Shown here: piece by piece, positions 1-64,000 of the stretch
How positions within the stretch are numbered: position 1 is the first letter of the stretch
Layout of the letters: each line of letters opens with the position of its first letter
Assembly (NCBI GenBank): GCA_937927575.1
Contig: CALBEE010000135.1
Coordinates: forward strand, 1 to 64,000
Length of the DNA: 64,000 nt
Direction of reading: 5' to 3'
DNA from: an uncultured Saprospiraceae bacterium
GTDB taxonomy: Bacteria; Bacteroidota; Bacteroidia; Chitinophagales; Saprospiraceae
The notes under the pieces: generated by a model
The model's database searches: none
Seen by the model: only the letters and a program-made list of their open reading frames with translations
What the model was told of the DNA's origin: nothing
Made by a program: the position numbers and the translations under genes

Positions 1-1
1 T

Positions 2-736
2 ACGGCGACGCATAATGTGATAGGCGCGAGTACTGAAGTAAGAAGTTCTAATACGCTGTTGCTAGAGCTGAATGATAGAGCGGTAAAAGCTGGAGAGTTA
101 GTAGAAGTAGCGTTCAGCAGTAAAGACTTCAGATCAGTATCCGGCTTACAGATGACGATGGAGTTTGATGGCTTAACATTCAATGATGTAGTAGGAAGAT
201 CAATCTCAATGGGAGCGAGTAATGTAGGAGTGATCAGAGAAGATATGATCACGATATCATGGAATACGATCACAGAAGTGAGTAGTAGTGAAGACTTGTT
301 TGTCATCACAGCATTAGCTACGAGAGATGGCAATGTGAGTGAGATGATCAGGGTAACGGATAGAGTGATTAGTCCAGAGGCATACACTTCGACTACGCTG
401 AGTGCAGGCCAAGGGTCTACATTTGAGATTAATAATATTGAATTAGGTATCAGAGGCGGAAGTACAAAAGTATCGGTTAGCGAATTGATGCAGAATGAGC
501 CGAATCCATTCAAGGCATCTACTTTAATCAGCTTCAACTTAGCGACGGCGGGTAAGGCGACCTTAACGATCAGAGATGTAGCTGGAAAAGTAATCAGAAC
601 GGTGAATGGCGAATATGCAGAAGGACTGAATACGATTACGCTAGATAAGAGTGAGTTGAATACAGTAGGTGTATTGTATTATACACTTGAATCTGGCGAG
701 TTTAATCAGACCATGAAGATGATAGTAGTCGAATAA
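2..736 (+). CDS. T9SS cargo protein, C-terminal part (5' end outside window)
   Basis: The reading frame is open back to the window edge, so this is the 3' end of a longer gene; the GTG at 17 is an internal codon and not a convincing start. The first ~140 visible residues form a cohesin-like beta-sandwich, with motifs such as GLQMTMEFD followed by a threonine/serine-rich strand region. The last ~80 residues are a T9SS type A sorting domain: NEPNPF, then a TLTIRDVAGK strand and a hydrophobic end (MKMIVVE). In this family the domain directs export through the outer membrane and is usually cleaved, with attachment to the cell surface. A strong terminator follows within 30 bases. The role of the N-terminal part cannot be seen. 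Confidence 0.85.
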   Translation, partial: TATHNVIGASTEVRSSNTLLLELNDRAVKAGELVEVAFSSKDFRSVSGLQMTMEFDGLTFNDVVGRSISMGASNVGVIREDMITISWNTITEVSSSEDLFVITALATRDGNVSEMIRVTDRVISPEAYTSTTLSAGQGSTFEINNIELGIRGGSTKVSVSELMQNEPNPFKASTLISFNLATAGKATLTIRDVAGKVIRTVNGEYAEGLNTITLDKSELNTVGVLYYTLESGEFNQTMKMIVVE

Positions 737-762
737 TATCGATTGCCTAAAGCTTAAATTAC

Positions 763-803
763 AAAATCCCATTCGGCAGTTGTCGGATGGGATTTTCTTT
801 TTT
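763..803 (+). terminator. Rho-independent terminator after the T9SS cargo gene
   Basis: The arms AAAATCCCAT and ATGGGATTTT enclose a GC-containing loop and are followed by a run of T. It lies about 30 bases after the stop at 736. Confidence 0.85.
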
Positions 804-1128
804 AGGACTATTATAAGTCATAGTATATATTTATTAAATATATTTTAATGAAACTATATTTTGAGTAATAAGAAAATACGAATGCTTAAGTGCATAAAAA
901 TCTAATTATTGGGCATTATCAAAATTATAGTTTGATATTAAGCTTAAGTTTGATTTTACTTATTGAATAGTCTTGTGACCTATTGAATTCTATACGTCTT
1001 AATGCGCATAACCCTTAATCCGCTAATAAGGTCAATACAAATTTTACAATATTTCGATTTGAGGCACATGCAACAATGTTCTTCTCATCGATCTTGTTGT
1101 GTTTTATAACTTAATAGATTAAGAAACA
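804..1128. other. AT-rich intergenic region, no gene seen
   Basis: No reading frame of note. A lone TAAGTTTG (945-952) fits the Bacteroidota -7 motif but has no convincing -33 element. A short CAACA/TGTTG inverted repeat lies near 1069-1098. I assign no function. Confidence 0.4.
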
Positions 1129-1863
1129 ATGGAGGTCATGATTAAATCACATACTTCTACGAAAAAGAAATATTATTTGAATTGTCTAATTGTCGAAGAT
1201 GATTACGCATTTGCGAATTCTACCAAAGCTATAGCGGAAGAGCTGGGACTAAGAGTACTATCTATTGGAAGATCATTAAGGGAAATAGAAGAGGCAATCC
1301 ATGAGTACTCTTTCGATTTGATTATTAGGAATAAAAAGCTTCAAAATCAGTCGGTTGTTGATTATTTAAGCTCTAAGAAAAGTATACCGCCTCAAATTCT
1401 TTTATCGGCGGATGATAACCCTTCCAGTTCATCTCATAATATATATTCAACTCAATCATTAGACGTACCTACGCTTAAAGATGCAGTAGAAAATGCATTA
1501 AAAGATATATCTGAGTCAATGCAGCGTCATGGAGATATTCAAAAGAATGAATATAATCTATACGTAAGATCTTCTGGTAAATTGATGTCGTTGGATACTA
1601 ATCAGATTAGTCATATTAAAGCGGAAGGCAACTACTGCATTTTTCATACGGAAGGTAGAAAAATAGTAATTAGAACTTCAATTAGTAATGCACTCAAAAC
1701 TATAGACCAACCCAACTTTGTACAAATCCATAGAGGATATGTGGCCAATGTCGATGCCGCAATTAAAGTAATACCTAGTGAAAATATTTTAAGAATGAAA
1801 GATCAAGATTTACCTATAGGTAGAAAATATAAAAAAGATTTAGTTTCGATATTTAAAAATTAA
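1129..1863 (+). CDS. LytTR-family regulator with a degenerate receiver domain
   Basis: The 244-aa protein has an N-terminal receiver-like domain (about residues 17-130) and a C-terminal LytTR DNA-binding domain (about 143-244, with HIKAEGNYC and QIHRGYVAN). The acidic patch VEDD is kept. The position equivalent to the phosphoacceptor aspartate is asparagine (N68, in DLIIRNKKL instead of the usual DLIILDI), and the switch lysine of the KPF motif is glutamine (Q109). The family normally receives phosphate from a kinase; this one probably does not and is better described as a pseudo-receiver. No sensor kinase is adjacent. A second in-frame ATG lies at 1138. The gene is monocistronic, with its own terminator. 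Confidence 0.85.
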   Translation: MEVMIKSHTSTKKKYYLNCLIVEDDYAFANSTKAIAEELGLRVLSIGRSLREIEEAIHEYSFDLIIRNKKLQNQSVVDYLSSKKSIPPQILLSADDNPSSSSHNIYSTQSLDVPTLKDAVENALKDISESMQRHGDIQKNEYNLYVRSSGKLMSLDTNQISHIKAEGNYCIFHTEGRKIVIRTSISNALKTIDQPNFVQIHRGYVANVDAAIKVIPSENILRMKDQDLPIGRKYKKDLVSIFKN

Positions 1864-1924
1864 AAGGTAGTTACATACTTCTTTTTAGAACCACAAATTG
1901 TCATTTTAAAAGATAAATTTTTAG

Positions 1925-1958
1925 AAAGAGGCTGCTATGACCATAGCAGCCTCTTTTT
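1925..1958 (+). terminator. Rho-independent terminator after the LytTR gene
   Basis: A perfect 11-bp stem, GAGGCTGCTAT with ATAGCAGCCTC, and a short loop are followed by five T. Confidence 0.9.
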
Positions 1959-2385
1959 ATTTGGCATTCTTTCATAACATTATGACCGTTAACACAATGA
2001 TATATACCATTAACTACATAATACGTACCTTTTAATATTTAGGTATTTATACGTATGGATAAGTAGATTTCTACCCATAGATTTGTTTCAAATCAAGATC
2101 AAACCCTTTTATAAAAACCATAAAAACCTCAATTTGAATGAATTATCTGCAATTCATGCTAGATAAGAAATAATGTATCAAAAAAATCAGACGCATTGCC
2201 TTTACTAAGTGCGTGTACATCTTGTTGCTCATAGCGACCCTATACTCTTGAGCTCCATCCTTAGATGTCCAAATTAATTTTTTGCATTTAGAGGTAACAT
2301 GTTTGATTCAGATGGATATTATATAATGACAACAATATTTTTTTACCCTTTTGTAATTTATTAACCAATTATTAAAAAATCAATC
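1959..2385. other. AT-rich intergenic region, no gene seen
   Basis: About 430 bases with no coding frame, no clear hairpin and no full TAnnTTTG promoter. It presumably carries the promoter for the two secreted-protein genes that follow. Confidence 0.4.
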
Positions 2386-2766
2386 ATGAAATCATTAATC
2401 AATTTAAAATCGAACCTTTTTATTTTTCTTTTTAGTCTTTTAGCTATTTCTATCTCAGCACAAACTGATGCTAGTGATAAAGGTATCGGAGAATGCGAAA
2501 CTGTAGAGTGGAACGCTAAACGAGATATGCCTGAAATCAATGATAAAGATCTTGATTGCGTTACCGTTACTTTAGTAGGATTTGAGAAAGATCAACTTCA
2601 AAAAATGCATGATATAGTTGGATCACTTTCAAGTAATCTTGTAATGATGAAAGTATCTGATAATTTGGAAGAACTTAAAATTAAGTTTAATCATAATCCA
2701 ATAAGCGCTGAAAGAAAGCAATCTGAATTTAAATCTTGTTTTGCAAAAATCAAGAAACAGATTTAA
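2386..2766 (+). CDS. Small secreted protein of unknown function
   Basis: The 126-aa product begins with a clear signal peptide (residues 1-26, ending ISISAQ). The mature ~100 residues contain three cysteines and alternating strand and helix patterns (VTVTLVGFEKDQLQKMHDIV), which could be a ferredoxin-like fold; this is only a guess. It has no T9SS sorting domain, so it probably stays periplasmic. It lies 36 bases upstream of a giant surface-protein gene in the same direction, so the two are probably cotranscribed and may work together. I do not recognise the family. Confidence 0.75.
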   Translation: MKSLINLKSNLFIFLFSLLAISISAQTDASDKGIGECETVEWNAKRDMPEINDKDLDCVTVTLVGFEKDQLQKMHDIVGSLSSNLVMMKVSDNLEELKIKFNHNPISAERKQSEFKSCFAKIKKQI

Positions 2767-2802
2767 TGCTATTCCCAATCATTACTATAAAATTAAAATA
2801 CA

Positions 2803-5800
2803 ATGAGAATTTATAAAATCATAAACATAGTGGCACTATGCCTTTTTAGTGTCGCTTTAAACGCTCAATTAATAGGAGGCGAAGCCTTTTTGAAAAATGA
2901 TTATTTAGAGTTAGGAATAGGAGAAGACGGTGCGTTCGGAACTTTTGCTAATGCTCCAGCGGATTATCATCCTAGGCCATTTAGTGGCGCTACAGAAGGA
3001 AGATTAGGCTTTGTAGCAGATTCAGATGAAGACGGTTGGGACGTTGGAACGCCCAATTATTGTGGTGACTTTTTTGTGCCTGGATCACCAGTGGAAAATC
3101 TTGCTCTTTCAATTGGAAATACCAATTATATAAATAATAATTTGTCTGGTTATTTTGATATTCCTGGCTCATTATCTAATTATGTAAGTACATCAGATGT
3201 CACTAGTGTAGATTGGAATGGTTCTGCAGGGGGAATTGAAATATTTCAAAAAATTGAATTGCCTACTGATAATAATTATATCATCATGACGGTAACCATG
3301 ACAAATGTAACGGAAAGCGATATTGATGATATTTACTTTTCTCGGAACGTAGATCCTGATAATGAAGCTACTATTTCGGGTGGTTCGTTTTCTACTCAAA
3401 ATACGATATTATCTAATCCTGATGCAACCACTGATCAAGCCTTAGTGGAGGCTGTGGGTACTGCCTTTGGATGTACTGTGGCTTTAGGTGCTGTTAACCC
3501 AATTGCCAAAGCGGTCTTTGGTGGATTTAGTAATATAGATGCAGAAGATTTATATAATAATGGTAGTGGATTATTTACTAGTACAGTAGGTAGCACCAAT
3601 TATGATGATGAAGCCATCGCTATTTCTTTTAATGTGGGTACTTTAGAACCAGGCGAGGAGATCGTACTTACTTTGGGCTATTTATTAGATCCAGATGATT
3701 TAGATGATTTCTTAGAAGAATTAGCCGTAGGTCCAAATATCCAATGTAAAGATATCGAAGTCGTATTAGATGAAAGCGGTAACGCTACCGTAAATGCTTC
3801 TGACTTAGATGATGGTACTACTGATGACGAGACTGCTCCAGAAGATATTCTCTTTTCGTTTTCTTCGACAGATATTAATGATAACGTTTTAGCATTAGAC
3901 TGTTCGCAAGTGGGTACAATTGATGTGTCTCTATATGCTTGGGATGAAGAAGGATTGGTAAGTGTACCTTGTGCAGCGACTATTACAGTGGTAGACAATA
4001 TTTTGCCAACCATCTCATGCCCAGAAAATATTATTGTAAATAATGAACCTGGTTCTTGCGGGGCAGTAGTAACGTACGAAGTATCAGGCAGTGACAATTG
4101 TTCAGGTGGTGACGAATGCGCAATTAATCAACCTATCGCGAATACAGCATATGCTGGATGGGACGGTGGAGGATCTTCATTTACAGCTTGTGAAAGTGGA
4201 TCACTTAATTCTGTTACAGTATATTTCAGCGATGCCCCTGAAGGCAATGATTTAACATTAAATATATATGATGGTGGTAATCCTAATACTGCAGGTATTT
4301 TACACAGTCAGGTAGTTCCTGGATCTATGTTTAGTATTGGAGCTAATGCGGTTACTCTAGATGCTGTAGTTGATCTTACTGATGGAGTGGAATATGCATT
4401 TACTTTTGCTGGTAGTAATAATGGAATGGAAATTAATAGTGGCGATGTATCACCAGTTGGAATTATGTATTGTGCAAGTGGATCCAGTTGGACATCATTC
4501 GCTGGATGGGATTTAAAGTTTGATCTCTCTATCGGAGAATCTATTCCGATAACTTGTTCGCATGAATCTGGAGATGTATTTCCAGTTGGGACCACTACGG
4601 TTACTTGCTCCACAGTAGACGCGGGTGGTAATGCAGTGAGTTGTTCGTTTACGGTAACGGTAAACGATACTGAAGCTCCGACTGTAGTATGTCCAGACGA
4701 CTTGATAGTAAACAGTGATGAAGATATTTGCGGAGCAGTTGTAGAATTTGAAGTGGGTCTATTAGATAATTGTGCTGCTGGTGCAGGATGCGCTATTAAT
4801 CAGCCTATAGCAAATACTGCATATGCTGGATGGCAAGGTGGAGGATCTTCATTTACAGCTTGTGGTGATGGAAGTGTGTCTTCAATTACAGTATATTATG
4901 AGAGTGAACCTTCAGCAGGTGATCTAACTTTAAGAATTTATGATGGAAGTGATCCTAATTCTGCGGGAGTATTACACACTCAAGTAGTTCCTGGATCTTC
5001 ATTAACGATTGGAGCTAATTCTGTAGCGATAGATGGTATGGTTGATTTAGTAGATGGTACAGAATATGCTTTTGCCTTTGATGGAGATAATGATGGAATG
5101 GAAATCAATTCTGGAGATGTTTCTCCTGTTGGAATTATGTATTGTAAAAGTGGAACCTCTTGGACATCATTTGCAGGTTGGGATTTAAAATTTGATTTGG
5201 TAATGGGTGGTTCTATGGTTACTTGTTCGCATGAGTCAGGAGATGTTTTTCCTATAGGTACGACCACAGTTAATTGTATTGCTACGGACGGTAGCGGAAA
5301 TACAGCCGAATGTTCATTTACGGTTACTGTAGAAGATAATGTAGCTCCAATAGCCAGCTGTCAAAACTTTACAGGAGCATTAGATGCTTCTGGAAGTGTG
5401 ACAATTTCTGTTTCTGATATTGACAATGGCAGTTCAGATAATTGTGGAATTGAAGACATGTTTTTGTCCAAGACTACATTTACTTGTGATGACTTAGGGG
5501 ATAATACTGTTGAACTTACGGTATCAGATGGACTCAATACATCGGTATGTACAGCTACTGTGATAATCATAGATGAAACGGTACCTACGTTTACTTGCCC
5601 TGATGATGTTAACGAAACAGTATTTGGGACGAATTGCGAATTGACTGTAGAAATGCCAGATTTAAATATTATGGATGCCTGTGGTGAAGAAGGTGTAACA
5701 GTAGAATACATATCTCCTGAAGCGACTTTTGAGGAAATTGGTGGAGTAACTTTCGCAAGTTTTGATGAGGCAGGATTGTACGAAGTAATGATAGTGGTTT

Positions 5801-6708
5801 CTGATCCAACTGGAAATAGTACCGAATGTACTTTTATCGTAAAGATCGAGGATAACGAACCACCGATTATTGATAACTGTCAATTTATGGGACCTATAGA
5901 AGTAGAAGCAGAGCCAGGATGCGGTGCATTTGTGGAGTGGGAAGAATTGGCAGGAGCAAAGGACAACTGTGAACAAGGTGGAGCAAATGAGAACATAATC
6001 ATTACGGGGTCTCATTCCCCTGGAGATTGGTTTGAGTATGGTGTGACTGAAGTAGTATACACTGCTACAGACGAATCAGGAAATACTGCTACATGTTCTT
6101 TTGATGTGATTGTTGGAGAAGTATTAGAGGCTAGCTACACATTAAATGGAGCAAATGGGTTGACTATGTTTTTCCAAAATACAAGTATTGGAGGAGATAG
6201 TTACTTATGGGATTTTGGTGACGGTACGACTTCTACTTTAGAAAATCCAACACATACTTTCCCAGCAGAAGGATTCTATGAAGTTTGCTTGACTATAGAA
6301 GGTATCTGTAATTCGGATGAAGTATGTCACGATATGAAAGCATTCTTTACTAATCAAGGATTATCAAATCAATCAGATCAAAATGAGGTTTCTGAAACAT
6401 TATCATTTGAAAATGCAACATTACCATTAGAATCTGAAAAGAGATATGCGACCGATATGGTTATCTATCCTAATCCGAGTCTTGGAGTATCTTATTTGAA
6501 ATTTGAATTAATTGAAGAAGATAATTTAACGATTAATATCATTGATAAGTTAGGAAGAAATGTAAATACTAGTACACAACTATATGATAAAGGCCAAGTG
6601 AGTATCCAGTTGAACTCAGAAAATTTGATGCCTGGAGTGTATTATATTCAGGTCTTATCAGAATCTACTAGTAAATCAACTATGAAACAGCTAGTGATTA
6701 TGAAGTAA
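2803..6708 (+). CDS. Large T9SS surface protein with HYR and PKD domains
   Basis: The 1301-aa protein has a signal peptide (1-21) and a ~280-residue N-terminal beta-rich domain. A series of HYR (hyalin repeat) units starts near residues 403, 627, 849, 928 and 1020. A PKD domain (about 1108-1165) has the hallmark WDFGDG at 1136, and a type A T9SS sorting domain (about 1220-1301) begins YPNPS. The first two HYR units are each interrupted after DNC by a ~140-residue jelly-roll-like module (CAINQPIANTAYAGW onward), and the two copies are near-identical. HYR and PKD domains usually serve adhesion or act as spacers on the cell surface. No catalytic motif is visible. A terminator follows. Confidence 0.9.
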   Translation: MRIYKIINIVALCLFSVALNAQLIGGEAFLKNDYLELGIGEDGAFGTFANAPADYHPRPFSGATEGRLGFVADSDEDGWDVGTPNYCGDFFVPGSPVENLALSIGNTNYINNNLSGYFDIPGSLSNYVSTSDVTSVDWNGSAGGIEIFQKIELPTDNNYIIMTVTMTNVTESDIDDIYFSRNVDPDNEATISGGSFSTQNTILSNPDATTDQALVEAVGTAFGCTVALGAVNPIAKAVFGGFSNIDAEDLYNNGSGLFTSTVGSTNYDDEAIAISFNVGTLEPGEEIVLTLGYLLDPDDLDDFLEELAVGPNIQCKDIEVVLDESGNATVNASDLDDGTTDDETAPEDILFSFSSTDINDNVLALDCSQVGTIDVSLYAWDEEGLVSVPCAATITVVDNILPTISCPENIIVNNEPGSCGAVVTYEVSGSDNCSGGDECAINQPIANTAYAGWDGGGSSFTACESGSLNSVTVYFSDAPEGNDLTLNIYDGGNPNTAGILHSQVVPGSMFSIGANAVTLDAVVDLTDGVEYAFTFAGSNNGMEINSGDVSPVGIMYCASGSSWTSFAGWDLKFDLSIGESIPITCSHESGDVFPVGTTTVTCSTVDAGGNAVSCSFTVTVNDTEAPTVVCPDDLIVNSDEDICGAVVEFEVGLLDNCAAGAGCAINQPIANTAYAGWQGGGSSFTACGDGSVSSITVYYESEPSAGDLTLRIYDGSDPNSAGVLHTQVVPGSSLTIGANSVAIDGMVDLVDGTEYAFAFDGDNDGMEINSGDVSPVGIMYCKSGTSWTSFAGWDLKFDLVMGGSMVTCSHESGDVFPIGTTTVNCIATDGSGNTAECSFTVTVEDNVAPIASCQNFTGALDASGSVTISVSDIDNGSSDNCGIEDMFLSKTTFTCDDLGDNTVELTVSDGLNTSVCTATVIIIDETVPTFTCPDDVNETVFGTNCELTVEMPDLNIMDACGEEGVTVEYISPEATFEEIGGVTFASFDEAGLYEVMIVVSDPTGNSTECTFIVKIEDNEPPIIDNCQFMGPIEVEAEPGCGAFVEWEELAGAKDNCEQGGANENIIITGSHSPGDWFEYGVTEVVYTATDESGNTATCSFDVIVGEVLEASYTLNGANGLTMFFQNTSIGGDSYLWDFGDGTTSTLENPTHTFPAEGFYEVCLTIEGICNSDEVCHDMKAFFTNQGLSNQSDQNEVSETLSFENATLPLESEKRYATDMVIYPNPSLGVSYLKFELIEEDNLTINIIDKLGRNVNTSTQLYDKGQVSIQLNSENLMPGVYYIQVLSESTSKSTMKQLVIMK
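4120..4560 (+). repeat. Direct repeat, copy 1: module inserted in an HYR domain
   Basis: This segment encodes the module starting CAINQPIANTAYAGW and ending near the next HYR half. It is closely matched by 4790-5225, both in protein and over long nucleotide stretches. Boundaries are approximate. Confidence 0.75.
4790..5225 (+). repeat. Direct repeat, copy 2: module inserted in an HYR domain
   Basis: Second copy of the 4120-4560 segment, offset by about 670 bases together with its flanking HYR halves. This indicates an internal duplication. Boundaries are approximate. Confidence 0.75.
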
Positions 6709-6760
6709 CAATTTTAAAAAATTGAAAATAAGGTGCGTTGATTCCTTGATTTTAATTTTT

Positions 6761-6793
6761 GGTGCTATGAGCGGATCATAGCACCTTTTTTTT
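6761..6793 (+). terminator. Rho-independent terminator after the HYR/PKD gene
   Basis: The stem GGTGCTATGA / TCATAGCACC has a short loop and is followed by eight T. Confidence 0.9.
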
Positions 6794-6988
6794 GTTTGGA
6801 CGTTTCTGGATTAATGTATCTAATGTTATCTCTTTCTAGCCAAGTTTTAATTGTCATAGGCTCAGGAAAACTTCTAATGCTTGGTAACAGATTTTTAGTT
6901 TTCTGCAAATAAATTGTTCAAACCATGCAATATTTATAACTAATTACTAGTTTTAACAACGAAATTATCGTTATAAAATTTTGTAGAG

Positions 6989-7381
6989 ATGAAAAGTAAG
7001 AATAGTAATAAGTCTAAATTGACCCATAGAGAAGAAGAGATTATGCAAATCATTTGGAAATTAGGGTCTGCGTTTCCAAAAGAAATTATGGAGTATCTTA
7101 CTGAGCCTATACCTCCATATAATACTATTCTTTCTATGATTAGGAAATTAGAAGCTAATGGATGGCTAGCATTTAAAAAATTTGGTAAGTCCCATCAATA
7201 TTATCCCTTAGTGGACAAAAAAGATTATTCGCAATCGCTATTCTCTAAACTGTACAATGAGTACTTAGGTGGATCTAAAGAAATGTTGATGTCGTATTTT
7301 ATGAAAGAAGAAAATGTGGACATAGCTGAACTAGAACAGTTAGTAAAAGAGCTTAAGAAAGCGCAGAAAAACAACCAATAG
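6989..7381 (+). CDS. BlaI/MecI-family transcriptional repressor
   Basis: This 130-aa winged-helix protein shows the BlaI/MecI/CopY signature: LTHREEEIMQIIW at the N-terminus, then PPYNTILSMIRKLEANGWL as recognition helix and wing. The C-terminal ~50 residues are the dimerisation part. Family members bind operators as dimers and are cleaved after a signal from a partner BlaR1-type M56 protease. Such a partner gene follows 31 bases downstream, so the two form an operon that probably autoregulates. No beta-lactamase gene lies nearby, so the signal is unlikely to be restricted to beta-lactams. Confidence 0.92.
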   Translation: MKSKNSNKSKLTHREEEIMQIIWKLGSAFPKEIMEYLTEPIPPYNTILSMIRKLEANGWLAFKKFGKSHQYYPLVDKKDYSQSLFSKLYNEYLGGSKEMLMSYFMKEENVDIAELEQLVKELKKAQKNNQ

Positions 7382-7412
7382 CAATACGTTTTTTATCAGT
7401 TAATTATTCGTC

Positions 7413-8759
7413 ATGTTAAATCAATCTTACATAATAGAAGCATCATATATTTTAGTTATTGCATACGTACTTTATCTTTTGATTTTTGCCAATGACAAAG
7501 CCTTTACAAGAAATCGAATCTATTTATTGACCTCATTGATATTGGCATTAATAATTCCTTTGCTGAGTTTTCCTGTTTTTGCTAGAGAAGTAATTACGTA
7601 TTCTACGCCTATTAGCGTTAGTGGTAATTTGTCACCTAATTCAGTAATTCCAGCTACAATGAATTGGGAGGAATTGCTAGCTATATTGTATTGGAGTGTT
7701 TTTGGTCTGTTGTCTTTACGTCTTGTGTATCACTTCTTTTTTATTAGAAAAGTACTGAATACTAGTAAAAGTATAATTAAGGATAATATAAAGTTCGTCA
7801 TTACTGACAAGCTTACAACGCCTGCAAGTATTTTCAATAATTTAATTGTCAATGATGTGAATATTCCTCAGGAAATAATAGACCACGAGAAAGTACACAT
7901 GGATCATGGACACACCTGGGATGTACTGTTGATAGAAATTATGAAGGTCATATTCTGGTTTAATCCATTCATCTACTTCTTGGCCAAATGCTTGAAAGAT
8001 AATCACGAATATATGGCGGACTACATAGCAGCGCAATCTCTTGAAAGTGAATTAGATTACTCAAATATTCTCATTCAATATGCAAAATCGAATAGGCACT
8101 CACCCACATTATTAAATACATTTAGTTCAATTACGAAAAAAAGAATAATCATGCTTAGTAAAAACAAGTCCAATAATATTTTCAAATCACTATTATTATT
8201 CCCAATATTCTTAGCCATTCTTACATTGTTTTCATTTGATACATATAATGTTACCGTAGACCAACATGGCAATATTTTGAGTGATAGTATTCCTGAATCA
8301 AGATTAGATACAATAATTACATTTGATGCAGTTACTGGTGCTGAGTCTATACAAATAGAAAGGGTGTATTCTAATGATATACGTACTTGGAAGGATACCA
8401 CTATTATTTTTAATGCTGAGACTTTTGAAGAGAAAGTACAAGTAGTTACTTCTGAAGCGCCAAGAACGGAAATTATCCAACAAACCTACACTACTAATGA
8501 GTATAATATGAAAACAGGAGATTTGGAAACCAAAACCTATAGGAGGTTCCCTCAAGAATTAGTCGAAGTAACTGATACCATAGTGACATTTAATTATGAT
8601 ACATACGAAGAGAATTTTCAAGTGGTAAAGTCTATGGCTCCACGAGAAGAATTAATATCAAAAAAAGTCACTCCTAGAAATATGATTAAGGAAGGACAAA
8701 ATTTCGATAATGTAAAGAAGTCAAAAGGTAAAGTAGTTACTAAGCTCAGGGGGAATTAA
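7413..8759 (+). CDS. BlaR1-like M56-family membrane metalloprotease
   Basis: The 448-aa protein has N-terminal membrane helices (about residues 8-25, 35-55 and 90-112). The zinc protease motif HEKVH is at 158-162, a further helix follows it, and another membrane helix is near 265-285. The partner is the BlaI-like repressor just upstream. Unlike BlaR1 there is no penicillin-binding sensor domain. Instead the outer part (about 295-448) holds three copies of a short unit of the form D-T-x-x-x-F-x-x-x-T-x-x-E, at about residues 296, 328 and 388, two of them continuing into FQVV/VQVV and AP-R-E/TE. The signal sensed by this region is unknown. A terminator follows at 8894. Confidence 0.88.
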   Translation: MLNQSYIIEASYILVIAYVLYLLIFANDKAFTRNRIYLLTSLILALIIPLLSFPVFAREVITYSTPISVSGNLSPNSVIPATMNWEELLAILYWSVFGLLSLRLVYHFFFIRKVLNTSKSIIKDNIKFVITDKLTTPASIFNNLIVNDVNIPQEIIDHEKVHMDHGHTWDVLLIEIMKVIFWFNPFIYFLAKCLKDNHEYMADYIAAQSLESELDYSNILIQYAKSNRHSPTLLNTFSSITKKRIIMLSKNKSNNIFKSLLLFPIFLAILTLFSFDTYNVTVDQHGNILSDSIPESRLDTIITFDAVTGAESIQIERVYSNDIRTWKDTTIIFNAETFEEKVQVVTSEAPRTEIIQQTYTTNEYNMKTGDLETKTYRRFPQELVEVTDTIVTFNYDTYEENFQVVKSMAPREELISKKVTPRNMIKEGQNFDNVKKSKGKVVTKLRGN

Positions 8760-8893
8760 GAATTTTTGACCGTTAATACGCCGATAGTTACCGTTCGTCC
8801 AAATCGAGACCTGAGTGGTACGATCCTAAGTTATATTTAGCTTGCTTTTAATCAATTTGTACTGATCAGCTAATGCCTACGCTGAGAAGGGAA

Positions 8894-8929
8894 GAGGCCA
8901 TCTTAATTTGTATAAGATGGCCTCCTTTT
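8894..8929 (+). terminator. Rho-independent terminator after the blaI/blaR-like pair
   Basis: A perfect 12-bp stem, GAGGCCATCTTA with TAAGATGGCCTC, and a short loop are followed by CTTTT. Confidence 0.85.
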
Positions 8930-8951
8930 ATTTTTACTTTTGAGGCTTTGT

Positions 8952-9881
8952 TTACTCACTTAAAGTATCGTACCAAAAACGATCTACAAAATCCATTAAA
9001 ACCTTATTCTCAGGATTCTGAGCTTTTAGTTGCTGCCCATAATAAATGGCATAGTTGATTAATCCTTGTTCCTCCAAAAGGCTCATTACATAGATGGCTT
9101 TGGTGGCATCACTTAGTATTATGTCAGAACTCGCAATTTCATTTTCGATGCTTTCAATTTGCTTTTCATATCCTCTTTTATCTCCGACCATTATTCTCGA
9201 AATAGGATATTCCATTTCTTGACCTGAAATAGTCACAGTCCAATAGTATTTTTTGTTCGCTAATAAAAATTGATCTGCTCCTTTTAATACGACTTCTTGC
9301 TCTTCTGTAGTCCAAGCGTATACACTTGCTCTGGTTTCTAGGTCGTATATAGTCACTACATACTGACAGGCTTCGCAAGAATGAGACCAAGAGAACTGAA
9401 TATCTCCGTCAGTAAAAGGTATAGTGCCGTCTAAAGGGAAGTCTAATTGCGGTGGAGATAATACACCGCGAGATATGGCGTGAATACTATTTTTATAGCT
9501 TGACTTTGATTCAGCTGAAGAGTGATTTATAAAGAAAGAATGGAAGTAGGAGCAAAATTTATCAAAGAGTGAATTAGACTCAGATTTTTCAAATTTTAGA
9601 CTTTTGATTTCATATTCTCCTTCTTTAGTGATTTCACATGTTTCATTGTCTTCGTTGATGAGTTTTAAGGTAGCATTACCTTTTAGTAATATTTTATCAG
9701 CTTTTGGTAAAGGTCCAAATACTACTTTTTTATACATCACTTTCTCATCATTGCTATTGTACGTAAAAGCGTCTCCATCATATTGCATCACTGATATTTG
9801 CTGACCTATCGAAAAGACGGTCATTGTACATATGATTAATACGCAACCGAGTATTTTACAAATTTTGGAATAAGGGTTCAT
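8952..9881 (-). CDS. Secreted protein with fibronectin-like domain, unknown function
   Basis: The 309-aa protein begins with a signal peptide (about 1-27, ending FSIGQ). Residues ~30-100 form a small beta-rich domain (GNATLKLINEDNETCEI). Residues ~145-230 resemble a fibronectin type III-like fold (FSWSHSCEACQYVVTIYD, then KKYYWTVTI), and the last ~75 residues are helical and TPR-like. It starts 15 bases after the CHASE2 remnant ends, in the same direction, so it was probably the second gene of a CHASE2 operon. It looks intact, but its upstream partner is truncated, so it may have lost its promoter. I do not recognise a named family. Confidence 0.7.
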   Translation of the reverse strand: MNPYSKICKILGCVLIICTMTVFSIGQQISVMQYDGDAFTYNSNDEKVMYKKVVFGPLPKADKILLKGNATLKLINEDNETCEITKEGEYEIKSLKFEKSESNSLFDKFCSYFHSFFINHSSAESKSSYKNSIHAISRGVLSPPQLDFPLDGTIPFTDGDIQFSWSHSCEACQYVVTIYDLETRASVYAWTTEEQEVVLKGADQFLLANKKYYWTVTISGQEMEYPISRIMVGDKRGYEKQIESIENEIASSDIILSDATKAIYVMSLLEEQGLINYAIYYGQQLKAQNPENKVLMDFVDRFWYDTLSE

Positions 9882-9896
9882 AATAATTTTATTAAG

Positions 9897-10427
9897 TTAA
9901 TGATGGTTATTGGATTTGGTATATTCTTTTTTGAGAACTTTAGTAGTATATAATTCAGCTACCTTATGCTTTAGTTTATGATCATAAAACTCATAGACCT
10001 CGAAGGATATAATTACCGCAGTAATCATGATTATAAATCCGAATTTGATATTAAAGTAAGTGATCATAATAATGCAAATACTAAATAGTAGTACGAATTG
10101 AATCAGTTGTACGACTCGTACTAATGGTAATACTGTAAAGAGTTTTTTGTCATCTAGCTTCTTGAAAATAAAGTAATTGATGAAAAAGATTAAAAAGCCT
10201 ATTAAATAGAGAATCCACTCTGGAATTTCATTGATAAAATCTTGACTCAATAGCATTGAGACGATATTAGCATGAACTACTACACCATACATATCAGGTA
10301 ATGACCTACCATGATAAATTTGATTAAGCGGAGTGAAATATCTGTCTTTCATAGAAAGGGCTTCTTCATCTTCTCCATTAAATCCGATGAGCACTACTTT
10401 ATCTTTTAGATATTTTTCACTGTATGG
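9897..10427 (-). pseudogene. CHASE2-domain membrane protein, 5'-truncated remnant
   Basis: The readable protein starts abruptly within a CHASE2 sensor domain (YLKDKVVLIGF, then DRYFTPLN, GRSLPDMYGVVVHANI). It continues through membrane helices (about three) to a normal stop. CHASE2 domains are extracytoplasmic sensors of about 300 residues preceded by a membrane anchor; here roughly the first two thirds are missing. A GTG at 10394 allows a 165-aa product, but it sits in the conserved core, so it is not a natural start. In frame, homologous-looking sequence runs up to about 10427, where it meets the opposite-strand gene that begins at 10424. Confidence 0.75.
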
Positions 10428-10909
10428 TAAAGTCTATGTCTATTTGGAAACTATTGGTCGCTGCATCTATTGTGGTCTTGTTATCTATTATAGGATTTGA
10501 CTATTTGAGTTCTTCTAATGTAGATAAGTCATCCCTTATAGCTGAGGTATATGAGTTTCCTTCCATTAATAAGAGTAGAGGTGCAGTAGTGAATATAGTT
10601 GATGATTATATCGAAGAAATAACGACAGGTCAATATAAAGATGTGCTTGCTAGTTTGCCGGACGAATCCATAAGTGAGAAGGATAAATTTTACAAGGCTA
10701 GTATGCACTTTGCTTTAAAGGATTATGATAAAGCCAAAGATATATTAGATAATGCGTCATGGTCTGATGACTTTCATAAAGAGGAATCTTTTTGGCTAAG
10801 ATTTTTAATTGCTTATCAGGAGGATGATACTTCTCTAGATGAATATAAAAATCAATTGAATGCTGACTATCGTGTTAAAGCAGAACAATTATTAGCGAAG
10901 TCAAAGTAA
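10424..10909 (+). CDS. Membrane-anchored TPR-like protein, probably 5'-truncated
   Basis: The 161-aa product starts almost directly with a membrane helix (WKLLVAASIVVLLSIIGFDYL, about residues 8-28). A helical, TPR-like outer part follows (YKASMHFALKDYDKAKDIL, ESFWLRFLIAYQ). In Bacteroidota, proteins of this pattern usually carry a 60-90 residue cytoplasmic N-terminus before the helix, often anti-sigma-like; that part is absent here. The start lies exactly where the opposite-strand CHASE2 remnant breaks off, which suggests both genes lost their 5' ends in one rearrangement. Alternative start: ATG at 10436. Whether it is expressed is uncertain. Confidence 0.6.
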   Translation: MVKSMSIWKLLVAASIVVLLSIIGFDYLSSSNVDKSSLIAEVYEFPSINKSRGAVVNIVDDYIEEITTGQYKDVLASLPDESISEKDKFYKASMHFALKDYDKAKDILDNASWSDDFHKEESFWLRFLIAYQEDDTSLDEYKNQLNADYRVKAEQLLAKSK

Positions 10910-10960
10910 AATAATAGATAATTGATTGAGCATTTACAATTGATACAATATAGGTATAGT

Positions 10961-10997
10961 AAAAAGGCAGCTTCAATTACAATTGTAGCTGCCTTTT
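10961..10997. terminator. Bidirectional terminator between convergent genes
   Basis: A long hairpin, with outer arms AAAAGGCAGCT and AGCTGCCTTTT and an inner CAATT/AATTG stem, has T-runs on both strands. It serves the gene ending at 10909 and the one ending at 11018. Confidence 0.9.
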
Positions 10998-11017
10998 CAT
11001 TTTCTCTTATACTTTTT

Positions 11018-11602
11018 CTAAAAGCGGAAAGTTACAAATGTAGATAGTGATCTATTTTTTATAGATTCTTCTGAGCCAAGGCTATCATCATTATTATCAG
11101 AGATATCAGACACACCTAATGAATAATAAGCTCCAATGTATAAGTGATCATTGATATCAATATTAGCTCCAAAGTTAATGCCCAAATCTAATTGCTTTAC
11201 ATTATCTTCTTCAAAGTCTATGTCAATTATTTCTTCATTGACATCTTGCACTGCTTTGAATGCATAGCCGACATATGGCCCTACAAAAATATCAATGACG
11301 CCCAAATCGTAGACGAAATCTACTGGCACTTCTATATAATGAAATCTAGATTCAGCAGTTAGGTCTGGAAATTTTTGTGACGATCCTTTAGTTGCGTACA
11401 ATAGCCCTGGACGAATGGCTATATTCTCATTGATCATTAATTCATAGTTAAGTCCTAATTGGTATCCAACTATATTTCCTACATCGATTTCGTCATTATT
11501 GAATGATTGATTAGCAATATTTATTCCAGCTCTTATTCCGAAATGCTGAGCACTCAGGCTTACTGAAAAAGCCAATAACAATAAAAGGAAAAAATTCTTC
11601 AT
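11018..11602 (-). CDS. Outer-membrane beta-barrel protein (PorT-like family)
   Basis: The 194-aa protein has a signal peptide (1-19, ending SLSAQ). The remainder is alternating amphipathic strands with glycine and aromatic residues (GIRAGINIANQSF, YELMINENIAIRPGLLYATKGS, IGAYYSLGVSDIS), ending in the phenylalanine expected of an outer-membrane strand (FVTFRF). It fits the common 8-strand barrel family of Bacteroidota that includes PorT. It is a lone gene and its substrate or role is unknown. Confidence 0.82.
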   Translation of the reverse strand: MKNFFLLLLLAFSVSLSAQHFGIRAGINIANQSFNNDEIDVGNIVGYQLGLNYELMINENIAIRPGLLYATKGSSQKFPDLTAESRFHYIEVPVDFVYDLGVIDIFVGPYVGYAFKAVQDVNEEIIDIDFEEDNVKQLDLGINFGANIDINDHLYIGAYYSLGVSDISDNNDDSLGSEESIKNRSLSTFVTFRF

Positions 11603-11970
11603 GCTTATAATTTAGTATTAAATTAATAATGGTTAAAACAACCTTCGTACTACTTAATTAAAATAAAGTTCGATAACCATAAAAAAATCAGCTTGATCGA
11701 AAGCGATGAATAATTACACCATTTGAATAGTGTTTGGATAATGCTGTAAGGGAATACCCTAGTAAGTACTTAAGGGATTTACTCCATTTTATTATTTCTT
11801 ATCCAATTTACTGGGCTTATCATGTACGACTAATGTAAATTTGGAAAATGGAAGAAAAGTTATAAAAATTTTTTCTCCGGTTTTTCAATTCCATATAGAG
11901 TTACTATTAGTGATTCTTACGAGTATTTAATGAGAAGAATTATCATTCATTTTATTAAATATATACCCTA
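11603..11970. promoter_or_regulatory. Divergent promoter region
   Basis: This 368-base AT-rich spacer separates the barrel gene (minus) and the metalloprotease gene (plus). TAAATTTG at 11836-11843 fits the Bacteroidota -7 motif on the plus strand, about 130 bases before the protease start, but I see no good -33 element. No other structure stands out. Confidence 0.35.
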
Positions 11971-14592
11971 ATGTCTAAAATCATTTTACAAATTATAGCC
12001 TTAGTTTTGGTAGGGGCTACCTTGTTTGCTCAAGAAGATGTTATTAAGCCTATTGATCTTGTAGAAAGCATGAAGAATTCTACAGATTTTCAGAATGTCG
12101 ATTTATTTGCGATCGAAATGAATAGAAATGCGGCGCAGCTACCTGCAGATTTTTCCGACGCAACGCTACTAAATCTTAGTATAGATGGACTGACTCAGAT
12201 GAGGTCATCACAATCTAAAGCGATGACAATTTCACTACCTGTTGAAGGAAAATCAGATATGGTATTGGATCTAGTAGAGGTAAATATCTTTGCTGATGGA
12301 TTCAAAGTATTCGAGGCGCCAGCCATGAATTATATCAAGTACCAAAATGGAAAACATTACCGTGGAATAGTCAGAGGAACGCAATCCTCTGCCGTCGCGA
12401 TAAGTATTTTTGATGATCAAGTAATGGGATTGATTACATCTAATCGAATTCAAGGAAATATGGTTCTAGGCAAGTTAGCTGATGCGGATGCACACATTTT
12501 GTATAGAGACGATGCTATTATGGATAAGATGCCATTTGAGTGTGGTACAGATGATTCTTTTCAGTCTTATGATCAGGAAGATCTAGAGGAGCAAGCAGGT
12601 GAGAGAGCTTTGAGTGATTGTGTGAGACTTTATTTAGAGGTAGATTATGATATCTATCAAGATAAGGGAAGTACAACGGCAACAACAGATTTTATCACCG
12701 GTCTATTTAATCAAGTGTCTACTATGTACGCTAATGAGAATATTAACACCTCTCTTAGTCCACTAGTGATATGGACGCAAACGAGTCCTTACAGTGGAAA
12801 TTCTTCTATAGATTTATTAAATGATTTTACAGCTTATCGACAAGGTTTTGATGGAGATTTAGCCCAATTACTGAGTTATCAAGCTAGTGGTGGAGTTGCT
12901 TATGTAGATGGGATTTGTTCTTCTAATCCAGATTATTCTATGAGTTTTAGTAGTATCAATAGTACCTACGCTAACGTACCCACTTACTCTTGGTCTGTGA
13001 TGGTAGTGACGCACGAATTCGGTCATTTATTTGGGTCACAACATACTCATGCATGTGTATGGAATGGTAACGGTACAGCAATCGATGGATGCTACAATAC
13101 GGAAGGTGGATGTGCTGATCCTGGTAATCCATCAGGAGGAGGTACGGTAATGAGTTACTGTCACCTAACTAGCGTAGGTATAAATCTAAATCTTGGTTTT
13201 GGAACTCAACCAGGAAATCTCATTAGAAATAAAGTCACTGCAGCGAACTGTCTATCTGCATGTAACACTGACGGTGGCGGCGACGGTGGTGGCTCCAATT
13301 GTACAGGTAACGAAGCTACACTTACCATTAAAACGGATAACTATCCTGGAGAGACTACTTGGACGATCACAAATGCAAACGGTGCTACTGTCTACAGCGG
13401 AGGTCCTTATACCAGTACTAATAGTATATACACGATTGATATTTGTGAGCCAGATGGTTGTTTTGATTTCACGATCAACGACTCCTATGGGGATGGTATA
13501 TGTTGTGCTTACGGTCAAGGCTATTATAATGTGAAAGATGCTAACGGTAATGAATTAATCTCAGGTGGAGCTTTTACTAATACTGAGACGAAAAATTTCT
13601 GCCTTGGTGATGGTAGCGATCCAGATCCAGAACCAGATGCAGATGGTGATGGTATTCCTGATGCTTCAGATAATTGTGTTGATATAGCGAATGGCAACCA
13701 GGCGGATAATGATAGTGATGGAGTGGGTGATGTATGTGATAACTGTCCAGGAGCTAGTAATACAGATCAAGCAGATAGCGATGGCAATGGAATCGGTGAT
13801 GTTTGCGAACCTACTGATCCAGATACCGACTGTATCACGATTAATTTTATAGATACACCGCTCGTTTCTTATGGGGGAGGTCAAGACCAAGGATCGGCTA
13901 CTGTTCTCGATGGTGGTCAGACGGTTAGATTACAAAATAATGCATGGAAAGCAATACTTCTAGATTATGAAGTGACAGAAAATACAGTGATCTCTTTTGA
14001 TTTTGGTAGTACTAAGCAAGGTGAAATTCACGGTATCGGATTTGATAATAATAATTCTATTTCAAGTAATAGAACTTTTAGATTATTCGGAACTCAAAAC
14101 TGGGGAATCTCTTCTTATGATAATTATACCAACGTTGGGTATTGGACGAGCTATACAATTCCTGTAGGAGATTTCTACACTGGAGAATTCAATAGATTAT
14201 TTTTCACGATGGACGATGATGCCTATCCAAGAGATGGGACATCTTTCTTCACTAATATACAGATATATGAAGGTGCTAGCTGCGCACTTCTAGAGTCAAG
14301 AGAAGGAATCATATCTGATGTAGAGTCTAATCTTTCGGCTGTAAATGTCTTCCCTAATCCTGCAACGGATAGAGTAGATGTAAGCTATACTTCAGATGTA
14401 TCTGCTCGTACTACGGTAGAGATATTTACGATTACTGGTCAAAGAATTTACAACGAGTCGATATCATCTAACGAAGGAGATAATTTGATTTCACTCAATG
14501 TATCTGACTACAGAAATGGAACATACTTAATAAGATTGACGACAGAAGGTAAAGCAGCCACTGTCAAGAAATTACAAGTGATTAAGAACTAA
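11971..14592 (+). CDS. Secreted reprolysin-like (M12B-type) zinc metalloprotease, T9SS cargo
   Basis: The 873-aa protein has a signal peptide (1-20), a propeptide-like region, and a catalytic domain. The zinc motif HEFGHLFGSQH lies at 348-358 (fitting HExxHxxGxxH), with a Met-turn MSYCH about 45 residues later. Downstream are a beta-rich domain (about 440-545), thrombospondin type 3-like calcium repeats (about 555-615, DADGDGIPDASDNC and DNDSDGVGDVCDNC), a further beta-sandwich, and a T9SS type A sorting domain (FPNPATDRVDV to the end). It is likely an exported or surface-attached protease for host or prey proteins. All catalytic residues are present. A terminator follows. Confidence 0.93.
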   Translation: MSKIILQIIALVLVGATLFAQEDVIKPIDLVESMKNSTDFQNVDLFAIEMNRNAAQLPADFSDATLLNLSIDGLTQMRSSQSKAMTISLPVEGKSDMVLDLVEVNIFADGFKVFEAPAMNYIKYQNGKHYRGIVRGTQSSAVAISIFDDQVMGLITSNRIQGNMVLGKLADADAHILYRDDAIMDKMPFECGTDDSFQSYDQEDLEEQAGERALSDCVRLYLEVDYDIYQDKGSTTATTDFITGLFNQVSTMYANENINTSLSPLVIWTQTSPYSGNSSIDLLNDFTAYRQGFDGDLAQLLSYQASGGVAYVDGICSSNPDYSMSFSSINSTYANVPTYSWSVMVVTHEFGHLFGSQHTHACVWNGNGTAIDGCYNTEGGCADPGNPSGGGTVMSYCHLTSVGINLNLGFGTQPGNLIRNKVTAANCLSACNTDGGGDGGGSNCTGNEATLTIKTDNYPGETTWTITNANGATVYSGGPYTSTNSIYTIDICEPDGCFDFTINDSYGDGICCAYGQGYYNVKDANGNELISGGAFTNTETKNFCLGDGSDPDPEPDADGDGIPDASDNCVDIANGNQADNDSDGVGDVCDNCPGASNTDQADSDGNGIGDVCEPTDPDTDCITINFIDTPLVSYGGGQDQGSATVLDGGQTVRLQNNAWKAILLDYEVTENTVISFDFGSTKQGEIHGIGFDNNNSISSNRTFRLFGTQNWGISSYDNYTNVGYWTSYTIPVGDFYTGEFNRLFFTMDDDAYPRDGTSFFTNIQIYEGASCALLESREGIISDVESNLSAVNVFPNPATDRVDVSYTSDVSARTTVEIFTITGQRIYNESISSNEGDNLISLNVSDYRNGTYLIRLTTEGKAATVKKLQVIKN

Positions 14593-14630
14593 GGATCAGG
14601 TTGTATTAGTAGCAATTTGGTTTACTGAGT

Positions 14631-14664
14631 AGGAGGTACATCGCATGGTGTACCTCCTTTTTTT
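14631..14664 (+). terminator. Rho-independent terminator after the metalloprotease gene
   Basis: The stem AGGAGGTACA / TGTACCTCCT has a short loop and is followed by T7. Confidence 0.9.
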
Positions 14665-15029
14665 AGCTATTTCGAGTTAGTCTATGATCAAAATCATTTT
14701 CTTGTGGGATTCAATCGAAAAATGTCCGCGAATTAATTGGATTAAACCAAATTTCTTATAAAGAATTTTGATTGCTCCAATCAACTGGAAATAAGTTTTA
14801 ATAAAGAATTGTGAAGTAATTGATATTAACTGGTGCACTTCATTTTTTGAACCTATTAAGATTGGCGAAATTTGAATAATCCGAGGAAAAGGAATATAAA
14901 GTTAAGTTGTGCTAAATAACTCACCCCACGAGATCTTCAACTTGATCCTTAGTTTATTGGAGTAATAAAACTCATACTGATTTTGCAGAAGTATTTAATC
15001 GTACATTAGCAGAAACAGCTGGGCATTAA
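14665..15029. other. AT-rich intergenic region, no gene seen
   Basis: About 365 bases before the permease gene. I find no coding frame, terminator or clear TAnnTTTG promoter. Confidence 0.4.
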
Positions 15030-16340
15030 ATGAGCGAGTCAAAGGAAAAAGTATCTCTCAGAGAGGCGATATCCATCGGTATAGGTGGAATGGTAGGTGG
15101 AGGTATCTTCGCAGTATTGGGATTAGCTACAGATCTAGCCAAAGGTGGTACACCGCTATCGTTTTTCATAGCTGGTATCATCGCATTGGTTACAGCATAT
15201 TCTTATTCTAAGCTATCGATCAAGTTTCCAGATAAAGGAGGTACAGTTAAGTTTATCAATGAGGGATATGGTATAAATATTTTTAGCGGTGGTATCAATA
15301 ATTTGCTTTGGGTCAGCTATATTATTATGCTCGCACTTTATGCTTCTGCTTTTGGATCCTATGCACCCAATCTATTTCAGATTACAGATAGCACGACCAT
15401 CGATGGACATATATATAGCAGTAGTATTATCATCCTTGCTACGATGATCAATTATCTGAGCATCAAGCTTGTGAGTAGAATAGAATCTATAGCCGTACTT
15501 ATCAAATTAATTATACTTCTTGGTTTCGTTGGAGTAGGTATCTATGGCTTAACGGATAGCTCATATCTCGACCAATTGAGTATCGCTGGGTGGGAATCTC
15601 CTATCAATATCGTCGTTGCCGGTATGATCATTTTTGTAGCGTACGAAGGCTTCGAACTCATAGCGAATACCGCTCCTGATATTTCTGATCCAAAGACCAA
15701 TATTCCTAAGGCATATTTCTACTCCGTGATATTTGTTATCATATTATATATTACAATTGCTATCATTACTGTAGGCTCGCTAAAGTTCAGTGAAATTGCT
15801 CATGCTAAAGATTACGTATTAGCAGAAGCTGCCAAACCGATACTCGGTCAGATCGGATTTACCATCATCACCGTGGCGGCATTGATCTCTACGTTTTCAG
15901 CTATCAATGCATCACTCTATGGAGGCAGCAGGGTCAGCTACGAGATTGCTCATGATGACGAATTACCCACCGCGCTCACTTGCCAACTTTGGAATCAGCC
16001 AGTAGGACTCATGATCACTGCGATAGGTACGCTTTTACTAGTCAACTCACTCGATATAGAAAGCATCTCCACTGCAGGAAGTGTTGGCTTTTTGATCATA
16101 TTCGCTGCTGTGAATTATGTTGGTTATAAATTATACCAAGAAATCAATGGTAATAGAATTATAGCGATGAGTGGTTTTATCTTATGTTCTCTTGCTACTC
16201 TTGCACTTATTATACAGCAGTTTGGCACTAAGAGAAAGATTGTCATAATCGCAGTCAGTATAGTCGCCTCATGCTTCTTTATTGAGTATCTGTACATAAA
16301 GTTTTCTGATGATGCTGTTGCCGACGAAGATGTCATGTAA
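15030..16340 (+). CDS. APC-family amino acid permease
   Basis: The 436-aa protein is almost entirely membrane helices (about 12). The APC superfamily signature lies in helix 1 (SIGIGGMVGGGIFAVLG), and a helix 6 region (ISTFSAINASLYGGSRVSYEIAHDDELP) is characteristic of amino acid permeases. It probably imports an amino acid by cation symport; the substrate cannot be read from the sequence. It is shorter than the typical 450-500 residues but looks complete. It lies upstream of the sdh genes, which have their own promoter, so it is probably a separate unit. Confidence 0.9.
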   Translation: MSESKEKVSLREAISIGIGGMVGGGIFAVLGLATDLAKGGTPLSFFIAGIIALVTAYSYSKLSIKFPDKGGTVKFINEGYGINIFSGGINNLLWVSYIIMLALYASAFGSYAPNLFQITDSTTIDGHIYSSSIIILATMINYLSIKLVSRIESIAVLIKLIILLGFVGVGIYGLTDSSYLDQLSIAGWESPINIVVAGMIIFVAYEGFELIANTAPDISDPKTNIPKAYFYSVIFVIILYITIAIITVGSLKFSEIAHAKDYVLAEAAKPILGQIGFTIITVAALISTFSAINASLYGGSRVSYEIAHDDELPTALTCQLWNQPVGLMITAIGTLLLVNSLDIESISTAGSVGFLIIFAAVNYVGYKLYQEINGNRIIAMSGFILCSLATLALIIQQFGTKRKIVIIAVSIVASCFFIEYLYIKFSDDAVADEDVM

Positions 16341-16401
16341 TTAAGACATCAACCTGTTTTATTTAGACCTATTCCAAATAACTGAAGTGTCCTTAACCTT
16401 A

Positions 16402-16432
16402 TTGGCTAACTATTTGTTATATTTTAGATTTG
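16402..16432 (+). promoter_or_regulatory. Probable promoter of sdhCAB
   Basis: TTGG (16402-16405), a 19-base spacer and TAGATTTG (16425-16432) match the Bacteroidota vegetative promoter pattern. Transcription would start near 16439, ahead of sdhC. Confidence 0.6.
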
Positions 16433-16499
16433 TGGAAAGTCGATTCCAGTGGATTTGACTGACGAAACATTCGAATACACTATATCAATACCCATATAT

Positions 16500-17186
16500 A
16501 TGAGTTGGATAACAAACTTTTTTAGTTCTAGTATAGGTCGCAAGGTCATAATGAGCCTAACAGGATTATTTCTCATTACATTCTTGATAGTCCACCTAAT
16601 TGGTAATCTACAGCTGATTGCAGGTGATGGAGGAGAAGCATTTAACCAATATGCTTACTTCATGACTACTAATCCTTTGATCAAGTTTGTATCTATTGGA
16701 TTATACACAATGATACTATTACATGCGATTTTAGGCTTCGTGATCTACTTCAAAAATAAATCTGCTAAAGGTGGAAAACCAACTGCCAAGAATAGAGCAG
16801 ATGTGAAGTGGGCTTCTAAGAATATGGCACTCTTAGGTACACTGATATTATTCTTCCTTATAGTGCATATGGGTGATTTTTGGTTTAAAATGAAGTTTAC
16901 AGATACTATTCCATTGGTGACTTATGAAGGTTGGGAGCCGATCAAAAACCTATATCATCAAGTAACGATGACGTTTGACAATCCTCTATTCGTAGGAACT
17001 TATGTATTCAGTATGGTAGTATTAGGTTTTCACCTGTGGCATGGATTCGGTTCTGGATTCCAGACGCTGGGTCTTAACCACGGTAAATACAATGGTATTA
17101 TTGACGGTATTGGAAAATTCTTAGCTGTCATATTGCCTATTGGTTATGCTATCATACCCTTGTATTACTATTTCGTAATGAGATAA
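16500..17186 (+). CDS. sdhC: Succinate dehydrogenase/fumarate reductase cytochrome b subunit
   Basis: The 228-aa protein (from the ATG at 16500) has about five membrane helices and the histidines expected to bind two b hemes (for example FLIVHLIGNL, LLHAILGF, FLIVHMGDFW, LGFHLWHGFGSGFQTLG). It is the single-polypeptide cytochrome b558-type anchor typical of Bacteroidota; it takes electrons from SdhB and passes them to menaquinone (family knowledge). An upstream in-frame GTG at 16449 would add 17 poorly hydrophobic residues; I prefer the ATG because the homologous region begins there. sdhA follows after 52 bases. Confidence 0.93.
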   Translation: MSWITNFFSSSIGRKVIMSLTGLFLITFLIVHLIGNLQLIAGDGGEAFNQYAYFMTTNPLIKFVSIGLYTMILLHAILGFVIYFKNKSAKGGKPTAKNRADVKWASKNMALLGTLILFFLIVHMGDFWFKMKFTDTIPLVTYEGWEPIKNLYHQVTMTFDNPLFVGTYVFSMVVLGFHLWHGFGSGFQTLGLNHGKYNGIIDGIGKFLAVILPIGYAIIPLYYYFVMR

Positions 17187-17238
17187 ACGACCATTGCACT
17201 TTTCAATCTTTCGATATACTTTATAAGATATATATAAT

Positions 17239-19233
17239 ATGAATTTAGATAGTAAAATACCAGCTGGAGCGCTCGGAGATAAATGGACAGACTATAAGGC
17301 GAAGATGCCTTTAGTAGCGCCAAATAATAAGAGAAGACTAGACGTAATTGTGATTGGTACAGGTCTGGCAGGAGCTTCAGCCGCCGCTACAATGGGTGAA
17401 CTAGGTTATAATGTCAAAGCATTTACTTTCCATGATAGCCCACGGAGAGCACATAGTATCGCAGCACAAGGAGGTATCAATGCTGCTAAGAACTATCAAA
17501 ATGATGGTGATAGTGTATATAGATTATTTTACGATACCATCAAAGGTGGTGACTATAGATCTAGAGAAGCAAACGTTCATAGACTCGCAGAGGTAAGTGC
17601 AGATATCATAGATCAATGTGTGGCACAAGGCGTTCCATTCGCAAGAGAATATGGTGGATTATTAGAGAATAGATCTTTTGGTGGGGTACAAGTATCACGT
17701 ACCTTCTATGCTAGAGGGCAAACCGGACAGCAGTTGCTTATCGGTGCTTACCAGGCATTATCACGTCAGATATCTACTGGTCAAGTCACTATGTATAATC
17801 GTCATGAGATGATGGATCTTGTCATGGTAGATGGCAAGGCGAGAGGAATCATAGCACGTAACTTATTGACAGGAGAGCTAGAGAGACATGCTGCACATTG
17901 TGTGGTATTAGCGACTGGAGGATATGGCAATGTATTTTACTTATCTACTAATGCAATGGGATCTAATGTGACAGCGGCATGGAGAGCAGTAAAGAAAGGC
18001 GCGCTTATGGCTAATCCTTGTTTTACGCAGATTCACCCTACATGTATTCCAGTATCTGGGGACTATCAATCTAAGTTGACATTGATGTCAGAATCACTGC
18101 GTAATGATGGTAGGGTATGGGTACCAAAGAAAAAAGAAGATGCGGTAGCGATCAGAGAAGGAAAGAAAACCGCTTTGGATATTCCAGAAGGCGATAGAGA
18201 TTATTATCTAGAAAGAAGATATCCAGCCTTCGGAAATCTCGTACCTAGAGATGTTGCTTCTAGAGCTGCAAAGGTGGCATGTGATGAAGGTAATGGTGTA
18301 GCTCCAACTGGATTAGCGGTATTCCTAGATTTTGCATCGGCGATACAGCGGTACGGAAAATCAGCAGCGCACTCGCAAGGTCTGGATGAAAATAATAAAG
18401 CCCTAGTCACAAAATTAGGTGAGCAAGTAGTAGAAGAGAAGTATGGAAACTTGTTTGAGATGTATGAAAAAATCTCAGGTGAAAATCCCTACAAGTTCCC
18501 TATGAAAATATATCCTGCAGTACATTACACTATGGGTGGACTATGGGTAGATTATAATTTACAAACTAATGTAGAAGGTTTATTCGCCTTGGGTGAATGT
18601 AACTTCTCAGATCATGGCGCTAATAGATTAGGTGCTTCTGCATTGATGCAAGGATTAGCGGATGGTTATTTCGTGATACCTTATACAATAGGTACTTTCT
18701 TATCAAAAGAAATTCGTACGCCTCAGATCGCTAATGATACTCCAGAATTTATGAAAGCGGAGCAGGATACTAAGTCAAGAATCCAATCTCTGGCGAATAG
18801 CAGTGGGTCTCAATCTGTTGAAAGTTTCCACCGTAGATTAGGTAAGATTATGTGGGAGTATTGTGGAATGTCACGTAGCGCAGACGGACTTACTAAAGCG
18901 CGTAAGATGGTACGTGAGTTGAGGGATGAATTCTATAAAGATGTATTCGTTCCTGGAGATGCTGATGAGTACAATCCAGAATTAGAAAAAGCATTAAGAG
19001 TAGCAGACTTTATGGAGCATGGAGAGCTGATGATACTCGATGCCTTGGATAGAGAAGAATCTTGTGGAGGACACTTCCGCGAAGAATATGTTACTGAAGA
19101 TGGAGAAGCGAAGCGTAATGATACAGACTTCACCTATGTATCAGCGTGGGAATGGGATGATAACGATCCAAAACTTCATAAAGAAGATTTAGTATTTGAT
19201 AATGTAGAGTTGAAGACACGTTCTTATAAATAA
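17239..19233 (+). CDS. sdhA: Succinate dehydrogenase/fumarate reductase flavoprotein subunit
   Basis: The 664-aa protein oxidises succinate to fumarate with covalently bound FAD. The dinucleotide-binding motif is near residues 35-45 ([12 protein letters not shown]). The FAD-linking histidine is in [16 protein letters not shown]. Substrate-binding and catalytic segments include [15 protein letters not shown] and [12 protein letters not shown], with [18 protein letters not shown] near the C-terminal part of the FAD domain. Length and order (C-A-B) match the Bacteroidota enzyme. A 162-base gap with an inverted repeat separates it from sdhB, unusual for such an operon. Confidence 0.97.
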
Positions 19234-19243
19234 AAAAGAGTAC

Positions 19244-19380
19244 GGGATTTCGAGAAGCGAGATTTCGAGAGCGAACAGGGATGTATTCTTGTTCTATTGA
19301 AAAATAATTGATTAGATAAATTTGGCGAGTTTGCTAAAAGCAGAATTGAATATCTCGATATCTCTTTTTCTCGAACTCCC
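19244..19380. repeat. Imperfect inverted repeat between sdhA and sdhB
   Basis: The left arm (19244-19270) starts GGGATTTCGAGAA and the right arm (about 19353-19380) ends TTCTCGAACTCCC. They pair with few mismatches over ~27 bases and enclose ~80 bases. The left arm itself is two ~15-base units containing GATTTCGAGA. The structure could be an mRNA processing or stability hairpin or a small inserted repeat. Confidence 0.65.
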
Positions 19381-19395
19381 TCAATCTCTATAAAT

Positions 19396-20145
19396 ATGAA
19401 ATTGACATTAAAAGTCTGGAGACAGAAAAACAGTAAAGCGAAAGGAGAACTAGAATCTTACCAAGTAGAAGCTAGTGAACATATGTCCTTCTTAGAAATG
19501 ATGGATGTACTCAATGAGCAATTGATCGCTGAAAAGAAATCTCCAATAGCATTTGATCATGACTGCCGTGAAGGAATCTGTGGCTCTTGTAGTATGACTA
19601 TCAACGGAAGTCCACACGGACCGCAAACGGGTACTACTACATGTCAGCTACATATGCGTAAATTTAAAGATGGTGATACGATTGTAGTGGAGCCGTGGAG
19701 ATCAAAAGTGTTTCCAGTGATTAAAGATCTTACAGTAGATCGTAGCGCTTTTGATCGTATCATTCAGTCCGGTGGTTATATCTCTGTCAATACAGGTCAA
19801 GCTCCAGATGGAAATGCTATTCCTATCGAAAAAGATTTAGCATCTAACGCATTTGATGCAGCAGCTTGTATTGGTTGTGGCGCTTGTGTAGCAGCCTGTC
19901 CTAATGGATCCGCAATGCTCTTTACAGCCGCTAAAGTTTCACATCTTAATCAATTACCTCAAGGTGAAGTAGAAAAAACAAGACGTACTGCCAGTATGGT
20001 CGCACAGATGGATAAAGAAGGATTTGGTATGTGCTCTAATGTAGGTGCATGTGAAGCGGAATGTCCAAAAGAAATTTCTATCGAACATATTGCTCGAATG
20101 AATAGAGACTATGTAGCTAGTATCTTTGGTGGTAGAAAATCGTAG
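19396..20145 (+). CDS. sdhB: Succinate dehydrogenase/fumarate reductase iron-sulfur subunit
   Basis: The 249-aa protein carries electrons from the flavin to the cytochrome b anchor. Cysteine motifs for all three clusters are visible: the [2Fe-2S] motif [11 protein letters not shown] with a later C, the [4Fe-4S] motif [12 protein letters not shown], and the [3Fe-4S] region [16 protein letters not shown]. It is of normal length. It follows sdhA after 162 bases and is followed by short repeats and two copies of the same terminator. Confidence 0.97.
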
Positions 20146-20152
20146 AGTATAG

Positions 20153-20182
20153 ATGTTCAGGTTCGAGACATTCAGAACTGAG
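20153..20182 (+). repeat. 15-bp tandem repeat, two units
   Basis: ATGTTCAGGTTCGAG and ACATTCAGAACTGAG are adjacent, directly after sdhB. They belong to the same 15-bp family as the array at 20270-20344. Confidence 0.7.
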
Positions 20183-20217
20183 ATATAAAGAAAAATACAA
20201 GAAATAATACCTGTATT

Positions 20218-20265
20218 AAAGCATGAAAAGCTAGCCCATTCAGCGAAAGTTGAGTGGGCTTTTTT
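20218..20265 (+). terminator. sdh terminator, copy 1
   Basis: AGCCCATTCA / TTGAGTGGGCT forms the stem, with loop GCGAAAG, followed by T6. The preceding AAAGCATGAAAAG is part of a longer direct repeat with 20445-20492. Confidence 0.88.
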
Positions 20266-20269
20266 GTGG

Positions 20270-20344
20270 ATCTGCAGATTTCAGACTTTCAGATTTAAGA
20301 TATTTAGAATTGAGACATACAGAATTAAGACTTTCAGAACTGAG
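20270..20344 (+). repeat. 15-bp tandem repeat, five units
   Basis: Five contiguous degenerate units start at 20270, 20285, 20300, 20315 and 20330, with consensus about ACWTTCAGAATTRAG. The last four match best. It lies between the two terminator copies and has no coding frame. Confidence 0.75.
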
Positions 20345-20444
20345 ACACAATACAATTTTTTTAGAATGTTGTCAGCGCAGTGATTGGTAAGCGCCTAAGC
20401 GATTGATGAGCACAACCTACAAGCCACATAAAAGATAAAAAAGC

Positions 20445-20492
20445 AAAGCATGAAAAGTTAAAGCCCATTCAGCGAAAGTTGAGTGGGCTTTT
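20445..20492 (+). terminator. Terminator, copy 2 (direct repeat of the sdh terminator)
   Basis: Repeats AAAGCATGAAAAG plus the same hairpin as copy 1, with two extra bases before the stem and only T4 after it. No gene ends just before it, so it is probably a duplication product. Confidence 0.85.
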
Positions 20493-20619
20493 AAGTATTG
20501 TAAGAATCACTAAATGTTAAACGCTACGCCCAAAATAGGAGTGTATTTTCAGCACTTCTCCGAAAATGGGATTTCAATTAAGCGATATTTGTAATATTAG
20601 AATAACGAAAATTTGTATC

Positions 20620-21273
20620 ATGAAGAATAAGATGAAGAAACTCTTATTATTTTCAGTTTTGCTTTTAACCTTGATGAATGGATATAGTCAATATTATACT
20701 TTAGAAGCTAACGTCAAAAGAACTAAATATAGAGGTGCAAAACCAAGCATTTTTATAAATGCCCAACTTGGATATCAGATAAATAAGGACTGGAATATTG
20801 GATTAGAGTATGGAATAACAAAAACGCAAAACGATATTCGGATGCTTGATAAACCTCCAACAGGAACTCTAGCGGACTTGATTAGTCTGAATATTTATAA
20901 AAGTTACGACCGCTCTATTCAAACCATAAGAGCAAAAGTAAGTCATTTCTTGAATCCAAATTTTAGAGTGTACGCAGGACCTGCCATTCGTTTTATTTCA
21001 GTTGATACTGATCCAAGTGATGAATCTACTTTTACAGGAAGCCTGTTTTCAGACCTAGAGTTTGGTGATCATACCAATATTGGCGGAGTCGTTGGCTTTG
21101 ATTATATCTATTCCTTCAATGAAAAAGTATTTTTGATATTAGGAGTAGATTTACAGTTTGATGTAAACTCTTCTTCGGACATACATTCGGTAAATGAAAT
21201 GAATGGTAATACATGGGCTTACGGAATAGGTATTGGAAGAAGGATTGCTGCTAAGACCTCTGAAAAATTATAA
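20620..21273 (+). CDS. Outer-membrane beta-barrel protein of unknown function
   Basis: The 217-aa protein (from the ATG at 20620) has a signal peptide (about 1-24, ending NGYSQ). The rest shows alternating barrel-like strands (INAQLGYQINKDWNIGLEYGI, FRVYAGPAIRFISV, GVVGFDYIYSF, TWAYGIGIGRRI). An upstream in-frame ATG at 20566 would put 18 polar residues before the signal peptide, so I reject it. It is a lone gene. Its family is a general 8-strand barrel and no specific role can be named. Confidence 0.75.
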   Translation: MKNKMKKLLLFSVLLLTLMNGYSQYYTLEANVKRTKYRGAKPSIFINAQLGYQINKDWNIGLEYGITKTQNDIRMLDKPPTGTLADLISLNIYKSYDRSIQTIRAKVSHFLNPNFRVYAGPAIRFISVDTDPSDESTFTGSLFSDLEFGDHTNIGGVVGFDYIYSFNEKVFLILGVDLQFDVNSSSDIHSVNEMNGNTWAYGIGIGRRIAAKTSEKL

Positions 21274-21413
21274 GAAATTAAATTAGGTAGTTTTTTCGTA
21301 AAATATCATTGAAATTTATGACTTCATATATTTCAATGATATAATGCCTTTCTAAGCACATTATGCTAAAATAATAAGTTCGATTCTTGAGCAAAATTAA
21401 AAATAATAAAAAG

Positions 21414-21444
21414 CAAAAAAGGCCACTCAATTTTGAGTGGCCTT
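21414..21444 (-). terminator. Rho-independent terminator for the minus-strand HYR gene
   Basis: The stem GGCCACTCA / TGAGTGGCC is followed, on the minus strand, by T6. It lies about 30 bases after the stop at 21473. Confidence 0.88.
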
Positions 21445-21472
21445 AGTACTATTAGGGATAAAATCAATTGTA

Positions 21473-24400
21473 TTATTTGCTAATCTGTATCACTTCAGAA
21501 TAGTATTTATCTCCAGAAGTTAGTAGTAAAATGTAAGATCCAGAAGATAAGTTTTGCGCAGATATTTGTGTTGCATTGGATTGGATAGATATTTGACTGC
21601 CATGAATATCATATAAAGCGACATTATAATTTCCAACGATATTCGTTTGGGTAATATCTATATTGATAAAATCAACAGCTGGATTTGGATAGAAATTAAT
21701 TGCTTCGGCAAGTTCTTCATCATTAGTACCTACACTAATTTCATTTTCTAGTGATCCATTAATTCTGTATTTCGTAAGATCTTGATCTATCATAAATGAT
21801 CTCACTTCATCACTGAAATACAATCCTTGATTAAGCACATTATTGGCTTTAGATTTAATACTCACTTCGAATACAGGAACCGAACCATCTAAGAAATGAC
21901 TTTCATCAATATCGAGAGCCAATATAGTAAGCACCTCACTTGCGATATCCGCATGCCATAAATTATCGACATCGAATAATTCACTAGTCACTTCAACATC
22001 TTCAATGATAGACGGATCAAACTTCATTCGTAATTCTATACCGCTTGCGTCAATCATCGCATCAGAATAGAAAGGTATGGTATATGTTTCTCCAATATTT
22101 AGAATTTGATCATCAAAAGATAAATCTACTTCTGATAAATTTACAGATGCTTCTCCTGGGAGTACTATATCATCATTTACATCGCCAGATTTGATGGCTA
22201 TATAATGCCCTTTTACTTGACTAATTCCTGTTGGTTGGCCAGTAATATTCTTAAAAGATAGATCCAAATTGTCTTCTTCTAAACCTACAATTGTACGCGC
22301 TAAAAATGTTAAGTCTAAGGTCGTCAACTCTTGATCACCAGTAAATTCGGCAGCAGTTAGCTGATGTTCATTAAGCTCAATAGCACCCAATACATGTTGT
22401 CTTGCAAGATATAAATCCACCAAGTCTACACCGTTTAATGGATTAGCTGTAAAGGTTGGATTGATAAAGAAATCATCTTCGACAACCGCTTTTCCAAACT
22501 GATCTGTGAATATATTATTTCCTAATTCTACTTGAGGTACTCCTCTGTTACTATGCGTATTGACAGCCACTAGATTGTTGAAATCAACAAAGGAGATTGT
22601 AATCTCTTGAGTATAAGAAAAACTAAGACCGGAAATATCCAGATGTGTAACCGTCCATGTTCTTTCGATAGTTATAGCTTCTTGAGTTATGCCTCCCAGA
22701 GAGTCTTCGTAGTTTAAAACATAAAATCCAGCATCCTCACCAGAAAATTGTGGTTCTGCATCGTCTATCACTACACCAGAATAATTTACTAATTCGCTAG
22801 GAGTATATCTATGATCTGCAATAGTAATATCATTTGGCCATTCTACATCATCATCAAATGTATGTCCACTATCACAATCTCCTAGTGGAGCTGATCTAGG
22901 TAAGGTATCACAGATGTACCAAGCTGGGTAGTTGTTATTTTTTATAATTTGAGTAAATTCATAAAAACCTTCTCCTGTATCAACATCGAAGTTGAGCCAA
23001 TCAAGAACAGTAAATTCTCTCAAAATTTTATAAGAAAAAAGTCCAGTAGTTCCAACAGGAATAACAATATCAGTATAGGTAATGGCTACCAAATTGCAAC
23101 TGTCTGCAGCAATGGTAGGATACGCATCTTCATAAGTAAAGCCGGGTTGATTACCAATATATTCTGGAGTCACATCATCAGAATCAACATTAAGAAGATC
23201 CAATTCGATTAATTCTAGCGGCCAAGCAATATCATCTTCACCTCCAAATTCACATCCTACATCTTCGTCAGAAATAACAATGTTCCCCCAACAAGATTGA
23301 GAACTGTTCCAATCAAAAATGGTATAGGTTAATGTTTGCCCTAGATATTCAGAAGTAATCAAATTGTCGGGTATTACTTCTTCATTTTCATCTTCAATTA
23401 CTAAATAGAAGATAAATTCGCAGCCATATGGTCCTCCTGCAAGAAGGTCGTAAGGTGTAACAGTATATGGCAAATTAGTAAAAGTGGAATACGTCACCTC
23501 ATCTACACAAGTTATGGTAGTTGCCGTAGTACCATTGTCAATAATATTGAGAGTTGTAATAGCAGAATTAGAATTTCCAGCAGCATCATAGACTGTAAAT
23601 ATTACTTCGTTTTCGCCAATGTCTTCGCAAGTATATACTTCTTTATTTATGGTCATATCTACAATGCCACAGTTATCATAACTGCCAATATCAAAATCTT
23701 CCGCGTACAACTTGATAGAAGGTACTAAATCTCCTGGTCCGGCACTCAGAATAGCAGTCGATGCATTCACAACTACAGGAATGGGAGCTAACTTGTCTTC
23801 AAGCATGACTTGAACCACTTCAGCACTCACGTTGCCAGAATTATCGGTAGCCGTTACTATTACATTTTGTAGGCCCATATCTGAACAATCGAAATAAGAT
23901 GGTGATAAAGTAATACCAGCTACACCACAATTGTCCGTAGCACCTAGACCTTCTAATAACCAATCTGCTTCAAGATTAATTTCTCCAGCTGGACCGAAAG
24001 TTATATTGACAAAATTGTTAGTCGAAAGTGCAGGAGCTAATTTATCTTCTACCGTTATAGTAGTCCATGCTTGATTAGTATTTCCATGAGCATCAGTTAC
24101 GGTAAGAAATACTTCTACTTCTCCGAGGTCGTCACAATCGAATTCAGTTTGTGAAAGACTAAGCGTTACATCGCTACATGCGTCATAACTACCGTCATCA
24201 ACGCTTTCAGGAAAAATCTGAGCAGTACCTGATTGCCCTAGAGCTAAGATAATGTTATTATCAACTACTGCTACTGGGGGAGTATCATCTACTAATGTTA
24301 ATTCTGATGTACAAGAGAAGCCGTTACTTCCAGATATGGTAATGGTCGTCGTACCGATATCATCACATCCTACAATAGATGGAGAGGCAGTATAGGTTAC

Positions 24401-24553
24401 ACCTGATTCGGCATTGTCAATAAAGGCATTTGGATTAAGCTCAATGTCACCTCCAAAAGCTGGCGTAGACAAGGTTAGATCCACACAAGTCTGACCTATA
24501 AGGCTGATACTAGCCAACAAGCAAATAATAAAAGTGGTAATTTTTGTTTTCAT
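21473..24553 (-). CDS. Large T9SS surface protein with HYR-like, dockerin-like and cohesin-like domains
   Basis: The 1026-aa protein has a signal peptide (about 1-20, ending LIGQ). A run of HYR-like Ig units follows (repeating pattern FDCDDLGEVEVFLTVTD, about residues 80-350), then a long beta-rich middle. A dockerin-like segment (about 700-760) has two loop-helix units, NGVDLVDLYLARQHVLG and TTLDLTFLARTIVG. A cohesin-like domain (about 805-930) and a T9SS type A sorting domain (FYPNPAVDFINIDI to the end) follow. Cohesin and dockerin domains normally bind each other; finding both in one chain suggests self-assembly or head-to-tail assembly, which is inference. It lies 61 bases downstream of the anti-sigma/barrel gene and may be a client of that sigma factor. 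Confidence 0.88.
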   Translation of the reverse strand: MKTKITTFIICLLASISLIGQTCVDLTLSTPAFGGDIELNPNAFIDNAESGVTYTASPSIVGCDDIGTTTITISGSNGFSCTSELTLVDDTPPVAVVDNNIILALGQSGTAQIFPESVDDGSYDACSDVTLSLSQTEFDCDDLGEVEVFLTVTDAHGNTNQAWTTITVEDKLAPALSTNNFVNITFGPAGEINLEADWLLEGLGATDNCGVAGITLSPSYFDCSDMGLQNVIVTATDNSGNVSAEVVQVMLEDKLAPIPVVVNASTAILSAGPGDLVPSIKLYAEDFDIGSYDNCGIVDMTINKEVYTCEDIGENEVIFTVYDAAGNSNSAITTLNIIDNGTTATTITCVDEVTYSTFTNLPYTVTPYDLLAGGPYGCEFIFYLVIEDENEEVIPDNLITSEYLGQTLTYTIFDWNSSQSCWGNIVISDEDVGCEFGGEDDIAWPLELIELDLLNVDSDDVTPEYIGNQPGFTYEDAYPTIAADSCNLVAITYTDIVIPVGTTGLFSYKILREFTVLDWLNFDVDTGEGFYEFTQIIKNNNYPAWYICDTLPRSAPLGDCDSGHTFDDDVEWPNDITIADHRYTPSELVNYSGVVIDDAEPQFSGEDAGFYVLNYEDSLGGITQEAITIERTWTVTHLDISGLSFSYTQEITISFVDFNNLVAVNTHSNRGVPQVELGNNIFTDQFGKAVVEDDFFINPTFTANPLNGVDLVDLYLARQHVLGAIELNEHQLTAAEFTGDQELTTLDLTFLARTIVGLEEDNLDLSFKNITGQPTGISQVKGHYIAIKSGDVNDDIVLPGEASVNLSEVDLSFDDQILNIGETYTIPFYSDAMIDASGIELRMKFDPSIIEDVEVTSELFDVDNLWHADIASEVLTILALDIDESHFLDGSVPVFEVSIKSKANNVLNQGLYFSDEVRSFMIDQDLTKYRINGSLENEISVGTNDEELAEAINFYPNPAVDFINIDITQTNIVGNYNVALYDIHGSQISIQSNATQISAQNLSSGSYILLLTSGDKYYSEVIQISK

Positions 24554-24614
24554 AATAATTAATCGTTTGTAGTGACAGGTATATATTATCTTGTCACCGG
24601 TTTTAGTAATAAAA

Positions 24615-26036
24615 CTACTCCCTCGTAGGCGAATAAGTTAGCGACAACTGCATGCCTACTTGGGAGTTTTTCAATTGATAAAAGTGGGTTTGTTCCGTAA
24701 TCGAGTTTGGGTTATATCTTACGAATGGGCTAATACCTATCCTTGTTTTTCCAAAATCATATCCTAATTCAAGTGAAGCAATAGCATTCCAATGCGTATT
24801 GACTTTGTAAGGATGAGTAGAGTCAGATATCTTAGTAAATCCAAAAGCTTTATCATCGATATAATAACCAGTAGATTCGGTAAATGTATTGATTCCAAAT
24901 CCTGCATCCGCCATCAGCACGAATCCTTTGAATGACCATAAGCGCTTGCCTATCGTAGCTTGGAAATCTATTGCTCTATGTTGTCTATGAAACGAAATTT
25001 CATTGTCTCTAGCAGAAGTAATAGTGGTAGTACCATTTTGACTGCTTATGGTTCCATCTGAAGCGATTTTATATGATTCTATTCCAGATACAGGATCTTT
25101 AACTATTAGGACATCGTTTCTTTCATAAGTACTAACATTTTGGTGGTACGAAATTCCTGCTAAAAATCTCCAACCTTTATTTTCTACACCTATTGCAAAT
25201 GATCCGCTAAATCCTAATCTATCTCTTTCAAAATCAAACTCGGAAGCATTAAATTCTCCAATACTATTAAGATTGCTTATCGAAGTTCTATTTTGATTTG
25301 CACCTAATCTAACTTGTAAAATAAGTTGTCTTCCAAAATCACTTAAGGGCTGGATAAGATTAGGTGAAGTTTCTACTTGCTTACGGTTTGTGATTTCAAA
25401 CAGTTGATTAGAAAGGGTAGGAGTGAAGTCAATACCCAGTAGTAAATCTCTTTGATCTTGTGTCGCAGCAATTTCACTTTCTGTTTTTAGAATTTCATCA
25501 TTCAAGGCAAGTACAAAATCATGAGTTGTATCGGTAACTTTGCTTTCGTTTAAAATAGAGTGGGTTGACTTAAAGTTTGTATTCTTTTCTACTACATTAC
25601 TTTCCTCAATTTTTGAATTAGTTATTTCAACGTTTGATACAATAGTATTTTTAATTTGAGTACCATTTGCAATATTAGTATTCGCTGCATTGGTAGGGAT
25701 TAGATGATTTGAAGATTCTTTTTGAGTTGTAATTAAATTAGTTTGAGTGTTTGAATTTTTCTTTTCGTTTTGTACCAATATTTTATCATTGGAAGTGGTA
25801 TTGCTTGAGGTTTGTGTTTCTACATGATTGTCATCATTAGATAGTATGCCCCAAGTAAGACCAAGTAATAGTAAGGCTACAAGCCCTGAGAGTAAAATAA
25901 ATCCTATTCTTCTCTTTTTCTTTGATGGAGGAAGCTCTGATTCTATATTTTGCCAAAGATCATTGGTGTCGATGTCTATTTCTAGACCACCAAGAATATC
26001 TTTTATTTTTTCCTCTTTATTATTTAGCTTATTCAT
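24615..26036 (-). CDS. Membrane protein: anti-sigma-like N-terminus, one helix, beta-barrel-like C-terminus
   Basis: The 473-aa protein has a short cytoplasmic segment (about 1-40, with DTNDLWQNIESELPPSKKKRR), one membrane helix (about 43-65) and a low-complexity Asn/Thr/Ser linker (about 70-220). Its C-terminal half is built of strands like an outer-membrane barrel (LQVRLGANQNRTSI, FSGSFAIGVENKGWRFLAGISYH, GMQLSLTYSPTRE). It starts 23 bases after an ECF sigma gene, the usual place of an anti-sigma factor. If the barrel really sits in the outer membrane, the chain would span both membranes. The N-terminal role is inferred from position and the LW-x-x-I pattern. Confidence 0.75.
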   Translation of the reverse strand: MNKLNNKEEKIKDILGGLEIDIDTNDLWQNIESELPPSKKKRRIGFILLSGLVALLLLGLTWGILSNDDNHVETQTSSNTTSNDKILVQNEKKNSNTQTNLITTQKESSNHLIPTNAANTNIANGTQIKNTIVSNVEITNSKIEESNVVEKNTNFKSTHSILNESKVTDTTHDFVLALNDEILKTESEIAATQDQRDLLLGIDFTPTLSNQLFEITNRKQVETSPNLIQPLSDFGRQLILQVRLGANQNRTSISNLNSIGEFNASEFDFERDRLGFSGSFAIGVENKGWRFLAGISYHQNVSTYERNDVLIVKDPVSGIESYKIASDGTISSQNGTTTITSARDNEISFHRQHRAIDFQATIGKRLWSFKGFVLMADAGFGINTFTESTGYYIDDKAFGFTKISDSTHPYKVNTHWNAIASLELGYDFGKTRIGISPFVRYNPNSITEQTHFYQLKNSQVGMQLSLTYSPTRE

Positions 26037-26059
26037 AGCTATGATATTTTATTCCTTAC

Positions 26060-26632
26060 TTATTTTGCCACCCTAAGGGTTGGATTTTTTTTTACAATTG
26101 ATCTCACATTAGTGCCTTCTATATTAAAAGCTTCTTGAATCATTTTACGTCCTCTTGTAATCAATGATCTCGAACTTCCCTCAGTAATATTGAGTCTTTC
26201 GGCAATGTCTTTATGGCTATATCCTTCTACTAAAAACATGTTCAGCGATATTCTATAATTGTCTGGTAATGATTCCATAAATAACATTACTTCTTCTTGT
26301 CTCATTTTATCAAAAACATGTGATCCAGTTGAAATATTCAATTGATCTTCTACCTCTTCAGATCGATGTTTTTTTTCTTTTCTAATCAATTCTAGACACT
26401 TCATTGCTGTAACTTGTGCCATCCAAGATTTGAATTTTCCTTGTTCTTTATAAGTATCTACTTTACTTATTATTCTGATCAAAGATTCTTGTAAGCAGTC
26501 TTTTGCATAAGCTCTATCTACAGCATATCTAACACATATACCATATAGGTAAGGCGAGTATGTATCGACCAATGCTTTTTGGGCTCTACGATCATTGGCT
26601 TTACAGCCTCTTATGATTTCTGCTTCTGTCAA
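26060..26632 (-). CDS. ECF-family RNA polymerase sigma factor
   Basis: The 190-aa protein has region 2 at about residues 8-80 (AQKALVDTYSPYLYGICVRY, DCLQESLIRIISKVDTY, FKSWMAQVTAMKCLELIR) and region 4 at about 115-170 (LPDNYRISLNMFLVEGYSHKDIAERLNITEGSSRSLITRGR). It is a minimal two-domain ECF sigma that would direct transcription of a small regulon. The next gene encodes a single-pass protein likely to control it, and the gene after that a T9SS surface protein. It lies 45 bases downstream of the lipoprotein gene. Confidence 0.93.
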   Translation of the reverse strand: MTEAEIIRGCKANDRRAQKALVDTYSPYLYGICVRYAVDRAYAKDCLQESLIRIISKVDTYKEQGKFKSWMAQVTAMKCLELIRKEKKHRSEEVEDQLNISTGSHVFDKMRQEEVMLFMESLPDNYRISLNMFLVEGYSHKDIAERLNITEGSSRSLITRGRKMIQEAFNIEGTNVRSIVKKNPTLRVAK

Positions 26633-26676
26633 GTGGTTTGTCGCTAGGGGTTAATGTATTTTTTGACTTTGCTTTA

Positions 26677-28377
26677 TTATTCTGTTGCTTTGGTTAAAAG
26701 GACACCTTCTACTGGAAAGTATCCAGCCTGTGGTGGGTTTATGGTTTGCATCCATACCTCACCTTCAAATGATACACGCACCCATTTTTCACTTCCTGCT
26801 TCATAGTGAGTGACATTCCAAGTTGTAAATCCACAACCTAGTTCTGTATTATCACAATTAATCAAATATCCACCAGATCCAAACATATCATCTTCGAGAT
26901 ATACATTGACTTGGTTTTCCATATAGCTATCTGCCATTTGCCCTTCAAATCTGAATCTGATTTTATTATCCGTAGAATGTAAAGTGGTAGAAGTATCAGC
27001 AATTTTCATTGCGTCAAATGGAGCTAATACTCTTCTGTCATTTCTTATTTTGATATAACTATAACCATCTTGAAAAGCGTCACAACTTACTAAGAAACTT
27101 TGATCATCAACGATGTCAAGACTCCACGGAATGGCTAGACCTTTTATATCTGTATCGATATCATACGTAGAGATGTCAAACTCACTATTGCACACAGAAA
27201 CCCAGGTATTTAGATTTTTATCCGAAAACAAATAGATATTCCCGACATTGATTTCATCCTTTAGATAGATAGCTGTCGTTTCTTCTAATTCTCCGTTACA
27301 ATCATATACTGTAGTTTGTAATCTGTAGTAGTTGCCTGCAGTCACTTCAATATCTATATCCTTGATATTGATCTCGCTTGCAGGAATCGTATAATTAGAG
27401 ATGGTACTTTCGCATGGAGTTAAAGTATTAAGTACAATCTCTGTATTCGAAGGTATGATTGAAATCCACTTTCCTTCTGCAGTAGAATATAATTTTTGTT
27501 GTGCTATTGAAAGAAGGTGGTAAGAAACTTTAGTTCCTTCTTTATTGATATCACCTTCGGCATATACTGCGGCTTTATGTTCTGAGATGGTAAATAATCC
27601 ACTTTTGTTTATCGTAATTTCATTTAGACCTTCTTCTAAATGTTCTAATTCTTCCCATTTATCAGTTGCCTCATTAAAGTGAAATAGCGATACTTCTTCA
27701 GTACTGTTTGATACTTGTAGGCTAATCTTGGTATTATTGCTTAATGCATATGAGGTGCCATTATCATCTCTAAATTCTAACTGAAAAGCATTAAGATGTA
27801 GGGTGGATCGCAGTTGATTTTTGCTATTATATGCGGCTATACCTAGCTGTGCTATATTATTAAGAGTGCTCAGGTCTCTATAATCTGCATAAACATCTTG
27901 AGTTGGGATGTTCCCTTGCTCATCTATAAGATTGTCCGTTTCAATCTCTAGAGAAATACTAGGGCTGATATTTATAAGACCAAGACCTGAGCTTGATATC
28001 AAGCTACTGTTCATGGGATCAAACATTTGAAGCTTAATAAGATTTATATCGTTTTCTATTAATGGAGTATGTAGGAAACTATTGATTTGAGTACCATCCT
28101 TTATGTAAATGGCCGGTCCATTTTTGTTGACTTCTTCCAAATGCACTAAAAATCGCTTGCTTTCTACATTTTCTAGGAGATCATTGATCGCTATTTGGTA
28201 GCCTGATATTTGGTCATCATTGCTATCTACCAGTGAGCCTGTGATCGCCGTAGTTACGAGTATAGGCGTATCATCAGCAGTATCTACTACTATACTATTA
28301 TCCACATTGTCATAGCATGCAGAAAGGCATAGTATGCTAAATAGACATATTGTAGTGTTGCGAATTATATTTTTCAT
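26677..28377 (-). CDS. Lipoprotein with carboxypeptidase-regulatory-like domain, unknown function
   Basis: The 566-aa protein (from the ATG at 28377) has a lipoprotein signal ending LSAC (cysteine 21). An N-terminal segment (about 35-110) resembles the carboxypeptidase regulatory-like fold common in Bacteroidota surface proteins (ITGSLVDSNDDQISGYQIAI). The rest is beta-rich without a recognised motif. The upstream in-frame ATG at 28389 adds four residues and is also possible. It lies 100 bases downstream of the giant P-domain gene and just upstream of the ECF sigma gene, so it may be cotranscribed with either. Confidence 0.75.
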   Translation of the reverse strand: MKNIIRNTTICLFSILCLSACYDNVDNSIVVDTADDTPILVTTAITGSLVDSNDDQISGYQIAINDLLENVESKRFLVHLEEVNKNGPAIYIKDGTQINSFLHTPLIENDINLIKLQMFDPMNSSLISSSGLGLINISPSISLEIETDNLIDEQGNIPTQDVYADYRDLSTLNNIAQLGIAAYNSKNQLRSTLHLNAFQLEFRDDNGTSYALSNNTKISLQVSNSTEEVSLFHFNEATDKWEELEHLEEGLNEITINKSGLFTISEHKAAVYAEGDINKEGTKVSYHLLSIAQQKLYSTAEGKWISIIPSNTEIVLNTLTPCESTISNYTIPASEINIKDIDIEVTAGNYYRLQTTVYDCNGELEETTAIYLKDEINVGNIYLFSDKNLNTWVSVCNSEFDISTYDIDTDIKGLAIPWSLDIVDDQSFLVSCDAFQDGYSYIKIRNDRRVLAPFDAMKIADTSTTLHSTDNKIRFRFEGQMADSYMENQVNVYLEDDMFGSGGYLINCDNTELGCGFTTWNVTHYEAGSEKWVRVSFEGEVWMQTINPPQAGYFPVEGVLLTKATE

Positions 28378-28490
28378 TGTATCTCCCATTTGATAGTGTA
28401 ATGAAGATACTGAAGATTTCGCTGCAAGAAAATAAGAGAATTATGAAATTAATTCATAAACCTACATTTCAACGGGCTTTGTGATACGAT

Positions 28491-31400
28491 TTACCTAATC
28501 AATGTGATATCGCCACTGAGGATTTGTGATCGACCATTTATATCATTATATCGTAAGTAGTAGACATAGACACCAGACATGGCTGGATTGCCTTTATAAT
28601 CACCAGTCCATGTTTGATTGTCAACTCTTGGATCATAATCTTCTGCAACGAAAACATTATTTCCCCATCTATCATAGATTAATAAGGCCTCCACATTTTC
28701 AATCTTTTCAAATGCTTCGACACCAAAACTAGAACTGTTGGCATTAAAGATATTCGGTAAGATTACTTCTACTTCTGGTGGTGTGCTTGAGATTAATGAA
28801 ATCAGAATATCATCTGACACAATACATCCATCATCGTCAGTAATAGTGAGCAATACTAATGATTCATTAGAAGGATTAAGCGTTAAATTTTCGTAAGTAG
28901 GCGCATCTATAGTCGATTGATTTACGATCCATTCGTAAAGACTGATGTCATCATCTAATAAATTAGTATTAGATGAAATAGTGGCTGTATCACCTTCTTC
29001 GATAATAATATCGATACCTAAGTCTAAGAATATTTCTAAAGGATCATTTACTACAAATCCTGATAAGATATCACATCCGTTTTGACCTATTCCTTCAAAA
29101 ATGTATGTTCCTGGTGAAAGCATATTTTCATCCATTAGACTTTCACCATCCTCATCATATAATTGGTAAAAGTTTTCAAAAGGGATTCCATCTTGATTAA
29201 GTACTTCTATCGAACCATCATCAATTCCAAAACAAAGTGGATCGGTAACATTGATCTGAACAGACTCATTTTCATTGATTTGGACAAATACTGTACTTAT
29301 ACTCTCAGGGCATGATTCTATTTCTGATCCTACGGTATAGTTAAATTGATAAGAACCAAAAGATAGATCGCCAAGATTTAGAATGCCAGATACTGCATCA
29401 AAAGATTCAGTATCATTGCTGCTCCAAGATCCACCAGCATCATAGTTTTCTATCAAGTCAAAAAGTACAATATTCTGAATTTCTGATAAACAATATTCGT
29501 TAACTGAATTTATACTCTCTCCAGCACTAAGAGATTCATTGATAATTATCGCATCAAAGAATGTACTGTCACATTCTTCATCTAATCCAGGTAGTGTATA
29601 GAAAAATTCTACTTGACCTGTAGATTCGGTACCAATAGTTACATCTGGTACCTCTACTACGATATTTACTCCACCTTCAACGAGCGTCCAATATCCGAGA
29701 TCGACATATTCGGGTAAGACGAAATCATTAAGATTGACTACTGAGCCACCTTCACAAACCTCAGGAAGTGGTAATATTACTTCTGTCGGACATCCTATTT
29801 CCAAACAATCTTCTACGGAAATGATAGTCGAAGATATCTCATTGCCACAGATGTCATCTACAATAGTATAGGTATAAATATAATCGCCTATTTCCATCCC
29901 ACTAAAATCTATAATGCCACTCACCGCCATGCCATCTTGATCTGTCCACTGACCTTCTGCAGAATTATTTATAATAAGATCATTGAGTGCTATACTTGTA
30001 TTTCCTTCAGAAATTTCGTCACATAATGATATACTTTCGACTAATTCTAAACTCGGACTACTTGTAATATTTACAGTGGCTACACCTTCAAATGTATTTT
30101 CACAAAAGAATAATGGAACTACATAAGCAATCGATACAAAGCCAGATCCATCCATAGGAACTACAACTTCGGTAATTCCCTCCTCTGTAATTTCAATTTG
30201 AAAATCCGTTCCATTCGTATTGGATATTCCAACAATTATTGGAACTTGACCAACGTGATTGATAGGAATAATTACATCTGTTGATTCGCAAAAAGTAAGC
30301 GCTTGATCTTCTATGAAAGTTTGTGAAGGTCCAAACCAAATTACCGGTCTTCCAAGATCGGTTACAGTACAATTAGAGTTCAGAGAGTTTAAACTAAATT
30401 CACCACCATTATAAATGACTGCGGTAACAAAATAGGGGATCATGGTGCTCATAGAAGTGGCATCAAAAAGGAAAAATGGATCCGCTGAAACAGATATAAT
30501 ATCAGTAATTTCTTCTCCAGATGCACTATGTAGAACATAGATTAGTGAATCTCCTTCTGCGAGAGTGAAGTTTTCTACGGGTGTAATAAACATAGTATCT
30601 TGTATGCAAGCTCTAATCAAGTCCTGAGCATTATCTTCAAGTTGACTTTGACATTCACAAGATTTATTAAAAACGGTATTTATAATTTCACATTGATTGT
30701 TGTCGAATATATTTAATTCGAGATCTGTACCACTTGCTGCGGTAAGCAAAATAGTTTCTCCTTGCTGTACTTCTTGACCATTAATTGTGTATGGATAATT
30801 ATCACCTTCTATCTCATAATTGATGATGTAATTTTCGTTGTCATTATCACAAAAAATATCTGTGACTAAAAATTCCGATTGTGGGAATACTTCGACGGTG
30901 ACAGTATCCGAAGCGGTGCATCCTTCATTGGTAACGAACCGTACAATATTAAATGTACCAAAGGTATCCAGATCAACAGTAGTATTACTGGGTAATGCTG
31001 AGAATATAATCGCTTGCAACTCAGGTAATGTCCAAACTCCAGATCCTCCACTATCCGTAGATGTAATATCGATTATTGGGCTGCATGATGTGAAGTCATC
31101 CATCACTGATACGGTTGGTATATTGGTAAAGGTAATGTCGATACTATCCGAAGAGATACACGAATTATTTAAAATATTAGAAGCTGACACTACGATTGTA
31201 TACGTTCCTTCTTGATCAACAGAAATATCTATATTATTCGAACTATTTTCAGTAGTGGTCAAGGTGGCTCCATCTGGAGCGTTGGAATTTATCCAAGTTA
31301 CGTTAGTATTGGCGACTTCTAGAATATCTGCCGTTAGATTAGTTTCGAGGCCACAAATTGATAGGTCCTCACCTAGAGAAATATTTGGAGTATCGAAAAA

Positions 31401-34400
31401 TATAATAGGCTGTCCTAAGGAAACGGAGAGGCAAGGATCAGATAAATCTACAGTGCCATTGATTTCATTTCCTACCACATAAGATACATAGAGAGCAGTG
31501 TTAAAAATAGTAGGAACAAAATTATCGAATACACCATCTATACTCTCCGCAAGAGGAAATTGAATTATATTTTCATCGCCAGTATGTAATACATAGATGC
31601 CAGTATCATTATCATCAAAAAAGAAGTTACTGTTATTGTTTACTTGAAATGTTATCGAGTTTATAGTTTCATCATAGCAAAGTTCTATAATGTCATTTGG
31701 CATCGTCCCAGCTTCTGATGTGCATTCTATTGAACAATTATTATTTGTAGTAATCGTATTCGACATACATCCATTTACATCTGTAACTACATAGTCAGTA
31801 CTGATGCCGTTTGGAGTTGCAGGTGAAGTGAATGTTGATCCAGAGATGGCACTTCCATTTACAAGATAAGGCGCTTGACCTCCACTAATATCAAAACTGA
31901 CTGTGTAATTTTCATTTGCCTCATCACATTCATAAATGATATTACTAATAGTAGGCGGAGACGAAAGGATAAATGAAACTTCTTCAAAAGCTGAGCAGGG
32001 TCCATTATTTTGCTCATAAGCTAAAGTGTAGGTGCCTGCAATATCAACTGTAGCAATAGTATTAATTGCATTGTTGTCAGACAGCGTTACAGTACTTCCA
32101 GTAGGACTGGATATGACTGTCCAAATACCATCTATGGCAGAATTGGTATTAGCAGTTAGATTGAATACATCACATCCTATCTCTGGATCACTAATAATAT
32201 TACTAATGATAATTTCTTCGTACCAAGTAACGGCTTGTCCAGTAGCTACACTCAAACACTCATCCGTATAGTCAACACTAGATCCATTCTGATTACCAAC
32301 TACAGCAGAGATATAATAAGTCGTACCATATATCATCGTGGGTAAAAAAGAAAAAGTACCCGTTTGATTTTCGTCAATGATAGTTCCGATTGTATTGTCG
32401 CTACTTGTATGTAAGATGTATATCAAGGCGTCATTACCGTCTAATGATTCATCTTCATTATTCACCGATGTAAATGGTGCTTGACCACAAATCTCTATAG
32501 CTTCTGTAGGCATAGATCCAGCGAAGGAATCACAGTTGCATAAAAAGATTCCTGATACTGATTCGCTCTCACATCCATTAGCATCAACGATTATATAATC
32601 ATAACTATCGCCAGAATTAATTATTGGAGAGAAAAAAGTATTACCCGAAAATTCTACACCATCTACTGAGTAAGGTGATACTCCGCCAGTTACTTCTATG
32701 GTAACTGTATAATTTGAATTGTCATCATTACATTCAATATTAATGACGTCCACAGCGGGTATCTCTGCACCAGCAATAGTGACTTCTTCAGTAACAGAAC
32801 ATAGACCATCTGCTGTAGAATAAGTAATGATAAAATCACCTACTCCTTCTAAAGTGACATTGGTTGATATCCCATTAATATTACTAAGTGTACTTGTCCC
32901 TCCAGCTGGATTGGATACACCCCAATTTCCTGCAATAGGCGAAACTTGAATAGCCGTCAATTGAAATTCTGAGCCACAAGTGTTTAGTGGATCAACAGTA
33001 ATTCCGGTTAGTTCAAAAGGTTCTGAAAATATTATTGAAGTACCATCGGCAATGTCTAAACAAGGATCTGCCAAATCTACAGTGCCACCTACTTCATTGC
33101 CAACAATGTAGGCTATGAAATAAGTAACCATATAATTTAAGGGTGATACAAATGTAAAATCTCCTGTGTTATTTTCTAAAATAATAGAACCAAGTGGATC
33201 AGCTAGATCCGAATATAAAATCCAAATTCCGGTATCGTCACTATCCAAAAAGGCGTCTCCATTATTGGTGGCAGTGACTGTTTCATTTTCGCAACTCACT
33301 AAGAGATCTTGGGGATTAATAGTACCAGCATTACTCTGACATTCGCATTCTGAATTTCCTGTTAATATTAGATCACCGCAATCTGAGTCATCACTAATGG
33401 TAAAACTATAAGGGTCGTCATTAAGAAGAGCAGAAGTATAACTGTTGCCTGTGATCTCTGTACCATTTACAGAATAGGGAGAAAGCCCACCGATGATATC
33501 AAACGAAACAGTATACATATCACCAGAACATTCTACCTCGACATTTTCTGTTTCTATAGGTTCGGTTACAGTAAAGGCTACTTCGATAGATTGATTGCAT
33601 TGATAAGTAAATTGTAGTACGAAATCCGCAACATCTAAAAATGGAAAAGTAACACTTACACCTGTTGTTGAATTATTTAAATTATCAAAAACAACAACAC
33701 CTACTGGAGCAGTAACGACAGTCCAAACACCTACTCCATCACCACCATCTATCAATACACTTACATCAAAATCTAAAGTACAAAAATCGCTTGGAGTGTT
33801 ATTCGTAAGCTCATTATCAATCACTGTAATATCTAAGCAAACTTCTACATTTTCTCCACAGTCATTTATGACTTCGATACAAAGTTCTGCATTACCTGTA
33901 GTAGCTTCATTATCAATTTGTACATCTACATTATCATCAGTGGTACTTCCAACAATACTGGCATCACCACTTATGGTCCATCCAACGATGGTGTTCTCGT
34001 CTAATCCTGTAAGTGTATAATTAATTAAATTATCAGGGCAAAGTTCGTCAGGACCTTCAATCATTAAGTCATCAGAAGATGAAGCATTAACCGTTATCGA
34101 TGCGCAAGCTTGTTGATCACCACAAGGACTAATATTGACAATACATATTTCAATATCTTGATCCGTCTGAGGAGTAAATGTAGTAGTAGGTGTACCTGTC
34201 GAAAGCATCGAAAACGAACCACTATTAATCTGTACACCATAAGTGGCATCTGGATCATAATTGAGCACAGTTACAGAAGAAGATTGGCCAACACAAATTT
34301 CTGTTTCGAAATCAAGAATAGGTAATTCAGCTTCAGGAGCAATATCTATTACATAGCATCCAGCACCCAATTCTGCGCAGATGGTACCATCAAAAATTAA

Positions 34401-36986
34401 ATCTTGAATATCTAAATTACTATTACTCCCATTTGCAGGAGGAAGAAGTGATTCATCTGTTAATAAATACGATAATCCACATACCCAATATTGTCCTGTA
34501 GGAAAACCAGTTAGATCAGCATTTTCATCATATGCTTCTAATGTGCCGATAGAACCACTTTCGTAATTGGAAATGGTAAAAGTATATCCATAATCAGCGT
34601 CTTCGTTCTCATCATTTACTGTAGGATTGAGTTCTATATTATCTGATTCACAATAAGAAAGATTAGAGATATTTATATTTCCTGCTTCAGCCGCACAGCC
34701 GCATTCTGGATCTCCACTTATTTCTAAAGGTAAACATGAAAAGGCGTCAGTTAGGGTTAACTCATACGGATCATCATCTATTAAATCAGATACGAAAGTA
34801 GTTCCGCTGACTTCAACATCATTTACAAAATAGGGTGCCAATCCTCCTGAGATGTCAAAAGAAATAGTATACATATTACCCATACAAATTACTTCGACAT
34901 TAGACGCAGTAAGCGGATCGTAAACTATAAAATCAACTTCCAAAGTTTCGCTACATTCAGAAGTAAATAATAAAGTATAGTCACCGACAGCATCTACAAT
35001 TACATCAGTAGAAGATTGGTTGGCATCATCAAATATGACACTGCCTGGAGCACTTATTACACTCCATAATCCCGTTCCAAAATCACCATTGATTAAGACT
35101 TCAACGTTAAATTCCAAATCGCAGAAATCCGGGAACGTCGCATTTTCCAAATCAATTTCAGTTACAGTAATCGTAATGCATTCTTCTACATTTTCACCAC
35201 ATTCATCAATAACTTCTACACAAAGTTCTGCACTGCCAGTGGTAACGACATTATCTATTTGCACATCTACATTGTCGTTAGTGGTGCTTCCCACTAAACT
35301 AGCATCACCACTTATCGTCCATCCAACAATTGTACTGGAACCAAATCCTGAAAGCGTATAATTGGATAATATATCAAGGCAAAGCTCGTCTGGACCTTCA
35401 ATCATAAGATCGTCAGCAGAGGATTCGTTTACAGTTATATTTGCACAAGATTGTAAATCTCCGCAGGCGCTGAGAATAGTAAAACATATTTCTATATCAA
35501 TGTCGTTTTGGGGTATAAACTCGGTAGTCGGAACTCCAGTAAATAACATCGAAAAGGAGCCACTATTTACGGTAACATTATAAATCGCATCTGGATCGTA
35601 ATTGAGTACTGTTATTTCCGATAATTGACCTACACATATTTCAGTTTCAAAATCTAAAATAGGTAGTTCAACTTCTTCTTCTATCACAATTAGGTAGCAG
35701 TGATTATCAAAGTCACCACAAAAAACTTCATTATTAATGTCATCAATGATATCAACATCTGTATTACTTCCATTCGCTGGAGTCAATAGTGATTCATCTG
35801 AAAGTAAATAGGAAAGACCACAGACCCAATATTGACCAGCATCATATCCACTTAATATGGCATCTTCGGAATATTCGATAAGTGTACCTATTCCTCCGCC
35901 TTCATTGTTGAAGATGGGGAAATTATATCCATAATCGCTATCTTGATTTTCGTCAGTTACTTCAGTCAAAAGATCTATCACATCGAACTCGCAAAATAAA
36001 TCTTGACCAATTACAAAGAAACCCGCTTCAGCTGCACATCCACAATCTTCAATAATCACTGAAGCACAAGCAAAACCAAAATTTGCGCATAATGATCCAT
36101 CATCAATTAGATCATTTATATCATCATTGGTATTACCAGAATTGGTGGCAGGAAGTACATTCTCGTCAGCTATTAGATAATTAAGTCCGCATATAAAATA
36201 TTCTCCAGGATCGAATCCGGTGAAGTCAGCCGTTTCACTATAACCTATTATTTCATCAGTCGAACCTCCCAAAGTCGATAAGATGACCCAAGTCGTGGTG
36301 TAGTCTGGATCTGTATTATCACCAGTCACTATAGGTGCAGCCTCTATAGGATCATCTGTATTACAAAAAGTTTGAGTAGAATTATCAAAAGTGCCCATAT
36401 CCGCTTCGCAGACGGATGCCGAGCAACTCAATCCTGTACCGTCACAAAAAGTGATGGACCAATTAGTAACCTCACCAATATCCGCAGTTACTAAATCATT
36501 AACTTGTAATGTCCATTCTCCATTAGCGCTTCCTGTTAAGTCACTAAAACAACCATCTCCAGGATAATAGATGCCGTTATAGCTGCTGTTGGATCCAAAA
36601 TCACTAGATGTATATTCATTATTGGCTCCAGGATCTGGAGCAACTGGACCTCCACAAGATACAAATGTTATGTCCCAAGTACTGTTACTTGTGGATCCAC
36701 CAGCACCATCAGCAAGTAAAAATATGGAGGATCCATCTGGTGCAATCAATAATATTTCGATATCAGAGATCCAAGAATGTTCGTATTGCAGCGATACTTC
36801 ACAAATCGCTTGGCCACCACTATTTAATGTTGCATTGGTAAGACCGGAAACATCAAGAACCGAAGTTACCGTCTGTACATCCAAAATATCTACTGGACAA
36901 TCAGTACACTCGCAAGTTTGAGCGTAAGTAATATTTGTAGTTATACTTAGTATTAAAACTAGAAGTCGAAAAATTGGTTTTTTCAT
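28491..36986 (-). CDS. Giant P-domain surface protein, T9SS type B cargo
   Basis: The 2831-aa protein has a signal peptide (1-22). An N-terminal proprotein-convertase P-like domain (about 35-180) shows SDIEILLIAPDGSSIFLL and GEWTLQVNDLV. A very long array of beta-rich repeats follows, each beginning with a cysteine-rich signature (CAAEAG, CDSFAG, CTSEAG, CQSQ). The end (about 2740-2831) is a gliding-motility-associated, type B sorting domain (IYDRWGNNVF, then GVYVYYLRYND). Two adjacent ~447-residue units (encoded by about 33350-36040) are close copies. Such proteins are exported by T9SS and serve adhesion, matrix or gliding roles. It lies 76 bases downstream of the RskA-like gene, so it may be read from the sigK-like operon. 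Confidence 0.9.
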   Translation of the reverse strand: MKKPIFRLLVLILSITTNITYAQTCECTDCPVDILDVQTVTSVLDVSGLTNATLNSGGQAICEVSLQYEHSWISDIEILLIAPDGSSIFLLADGAGGSTSNSTWDITFVSCGGPVAPDPGANNEYTSSDFGSNSSYNGIYYPGDGCFSDLTGSANGEWTLQVNDLVTADIGEVTNWSITFCDGTGLSCSASVCEADMGTFDNSTQTFCNTDDPIEAAPIVTGDNTDPDYTTTWVILSTLGGSTDEIIGYSETADFTGFDPGEYFICGLNYLIADENVLPATNSGNTNDDINDLIDDGSLCANFGFACASVIIEDCGCAAEAGFFVIGQDLFCEFDVIDLLTEVTDENQDSDYGYNFPIFNNEGGGIGTLIEYSEDAILSGYDAGQYWVCGLSYLLSDESLLTPANGSNTDVDIIDDINNEVFCGDFDNHCYLIVIEEEVELPILDFETEICVGQLSEITVLNYDPDAIYNVTVNSGSFSMLFTGVPTTEFIPQNDIDIEICFTILSACGDLQSCANITVNESSADDLMIEGPDELCLDILSNYTLSGFGSSTIVGWTISGDASLVGSTTNDNVDVQIDNVVTTGSAELCVEVIDECGENVEECITITVTEIDLENATFPDFCDLEFNVEVLINGDFGTGLWSVISAPGSVIFDDANQSSTDVIVDAVGDYTLLFTSECSETLEVDFIVYDPLTASNVEVICMGNMYTISFDISGGLAPYFVNDVEVSGTTFVSDLIDDDPYELTLTDAFSCLPLEISGDPECGCAAEAGNINISNLSYCESDNIELNPTVNDENEDADYGYTFTISNYESGSIGTLEAYDENADLTGFPTGQYWVCGLSYLLTDESLLPPANGSNSNLDIQDLIFDGTICAELGAGCYVIDIAPEAELPILDFETEICVGQSSSVTVLNYDPDATYGVQINSGSFSMLSTGTPTTTFTPQTDQDIEICIVNISPCGDQQACASITVNASSSDDLMIEGPDELCPDNLINYTLTGLDENTIVGWTISGDASIVGSTTDDNVDVQIDNEATTGNAELCIEVINDCGENVEVCLDITVIDNELTNNTPSDFCTLDFDVSVLIDGGDGVGVWTVVTAPVGVVVFDNLNNSTTGVSVTFPFLDVADFVLQFTYQCNQSIEVAFTVTEPIETENVEVECSGDMYTVSFDIIGGLSPYSVNGTEITGNSYTSALLNDDPYSFTISDDSDCGDLILTGNSECECQSNAGTINPQDLLVSCENETVTATNNGDAFLDSDDTGIWILYSDLADPLGSIILENNTGDFTFVSPLNYMVTYFIAYIVGNEVGGTVDLADPCLDIADGTSIIFSEPFELTGITVDPLNTCGSEFQLTAIQVSPIAGNWGVSNPAGGTSTLSNINGISTNVTLEGVGDFIITYSTADGLCSVTEEVTIAGAEIPAVDVINIECNDDNSNYTVTIEVTGGVSPYSVDGVEFSGNTFFSPIINSGDSYDYIIVDANGCESESVSGIFLCNCDSFAGSMPTEAIEICGQAPFTSVNNEDESLDGNDALIYILHTSSDNTIGTIIDENQTGTFSFLPTMIYGTTYYISAVVGNQNGSSVDYTDECLSVATGQAVTWYEEIIISNIISDPEIGCDVFNLTANTNSAIDGIWTVISSPTGSTVTLSDNNAINTIATVDIAGTYTLAYEQNNGPCSAFEEVSFILSSPPTISNIIYECDEANENYTVSFDISGGQAPYLVNGSAISGSTFTSPATPNGISTDYVVTDVNGCMSNTITTNNNCSIECTSEAGTMPNDIIELCYDETINSITFQVNNNSNFFFDDNDTGIYVLHTGDENIIQFPLAESIDGVFDNFVPTIFNTALYVSYVVGNEINGTVDLSDPCLSVSLGQPIIFFDTPNISLGEDLSICGLETNLTADILEVANTNVTWINSNAPDGATLTTTENSSNNIDISVDQEGTYTIVVSASNILNNSCISSDSIDITFTNIPTVSVMDDFTSCSPIIDITSTDSGGSGVWTLPELQAIIFSALPSNTTVDLDTFGTFNIVRFVTNEGCTASDTVTVEVFPQSEFLVTDIFCDNDNENYIINYEIEGDNYPYTINGQEVQQGETILLTAASGTDLELNIFDNNQCEIINTVFNKSCECQSQLEDNAQDLIRACIQDTMFITPVENFTLAEGDSLIYVLHSASGEEITDIISVSADPFFLFDATSMSTMIPYFVTAVIYNGGEFSLNSLNSNCTVTDLGRPVIWFGPSQTFIEDQALTFCESTDVIIPINHVGQVPIIVGISNTNGTDFQIEITEEGITEVVVPMDGSGFVSIAYVVPLFFCENTFEGVATVNITSSPSLELVESISLCDEISEGNTSIALNDLIINNSAEGQWTDQDGMAVSGIIDFSGMEIGDYIYTYTIVDDICGNEISSTIISVEDCLEIGCPTEVILPLPEVCEGGSVVNLNDFVLPEYVDLGYWTLVEGGVNIVVEVPDVTIGTESTGQVEFFYTLPGLDEECDSTFFDAIIINESLSAGESINSVNEYCLSEIQNIVLFDLIENYDAGGSWSSNDTESFDAVSGILNLGDLSFGSYQFNYTVGSEIESCPESISTVFVQINENESVQINVTDPLCFGIDDGSIEVLNQDGIPFENFYQLYDEDGESLMDENMLSPGTYIFEGIGQNGCDILSGFVVNDPLEIFLDLGIDIIIEEGDTATISSNTNLLDDDISLYEWIVNQSTIDAPTYENLTLNPSNESLVLLTITDDDGCIVSDDILISLISSTPPEVEVILPNIFNANSSSFGVEAFEKIENVEALLIYDRWGNNVFVAEDYDPRVDNQTWTGDYKGNPAMSGVYVYYLRYNDINGRSQILSGDITLIR
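33350..34700 (-). repeat. Large in-frame tandem duplication, unit B
   Basis: Encodes a ~447-residue unit starting CAAEAGNINISNLSYC and containing DDLMIEGPDELC and TIVGWTISGDAS. It matches unit A (34700-36040) through most of its length. Boundaries are approximate. Confidence 0.75.
34700..36040 (-). repeat. Large in-frame tandem duplication, unit A
   Basis: Encodes a ~447-residue unit starting CAAEAGFFVIGQDLFC. It shares DYGY, QYWVCGLSYLL, LPILDFETEICVGQ and VGWTISGDAS segments with unit B. Boundaries are approximate. Confidence 0.75.
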
Positions 36987-37062
36987 GGTAACAGGCGGCT
37001 AGTATACCCTTAATATATGCAATTCTGAGCCGCACGGTTGCCTATCAACCCAATTGTCATTG

Positions 37063-37839
37063 TTAAATGCTCACACTCGCAACCAATTGACTTACATCTG
37101 GATGGTCTATTTCTTCTTGTAAATCTTCTAAAGTAATATTGAAACTATTCATTTCACTATCAAAGGATACCAGTTTTCCTAATGAAGATTCATCTATTTT
37201 AGCAATCAAAATCATCTTCCCTTCTTTATCTCCCCAGAGGCATAGCATCTTATTCTCGGGTATGCTTTGAGCATTATCTAAGTCCAAGATCAATTGAGAT
37301 TTATTCTTATTATAATGTGATACTAGTTTTAAATCTGGTGCTTTCGCATTTCCCTTTAATACGGTAGATTGAGTGTTGCTATCTTTGTAAAAAGCATAAA
37401 ATTTAGTTTCTGTATCGAATGATTTTTTGGATGCTTCACAAGATGATTCCAAGTTTTCATAGGCTATTTTTTCTTCTTTTAATTGCGCATCAAGTCTATC
37501 AATCTTTTGATATGACAATATGCAGATGATACCTAGTAATACGGCAGCGGCACCTGTCAGATATTTAATCCATGGCTTAGAAGATGAAGATGATATGATG
37601 TCTTTTTCTGATTTAATTTGGTGCATCACGCCCTCTTTCAATGAGGCAGGTGGCCTAATTTGGTGAGATTCAGCTAGATTATAAATTGTGTTTTCTAGCT
37701 CTTCATAGGTCTTCTTAACACTTGGGTGCTTGCTGATATATGAGGCAACTTGAGTAGATTCTTCTTCAGAAAGCAAGCCCATAAGATACTGTTCGAGTAA
37801 TCCGGTGTTGAGAAATTCTTCTGGTGTCATCCTATTCAT
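37063..37839 (-). CDS. rskA: RskA-family anti-sigma factor
   Basis: The 258-aa protein has a cytoplasmic helical N-terminal domain (FLNTGLLEQYLMGLLSEEES, about 9-28, typical of RskA). One membrane helix lies at about 89-107 (YLTGAAAVLLGIICIL), followed by a coiled stretch and a periplasmic RskA C-terminal domain (about 140-258, with KFYAFYKDSNTQSTVLKGNAK). It holds the partner sigma factor inactive until regulated proteolysis releases it (family knowledge). Its start overlaps the stop of the sigma gene by 4 bases (ATGA), indicating translational coupling. Confidence 0.9.
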   Translation of the reverse strand: MNRMTPEEFLNTGLLEQYLMGLLSEEESTQVASYISKHPSVKKTYEELENTIYNLAESHQIRPPASLKEGVMHQIKSEKDIISSSSSKPWIKYLTGAAAVLLGIICILSYQKIDRLDAQLKEEKIAYENLESSCEASKKSFDTETKFYAFYKDSNTQSTVLKGNAKAPDLKLVSHYNKNKSQLILDLDNAQSIPENKMLCLWGDKEGKMILIAKIDESSLGKLVSFDSEMNSFNITLEDLQEEIDHPDVSQLVASVSI

Positions 37840-38396
37840 ATAACGGCATTTAATAGGATTAAAAATAGAAGAACACCCTTGTCATATATTTCTTTTAGCA
37901 TACGCATGCCTACTCTTAATCTAGACTTAATAGTTCCTAATGGTGTTCCTGATTCTTTACTCCATTCACGTTGGCTGTATCCTTGAAAAAATAGAGCATC
38001 AATCACTTCTTTATATCTATCTTCTATGTTATCTAGTTTTTGTCTTATATCTATAGCTTCTTCATTCATACTAGTAGAGAGTAGTACGTTGTCAACTTGA
38101 TTTTGGATGTCGTCAATGTAGACTTTATTTATTCTTCTTCTATGATCTAAAGCTGTATTTCTAGCAATTGAATACATCCAAGTAAAGAGTTGAGATTTTT
38201 TTTCATCGTATTTATCGAAGTTTTTCCAAATTTTCACAAAAGTATCTTGAAGAGCATCATGAGCAATTTGTTCGTCGTAGATAACCCTTCTTATAATCCC
38301 ATATAGTGGACCCGAGTATCTATCATATAATAAAGACATACCCGATTCATTTCTGGATTTTAGTAAGGAGATTATATGTTTTTCTTCCGTTTTCAA
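37836..38396 (-). CDS. ECF sigma factor, SigK-like
   Basis: A ~187-aa ECF sigma factor. Region 2 is SLLYDRYSGPLYGIIRRVI and DALQDTFVKIWKNFDKYDEKK, with SQLFTWMYSIARNTALDHRRR. Region 4 is NIEDRYKEVIDALFFQGYSQREWSKE, then TPLGTIKSRLRVGMRMLKE. The start is uncertain: there is no early ATG, a TTG at 38396 gives the length used here, and a TTG at 38450 would add 18 residues. Its stop overlaps rskA. A hydrophobic tail (GVLLFLILLNAVI) at the C-terminus is unusual for a sigma factor. The fasciclin gene diverges from it, recalling the SigK/RskA regulon of mycobacteria. Confidence 0.88.
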   Translation of the reverse strand: MKTEEKHIISLLKSRNESGMSLLYDRYSGPLYGIIRRVIYDEQIAHDALQDTFVKIWKNFDKYDEKKSQLFTWMYSIARNTALDHRRRINKVYIDDIQNQVDNVLLSTSMNEEAIDIRQKLDNIEDRYKEVIDALFFQGYSQREWSKESGTPLGTIKSRLRVGMRMLKEIYDKGVLLFLILLNAVI

Positions 38397-38488
38397 ATTT
38401 ATTTTTTGTCTTCGAGATCCACTTTCACTTTTGTGACGTACTACTATCAAATTCCAAACAAAAATAGGATGGAATGATTTATTAACAC

Positions 38489-38505
38489 GAGATGCTATTC
38501 ATCTC
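38489..38505. promoter_or_regulatory. Inverted repeat in the sigK-fasciclin spacer
   Basis: GAGATG-ctatt-CATCTC is a perfect 6-bp inverted repeat 18 bases before the fasciclin ATG. TTAACA (38483-38488) followed after 11 bases by CATCTC could also be an ECF-type promoter, but I have no reference sequence for this sigma factor. Confidence 0.35.
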
Positions 38506-38522
38506 ACAAACTAATTAATGAT

Positions 38523-39080
38523 ATGAAGATCAAATTGTTTATTTCAACCGTACTTTTAAGTTTTTTTACTATTTCTGCCTTCGCTCAATGTGGCAGCAAT
38601 CACAAGAGAGTAAAGTCTGCCTATCACGAAAGACATCATGACATAGTCAATATCGCCTCTAATAATCACGATTTTACCACATTGGTTGCCGCAGTAAAAG
38701 TAGCGGGTCTTGTAGAGACGCTTCAGGGTGATGGACCTTTTACAGTATTTGCTCCGACTAATACCGCATTCGATAAACTTCCTGAAGGTACCGTAAAATC
38801 ATTACTCGAACCTGCTGCTAAAGATCAACTTACTAAGATATTAACTTACCATGTGGTGGCTGGTGAATTCAAAGCGAAAGATGTAATAGCTGCGATTAAT
38901 GCAAGTGGTGGATCCTTTACTATTAAGACGGTAAGCGGTGATAAATTAGTAGCCACTATGAATGGAAATAGCGTCATACTGAAGGATGAAAATGGAGGTG
39001 TATCAGCAGTAACCAAAACTGATCTCGATGCATCCAATGGAGTAATTCATGTTATTGATAGCTTAGTATTACCTAAGTAA
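38523..39080 (+). CDS. Secreted fasciclin (FAS1) domain protein
   Basis: The 185-aa protein has a signal peptide (1-21, ending SAFAQ) and a single FAS1 domain (about 45-184). The conserved H1 box is GPFTVFAPTNTAFDKLP and the H2-like region is NGVIHVIDSLVLP. The fold usually mediates adhesion to surface proteins or glycans. The gene diverges from the SigK/RskA-like pair with a 70-130 base spacer. In mycobacteria the SigK regulon includes the FAS1 proteins MPT70 and MPT83, so it is probably a target of this sigma factor (inference from synteny). Confidence 0.93.
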   Translation: MKIKLFISTVLLSFFTISAFAQCGSNHKRVKSAYHERHHDIVNIASNNHDFTTLVAAVKVAGLVETLQGDGPFTVFAPTNTAFDKLPEGTVKSLLEPAAKDQLTKILTYHVVAGEFKAKDVIAAINASGGSFTIKTVSGDKLVATMNGNSVILKDENGGVSAVTKTDLDASNGVIHVIDSLVLPK

Positions 39081-39137
39081 TTTATTGAGATAGGCTTTGA
39101 CTTCATTTTAGAATATAAGTCCATCATAATACCGGTT

Positions 39138-39173
39138 AAAATCCATCTGCAAGTTTTCTTGTAGATGGATTTA
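39138..39173. terminator. Bidirectional terminator between convergent genes
   Basis: The arms AAATCCATCTGCAAG and TTGTAGATGGATTT have T-runs on both strands. It separates the fasciclin and esterase genes. Confidence 0.85.
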
Positions 39174-39179
39174 CTTTAT

Positions 39180-39848
39180 TTAATTATCCTTAGACAAAAG
39201 CCATTCCCAGAAGTCATTATTGTCATAAGTTTCTGTCCAGCTATCATGATCGGCATTAGGATAAATAGTCAACTTAGGATTTCCACCTGCTGCTTTTATA
39301 GCATCCACCATTTTTTGACTTTCTTCTGGAAGTACTACATCATCTTTTCCACCATGAAAAGCCCAAGTAGGAATATGAACCAATTTTTCTGCATCTGCTG
39401 TATTTCCACCTCCGCAGATGGGAGCAATACGTTTAAATTGATTGGGATGTTTTCCTGCCCATAGCCAAGTACCATAACCTCCCATGGAAAGGCCTGTTAA
39501 GAATATTTGACTTTTGTCTACTCTATATTTTCGCAATACTTCTTCAAGAGTGTTTTGTAGTAAGTCTGTTTCCCACCATACGTCACTCGGACATAAGGGA
39601 GCAAGTACAATAGCATCAAATTTTTTGCCTTGTTTCATCAGCTTTAAAGGTCCGTGCACGCCTAACATGTTGAGATCTTCCCCTCTTTCTCCTGCTCCAT
39701 GTAAAAATATGAGCAAAGGATGTTTATCTATCCCATCGGAGTTATAATGCGTAGGAGTTTCTATTGTGTATGGATAAGTATTTGAGTTCTGTGCATTACA
39801 GACATAGCATGAAATGGACAGTAAACTATAAAGCAAGATTCTATTCAT
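39180..39848 (-). CDS. Secreted alpha/beta-hydrolase (esterase/peptidase-like)
   Basis: The 222-aa protein has a signal peptide (about 1-19, ending CNAQ) and a compact alpha/beta-hydrolase fold. The oxyanion region is FLHGAGERGED, the nucleophile elbow GLSMGGYG, the acid-containing HGGKDDVV and the histidine-containing YPNADHDSW. It resembles the small secreted 'prolyl oligopeptidase-like/PHB depolymerase-like' esterases of Bacteroidota. The substrate is probably an ester of plant or algal polymers, but this cannot be told from the sequence. It is a single gene. Confidence 0.88.
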   Translation of the reverse strand: MNRILLYSLLSISCYVCNAQNSNTYPYTIETPTHYNSDGIDKHPLLIFLHGAGERGEDLNMLGVHGPLKLMKQGKKFDAIVLAPLCPSDVWWETDLLQNTLEEVLRKYRVDKSQIFLTGLSMGGYGTWLWAGKHPNQFKRIAPICGGGNTADAEKLVHIPTWAFHGGKDDVVLPEESQKMVDAIKAAGGNPKLTIYPNADHDSWTETYDNNDFWEWLLSKDN

Positions 39849-40094
39849 TAGGATGTTATTTTTTGCTTAAAGGTGTTTCAATAATTATTATCTTGAAAGT
39901 AAGGTAAAAAGACTATTAGGATTTTTCACATCTGAGTATTATAATAATCTATTAGGAATTGTATTGAATTGATGTCGAAATAACCCTTAAGGGTGATGTG
40001 CAGTATTGGTTTGCATTATTATTTTGTAGCTTTAGTAGAATAGAGGAATATTACTATGGCATCAAATTTATTATCAATCAATTATTTGTGTAGT

Positions 40095-42197
40095 ATGACC
40101 AAGGCTGTATATATGATTTTTTTGATGTTGCTTATTAACGTCTCATTATCTTCTCAGAATCTAAGTAGTAAAAGGAGTTATGATAAGCGGGAGTTGCAAA
40201 ATCTTCTTAATAATCCAGAGGCATATACATCAATTGAAAGATGTCAAATTTATGGTTCTCATGTGGTCCAATTCATGATGGATAAGGATAAATATTTAAA
40301 AGCAGTTGATACTATGATATCATTTGGAGTACGCCATAATGATAGCTTGTTGATTGCAGATGGATTGCGAAGTCAGGGCTTTATATATGAGATGGACGGT
40401 CAGTATCATCGCTCTCTTAGTAATCTACATAAGGCGGATAGATTGCTTGCCGCTTATCCTGAAGAAAAGGCGATCAATCATAAGAATATTGGAATTAAAC
40501 ATCTATTTCTTGGGAATCTTGATTCTGCGGAATATTATATGCTCAAAGCTAAAGAAGGTTTGTATCCTCATGGCGAAAGGACTAGTTTTATGGATCTTTT
40601 TGGAAGGTTAGGTGATGTGGATGTGGCACAAAAAAGATATCAATCCGCAATCGTTAACTATCAAAAAGCATTAGATCTTGAGGACATCTCTCCAAGTCCC
40701 TTACCCGTTATTGCGATGTATCAAAAACTAGCAAAAGTATATTCCTTGTTGGAAGATTATAGTCATAGTGAAGAGTATTATCAAAAAGCCTTGGATTTGA
40801 GCATTAAGAATAGCTACCAGTTCACTTCTCACTTAGATCTCTATAATATCACTAAAGTGAGAATGATGAAAGGCGAGTATCGTTCGAGCATAGATTCTTT
40901 GCGAAAAGCAGCCTTGTATTTCGAATCTAAGGATAGTAAGAGAGAATCTTACTTAACCTATTGTGCTCTGGCAGATTGCTACTTAGCCATTGATAATGCC
41001 GCAAAATCAAAAAATTATATTGATCTCGCGGAGTCGATTATTGAAAATTATGATAGTGATATTGATGCGGATCAAGTAAAATATTTAAAAGCAAATTACC
41101 TGTATAGCCTCAACCAATTTACTCAGGCCAAAACCATTTATTTGAATTTATTAGAAGAAGAAGTTAACCTTGATGAAATTAGACTTCGATCCAATGCTTT
41201 AGATAATCTAAATGACATCTATAAAAAAGAAGGCAATTGGAAGGCGGCAGATGCTATCAAAGATCAGATCGTTTTCTTAGAAAAAGAAAAAAGAGCATAT
41301 GACCAAAAAAATATAGTTTATGATTTGGATAATAAGTATAAAACGAAATTAAAGAACGATCAAATTCAACAATTGAATGCCGAAACGCAAGTGCAAGAAT
41401 TAACGATCGGAAAGCGTAATAAACAATTGTTTCTTTCAATTATTTCTTTGTTTTTAGCATTGATATCCATCATAGCATTTTGGAAAGCTTATATAACTAA
41501 GAAAAAAACAAATGAAGAACTAGAAACTAAGAATAGCGAATTGTCTATCGCATTAGATACGAACAAAATGTTGATCAAAGAGATTCATCACAGGGTCAAG
41601 AATAACTTGCAAGTGGTATCTTCATTATTAAATATACAATCGAGATTTGAAAAAGATGATAGCGTTATCAAAGCGATTAATTCTGGTAAATATAGAGTGC
41701 AATCTATGTCGCTTTTACATCAAAACCTTTATGTCAACGAAGACCTAACTTCAGTAAAGATTAAAGATTATTTTTCGGATCTTATTACTTCATTGGTGGA
41801 CGGTTATCCTTTGCACGGAAAAGAAGTAGAGGTCCAATTGCATATCGATGATATAGAATTAGATGTCGATACATTGGTCCCTTTAGGATTGATAGCCAAT
41901 GAGCTCGTGACTAATTCGTTGAAATATGCTTATGATGAAACTCAAAACAAATATAAATTAGAGTTCAGTATTTTATCTTTTGATGATAAAGTAAGATTGA
42001 TAAGCAAAGATAATGGTCCTGGACTTCCGTTTAATGAGATTCCCAAACGAACTTCTTGTATGGGGATGCAATTAGTACAATCTTTTGCGCATAAGCTAAA
42101 TGCAAAAGTGGAAATAGATAACTTTCAAGGTGCAGAAATAAAACTTACCTTCGAGAAGCCAAAACCAAAGAATCAAACCTCCCATGCCGCAAGCTAG
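40095..42197 (+). CDS. TPR-containing sensor histidine kinase (HisKA_2 type)
   Basis: About 700 aa. A signal peptide (MTKAVYMIFLMLLINVSLSSQ) is followed by a ~400-residue periplasmic region of TPR helices (AIVNYQKALDLED, HSEEYYQKALDLSIKN). Then come one membrane helix (about 448-468), a coiled coil, a HisKA_2 dimerisation domain with IHHRVKNNLQVVSSLLN (phosphoacceptor His), and a HATPase domain (LIANELVTNSLKYAYDE, KDNGPGLP). The start at 40095 gives a clean signal peptide; an ATG at 40056 is also in frame. The 3' end overlaps the response-regulator gene by 14 bases, so the two form a cognate pair. The signal is unknown. Confidence 0.92.
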   Translation: MTKAVYMIFLMLLINVSLSSQNLSSKRSYDKRELQNLLNNPEAYTSIERCQIYGSHVVQFMMDKDKYLKAVDTMISFGVRHNDSLLIADGLRSQGFIYEMDGQYHRSLSNLHKADRLLAAYPEEKAINHKNIGIKHLFLGNLDSAEYYMLKAKEGLYPHGERTSFMDLFGRLGDVDVAQKRYQSAIVNYQKALDLEDISPSPLPVIAMYQKLAKVYSLLEDYSHSEEYYQKALDLSIKNSYQFTSHLDLYNITKVRMMKGEYRSSIDSLRKAALYFESKDSKRESYLTYCALADCYLAIDNAAKSKNYIDLAESIIENYDSDIDADQVKYLKANYLYSLNQFTQAKTIYLNLLEEEVNLDEIRLRSNALDNLNDIYKKEGNWKAADAIKDQIVFLEKEKRAYDQKNIVYDLDNKYKTKLKNDQIQQLNAETQVQELTIGKRNKQLFLSIISLFLALISIIAFWKAYITKKKTNEELETKNSELSIALDTNKMLIKEIHHRVKNNLQVVSSLLNIQSRFEKDDSVIKAINSGKYRVQSMSLLHQNLYVNEDLTSVKIKDYFSDLITSLVDGYPLHGKEVEVQLHIDDIELDVDTLVPLGLIANELVTNSLKYAYDETQNKYKLEFSILSFDDKVRLISKDNGPGLPFNEIPKRTSCMGMQLVQSFAHKLNAKVEIDNFQGAEIKLTFEKPKPKNQTSHAAS

Positions 42198-42798
42198 TAA
42201 TAATATATTGGTGGTAGAAGACGATCCTACAATAGCGATTGATATCAGACTTAATCTAGAAGATAGTGGATATGTAGTGGTTGACAGTATTCATAAAGCT
42301 GAAGAAGCAGAAAAGGTCATTAATAATAATCACATAGATCTTATCGTGCTCGATATTAATTTAGAGGGTGAGATGACAGGAATAGAATTAGCTGAAATAA
42401 TTAATAGAGATTATCAGATTCCTTTTATTTTTTTGACTTCGTATTCGGATGAAAATACACTTAAAAAAGCAAGTGTTACTTTTCCTGCTGGATATATAGT
42501 TAAGCCATTTAAGGAAAAAGATTTAGTTCCAGCGATAATTATGGCATTGGCTAAGCATGAGGCTAGAGTACAAAATTTGCTGCCTAGTCTTATTAAGATA
42601 AATAAAAGCCTTGTTAGTAAAATTACGGTCAAGGAATATCGTATCATGGAGGAGGTATGGTCTGGAAAGTCTAATCTAGAAATTGCTCGTGACAATCATG
42701 TATCTAAGAATACACTAAAAACTCATCTGCGAAATATTTATTCAAAAATACATGTGCATAGCAAACCTGAGTTGATCAGTTGGCTGAGAAACGCCTAA
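42184..42798 (+). CDS. LuxR-type response regulator, partner of the TPR kinase
   Basis: The 204-aa protein has an intact receiver: acidic pair D13/D14, phosphoacceptor D57 (LIVLDINLEG), T85 and K107 (VKPF). A C-terminal helix-turn-helix of the LuxR/NarL class (about 145-200) includes LEIARDNHVSKNTLKTHLRNIYSKI. Its start lies inside the end of the kinase gene, so it should be translationally coupled to it. Targets are not evident; the next gene, hsdR, is on the opposite strand. Confidence 0.92.
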   Translation: MPQASNNILVVEDDPTIAIDIRLNLEDSGYVVVDSIHKAEEAEKVINNNHIDLIVLDINLEGEMTGIELAEIINRDYQIPFIFLTSYSDENTLKKASVTFPAGYIVKPFKEKDLVPAIIMALAKHEARVQNLLPSLIKINKSLVSKITVKEYRIMEEVWSGKSNLEIARDNHVSKNTLKTHLRNIYSKIHVHSKPELISWLRNA

Positions 42799-42878
42799 TT
42801 TATTCTAGATATAAATTATTCCTTCACAAATTTTCTATATAAAGATTGTATAGTATCAGAAATAATTAGAATTCAATT

Positions 42879-45800
42879 TTACGACATCCCACTATACACG
42901 CTCACTCCGCCATCTGGATAATTGGCATAAATATGTTGATAAACCACAGCAGTCCGTTCTCCCACATCATTATCATCGTATGAGTTTTGCGGAAGCCATA
43001 GCAAATTGTTATATATCGTAGACTTCACTTGAGCTTTCACTTGTTGACTTTCTCTCCAGAGCTTTACTTTTAGTTTTTCTTTTTTGAGGGTATTTAGAGT
43101 TTGTTTCGCTATTCGTTTAACTTCTTTGACCTCAGCCGCGGATAGCTTTTTTTCTGATACTAACAGATCGTAGATGGCGAGTACTTCTTGATTGCCAAGA
43201 TTCTCTTTGATGGCTCTGCGCTCTTCTACCGTTAAGTCTTTTACTAGATCTACTAATCCGTCAAACGCTCCTTGCGTCGATTCTTTGGTCTTACCATCAT
43301 TATACTCTTTGATGATCTCTTGATATCGCGCATAGAATTCCATACGCAATGGATTCTCCCTGAGCATCTGTTCTAATTTTTGTTCTACTGCCTGCTGAAG
43401 ATCATAGGTGAGTTTGTTTTTTCTTGGTGCCTTAGAGAACATCTCTTTGAGTTTAGTGAAATCTAATTTCGATAGATCTACAGCTCCATTGCCTTCTTTT
43501 ACTATATTAGTTTGCACTTCGATACGATCATCTACTACGGATTGCAATTGAGCGATGATCTCTGTAATATCTGCAGACTTTACATTTTCATTAAGTTGAT
43601 TATAGATCGCATTGATCGCATTATACTTACGTGTATATCGTTTGGCTTGCGGCTCTGGGAATAGTGCTTTGTACTTCTTAAATACTTGTCTGGCCATAAT
43701 ACCAAACTGAGTACGCGATGCTTCATTAAGGCAGATCGCATTGATTGCATCATTGAGCCTTGCAATCTTTTGCATCGGTTTGGCATCCATGAGATCTTTG
43801 AGATTAAATTTCAATTCCTCTAAGTACAACATCAACGCTTTGATAGATTCAAATAGCTCTGCTCCCATCGACTCCAACAGTTCTACTGGACGGTCACTTT
43901 TTCTACCGCCTTGCCCTTTTCCACCTTCACCGTATATACTGAATGCTTTTTCTAGTTGACGATATACATTTCCATAGTCTACTATCAGTCCATTTTCTTT
44001 TTCATCATCATGGATTCTATTCGCTCTAGCTATGGTCTGCATCAGCGTATGGCCTTTGATTGGTTTATCCAGATAGACTGTAGATACACATGGCGCATCG
44101 AATCCAGTAATCCACATCGCACATACGATCGCCAAGCGAAACGGATTATCTTCATCTTTAAATTCTTTTTCTAGATCTCGTTCTGCATGTTTTTTTCTAT
44201 GTGTCTCTATATCGAGCCCTAGTTTTCGGAATTTATCGACTTCATTTTGTTCGCTACTTACTACCACACATACTTCTGTCGCTTTTACTTTTTCGAGTTT
44301 TTTTTGTAGCAGTATTTCCTCATGTGGATCTTTTGTGTTTTTTATTTTATCTATTAATTCATCGACATACTGAGGCCAATACTTTTGTATCAGGTCGTAC
44401 ATCTTTACCGCCGCAGGTTTGTCTAGAGCAACGTACATGGCCTTACCTTGATAGCCTCTATCATTGAAGTGCCAGACGAGATCTTTAGCGATTGCATCTA
44501 ACCTAGGCATGGATGTAAGCACCACATAGTCCTTCTTAAAATTATATGCAAGCTTTTGCCTTTGGTCTTCATCCAGATCAGAATTTTCGATGATCGCAGC
44601 CATTTGATCATCTATATCTGGATTGTTGAGTTTGAGTTTTTCTCCCTTATTGATATATCGCAAGGGTAGGGTGGCATCATCTTCTATGGCTCTCTTAAAA
44701 TCGTAGACTGATACATAATCGCCAAATATATTTTTGGTCAGCTCCTCTTCTTCTTTGATAATAGGTGTGCCTGTAAATCCAAGATACGATGCATTTGGTA
44801 ATCCGTAGTACCTCATGTTTTGTGCGTACACTCCTGATTGTGTTCTGTGTGCTTCATCAGAGATTACGATTACGTTTTTACGATCGGTGATGAGTGGATA
44901 TTCTGATTCTATAGCAGGATCTACAGAAAACTTATGTATCAATGAAAAGACATATCTATGATTGTCAGATAGTAGCTCTCGCAGATGCTCTCTACCAGAT
45001 ATTCCTTTTTTCTTACCGGCAACTACCTGCTTACTATTGACTACTCCTACTCCAGAGAATGTATCGTAGATCTGATTTTCTAACTCAGTACGATCTACTA
45101 CGATCAAGAATGTGTAAGAGCCGCCCATCTTTCTATGAATCTTCTCACAGAGAAATACCATGGAGTAAGATTTTCCACTGCCCTGCGTATGCCAAAATAC
45201 ACCGAGCTTTCCTTCTAACTCATCTATATGTTGGATAGAATCTATTACTTTATTGACACCGATGTATTGATGGTTTTTTGCCATCAACTTATTTACGGCT
45301 CCACCAGTATCGTCATAGAGGAGAAAGTTTTCAAATATATCCATCAGCTTCACTGGATCGCAGGTGCCTCTGAGCATGGCATCGAGCTCAACCTCCGGCT
45401 CATCATCTTCTTCTATACGCTTCCATTCTAGGAAGTATTTGTATTGTGCATATGCAGTGCCGACTCTAGCTTCTCGACCATTGCTCAGTATCACGAATGC
45501 ATTATGATCAAACACATGTGGGATCGTATCCTTATAGTCTTTGAGATTGTCTATATAGGCATTGATTAGGCCTATATTATGGTTTTTGAGCTCAATGAAT
45601 ACAAGTGGGATACCATTGACAAAGCAAATTACATCTGGGCGGCGCAGATACATATCTCCCACGATCTCTAGCTGCCTTACTGCCAAAAAGGTATTGTTCT
45701 CAGGATTTCTGAAATCAAATAGCTTTACCTTCTGCTGTACCAAATCGCCTTTATCGTCCGTATAGCTTACAGGTACACCTTGCTTCAGTAATTGGTATTT

Positions 45801-46079
45801 ATCCTTGTTGATACGACCAGGATCTTGGCCTGCTATACGCGCACTGAGTGCATCTATAGCTTGCTGTACAGCTATGTCAGGGATGTCGTCATTGTATTTC
45901 TGTATTGCATGCTTGATGTCTCTATGTAGCAGTACTTGCGACTTATCCTCTCTACCCAGCTGCCCATTAGGGCCAAAGGTCTCACTGGGCCATGCCGTCA
46001 CTACTTTCCATCCTAGCTCCTCTAGCACATCTTGCGTTGCTCTTTCTATTAGTCCATCTTCGGAGTACTCGTAACTCAT
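42879..46079 (-). CDS. hsdR: Type I restriction endonuclease, R (motor/nuclease) subunit
   Basis: The 1066-aa protein has an N-terminal nuclease domain (LVFIELKNHN, typical of the D-E-x-K type), then a superfamily 2 translocase with Walker A TQGSGKSYSMVF (about residues 297-308), the Walker B/DEAH box VISDEAHRTQSG (about 405-416) and later helicase motifs (LGFTGTP, MWITGFDAPCV, QTIARANR). It cuts unmodified DNA after ATP-driven translocation as part of an HsdR2M2S complex. It is separated from hsdS and hsdM by ~5 kb carrying three unrelated genes. All motifs needed for activity appear intact. Confidence 0.96.
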   Translation of the reverse strand: MSYEYSEDGLIERATQDVLEELGWKVVTAWPSETFGPNGQLGREDKSQVLLHRDIKHAIQKYNDDIPDIAVQQAIDALSARIAGQDPGRINKDKYQLLKQGVPVSYTDDKGDLVQQKVKLFDFRNPENNTFLAVRQLEIVGDMYLRRPDVICFVNGIPLVFIELKNHNIGLINAYIDNLKDYKDTIPHVFDHNAFVILSNGREARVGTAYAQYKYFLEWKRIEEDDEPEVELDAMLRGTCDPVKLMDIFENFLLYDDTGGAVNKLMAKNHQYIGVNKVIDSIQHIDELEGKLGVFWHTQGSGKSYSMVFLCEKIHRKMGGSYTFLIVVDRTELENQIYDTFSGVGVVNSKQVVAGKKKGISGREHLRELLSDNHRYVFSLIHKFSVDPAIESEYPLITDRKNVIVISDEAHRTQSGVYAQNMRYYGLPNASYLGFTGTPIIKEEEELTKNIFGDYVSVYDFKRAIEDDATLPLRYINKGEKLKLNNPDIDDQMAAIIENSDLDEDQRQKLAYNFKKDYVVLTSMPRLDAIAKDLVWHFNDRGYQGKAMYVALDKPAAVKMYDLIQKYWPQYVDELIDKIKNTKDPHEEILLQKKLEKVKATEVCVVVSSEQNEVDKFRKLGLDIETHRKKHAERDLEKEFKDEDNPFRLAIVCAMWITGFDAPCVSTVYLDKPIKGHTLMQTIARANRIHDDEKENGLIVDYGNVYRQLEKAFSIYGEGGKGQGGRKSDRPVELLESMGAELFESIKALMLYLEELKFNLKDLMDAKPMQKIARLNDAINAICLNEASRTQFGIMARQVFKKYKALFPEPQAKRYTRKYNAINAIYNQLNENVKSADITEIIAQLQSVVDDRIEVQTNIVKEGNGAVDLSKLDFTKLKEMFSKAPRKNKLTYDLQQAVEQKLEQMLRENPLRMEFYARYQEIIKEYNDGKTKESTQGAFDGLVDLVKDLTVEERRAIKENLGNQEVLAIYDLLVSEKKLSAAEVKEVKRIAKQTLNTLKKEKLKVKLWRESQQVKAQVKSTIYNNLLWLPQNSYDDNDVGERTAVVYQHIYANYPDGGVSVYSGMS

Positions 46080-46242
46080 GCATTATTTTTAACTTATCCA
46101 ATTATATCAGTCAAGATATACAAATCTGCATAATTCAAAACGAAATATGGTCTATTCAAAGCTTTCTATTAAAATCTACTAGGGAAAGGCGTTATTTTGG
46201 ATATTTCAGACGGTGTAAAGCTAATTATATTTTGAAAATCTG

Positions 46243-46250
46243 TATATTTG
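46243..46250 (+). promoter_or_regulatory. Possible -7 promoter element before the phosphoesterase gene
   Basis: TATATTTG fits the Bacteroidota -7 motif about 75 bases upstream of the start at 46325. I find no good -33 partner, so confidence is low. The rest of the hsdR-phosphoesterase spacer is AT-rich with no other structure. Confidence 0.3.
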
Positions 46251-46324
46251 ATATAAATTACATTTTTTTATAATATGTATTGTGCTTAAATACAGCTAAA
46301 CTAGAATCCAAATTGTAATACTAG

Positions 46325-47824
46325 ATGCCCTCATCAGCTCGTAACCCCATATATACATTACACCTAACCGATTGGCACTTTCAGGATGCAGATTATTTAA
46401 CTAATGATGCAAGAGAAACTGAGAATTCTAAGGAAGAATCAAAGAAAGATGCGTCAAGGCTAAAAAAAAGGATTCAAAAATTAGAGGAGATACCAAATGC
46501 GCAAGCAAGATATGTTACTAGCATAAAGGAAATAGGTACGAAATTTTTGATCGAAAAAGGAAGAAAGTTTTTCGACTTGGTGATCATCACTGGTGATATG
46601 ATGGACAAGAATGGATCTGGTAATGGTCATGATCTAGTGGCAAAAGAAATTAATAATCTTAAAGCAATTGACGAAAGTGGAGTAGCTCTTATCGGTGAAG
46701 AATCAAAGATATACATATGTGCAGGTAATCATGATAGCGATTTTTCAATGACAATGAATATACTATCCGAAATGGAGTGTACGCGAGCATTGAAAATGGT
46801 TACTGTTCCTAATTCAGTAATAATTGATAAGCATATTGCAAAATTTCAAGAGGGTTTTAGTGCTTTTAAAGCATTTGGTGAGGCAATTGGTGCTACCAAT
46901 AAAGACAATCCATTCAATGGATGTGATACCATTGCATTTGGCGATACAGAAATAATGTGCAGTTGGTTTAATTCTGGTTGGATGTCCATGTCGGATAAAG
47001 ATTGGAAAAACCTTCCAGAGCTAGATAAGGAGAAACCTCGTACGCTCTATAGTGATATGAATAACCTTTCTGTAGGGTATCATATCAATCAAGAGATCTT
47101 TGAAAAGCTAGGTGATTTTAATAGGAGGAAAGATGAGGAAAAAGAGGCAAAGAGTCCAAAGAAGTTCTTTTCTTATGCGCTTTGTCATCATAATCCAAGA
47201 CATTTCAATTGGTTTGATAAATATCCGACAGATAAATCTCTTCGAATGAATACAGAAGTCATTAACAGTTGGAAACATGAACTTAAGTGTGACGATGACG
47301 GTAATTTTCGCAGAGATGAGTGTCTTTACCAACACTTCAAGCAGTATGACCTAACCGTCAATGGTCATACGCATGGTAGCTTTTTTGATGATAGCTTTAT
47401 GACCTCATCAGGAGGTCGTACTATGGATTCTGTCGCGAGTACTAACTACCTTTCGATATTAGAGCTAGATACAATAAGAGAACTGACCACACGTTATGAA
47501 TACCCTGTAGAAAGTGGTAAAGAAGCGCCTAATCCTGTGGTATTTGTCCATAATACTAAGCATTTTGAAAAGAAAATTAAGTCCAGCTACGAATCCCATG
47601 ATTTATACGAAGATCTTAGTTCCAATGGCCTTTTGAAGACTGAATTTGAGCTGCCTGAGCCATTAAAAAGTGCTGATTATAGCGAACATATCGTTGAAAT
47701 GTCAGGTTTGGATGAAAAGAATGGCTTAATTTCTGCAAATAGTGTTAATAGTATTAAAAGCAACCCATTAATAATCAACGATTTAGAACATGAATTGTTA
47801 GCTATGGCAAAGATCAAATGCTAG
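46325..47824 (+). CDS. Calcineurin-like metallophosphoesterase embedded in the type I R-M locus
   Basis: The 499-aa protein has all five metal-binding motifs of the family: DWH (D16-H18), GDMMD (90-94), GNHD (134-137), HH (288-289) and GHTH (347-350). It is much longer than a minimal ~250-residue phosphoesterase, with long insertions between motifs (a charged helical stretch at about 30-65) and a ~120-residue C-terminal extension. It has no signal peptide, so it is cytosolic. The substrate could be nucleic acid or nucleotide; this cannot be decided. It is followed after 78 bases by a 112-aa gene and converges on a 917-aa unknown, all between hsdR and hsdS. Its placement suggests a phage-defence role (inference). 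Confidence 0.88.
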   Translation: MPSSARNPIYTLHLTDWHFQDADYLTNDARETENSKEESKKDASRLKKRIQKLEEIPNAQARYVTSIKEIGTKFLIEKGRKFFDLVIITGDMMDKNGSGNGHDLVAKEINNLKAIDESGVALIGEESKIYICAGNHDSDFSMTMNILSEMECTRALKMVTVPNSVIIDKHIAKFQEGFSAFKAFGEAIGATNKDNPFNGCDTIAFGDTEIMCSWFNSGWMSMSDKDWKNLPELDKEKPRTLYSDMNNLSVGYHINQEIFEKLGDFNRRKDEEKEAKSPKKFFSYALCHHNPRHFNWFDKYPTDKSLRMNTEVINSWKHELKCDDDGNFRRDECLYQHFKQYDLTVNGHTHGSFFDDSFMTSSGGRTMDSVASTNYLSILELDTIRELTTRYEYPVESGKEAPNPVVFVHNTKHFEKKIKSSYESHDLYEDLSSNGLLKTEFELPEPLKSADYSEHIVEMSGLDEKNGLISANSVNSIKSNPLIINDLEHELLAMAKIKC

Positions 47825-47902
47825 AATTCCGTAATATGAAAAATACCCATCATTTACAGGTCTTAACTATTATCTTTACCAGCTCGTTTAGAATAAAGCA
47901 AT

Positions 47903-48241
47903 ATGACACAAGATAGCAACATAAAACTCTTTAAATTATACCTTACTACTTTCGGTTTTAGTGGTGATGTATTGTCTTCTGAATTCTTGTCTTTGTCTAA
48001 GAGTCCAGAAGCAGCTGAGTTTGAAATCAATAGAAAATCGTTGAATATGTTTAGGGTTTGGTTGCATGCGCCATCTAGTAGTGATATTGTGCAAAACATA
48101 CTCAATAACTATTCGTCAGAAATAGAAGCCATTAGAGAAGATAGAAAAGCGAGCTGGGATGATTATAGAGATTCACTCAAGCCTAAGCTTCTTACACTTG
48201 AAAATGTATCAAACTTCGTCGGAATGTTTGACGAGGGTTAG
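47903..48241 (+). CDS. Small protein of unknown function downstream of the phosphoesterase
   Basis: The 112-aa protein is soluble, mostly helical and acidic/polar, with no signal peptide. Features such as FKLYLTTFGFSGDVLSSEF and RVWLHAPSSSDIVQNILNNY do not match a family I know. It is probably cotranscribed with the phosphoesterase 78 bases upstream. Its 3' end overlaps the 3' end of the opposite-strand 917-aa gene by 33 bases. It could be a partner or regulator of the phosphoesterase; this is only positional. Confidence 0.65.
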   Translation: MTQDSNIKLFKLYLTTFGFSGDVLSSEFLSLSKSPEAAEFEINRKSLNMFRVWLHAPSSSDIVQNILNNYSSEIEAIREDRKASWDDYRDSLKPKLLTLENVSNFVGMFDEG

Positions 48242-50962
48242 TATGTAATTTAGTTTGAGATTATAAGCATTATCACGCATTGCTTTTATTATTTCTAACC
48301 GTTGTGAAAGTACTTTCATTCTTAATTTTGCATCTCTTATAAAGAGTCCTCCTTGTGGATCAAACAGGGCTGACGTTAGATTCTTATTACTAGTCATACC
48401 TCTTCCTGTCATTGGATGTCTAAGATATGTAGCAATAGCATTAGTGCTCACATCTGTAGTAATCATATCCTTGAATTGTCTTAACTTGGATTTATTCTCT
48501 TTCAGAAAGTTAGATACGAACTTATATTCACTATCATTATTAGACGCGTTGAATCCGCGTAGAATTTTCTTAGCATCTCCAATTAACTCCGTTAGCATAT
48601 ACTCCATTATATTTTCATCCCAATCTAATAAATAGTTATATAGTTCCACACACTCGTTATGAATGCATGATCCTTCATGGTCAAATAAGTGATAGATGAT
48701 TTCTGGATTTTGTACTAATCGTTTAAAATCTTCTATTTTTATCGGAATGTCAGAATCAGTAAGATTGCAAATAGCGAAAAAATATGAAAAATAATGTTGT
48801 CTTAGTGAAGAGACACTTAATGAGCCATCTGTATTGTACAGGTTAGAAGTTTGGCTGTATATATTCCATAACCAAAATGTGAAGGTGTCAATATCATAAG
48901 AGGGCCTTTGCAATGTTGCTGTCCCAGTTTTTTCTGTAATATTTTCCCATTGTAGCTTGATAAAGAAGACGTAATATAAAATGTAGTTAAGCTTTGTTTT
49001 GATCCGATCTACTGGAAAGTATTTGTAAAGGAGTGTCTTGTATTTAAGATCAGGCTCATTGTGTATTTGATAAGATAATTCTGATTGTACTTTCTTAATC
49101 TTATCTAACATACCTTTCAATGAATACTCTCCATCACTCTGCGTCAAAAATGCCTTGTCAAGTAAATAGTTGATAGCTTCTTTTGGTAATGCAAAAAGAA
49201 AAAATTCTGGCTGGAATAGTTGGAAGTAGTTGAGATGTAAGACGTTTATCGTCGACTTGATCCCTGCAGTATAGTCTCCATAAGATACTATCGGAAGTTG
49301 TATAAGAGAATGCTCTTGCTTGTTTAAAGTAAGTCCCTGTGACACTCCCTTGAAGACTCCATCATAGGCTTGAAGTATCTGATGAACACCACCATTAAAC
49401 TGGCCTTTGGTGTCCAAATTGTACCCATTTCTCTTACTATCCAAGAAGCGATTAGAGTAAGCCACTTCAAAAATGGAAGTTAATTTCAGGAGTAGATCGG
49501 ACACATATCTTACCTTTCTAGTATCGGTAGGATTTGTATTTTGTGTGGTATCTTCTATGCCAGCTAGATTAGTGACAGTGGTATATATATTATCTAGTAA
49601 TGCTCTTAGATCTACATAGTAGCAATATAGATTAATGTCGCATATGATGTCATTAAAATTAGTGAATAAAGTAAGCACCGGATTAGAAACATCTTTGGAT
49701 ATATGCAACGATTTTAATGATCGTTCGAGCTGTTTTATCTTTTTACCACCAAACTTAAGATCTTTGAAAAGTTGACTATGAAAGCTTGTGTTAGACTCAT
49801 TCTTTATAGGGGCCTCTAGATTTTCATTTTCTTTAGGGCCTTTGGGTTTAATGTCTAGCTCCATACTCACATTAGAATGTATCTTTCTGATATGACTTCT
49901 AAATTCTTGATGAATTTCTGGGTGCTGATGCATTACTTTCCAAAATTGTATGTAGTCGGATACTGTTTTGTTTTTAAATACAATTCCTAAATCGCGCTTA
50001 CCATTAACGAATCGAAATTTTCGGTCTATACAGTTATCAAATTGCTTCTTGTGCAATAGGTCTATCACATTATCGATGTGACCAGTTTTTACATGTATCT
50101 TGGTGCTGATCCTAATTTTATCATCTACTTCAGAGGAGATATAATTTTTTAACAATTCTTCATCGTCTAGTATCTTAGGATTGATGCCATATATGGTTTC
50201 CGTATCAGTGAATACGTGATGCTTTAGATTGTTTTGATCTAGATCTTGGTTTTTGATACTTATTTTATGAAATAGCGTATCGTTTAGTTCTAAATTGTAG
50301 TTTTTAAAAGTTTTTGCTCTTACGTCTTTTATGCTGTTTTGAATTTTTAGCAGACTATCAGAGAAGTATATACATGATATCTCGTGCCAAGAAAAGGATT
50401 CAGTCACTATGCATTGTACTCCCGCAATGTCTTTATTTTTTAGATTTGCTTTGATTTCTTGTAGCATATCTACACCCCCTCCTATGAGAAGTGAAGAATT
50501 TATTTTTAGTTTGACTACAGCGGTATAGTTATAATCCAAAAAATCTATATCCTGTAGCTCTTTATTGTAGTCCAGATGAAAACCATTGATCACTTGATAT
50601 TGAAAATTGGAATTTTCTAAAGACTCACCTTTCAAATATCTATTATAAGGTCTAAATGAAAAATTTCCGAAATGAAAATCGTCTACATAGCTGTACGTGA
50701 TCAGTGAAAACGAACCAACAGCATAATAGTTAATCGGCTGATATAGAAATGAAGCTAACTTAGTACTCGATTCATTGAATTTATCTTCGAGGTTACTTTT
50801 AAACTGAGTGAATGTTTCATCAATGACATCCATTAATGGGTTAGTGTTTTTGATGTCACTATTGGAGTAGGTAGGCACTGTAGTGAGTCCTATGAATAAT
50901 CCTGCATCTTCTCTACGGGTATACGATTTTGGCTGTGACTCTTCAGTTGTACATTCACTCAT
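48209..50962 (-). CDS. 917-aa protein of unknown function between hsdS and hsdR
   Basis: A cytosolic protein (no signal peptide or clear membrane helix) that I cannot assign to any family. The N-terminal half is mixed alpha/beta (LFIGLTTVPTYSNS, AVVKLKINSSLLIGGGVDML). The middle has a charged linker (about 350-395, KPKGPKENENLE) and the C-terminal half is helical with many aromatic residues. I see no Walker, nuclease, protease or zinc motif. It lies downstream of hsdM-hsdS in the same direction, after 225 bases with paired palindromes that look like operators, and converges on the phosphoesterase/112-aa pair. The open frame is long and base use matches its neighbours, so it is a real gene. 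Its place in the locus suggests a defence role (inference). Confidence 0.75.
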   Translation of the reverse strand: MSECTTEESQPKSYTRREDAGLFIGLTTVPTYSNSDIKNTNPLMDVIDETFTQFKSNLEDKFNESSTKLASFLYQPINYYAVGSFSLITYSYVDDFHFGNFSFRPYNRYLKGESLENSNFQYQVINGFHLDYNKELQDIDFLDYNYTAVVKLKINSSLLIGGGVDMLQEIKANLKNKDIAGVQCIVTESFSWHEISCIYFSDSLLKIQNSIKDVRAKTFKNYNLELNDTLFHKISIKNQDLDQNNLKHHVFTDTETIYGINPKILDDEELLKNYISSEVDDKIRISTKIHVKTGHIDNVIDLLHKKQFDNCIDRKFRFVNGKRDLGIVFKNKTVSDYIQFWKVMHQHPEIHQEFRSHIRKIHSNVSMELDIKPKGPKENENLEAPIKNESNTSFHSQLFKDLKFGGKKIKQLERSLKSLHISKDVSNPVLTLFTNFNDIICDINLYCYYVDLRALLDNIYTTVTNLAGIEDTTQNTNPTDTRKVRYVSDLLLKLTSIFEVAYSNRFLDSKRNGYNLDTKGQFNGGVHQILQAYDGVFKGVSQGLTLNKQEHSLIQLPIVSYGDYTAGIKSTINVLHLNYFQLFQPEFFLFALPKEAINYLLDKAFLTQSDGEYSLKGMLDKIKKVQSELSYQIHNEPDLKYKTLLYKYFPVDRIKTKLNYILYYVFFIKLQWENITEKTGTATLQRPSYDIDTFTFWLWNIYSQTSNLYNTDGSLSVSSLRQHYFSYFFAICNLTDSDIPIKIEDFKRLVQNPEIIYHLFDHEGSCIHNECVELYNYLLDWDENIMEYMLTELIGDAKKILRGFNASNNDSEYKFVSNFLKENKSKLRQFKDMITTDVSTNAIATYLRHPMTGRGMTSNKNLTSALFDPQGGLFIRDAKLRMKVLSQRLEIIKAMRDNAYNLKLNYILTLVKHSDEV

Positions 50963-50995
50963 AGGTATGTTTTGTTAGATTGGGAGGGTGAAAAT

Positions 50996-51034
50996 AAACA
51001 TATGTGAGATATTCTCCATGTATAACATATGTTT
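50996..51034. promoter_or_regulatory. Paired palindromes upstream of the 917-aa gene
   Basis: ACATATGT occurs at 50998-51005 and 51025-51032, itself palindromic and 27 bases apart. The pair also forms a larger inverted repeat (AAACATATGT at 50996-51005, ACATATGTTT at 51025-51034). The pair lies 35-75 bases before the start at 50962, as expected for a repressor operator. Confidence 0.5.
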
Positions 51035-51187
51035 TGTTTAAGCAGACATACTATTTTATTATTTTACGGTATCGGACTTTTCCAAAACAACTGTCAATTA
51101 TACAATTGCTGATTACTTGACGTCATTAAGGGAATGGAGCCTTCATTTTAGGGACTCTACAGGATGAAATCACTAAGGTGCTATGAA

Positions 51188-52504
51188 TCACCCACCATAC
51201 CCCACATCACCCTCAGCCGCCATACTTCCCATCAGATCACCATCCATCTTATAACCCACAGCAGGGATCTTCACCTCATCTACATCGATCAGCCCACTCA
51301 TCAGTCTCGGAAGTAAAATATCTCTAGCTTCTTTGAGGTATTGGTTTTGGAGCGTAAGTTTATGAATAGTATCAAGTGATTTGTCGAAATGATTACCAAA
51401 TAAATTTAATAATTCTAAGGTGGGAATTGTTATATCGTAATTTTCAAAATCAACAACCTTTACCGCTGGATAAGCAGCCCCTGTTGCATTGTTTACTAAA
51501 TAGCTGATAAAGTCAACTGATGAAAGTGCATTGTGAATGAAACTGCTATGATAGAATTTTGGTGTGATAACGCAGAAGCCAGTTGAGGCTATTAGATTTG
51601 ATTCTGGATTCCAAATCATGGCATAAGATTTTCTATTTGGCCTAACACATGACCAGATTAAATCTCCATGTGAAAGTTTTCTTTTCGCTCTTCCTGGCGC
51701 TTTTGCAAATGGAATTGGATTATTTTTTTCTATGGAATTTGTACTAACTGAACTAATGTCTACATATATTATATCTCCAGAATAACCTTTATTAATTTTC
51801 TTCATGTTAAACTCACACACCTCTCCCAACTTCTTCCGCTCCCATCCCACAGGTAATCCACTCTTCTCATCCCACTCTGCAGTTTCATGCCCAGGAAATC
51901 GCATCCGTACAAACCACTCCTCATACGTAATCTGTGCCATCTCTTCTAGTAATTTTATCCGCTTGAGATTATTCTCTATCAAATCATCATAAGCAGAAAG
52001 AATGGCGGCTATTTTCTTTTGGGTTGGGAGGGGTGGAAGGTTGATTACTAAATTTTCAAGAGTATTTTTCGTAAGAGCATTTCTTGTGGCTCCTGAACCC
52101 GTTGCAATACCTAGAAGGGTGGCTTGCATAAAAGGAGAGTTCAACGAATACATTAGATATCTAGAATCTAATTTTGTACTTTCACTTCTGATAATTGTTA
52201 CATGTTGATTAACTCTTGCTGGAAGTAATTCACTTGGTGGTATGCAACATCTTGCAACAGAATCGCCTGTAATATTAATTAGAACGTCACCGTGCACTAC
52301 TTTTGCGTTTGACATTTTTTTTGCAATGACATCATCAATGAATACTAGACCATTATTGGTAAATGAAATGTTGTAAATATTCTGACTTCTAAAAAGCGGT
52401 ATTCCTTTTTCAATATATACTTTAGATCCTCCCCTTGGCGTTACTCCACTTCCAATTTTTAAGCAGTATTTGCCCAACTTCACCTTCTTCCATCCCTTCT
52501 TCAT
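51188..52504 (-). CDS. hsdS: Type I restriction-modification specificity subunit S
   Basis: The 438-aa protein has two target-recognition domains (about 1-150 and 210-380), each followed by a helical spacer. The first TRD runs into LPTQKKIAAILSAYDDLIENNLKRIKLLEEMAQ and the second into NQYLKEARDILLPRLMSG, the usual coiled-coil connectors. It sets the bipartite DNA recognition site for both methylation and cutting. Its start overlaps the hsdM stop by 4 bases (ATGA), giving translational coupling. The full two-TRD layout suggests it is functional. Confidence 0.95.
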   Translation of the reverse strand: MKKGWKKVKLGKYCLKIGSGVTPRGGSKVYIEKGIPLFRSQNIYNISFTNNGLVFIDDVIAKKMSNAKVVHGDVLINITGDSVARCCIPPSELLPARVNQHVTIIRSESTKLDSRYLMYSLNSPFMQATLLGIATGSGATRNALTKNTLENLVINLPPLPTQKKIAAILSAYDDLIENNLKRIKLLEEMAQITYEEWFVRMRFPGHETAEWDEKSGLPVGWERKKLGEVCEFNMKKINKGYSGDIIYVDISSVSTNSIEKNNPIPFAKAPGRAKRKLSHGDLIWSCVRPNRKSYAMIWNPESNLIASTGFCVITPKFYHSSFIHNALSSVDFISYLVNNATGAAYPAVKVVDFENYDITIPTLELLNLFGNHFDKSLDTIHKLTLQNQYLKEARDILLPRLMSGLIDVDEVKIPAVGYKMDGDLMGSMAAEGDVGYGG

Positions 52505-54087
52505 AACTCCACTCCCATTATCTGTACCATTAATCCATTCGCTTCTTTATTCAATTCTCTGAGCTCAGTTTTTATTTCTGTGATTCTAGATTTATAATCA
52601 AAGTCTTCATCGATGTCAATCTTTACACCTACATATCTTCCTGGCGTCAGGCTGTAATCTTGCTCTCTGATCTCGTCTAGTGATGCGATCTTGCATAGGC
52701 CTTCTATATCGAATCCGTTGTCTCCGACATCGTCTTTAGTATATGTTCCTAGTTGGTCCAGATTTTTCTTCGTAAGCTTCTTACCGGATCGATAAGTTTC
52801 TATCAGCCCAGTGAGTCCTGAGAGTTGCTCTGGGCTAAAGTCATTGAGTGTAGTATTTACTTTACGATATACATTACGCGCATCGATCATGAGTACCTTA
52901 TCGAGATTCTTTTTGTGTTTCCCTTTATTGAAAAACCAAACATGACAAGGCAATGATCTCGTATAGAAAAAATTATTACTGATGGCTACGATACAGTCTA
53001 CATGACTGGTCTCTATCAGTTGCTGACGGATCAGCTTTTCGCTATGACCAGCATCGGTAGCCGAGCTCGCCATAACGAATCCTGCACGGCCACTCTCATT
53101 AAGATATGAGTAGAAGTACTGCATCCACATATAGTTACCATTAGGGATCGTACCCTTACCAGTGAGCGGTACACCGAAGGGTAGTCTCTTATCTTCTTTG
53201 ATGTAGTCATTATGATCTATACCATCTACATTAAATGGAGGATTGGCCATCAAAAAATCTACTTTACCGATTAGATTATGCGGATCAGAGTAGAAGCTAT
53301 TATTATTAGCGATCTTACCTTCGATACCATGTATGGCGAGGTTCATTTTAGCCAGTCGCGTCGTGTTACTTTTGTACTCAGTACCATAGCAAGTGATGGC
53401 TTCGTTCACCGCTTTATTAGCTGTGTTTTTGATGAAGTGTGCAGACTGTACGAACATACCACCTGACCCACATGCAGGATCATGTACGATACCATGATCT
53501 GGCTGTATAAAGTTGACGATCAGGTCTACTAGCGATGGAGGCGTAAAGAATTCTCCACCTTCCTGTGCACCTGCACCTTGCATAGAGAATTTCATTAGGA
53601 AAAACTCATAGATACGACCAAATACATCGCCCTTGGCCTGTCGTACCGCATCACTATTAAATATGCGGATGAGGTCACGCAGCAGCGCTTCTTCGAATAC
53701 CTGATAGTTTTTAGGTAGGATGCCTTCTAGATCTTTGTACTCGGCTTCTATCTTTTTCATCGCATCATTGATCGCTTGAGCGATATCTTGATCTTCTGGC
53801 ATAGCCGCTAGGTAATCATACTTCGCCACTTTGGGCAGTTTGATGGCTCCAGCACCGAGGTAATCTTCTTTGGTGGCAGTCCGCTTCTTACCTGTACGTG
53901 GATTGATAGGTAGTATGGCTTCTATCTCGATCTTAGCATCTTCATACCTATTCTGGGCAAATCTCAGTAGCACCAATCCCAGCAGTGGATCTTTATACTC
54001 GGCAGCAGTGAGCTTAGAGTTAGATCTGAGTTTGTCGGCCGCTTCCCAAAGCTCTTTTTCGAGGTCTCTGATGTCTGATTGGTTCAT
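52501..54087 (-). CDS. hsdM: Type I restriction-modification N6-adenine methyltransferase subunit
   Basis: The 528-aa protein (from the ATG at 54087) begins MNQSDIRDLEKELWEAADKL, the normal HsdM N-terminus. The upstream ATG at 54099 adds four residues. The SAM-binding motif DPACGSGGMF lies near residue 210 and the catalytic NPPF motif near 280 (FLMANPPFNV). It methylates adenine in the site chosen by HsdS and protects host DNA. It is the first gene of the hsdM-hsdS unit and diverges from the LpxR-like operon. Confidence 0.95.
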   Translation of the reverse strand: MNQSDIRDLEKELWEAADKLRSNSKLTAAEYKDPLLGLVLLRFAQNRYEDAKIEIEAILPINPRTGKKRTATKEDYLGAGAIKLPKVAKYDYLAAMPEDQDIAQAINDAMKKIEAEYKDLEGILPKNYQVFEEALLRDLIRIFNSDAVRQAKGDVFGRIYEFFLMKFSMQGAGAQEGGEFFTPPSLVDLIVNFIQPDHGIVHDPACGSGGMFVQSAHFIKNTANKAVNEAITCYGTEYKSNTTRLAKMNLAIHGIEGKIANNNSFYSDPHNLIGKVDFLMANPPFNVDGIDHNDYIKEDKRLPFGVPLTGKGTIPNGNYMWMQYFYSYLNESGRAGFVMASSATDAGHSEKLIRQQLIETSHVDCIVAISNNFFYTRSLPCHVWFFNKGKHKKNLDKVLMIDARNVYRKVNTTLNDFSPEQLSGLTGLIETYRSGKKLTKKNLDQLGTYTKDDVGDNGFDIEGLCKIASLDEIREQDYSLTPGRYVGVKIDIDEDFDYKSRITEIKTELRELNKEANGLMVQIMGVEL

Positions 54088-54208
54088 GCTATATCTCATT
54101 AATAATCACATCGAAGATAATGAAATGAAGGGAAAGCATAATGTCATTAGTGGAAGTTGAATGCTGAGCTGCCGATTGTATGTAATATACTACCGTTGGT
54201 AAAATATG

Positions 54209-54224
54209 CCCCATATTATTGGGG
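54209..54224. repeat. Small palindrome in the hsdM leader
   Basis: CCCCA-tattat-TGGGG lies in the 256-base spacer between hsdM and the LpxR-like gene. It may be an operator or a short hairpin; nothing else is evident there. Confidence 0.3.
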
Positions 54225-54343
54225 TGTTTTGTGTAATCGAAGTATATTGCCTTTAACCTATAAAATATTGTATGTTTTTGTAGAAGTATATTGAATTTAT
54301 ATTTCGAAGATTCACCAATATGCTAATCTAAGAATTACCTAAA

Positions 54344-55480
54344 ATGTCATACCTATCTATGCGCATATGCGTACCTATATTTCTATTATTATTGGTTTAT
54401 CAGTTACAAGGTCAGTCGACTTATCTAGACAATCATTCATATTCATTTTCTACGGATCAAGATGCTTTTGCCAAGGCGTATAATCAAGATCGAAATTATA
54501 CGATGGGATTTGGCTTGAGTGCATCCATAGGAGAAAAGACGGACAAATGGTGGCTCATCGCTCCAGCTATTAGAAATGGTATAGATCACCTATTAGGTAT
54601 CAATACTATGAGATCACTAAAAACTAATACTAATGTCAGTCGATATTCTTTATTAGGTAATGGATTTACGCCGTTTGATATTGGAGTGCCTGGATTTCAG
54701 GAAGGAGATAGACCTTATGCATCGTTACTTGTTTTGGGTTCGGACAGGGTAAGTGTATTTAATGACGACTTAGAGGAGCCGCAAGAAGATGAAGACGATG
54801 AGGCATTTTACGAATTTCTAACCGCTAAACCATTTGCAATATCTACTGGCCTATACGTAGGTTTTTTGGGTTTAGGAGTAGGAGGTGAGGTGCAGTCTCT
54901 CATCCATCGGAAGCAGTGGTTTGGTACTACGCGACCAGTGCCTTTAGGATGGGATACTCAGATATCGGATGGAGGCGAACTTACTGCGATGTATCAGATA
55001 AGTTTTATAGCTCCATTAGTCACGGTAGCTAATCCGATTAATCCTGATTTCAAATGGATGGAAACCACTCTAGATGTAGGAGCACAAGTTGGTTACTACA
55101 CTAATCTTAATGCTGGGATAAATATTAAGTTAGGAAATTTTGATGCACCTTTTTATACTAATCAAGGACTTTTAAACGCTATCGCACAAGCACCAGATAC
55201 TCAAAGACCACCACTTAATTGGTACTTTTTTTCATCAATGAGGAGTAGGTTAGTTTATTATAATGCGCTCATGCAGGGACAGTTTAAAGAGAATGTCTAC
55301 GAGTTGTCTAAGTCTGATATAGAGCCACTAGTTTTTGAAGCAGAGATGGGGGTCGCAGTTACGTTTTTTGATAAAGCTGAAATAGTATTTAAGCCACTTG
55401 TATATAGATCACAAGAATTTGCCACAGCAGGTAGGAATCATATCTGGGCTAATATAGGTGCAACTCTTATACTCAATTAA
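54344..55480 (+). CDS. LpxR-like (DUF2219) outer-membrane protein
   Basis: The 378-aa protein has a signal peptide (about 1-23, ending LQGQ) and a beta-barrel pattern. Hallmarks of the lipid A deacylase LpxR family are present: STDQDAFAKAYNQDRNYTMGF near the N-terminus (the D-x-YTxG region) and GDRPYASLLVLGSDR. LpxR removes acyl chains from lipid A in the outer membrane (known for Salmonella); whether this protein keeps that activity is uncertain. The stop is followed after only 2 bases by the start of a subtilisin gene, so the two are in one operon. Confidence 0.82.
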   Translation: MSYLSMRICVPIFLLLLVYQLQGQSTYLDNHSYSFSTDQDAFAKAYNQDRNYTMGFGLSASIGEKTDKWWLIAPAIRNGIDHLLGINTMRSLKTNTNVSRYSLLGNGFTPFDIGVPGFQEGDRPYASLLVLGSDRVSVFNDDLEEPQEDEDDEAFYEFLTAKPFAISTGLYVGFLGLGVGGEVQSLIHRKQWFGTTRPVPLGWDTQISDGGELTAMYQISFIAPLVTVANPINPDFKWMETTLDVGAQVGYYTNLNAGINIKLGNFDAPFYTNQGLLNAIAQAPDTQRPPLNWYFFSSMRSRLVYYNALMQGQFKENVYELSKSDIEPLVFEAEMGVAVTFFDKAEIVFKPLVYRSQEFATAGRNHIWANIGATLILN

Positions 55481-55482
55481 TC

Positions 55483-56862
55483 ATGGCAATACATACTATA
55501 CATTATAATGATTCTCTTTCTGTAAAAGATATCTCTTCTGCAATCTTAAGTGAGCGTCAAATTAAAGGAGAAAACACTGTACAAATTAGAGTAGTCTTTA
55601 ATACATCTGTAAATAATGAGATTCGAAAATTTAATGATGACAATTTTTCTGTTCATATGCGAAAAGTCGATGGGCAAGAAGTTTATCTTATATATTTTAA
55701 TAAAGATGCTGCTAATAGTTTAGAGTCTATTATTAGTAGATATTCGAAGCAAAATTTTGTTCGAATAGTTGAACCTAATTTAGCATATAAAGTAGAAACG
55801 GGAAGAGATCAAATCAATAATGTAGATCCACCTTCGGTGAATAGTATATTAGTAGATACATCACGTAGTGTATCTTATTTTAATGATAAGGATTATAAGC
55901 TTCAGTGGTATTTCAAAAATAGGGGGCAGTTTGGTGGTGCTCCTGATGAAGATGTACGATTAGAAGAAGCCATAAAATATATAGATAGTAAAAATTTAAT
56001 ATCTAACACTCAAGTCAAATTAGCCATACTAGATGATGGATTAGATCCTAAGCACGAAGACTTAAATAGGCGAAATGTCATAGAGGGTTTTGATGTGATA
56101 GATGGCGATTATAAGCCTATACCTAGTAGAAAGATGACGCATGGCACTAATGTGGCAGGTATTATATACGCTACTGTAAATAATGGCTTAGGAGTAGTAG
56201 GGATCAATCCTCGACTCAAAGTAATCATAGTACGAATGATAAGTAAAAAGGCTGTTACTTCTACACCAAGTTGGGCAGCGAAATCGATACGAATAGCTGT
56301 AGATAACGGTGCAAATATTATCAATATGAGTTGGGGTTTGCCTAATAGGTCAGCCGAGATATTGGAAGCTATAAAGTATGCCGAAGACAATAATGTACTA
56401 TTAGTGGCAGCAGCAGGAAATTTTTATGATAATAGAAATAAAGGATTGCTTTTTCCTGGTTCAGAGCGTAATGTGCTTACGGTAGGTGCTTGTGATCATA
56501 AAGGAAGACGTATTACATTGGAAAACTGTGAAGCGAAGAAAAAATTTGGAAGTAGGGAGGGGGATAATTTAGATCTTTTGGCGCCAGGATTTAATATTTA
56601 TACTACGAAATTAGATTCTAGAATCAGTAGAATGAGTTATGTTAATTTTCATGGGACATCAGCGGCAGCACCTATAGTCAGTGCAGTGGCTAGCTTGATG
56701 CTTGCTGTAAATCCTAATATTGCGGCATTACAGATTAAACAAATTATTTGCAATACATGCGATAGTATTTCTAGATTAAATAGTGGTCAAGGAAAATCAA
56801 AATTGGGTAATGGGAGGTTAAATGCTTTAGAAGCCATCAAAGCAGTAGAGGCTTTATTGTAA
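55483..56862 (+). CDS. Subtilisin-like S8 serine protease without signal peptide
   Basis: The 459-aa protein has a complete catalytic triad: D184 (AILDDGLD), H220 (HGTNVAGI) and S393 (HGTSAAAP), with oxyanion-hole asparagine in AAAGNF. The N-terminal ~105 residues look like an I9-type propeptide (VYLIYFNKDAANSLESII). There is no signal peptide or membrane helix, so the enzyme should remain in the cytosol, unlike most Bacteroidota subtilisins. It is the middle gene of a tight operon (2 bases after the LpxR-like gene, 27 bases before the hydrolase gene) beside the restriction locus. A signal-activated cytosolic protease is one possible reading. Confidence 0.9.
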   Translation: MAIHTIHYNDSLSVKDISSAILSERQIKGENTVQIRVVFNTSVNNEIRKFNDDNFSVHMRKVDGQEVYLIYFNKDAANSLESIISRYSKQNFVRIVEPNLAYKVETGRDQINNVDPPSVNSILVDTSRSVSYFNDKDYKLQWYFKNRGQFGGAPDEDVRLEEAIKYIDSKNLISNTQVKLAILDDGLDPKHEDLNRRNVIEGFDVIDGDYKPIPSRKMTHGTNVAGIIYATVNNGLGVVGINPRLKVIIVRMISKKAVTSTPSWAAKSIRIAVDNGANIINMSWGLPNRSAEILEAIKYAEDNNVLLVAAAGNFYDNRNKGLLFPGSERNVLTVGACDHKGRRITLENCEAKKKFGSREGDNLDLLAPGFNIYTTKLDSRISRMSYVNFHGTSAAAPIVSAVASLMLAVNPNIAALQIKQIICNTCDSISRLNSGQGKSKLGNGRLNALEAIKAVEALL

Positions 56863-56889
56863 AAAGTTGAACATAGAAACGAATATAGA

Positions 56890-58623
56890 ATGAAGGAGGA
56901 TAAATCATCTAAAAAGAATAGAGTTGCTGCAATCGTAATCCATGGTATCGGTGAGCAAAAACCAATGGAAACTATGTCTGATTTTGTAAAGTCTATTTTG
57001 GCTTACGAAGAGTATAAAGGCTATATTCTACCTGAGCAAAATTACTATTCAGCTCCAGAAGAGATAGAGGGTAGTTTTGAAACGCAGAGATGGATAGTGA
57101 TGCCCACCAAGTACAGGGGTAAGCGAAATCCCAATCTGAGTTCTGATCATTCAGGAAATTATATTGCATCGGATGAAAAGGATCAAGTACGCCCTATGAT
57201 GGATTTTTATGAACTATACTGGGCGCCATTGATGAACGATAACAAATTCTCACATGTAATACCGTGGCTAATTAATCTTATTAGATCAAAAAATAAACCT
57301 TCAAGTATTAAGACCTTGCTGAAAGGTGTTTACTGGTTAGTATTAATTCTTTTTGCAGCTGCTGTGTTATCATCTATTGGTATCCATTATATAGTGACTA
57401 GGCTTCCAGGGCTTCAATTATTAGATAGATTCTTTTCAGATGCAATTGTAACTATAAGTATTTTATTGATTGGTAATTTACTCATCAAACTGATTCGTTG
57501 GTTATTAATTCCAGGTGTTTTAGCAATCTTTAGTCTGGCAATTTATGGAATAGTAGTACTTATTAATGCTTATTTTAATATCGAGGAGAGTATTTTTAAA
57601 TATGTCTATTCTGGCTTGCTCTTCTCTTTAATTATAAATAGTGTATTCTATAAATTTTCTGGCTCCTTATTGAAAAATTGGCTGGCGGATGCGGCTAGAT
57701 ATTTCAGTCCTACTCCAGATAATATAGCTCAAAGAAATGCAATACGTAATAAGGGTGTGGAGTTATTGGAAACACTAACCAAAAGAAATAAGTATGATAG
57801 AATAATAGTAGTTGGGCATAGTCTTGGTTCTGCAGTAGGTTATGATATACTTCGTCTTTATTGGGCTAAGCATTGTAATTATTATCAAGTGAGAGATAAT
57901 GTAACTAGAATACTTGGAGAAATGGATGATATTAATAAATTCGATTCTTCTAAGGTATGTGATTATCAGTTAAATCAAAGTAAAGGATTCTATGCGCTGA
58001 AAGAAAATGATATCGAGAAACTTCAAGTGAATTCACCATTACTGCCTTGGTTAGTTTCAGATTTTATCACTTTAGGAAGCCCTTTGTCAAAATTCACTTT
58101 GTTATTAGCTGATGGTGATATAAAAAAAATGTGGGCGACTAAAAATGAGAGGACTACTGTAATTAATCCTCCTCAAATAGATAGTAAGTCCAACAGTTAT
58201 TATTATAAGCACCCAACAGGACCACGTTTACATCATGGAGCTTTATTCGCATTTACCAGATGGACTAATATTTATCATGAGAATGATCATATAGGTGGTA
58301 AAATAGATAGTCAATTAGGAAGTGGTAATTTGAATATTAAAATTGCTACGCAAAAGATAAATTCAAATTTTGATAAGAAACTATCTTTTCTAAATAAGAT
58401 ATACAAATGTATTACAGCTAATAGTATAGCTATGCATACGCAGTATTGGTCGTCAAATATTATGAGAGATGATATGAATGGAATGGATATGGCAAATCCA
58501 ATATTAGAGGATTCTTTTAAGGCAGATTTGGCGTTTGGTTCTATTGACGAAATATATCGAGCAATGCATTTTAATCTACCTGAAGAGTTAGATGACATTG
58601 ATGATTGTCAAAATGGCAAATAA
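56890..58623 (+). CDS. Membrane alpha/beta-hydrolase with HGIGEQ motif
   Basis: The 577-aa protein has an N-terminal hydrolase segment (AAIVIHGIGEQKP, residues 13-25), then about three or four membrane helices (about 138-260), then the rest of the hydrolase core with nucleophile elbow GHSLGS (S311). Later acidic and histidine residues (FITLGSPLSKF, GPRLHHGALFAFTRW) may complete the site. The catalytic domain thus appears split by the membrane block. It is probably a lipase or esterase at the inner membrane. It is the last gene of the LpxR-like/subtilisin operon; two lipid-directed enzymes with a protease could form an envelope-damaging set (inference). Confidence 0.8.
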   Translation: MKEDKSSKKNRVAAIVIHGIGEQKPMETMSDFVKSILAYEEYKGYILPEQNYYSAPEEIEGSFETQRWIVMPTKYRGKRNPNLSSDHSGNYIASDEKDQVRPMMDFYELYWAPLMNDNKFSHVIPWLINLIRSKNKPSSIKTLLKGVYWLVLILFAAAVLSSIGIHYIVTRLPGLQLLDRFFSDAIVTISILLIGNLLIKLIRWLLIPGVLAIFSLAIYGIVVLINAYFNIEESIFKYVYSGLLFSLIINSVFYKFSGSLLKNWLADAARYFSPTPDNIAQRNAIRNKGVELLETLTKRNKYDRIIVVGHSLGSAVGYDILRLYWAKHCNYYQVRDNVTRILGEMDDINKFDSSKVCDYQLNQSKGFYALKENDIEKLQVNSPLLPWLVSDFITLGSPLSKFTLLLADGDIKKMWATKNERTTVINPPQIDSKSNSYYYKHPTGPRLHHGALFAFTRWTNIYHENDHIGGKIDSQLGSGNLNIKIATQKINSNFDKKLSFLNKIYKCITANSIAMHTQYWSSNIMRDDMNGMDMANPILEDSFKADLAFGSIDEIYRAMHFNLPEELDDIDDCQNGK

Positions 58624-58702
58624 TCATTAACTCCATCATCATCTGGTTTATCAGATGTAAGTCAGAAAGGTATTGTTTTTTCAGGGTAATCGATTTTTTT
58701 AT

Positions 58703-59518
58703 CTACACCTTCCTCCCCACCACTTCTATCATTAATGGCGTCTGGATGGTAGCACCTGGCACATCTTCTAAGCCTCGTAATTCTTCTAAGGCATCATCTA
58801 ATTGCTGTGGAGTAAGCCTTCCCATTCCCACGAGTTTTGGTAAATAGATATTGAGAAATGATTTGGGCCAATTCCATTCATGTTCGTGTGCTCTGGCCTG
58901 CTTAGTCATATGACGGGTGGATATTACCTCTAATCCTAGTTTATGGAAAAGACCAGGGATCTTTCTACCAATGTCAAGATCACCGCCAAGATCACCCATG
59001 CTTTCTCTTGCTTGTCTCGTGGCGTGGTAAAGATTTTCCCTGTAAGGCTCAGTTTGTAAAAGCGTCCAGTCATAATACTCCTGAACCGCAAAAGTGGCAC
59101 CTGGCTTCATGGCCCTAATTACTTTTTTGAGTACCGTTTCGACATCATCTAGCCATGCTAACGCCCACCTTGTATATACACCATCTATGCTATTCTCTTT
59201 TAGATTCATATCCAAAAAATTAGCGCAAATAGCTTCTATTTCTAAGCCATGCAAATCCGAAACGCGTTGGAGAAAATCAATATAAGTAGAAGATAAATCT
59301 ATTCCGATTACATGTCCGCTTTTGCCCGCAATGTAAGAAAGTTCTTGAGTGCAAAATCCTGGGCCACAACCCAGATCGAGTAAGGTCATTCCAGCTGTAA
59401 ATCCAGCATTTTTCCAAGCTATATTGGCTTCAGTGGACCAGGCTTGATGTTGTACGCCAAGACGATGTAATTCTAATGCTTCAGTGCCTAATACGTATTC
59501 TTTGTTTTCTTTGGACAT
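58703..59518 (-). CDS. SAM-dependent class I methyltransferase
   Basis: The 271-aa protein has motif I LLDLGCGPGFCTQELSY (about 41-57), motif II VIGIDLSSTYI, and SIDGVYTRWALAWLDD downstream, all typical of the UbiE/Coq5-like Rossmann methyltransferases acting on small molecules. The C-terminal third is helical. The substrate is unknown. It converges on the hydrolase gene, and the 79-base spacer contains no obvious terminator. It seems a single gene and not part of the defence-like region. Confidence 0.9.
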   Translation of the reverse strand: MSKENKEYVLGTEALELHRLGVQHQAWSTEANIAWKNAGFTAGMTLLDLGCGPGFCTQELSYIAGKSGHVIGIDLSSTYIDFLQRVSDLHGLEIEAICANFLDMNLKENSIDGVYTRWALAWLDDVETVLKKVIRAMKPGATFAVQEYYDWTLLQTEPYRENLYHATRQARESMGDLGGDLDIGRKIPGLFHKLGLEVISTRHMTKQARAHEHEWNWPKSFLNIYLPKLVGMGRLTPQQLDDALEELRGLEDVPGATIQTPLMIEVVGRKV

Positions 59519-59704
59519 AACGAATTTTGTACCGCTGAATATAATCTAATTTGGAGAATTGATTCCAAACCAAGTATCACTTTGTTGGTGCGGAGCTGCG
59601 CATTTTTTATAACATCAATTATATCCACTTCAACAATATTTGTTATCTTAAACTTGAGATCGCTTTGGTATCTACCATTTTCACCAAAATAAAACCAACT
59701 AATA

Positions 59705-59788
59705 ATGAAAAAATTAATCATTGGAGCCCTAGTCGGAGGCCTTATCTTATTCGTATGGCAATTCATATCTTGGAATTATCTTCATTAA
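59705..59788 (+). pseudogene. N-terminal piece (27 aa) of a frameshifted membrane protein
   Basis: This short frame begins MKKLIIGALVGGLILF, a clear membrane helix, and stops at TAA 7 bases before the next frame's ATG. In related Bacteroidota proteins as I remember them, such a start continues directly into a QYT-x-NQD segment, which is what the next frame encodes. Removing one T near 59785-59790 would join the two frames as WNYLHNSQMQYTENQ. It is either a real single-base frameshift or a sequence error. Confidence 0.7.
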
Positions 59789-59795
59789 TTCGCAA

Positions 59796-60236
59796 ATGCA
59801 GTATACGGAGAATCAAGATGAAATATTGGAATGGTTAGACGGTAAATTAGAGGAAGGGCAATATATGTTACCAAGAGTGCCGGAGGGAACCTCTATGGAA
59901 GAGGCTCAAAAATATACGGAGCCTTATATGGGGAAAAGATGGATGCAAATATCATATCATGATAGCCTTCAAATGAATATGGGTATGAACATGTTTAGAG
60001 GATTTGTAATTGATTTTGTATCGGTGTTTTTACTCTGTTGGTTGTTTGGAAGATTTAAAGAAATAGATGTAAAGTCGGCGATGATGAGTGCTGTGGCAGT
60101 GGGATTAATTGGATATTTTACCATAAGTTATCTCAATAGTATTTGGTTTGAGACCGACAGCATTCCAGATCTCATTGATGCAATTGTGCCTTGGGCATTG
60201 ACTGGTGCATGGCTAGGGTGGTGGTTGAATAGGTAG
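59796..60236 (+). pseudogene. Main part of the frameshifted small membrane protein
   Basis: The 146-aa frame starts MQYTENQDEILEWLDGKLEEG. It contains a soluble segment (LPRVPEGTSMEEAQKY) and about three membrane helices (FVIDFVSVFLLCWLF, SAVAVGLIGYFTISYL, IVPWALTGAWLGWWL). Without the N-terminal helix in the preceding frame it lacks its first membrane anchor, so the full protein would be about 175 residues. The conserved-looking sequence suggests the break is recent or is an error. The function of the family is unknown to me. Confidence 0.7.
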
Positions 60237-60247
60237 GTTAGCCTATT

Positions 60248-60355
60248 GAGGTATAAGGTGCTAGGCGCTTAAGGTATTAGCCAAATTAGCTTAACATCTT
60301 ATCTCCTGAACATTCAACATCTCAATTCTAAGCATCTTCTTAATTTTAGAACTTT
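60248..60355. repeat. Degenerate short-period repeats upstream of the merC-like gene
   Basis: TAAGGT units ~17 bases apart are followed by ~18-base units starting CTCCTGAAC, CTCAATTCT and CTTAATTTT. CTCAATTCTAA (60321-60331) is the reverse complement of TTAGAATTGAG at 20304-20314, linking it to the sdh repeat family. Confidence 0.5.
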
Positions 60356-60369
60356 CTTCCTGCAATCCT

Positions 60370-60401
60370 GTTGCATCTTAGTACAATACAGCTTATATTT
60401 G
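60370..60401 (+). promoter_or_regulatory. Probable promoter of the merC-like gene
   Basis: GTTG (60370-60373), a ~20-base spacer and TATATTTG (60394-60401) fit the Bacteroidota promoter pattern. The start of translation is at 60422. Confidence 0.5.
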
Positions 60402-60414
60402 CATCATCGTTGCA
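60400..60414. promoter_or_regulatory. Fur-family-type operator-like palindrome
   Basis: TGCATC-atc-GTTGCA is a 6-3-6 near-palindrome (one arm mismatch) overlapping the end of the -7 element. TTGCAT occurs three times in this leader. The arrangement suggests metal-responsive repression, which is inference. Confidence 0.45.
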
Positions 60415-60421
60415 TAACCTA

Positions 60422-60832
60422 ATGAAGAGACTCAAATACATATTCAATAACCATGGTGATCTTTTAGGATTCGCAGGTTCGACCCTGTGTGCCCTGCACT
60501 GTTCTGCATTGCCCTTATTATTAGCTATGGGAATGCTTAGTGGCTTTGAATGGATGGAAAGCCATTGGGTTGAATATGTGTTCTTCATTTCAGCAGTTTT
60601 ATTAGCAGGCTACACTATAGTACGGTCATTCCTAAAGCATCGCAAACCACTTGCTTTGATAGTAGTTTCTGCGGGTTTTATAAGTTTCCTTGCTGGTATC
60701 GTTCAGCATAATCATGCAGAAATTGGGTTTACTACGCTAGGAGGAGTCCTTATCGCGATTGCGCATATCATCAATTGGAGAGTGACTAGTAAGCAGAGTA
60801 CTATGAGCAATGCTTGTTCTGTAGTAGCCTAA
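60422..60832 (+). CDS. MerC-family membrane protein
   Basis: The 136-aa protein (from the ATG at 60422) has four membrane helices and the cysteine motif STLCALHCSALPLLL in the first helix, characteristic of the MerC family, which moves mercury or other soft metal ions. In Bacteroidota MerC-type genes often neighbour Fur-family repressors; here no repressor gene is adjacent, but a Fur-type operator-like palindrome overlaps the promoter. An in-frame ATG at 60371 would lie inside the promoter, so I chose the later start. Confidence 0.88.
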   Translation: MKRLKYIFNNHGDLLGFAGSTLCALHCSALPLLLAMGMLSGFEWMESHWVEYVFFISAVLLAGYTIVRSFLKHRKPLALIVVSAGFISFLAGIVQHNHAEIGFTTLGGVLIAIAHIINWRVTSKQSTMSNACSVVA

Positions 60833-60940
60833 CAGGTTTCATTCTTACATCTCATTATTTACTACACATTACATATAATAATATTTATTTATTAGGTGTT
60901 TGATTATCAGTGCGTTAACGTTAATTCTTGAGTTTCCCTC

Positions 60941-60970
60941 TTTCAAAATTCGAATAAAAAATTACCTTTG
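60941..60970 (+). promoter_or_regulatory. Probable promoter of accA
   Basis: TTTC (60941-60944), 18 bases and TACCTTTG (60963-60970) fit the Bacteroidota promoter consensus, 58 bases before the accA start. Confidence 0.5.
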
Positions 60971-61028
60971 AGAGGATAGTTAGCTTGTCCAAATAACCAA
61001 TAGGATCTTCAAATTAAAACCAAATTAT

Positions 61029-61997
61029 ATGGTATTCTTAGATTTTGAAAAGCCACTAGAAAAGCTCTATGAGCAACTAGAGAAAATAAAGCAAGTAGAA
61101 GAGGAAGGTACGGTAGATATGGCCGAAACCATCAAAGAGCTCGAAAAGCAGATTACCAAGGAGAAGAAAGAGATTTATGCCAATCTTTCTGGTTGGCAAA
61201 GAGTACAACTAAGTAGACATCCAGAACGTCCATATACATTGTACTATATAGAGCAGATTTGTAAGAAATTTATCGAATTACATGGTGATAGATATTATGC
61301 TGACGATAAAGCCATAGTAGGTGGAATTGGGCAAATAGCTGGTCAGACTTGTATTATCATGGGTCACCAAAAGGGTGTCAATACCAAAATGAGACAATAC
61401 AGGAATTTTGGTATGGCTAATCCTGAAGGATATAGAAAAGCGCTGAGATTGATGAAAATGGCTGAAAGATTCGGCTATCCTGTGATTTGCTTAATCGACA
61501 CGCCAGGTGCTTACCCTGGAATAGAAGCAGAAGAACGAGGTCAGGCGGAAGCCATCGCTAAGAATCTTTTTGAAATGGCTGGATTAAAAGTGCCAATTCT
61601 TTGTTATGTAATTGGAGAAGGAGCATCAGGTGGAGCACTTGGTATCGGCCTAGGAGATCGAGTATTTATGTTAGAAAACACATGGTACTCAGTAATTTCT
61701 CCTGAAAGTTGTTCATCTATATTATGGAGAAGTTGGGATCATAAAGAAGAAGCTGCAGAAGCACTTAAATTGACTCCAGAACATATGTTGGAATTCGGTA
61801 TGATAGAAGATATCATTAAGGAACCCCTAGGAGGTGCGAATACAGATCCTGAAAAAATGGCCAAAACTTTAAAGACACATATAAAGTCTCAACTTACAGA
61901 ATTAATGCAAATTTCGGCAGACGATCTAGTAGAAGGTAGACTCAAGCGATATGGTAAATTAGGGGAGTATAATTTTGCTGAAAAAGTTAAGAAGTAG
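61029..61997 (+). CDS. accA: Acetyl-CoA carboxylase carboxyltransferase subunit alpha
   Basis: The 322-aa protein transfers CO2 from biotin to acetyl-CoA, the first step of fatty acid synthesis, together with AccD. It begins [20 protein letters not shown], and the carboxyltransferase core includes [35 protein letters not shown] and [17 protein letters not shown]. It is of normal length with no anomalies. The DUF6913-like gene follows after 17 bases, so accA may lead a short operon that also includes dapA. Confidence 0.97.
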
Positions 61998-62014
61998 TAA
62001 GCAGAAACTAAAAG

Positions 62015-62542
62015 ATGATACAAGGCCTTAAAGCGCACCTTTTTAAAAAGAAACTGGAAGAAATTTCTATTTCTAATCATAAGGTATCTACGCAAAACGC
62101 ATTTAAAAATGTCCTTTTATTTTTTGATGGAACAGATGGCTCCGAGCGAAAAGTAATTCAAAAGTACGCTACTGAATTAGAACGTTCTGGTAAAGTAGTA
62201 AAGCTTTTTGCTTTTATCAATACCAAAGAGCTGGATAGTGAAATCGGGATTAATCATTATGTAAGGAAAAATATCAATTGGTATCAAGTGCCAACATCTG
62301 AAGATCTTCAAGTCATTCAATCCAAAAATTATGATGTGATGATTTCCCTTTTAAGTAATATTCAACCTCATCATAAGTTTGTTATAAAATCGATAAAAGC
62401 TGCAATGAAAATTGGTCCAAATTTGGATAATACCGAAGATTTAATTTTTGATATGAGTGTGGATCATTTTAGCAGTTTAGGCATTCCTGAGTTAATAAAA
62501 AATATAAAATCAAGCATTCAACTTTTATCAAATGGCAAATAA
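62015..62542 (+). CDS. DUF6913-like protein of unknown function
   Basis: The 175-aa soluble protein has a short N-terminal basic helix, then NVLLFFDGTDGSERKVIQKY, KVVKLFAFINTKELD and a C-terminal helical segment. It resembles the small Bacteroidota family DUF6913, often found next to dapA; this assignment is from memory of the pattern. It lies between accA and dapA and overlaps dapA by 11 bases, so it is translationally coupled. Its function is unknown. Confidence 0.7.
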   Translation: MIQGLKAHLFKKKLEEISISNHKVSTQNAFKNVLLFFDGTDGSERKVIQKYATELERSGKVVKLFAFINTKELDSEIGINHYVRKNINWYQVPTSEDLQVIQSKNYDVMISLLSNIQPHHKFVIKSIKAAMKIGPNLDNTEDLIFDMSVDHFSSLGIPELIKNIKSSIQLLSNGK

Positions 62543-63413
62543 ATTTACTGGAACTGGAGTAGCTATTATAACGCCATTTTCCGATAATCAAATTGATTAT
62601 AATGCGCTTAATGATATTGTAGATCATACGATCGACGGAGGAGTAAATTATATTGTAGCATTAGGCTCTACCGGAGAGGCGGCTACGATTTCATCTGTAG
62701 AATCGCGAGCAGTATTAGATGCGATTATTAGACATACTGACAATAGGGTTCCTGTGGTGGCTGGTAATTTTGGAGGTAATAATACCTATGCCATAGTTGA
62801 TCAAATTGAGTCCTATAATTTTGATGGTATAGACGCTATATTAAGTGCTAGTCCGGCTTATAATAAACCTTCACAACAAGGAATATATGAGCATTTTAAA
62901 GCGATCGCCGATGCTTGTCCGGTTCCTGTTATTTTGTATAATGTACCTAGTAGGACCTCTAGTAATATGGAGGCAGAAACAAGCATTAGACTTTCTCATC
63001 ATTCAAATATAATTGGAATCAAAGAAGCATCCGGAAATTTAGCTCAGGCCAAAGATATTATGAGGGCGGCTGCCAACGATTTCTTTGTTACTTCTGGTGA
63101 TGATATCCTGGCTCCTGCTATGATACAAGCTGGAGGTGTAGGAGTAATAAGTGTGTTGGCCAATGCATTTCCTGCGGATTTTTCTACGATGATTGCTCAC
63201 TTTATTAATGGCAAAGCTAGCGATGGTAAAATCCTAGAAGATAAACTCTATGATTTTCATCATTGTATGTACGCAGAAGGTAATCCATCCGGTCTAAAAA
63301 CAGCAATGGAAATTCTTGGACTATGTAGCGCAGATGTAAGATTGCCTCTCACTAAGGTGTCATCAGTACTATATAGAAAATTGATAGAGCTCATCAAAGC
63401 ATTACCTAAGTAA
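62532..63413 (+). CDS. dapA: 4-hydroxy-tetrahydrodipicolinate synthase
   Basis: The 293-aa TIM-barrel enzyme condenses pyruvate with aspartate semialdehyde in lysine and diaminopimelate synthesis. The Schiff-base lysine is K164 (GIKEASGN), the catalytic tyrosine Y136 (ILYNVPSRT), and the substrate-binding segment is GSTGEAATI. It is of normal length and its start overlaps the end of the DUF6913-like gene. No clear terminator follows. Confidence 0.97.
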   Translation: MANKFTGTGVAIITPFSDNQIDYNALNDIVDHTIDGGVNYIVALGSTGEAATISSVESRAVLDAIIRHTDNRVPVVAGNFGGNNTYAIVDQIESYNFDGIDAILSASPAYNKPSQQGIYEHFKAIADACPVPVILYNVPSRTSSNMEAETSIRLSHHSNIIGIKEASGNLAQAKDIMRAAANDFFVTSGDDILAPAMIQAGGVGVISVLANAFPADFSTMIAHFINGKASDGKILEDKLYDFHHCMYAEGNPSGLKTAMEILGLCSADVRLPLTKVSSVLYRKLIELIKALPK

Positions 63414-63582
63414 AATAATTAAGCGCATTCGGTCAAGTACCTTTCAGAATTTTATGTGCTTTGATCTGTTGGTGTTCTTGTGGATATAAAAAGATAAGAT
63501 GCTTTTTAGGGAAGGGTAGATATTATAAATTTCTTCTAAATCTCCCAATAAAATTTCATTTCCAACTTTTAATTTGACTTTC

Positions 63583-63999
63583 TTAAGAACTCAAATCATC
63601 CTTGCTACCCAAAACTAAATCAACACTTTTAGTTTTGTCTTCTCTTATAAATTGAACGCTCACTGTATCTCCAGGACTATACTTTTCTAAAGCCAAAAAT
63701 AGATCTGCATTAGTGGCTATTTTTTCATCATTAATTTGGGTAATAAGATCACCTAAAACAATATTTCCACGACGGTCTTTTTCAGTCGCTCTTAATCCAT
63801 ATTTATCGGCAGGACTAGATGGAACTACATCTAATATTAACGCACCGTCCATTTTTAATCTTTTGGTATGTTGCTCGGCCACTAAATTGATTCCGAGTAT
63901 AGGACGCCTTACTTCACCATATTGAATGATGTCAGGTACGACCCAATTGACCTCATCTACAGAAATCGAAAAGCCAATACCCGCAGAAGCGCCAGATGG
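63583..63999 (-). CDS. HtrA/DegP-type serine protease, C-terminal part (5' end outside window)
   Basis: The frame is open to the window edge; 139 residues are visible. They begin PSGASAGIGFSISVDEV, the last strand of the trypsin-like domain just after the catalytic serine region, followed by a PDZ domain (RPILGINLVAE, SSPADKYGLRAT, GDLITQINDEKIATNADLFLALE, GDTVSVQFIRED). Family members are periplasmic quality-control proteases. The catalytic residues lie outside the window. The GTG at 63882 is internal and not the true start. Only one PDZ domain is present, so it resembles DegS or single-PDZ HtrA forms more than DegP. Confidence 0.9.
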   Translation of the reverse strand, partial: PSGASAGIGFSISVDEVNWVVPDIIQYGEVRRPILGINLVAEQHTKRLKMDGALILDVVPSSPADKYGLRATEKDRRGNIVLGDLITQINDEKIATNADLFLALEKYSPGDTVSVQFIREDKTKSVDLVLGSKDDLSS

Positions 64000-64000
64000 A

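Follow-up and report, generated by a model that had tools for sequence, protein, structure and literature searches.

A three-gene cassette between hsdS and hsdR, with a core protein family and exchangeable putative effectors in Bacteroidota

The stretch of DNA analysed here, 64,000 nt long and referred to as the window, carries a type I restriction locus in which 5.1 kb separate hsdS from hsdR. The gap is filled by three genes: a 499-aa phosphoesterase (MPE), an ORF of 112 aa and an ORF of 917 aa that we call X (Table 1; loci compared with the window bear L-numbers). Does this block serve the type I enzyme, or is it a unit of its own? The answer that we consider fairly probable is that the cassette is a self-contained, horizontally moving conflict system, most likely anti-phage or anti-plasmid, which has settled in the hsdS-hsdR slot and in which X is the core and the effector is exchangeable.

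Three genes in a type I restriction locus

An earlier note on this DNA had described hsdM-hsdS and hsdR as intact and ~5 kb apart, the phosphoesterase as calcineurin-like with five motifs, and the ORFs of 112 and 917 aa as being of no recognisable type. This description holds: the hsd ORFs are in place with their Pfam domains, MPE has all of the motifs DxH, GD, GNHD, HH and GHTH as well as a Pfam Metallophos match, and neither of the other two ORFs has a match in Pfam (above cut-off), PADLOC or NCBIfam. The 112-aa ORF starts 78 bp downstream of MPE on the same strand, and X is convergent with it, the two overlapping by 33 bp. A scan for promoters and terminators gave a signal no higher than in shuffles. 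Elsewhere in the window, positions 55483-58623 encode a subtilase (PADLOC subtilase 3e-25, IetS 2.7e-6) and, downstream in the same orientation, a 577-aa protein which, judged by eye, resembles a membrane-bound alpha/beta-hydrolase; these two may be a further conflict operon adjoining the hsd locus.

Table 1. Cassette genes and flanking hsd genes in the window
Feature	Position	Strand	Remarks
hsdR, flank outside cassette	42879..46079	-	1066 aa; Pfam HSDR_N 1.4e-39, SWI2_SNF2 2.2e-67
MPE, calcineurin-like metallophosphoesterase, putative effector	46325..47824	+	499 aa; Pfam Metallophos 6.9e-8, above cut-off
112-aa protein, putative adaptor or regulator	47903..48241	+	C-terminal tail GMFDE; L002 homologue in same position
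X, core protein, putative sensor/regulator	48209..50962	-	917 aa; 17-member family alignment A6
hsdS, flank	51188..52504	-	438 aa; Pfam Methylase_S 4.5e-20
hsdM, flank	52501..54099	-	532 aa; Pfam N6_Mtase 2.5e-78, HsdM_N

By its Pfam match (PF00149) and its metal-binding motifs, MPE is a calcineurin-like metallophosphoesterase. Its sequence has no match in the PDB at E <= 1, and its subfamily was found nowhere else in the 199 genomes of the window's family. For X, profile searches recovered a family of 17 proteins, one of them truncated, with 20-43% identity to the window X. In Pfam, PADLOC and NCBIfam no member reaches a significant match, and the family profile gave only chance-level matches, none significant, against PDB sequences; X thus appears, from sequence searches, to be a core family matched to nothing described in the libraries searched. 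Invariant or near-invariant positions in alignment A6 include K292xGH295, W192xE194, R505 and D868xxGG872 (window numbering); X shows no recognised motif for enzymatic activity or ligand binding, and segments compared by hhalign as candidate internal repeats showed no mutual homology. AlphaFold models of the N and C halves, built from two-sequence alignments, were unusable (pLDDT 39 each), and a Foldseek search with the N-half model of pLDDT 39 gave no match at E <= 1e-3, the top entries, all weak, being 2pgc, coproheme decarboxylase, and NIPSNAP-like and Lrp-like alpha+beta proteins. The predicted order of strands and helices at residues 146-221 and 283-367 recalls ferredoxin-like modules, which the N-terminal half of X may possibly contain.

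Recurrence of the cassette and exchange of partners

Scanning genome contigs with X revealed the same convergent order of X, small ORF and MPE in Psychroserpens luteolus (L002), at identities to the window of 43% for X, 35% for MPE and 31% for the small ORF (blastp 2.7e-14 for the last). Because the block recurs in this order, its linkage in the window is more than chance. The L002 cassette is flanked by infB and respiratory-chain genes and has no hsd genes beside it, and comparison of the two loci indicates that the cassette is a unit of its own, separate from the type I enzyme.

MPE adjoins X, directly or with one small gene between, in seven loci (window, L002, L026, L044, L045, L046 and L047), its motifs being conserved in L002 and nearly all of them in the five further X-linked MPEs. 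Given 4-15 Metallophos matches per genome in the genomes checked, and about 16 independent X loci, the probability of finding MPE beside X in 7 of them by chance is about 4e-9, an estimate that assumes 15 Metallophos per 3500 genes and a range of +-2 genes around X. Moreover, distances among the MPEs track those among the X proteins (r 0.89), a correlation reached by 1 of 5040 label permutations. The scenario by which the earlier note would have abandoned its reading, with relatives of X scattered and never accompanied by a phosphoesterase, is therefore not what these loci look like.

In five other loci (L030, L005, L023, L024 and L025), MPE is replaced beside X by a TIR or TIR-like protein; in other words, one core family is accompanied by several families of putative effectors. 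TIR proteins are typical effectors and commonly attack NAD+. The convergent partner of X in L030 is a TIR_2 protein (5.1e-13), with a 65-aa ORF in between, and the partner in the other four loci is a 312-aa protein, again with a small ORF in between. The profile of the 312-aa proteins matches the L030 TIR at 1e-12, and the two members scanned have no Pfam match. A conserved stretch of about 150 aa extends these proteins at their C terminus. An aldo/keto reductase gene, the same one in all four loci and in both genera concerned, always adjoins their cassette, a sign that stable inheritance is possible. Among the remaining arrangements, an X with a C-terminal extension adjoins a 202-aa hydrophobic protein that has no Pfam match (L049), the partner of X in L031 is a 309-aa protein without assigned function, and in L027 and L028 X has a small ORF only, with no MPE or TIR partner.

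Most X loci also have a small ORF, and between clades these ORFs are dissimilar. Those of the window, L002, L027 and L028 share a C-terminal tail G-[ML]-F-[DY], found in just 5 of 1056 other short ORFs, with G[MLI]F[DY] as a slightly wider form of the motif; since the motif was picked after viewing the sequences, the shared tail is suggestive only. In the four loci with the 312-aa protein, the C terminus of the small ORFs reads KKxxKWLV or KKxLKWLV.

The spread of X over Bacteroidota genomes is patchy. Profile searches, with the window's own genome included in every count, gave the following numbers of genomes with X: 13 of the 199 searched in the window's family, 6 of 249 sampled from the order, 2 of 395 sampled from the class and, in a sample of 395 from the phylum, the own genome alone. 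The plasmids, phages and viral contigs searched contained no relatives of X or MPE. One candidate relative (G000:C73), a weak match to profile A1, was gone with profile A4 and was discarded as spurious. In the X tree, in which the deep branches are long and uncertainly joined, the window X pairs with the X of Flavobacteriaceae (100/100), apart from every X of its own family, to which it is only about 20-24% identical; this grouping points to horizontal transfer. The starred branches of the same tree require at least two changes of MPE label.

Most X loci are surrounded by ordinary genes. Among the about 16 independent loci, hsd genes adjoin X only in the window, and defence or mobile neighbours occur at three others: a Piwi gene (L047), a NACHT-LRR gene (L028) and a relaxase (L049). 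In L047 (region 5547-10331), the gene of a Piwi-domain protein (8.4e-17) precedes X by 30 bp in the same orientation, and the two could possibly form a joint defence island. In L028 (region 1856-7513), a 1635-aa NACHT-LRR protein that is animal-NLR-like adjoins X and its 58-aa partner. In L044, an ORF adjoining the cassette (6426-6959) resembles by eye the C-terminal part of ComM (Mg-chelatase-like), and this cassette is possibly inserted in comM.

We propose that X, whose N-terminal half is predicted to be alpha/beta and whose C-terminal half helical, would sense invasion and would hold or release the effector; as the conserved core, X most likely senses or regulates. Released MPE would then hydrolyse nucleotides, a nucleotide signal or nucleic acid, the TIR protein would act as effector in other genomes by attacking NAD+, and the small protein may serve to couple the effector or to keep it in check. 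The earlier note had likewise cast the phosphoesterase as effector and X as sensor or partner; these roles are still putative, and the exchange of effectors and the covariation of X with MPE speak in their favour.

Competing explanations

The position of the cassette between intact hsdS and hsdR invites the reading that its three genes assist the type I enzyme as an accessory that acts on what the enzyme produces, for instance cleaved phage DNA; modules that complement restriction can indeed reside in type I loci (PMC11411939). We surveyed this slot through the HsdR relatives found in 14 of 150 family genomes, which gave ten loci. McrBC lies between hsdS and hsdR in L066 and, with further small genes, in L069; McrC directly precedes hsdR in L065; the slot of L068 holds an HTH gene and two small genes; and it is empty in L067, L070 and L073. 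The gap thus accepts different defence modules, as it does with DarTG2, found between hsdS and hsdR (PMC12255303), and TgvAB, embedded in a type I locus (PMC11411939). Such variable contents support guilt by embedding and speak against the cassette being a dedicated partner of the type I enzyme. With unrelated McrBC or nothing in the relatives' slot, and hsd genes missing beside L002 and the other X loci, we judge the accessory role very unlikely. Of the two options in the earlier note, it is the defence system in its own right that gains from the hsd-free cassette of L002, the TIR swap and the other modules in the slot. As a separate observation, the trio of small genes in L068 and L069, one with an HTH, resembles a toxin-antitoxin set.

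The window cassette itself might be a toxin-antitoxin-like unit, with a toxic MPE, the small protein or X as antitoxin, and a main role in stabilising the locus rather than in sensing phage. It is compact and mobile, in the window and L002 alike a gene of the 112-aa type follows MPE directly and in the same orientation, and toxin-antitoxin systems of the DarTG2 type occupy this very slot (PMC12255303). However, known small antitoxins do not resemble a core of ~900 aa that persists alongside different effectors, and the small ORFs show poor conservation from one clade to another, which makes this explanation quite improbable. A non-defence signalling role, with X as, for example, a nucleotide-messenger receptor kept for physiology alongside a phosphodiesterase partner, would suit the ordinary genes adjoining most X loci and the stable aldo/keto reductase neighbourhood, but sits poorly with the patchy presence of X, the exchange for TIR, the transfer between orders and the defence slot; we regard it as unlikely. 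Roles could also be reversed, X being the toxic effector and MPE removing a nucleotide signal that would otherwise activate it. Enzymes of the calcineurin type are capable of cleaving cyclic nucleotides (see the discussion in PMC7159879), but the proteins that replace MPE are TIR proteins, themselves typical effectors, and such a reversal seems highly improbable.

Significance and relation to known systems

Recurring with exchangeable effectors, the cassette looks like an unreported antivirus system. A bolder proposal, which we hold tentatively and with slightly less than even confidence, is that X represents a new family of invader sensors of ~900 aa, perhaps with ferredoxin-like modules, which in Bacteroidota command effectors that can be exchanged (phosphoesterase, TIR and perhaps membrane effectors) and are unlike described defence cores. 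If true, the prokaryotic immune repertoire would gain a core family for which the libraries searched offer no match, with effectors exchanged as in other modular systems. The window, L002, L047 and L030 offer a defined gene set for phage tests, and the cassette bears on what metallophosphatase effectors attack.

This last point connects the cassette with DS-8 and DS-9 from DefensePredictor, in which the catalytic residues of a metallophosphatase are required for defence and its substrate is unknown (PMC13092281). The window cassette resembles them in having a metallophosphatase, which there belongs to a two-gene (DS-9) or fused (DS-8) architecture. In DS-9, however, the partner is a HAD phosphatase, whereas the partners in the window are X and the 112-aa protein, which have no Pfam match above cut-off; in DS-8 the metallophosphatase is paired with NACHT, and in the family search X resembles neither system. 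The nearest defence model to MPE, the DS-9 model DS9_1 (NF053862 equivalog), scores 20.9 bits against a cut-off of 420. The GTPase-centred GAP1-N1/GAAD conflict systems likewise combine a core, exchangeable calcineurin or TIR effectors and a small helical adaptor (PMC7159879), but the window cassette lacks a GTPase gene, no X has a GTPase match, and individual-sequence scans of the 17 X proteins with the Pfam GAP1 models gave none up to E 1. Finally, although TgvAB (GmrSD-like) and DarTG2 (an ADP-ribosyltransferase toxin-antitoxin) consist of proteins unrelated to those of the window cassette, both share with it the placement of an independent defence module between hsd genes (PMC11411939, PMC12255303).
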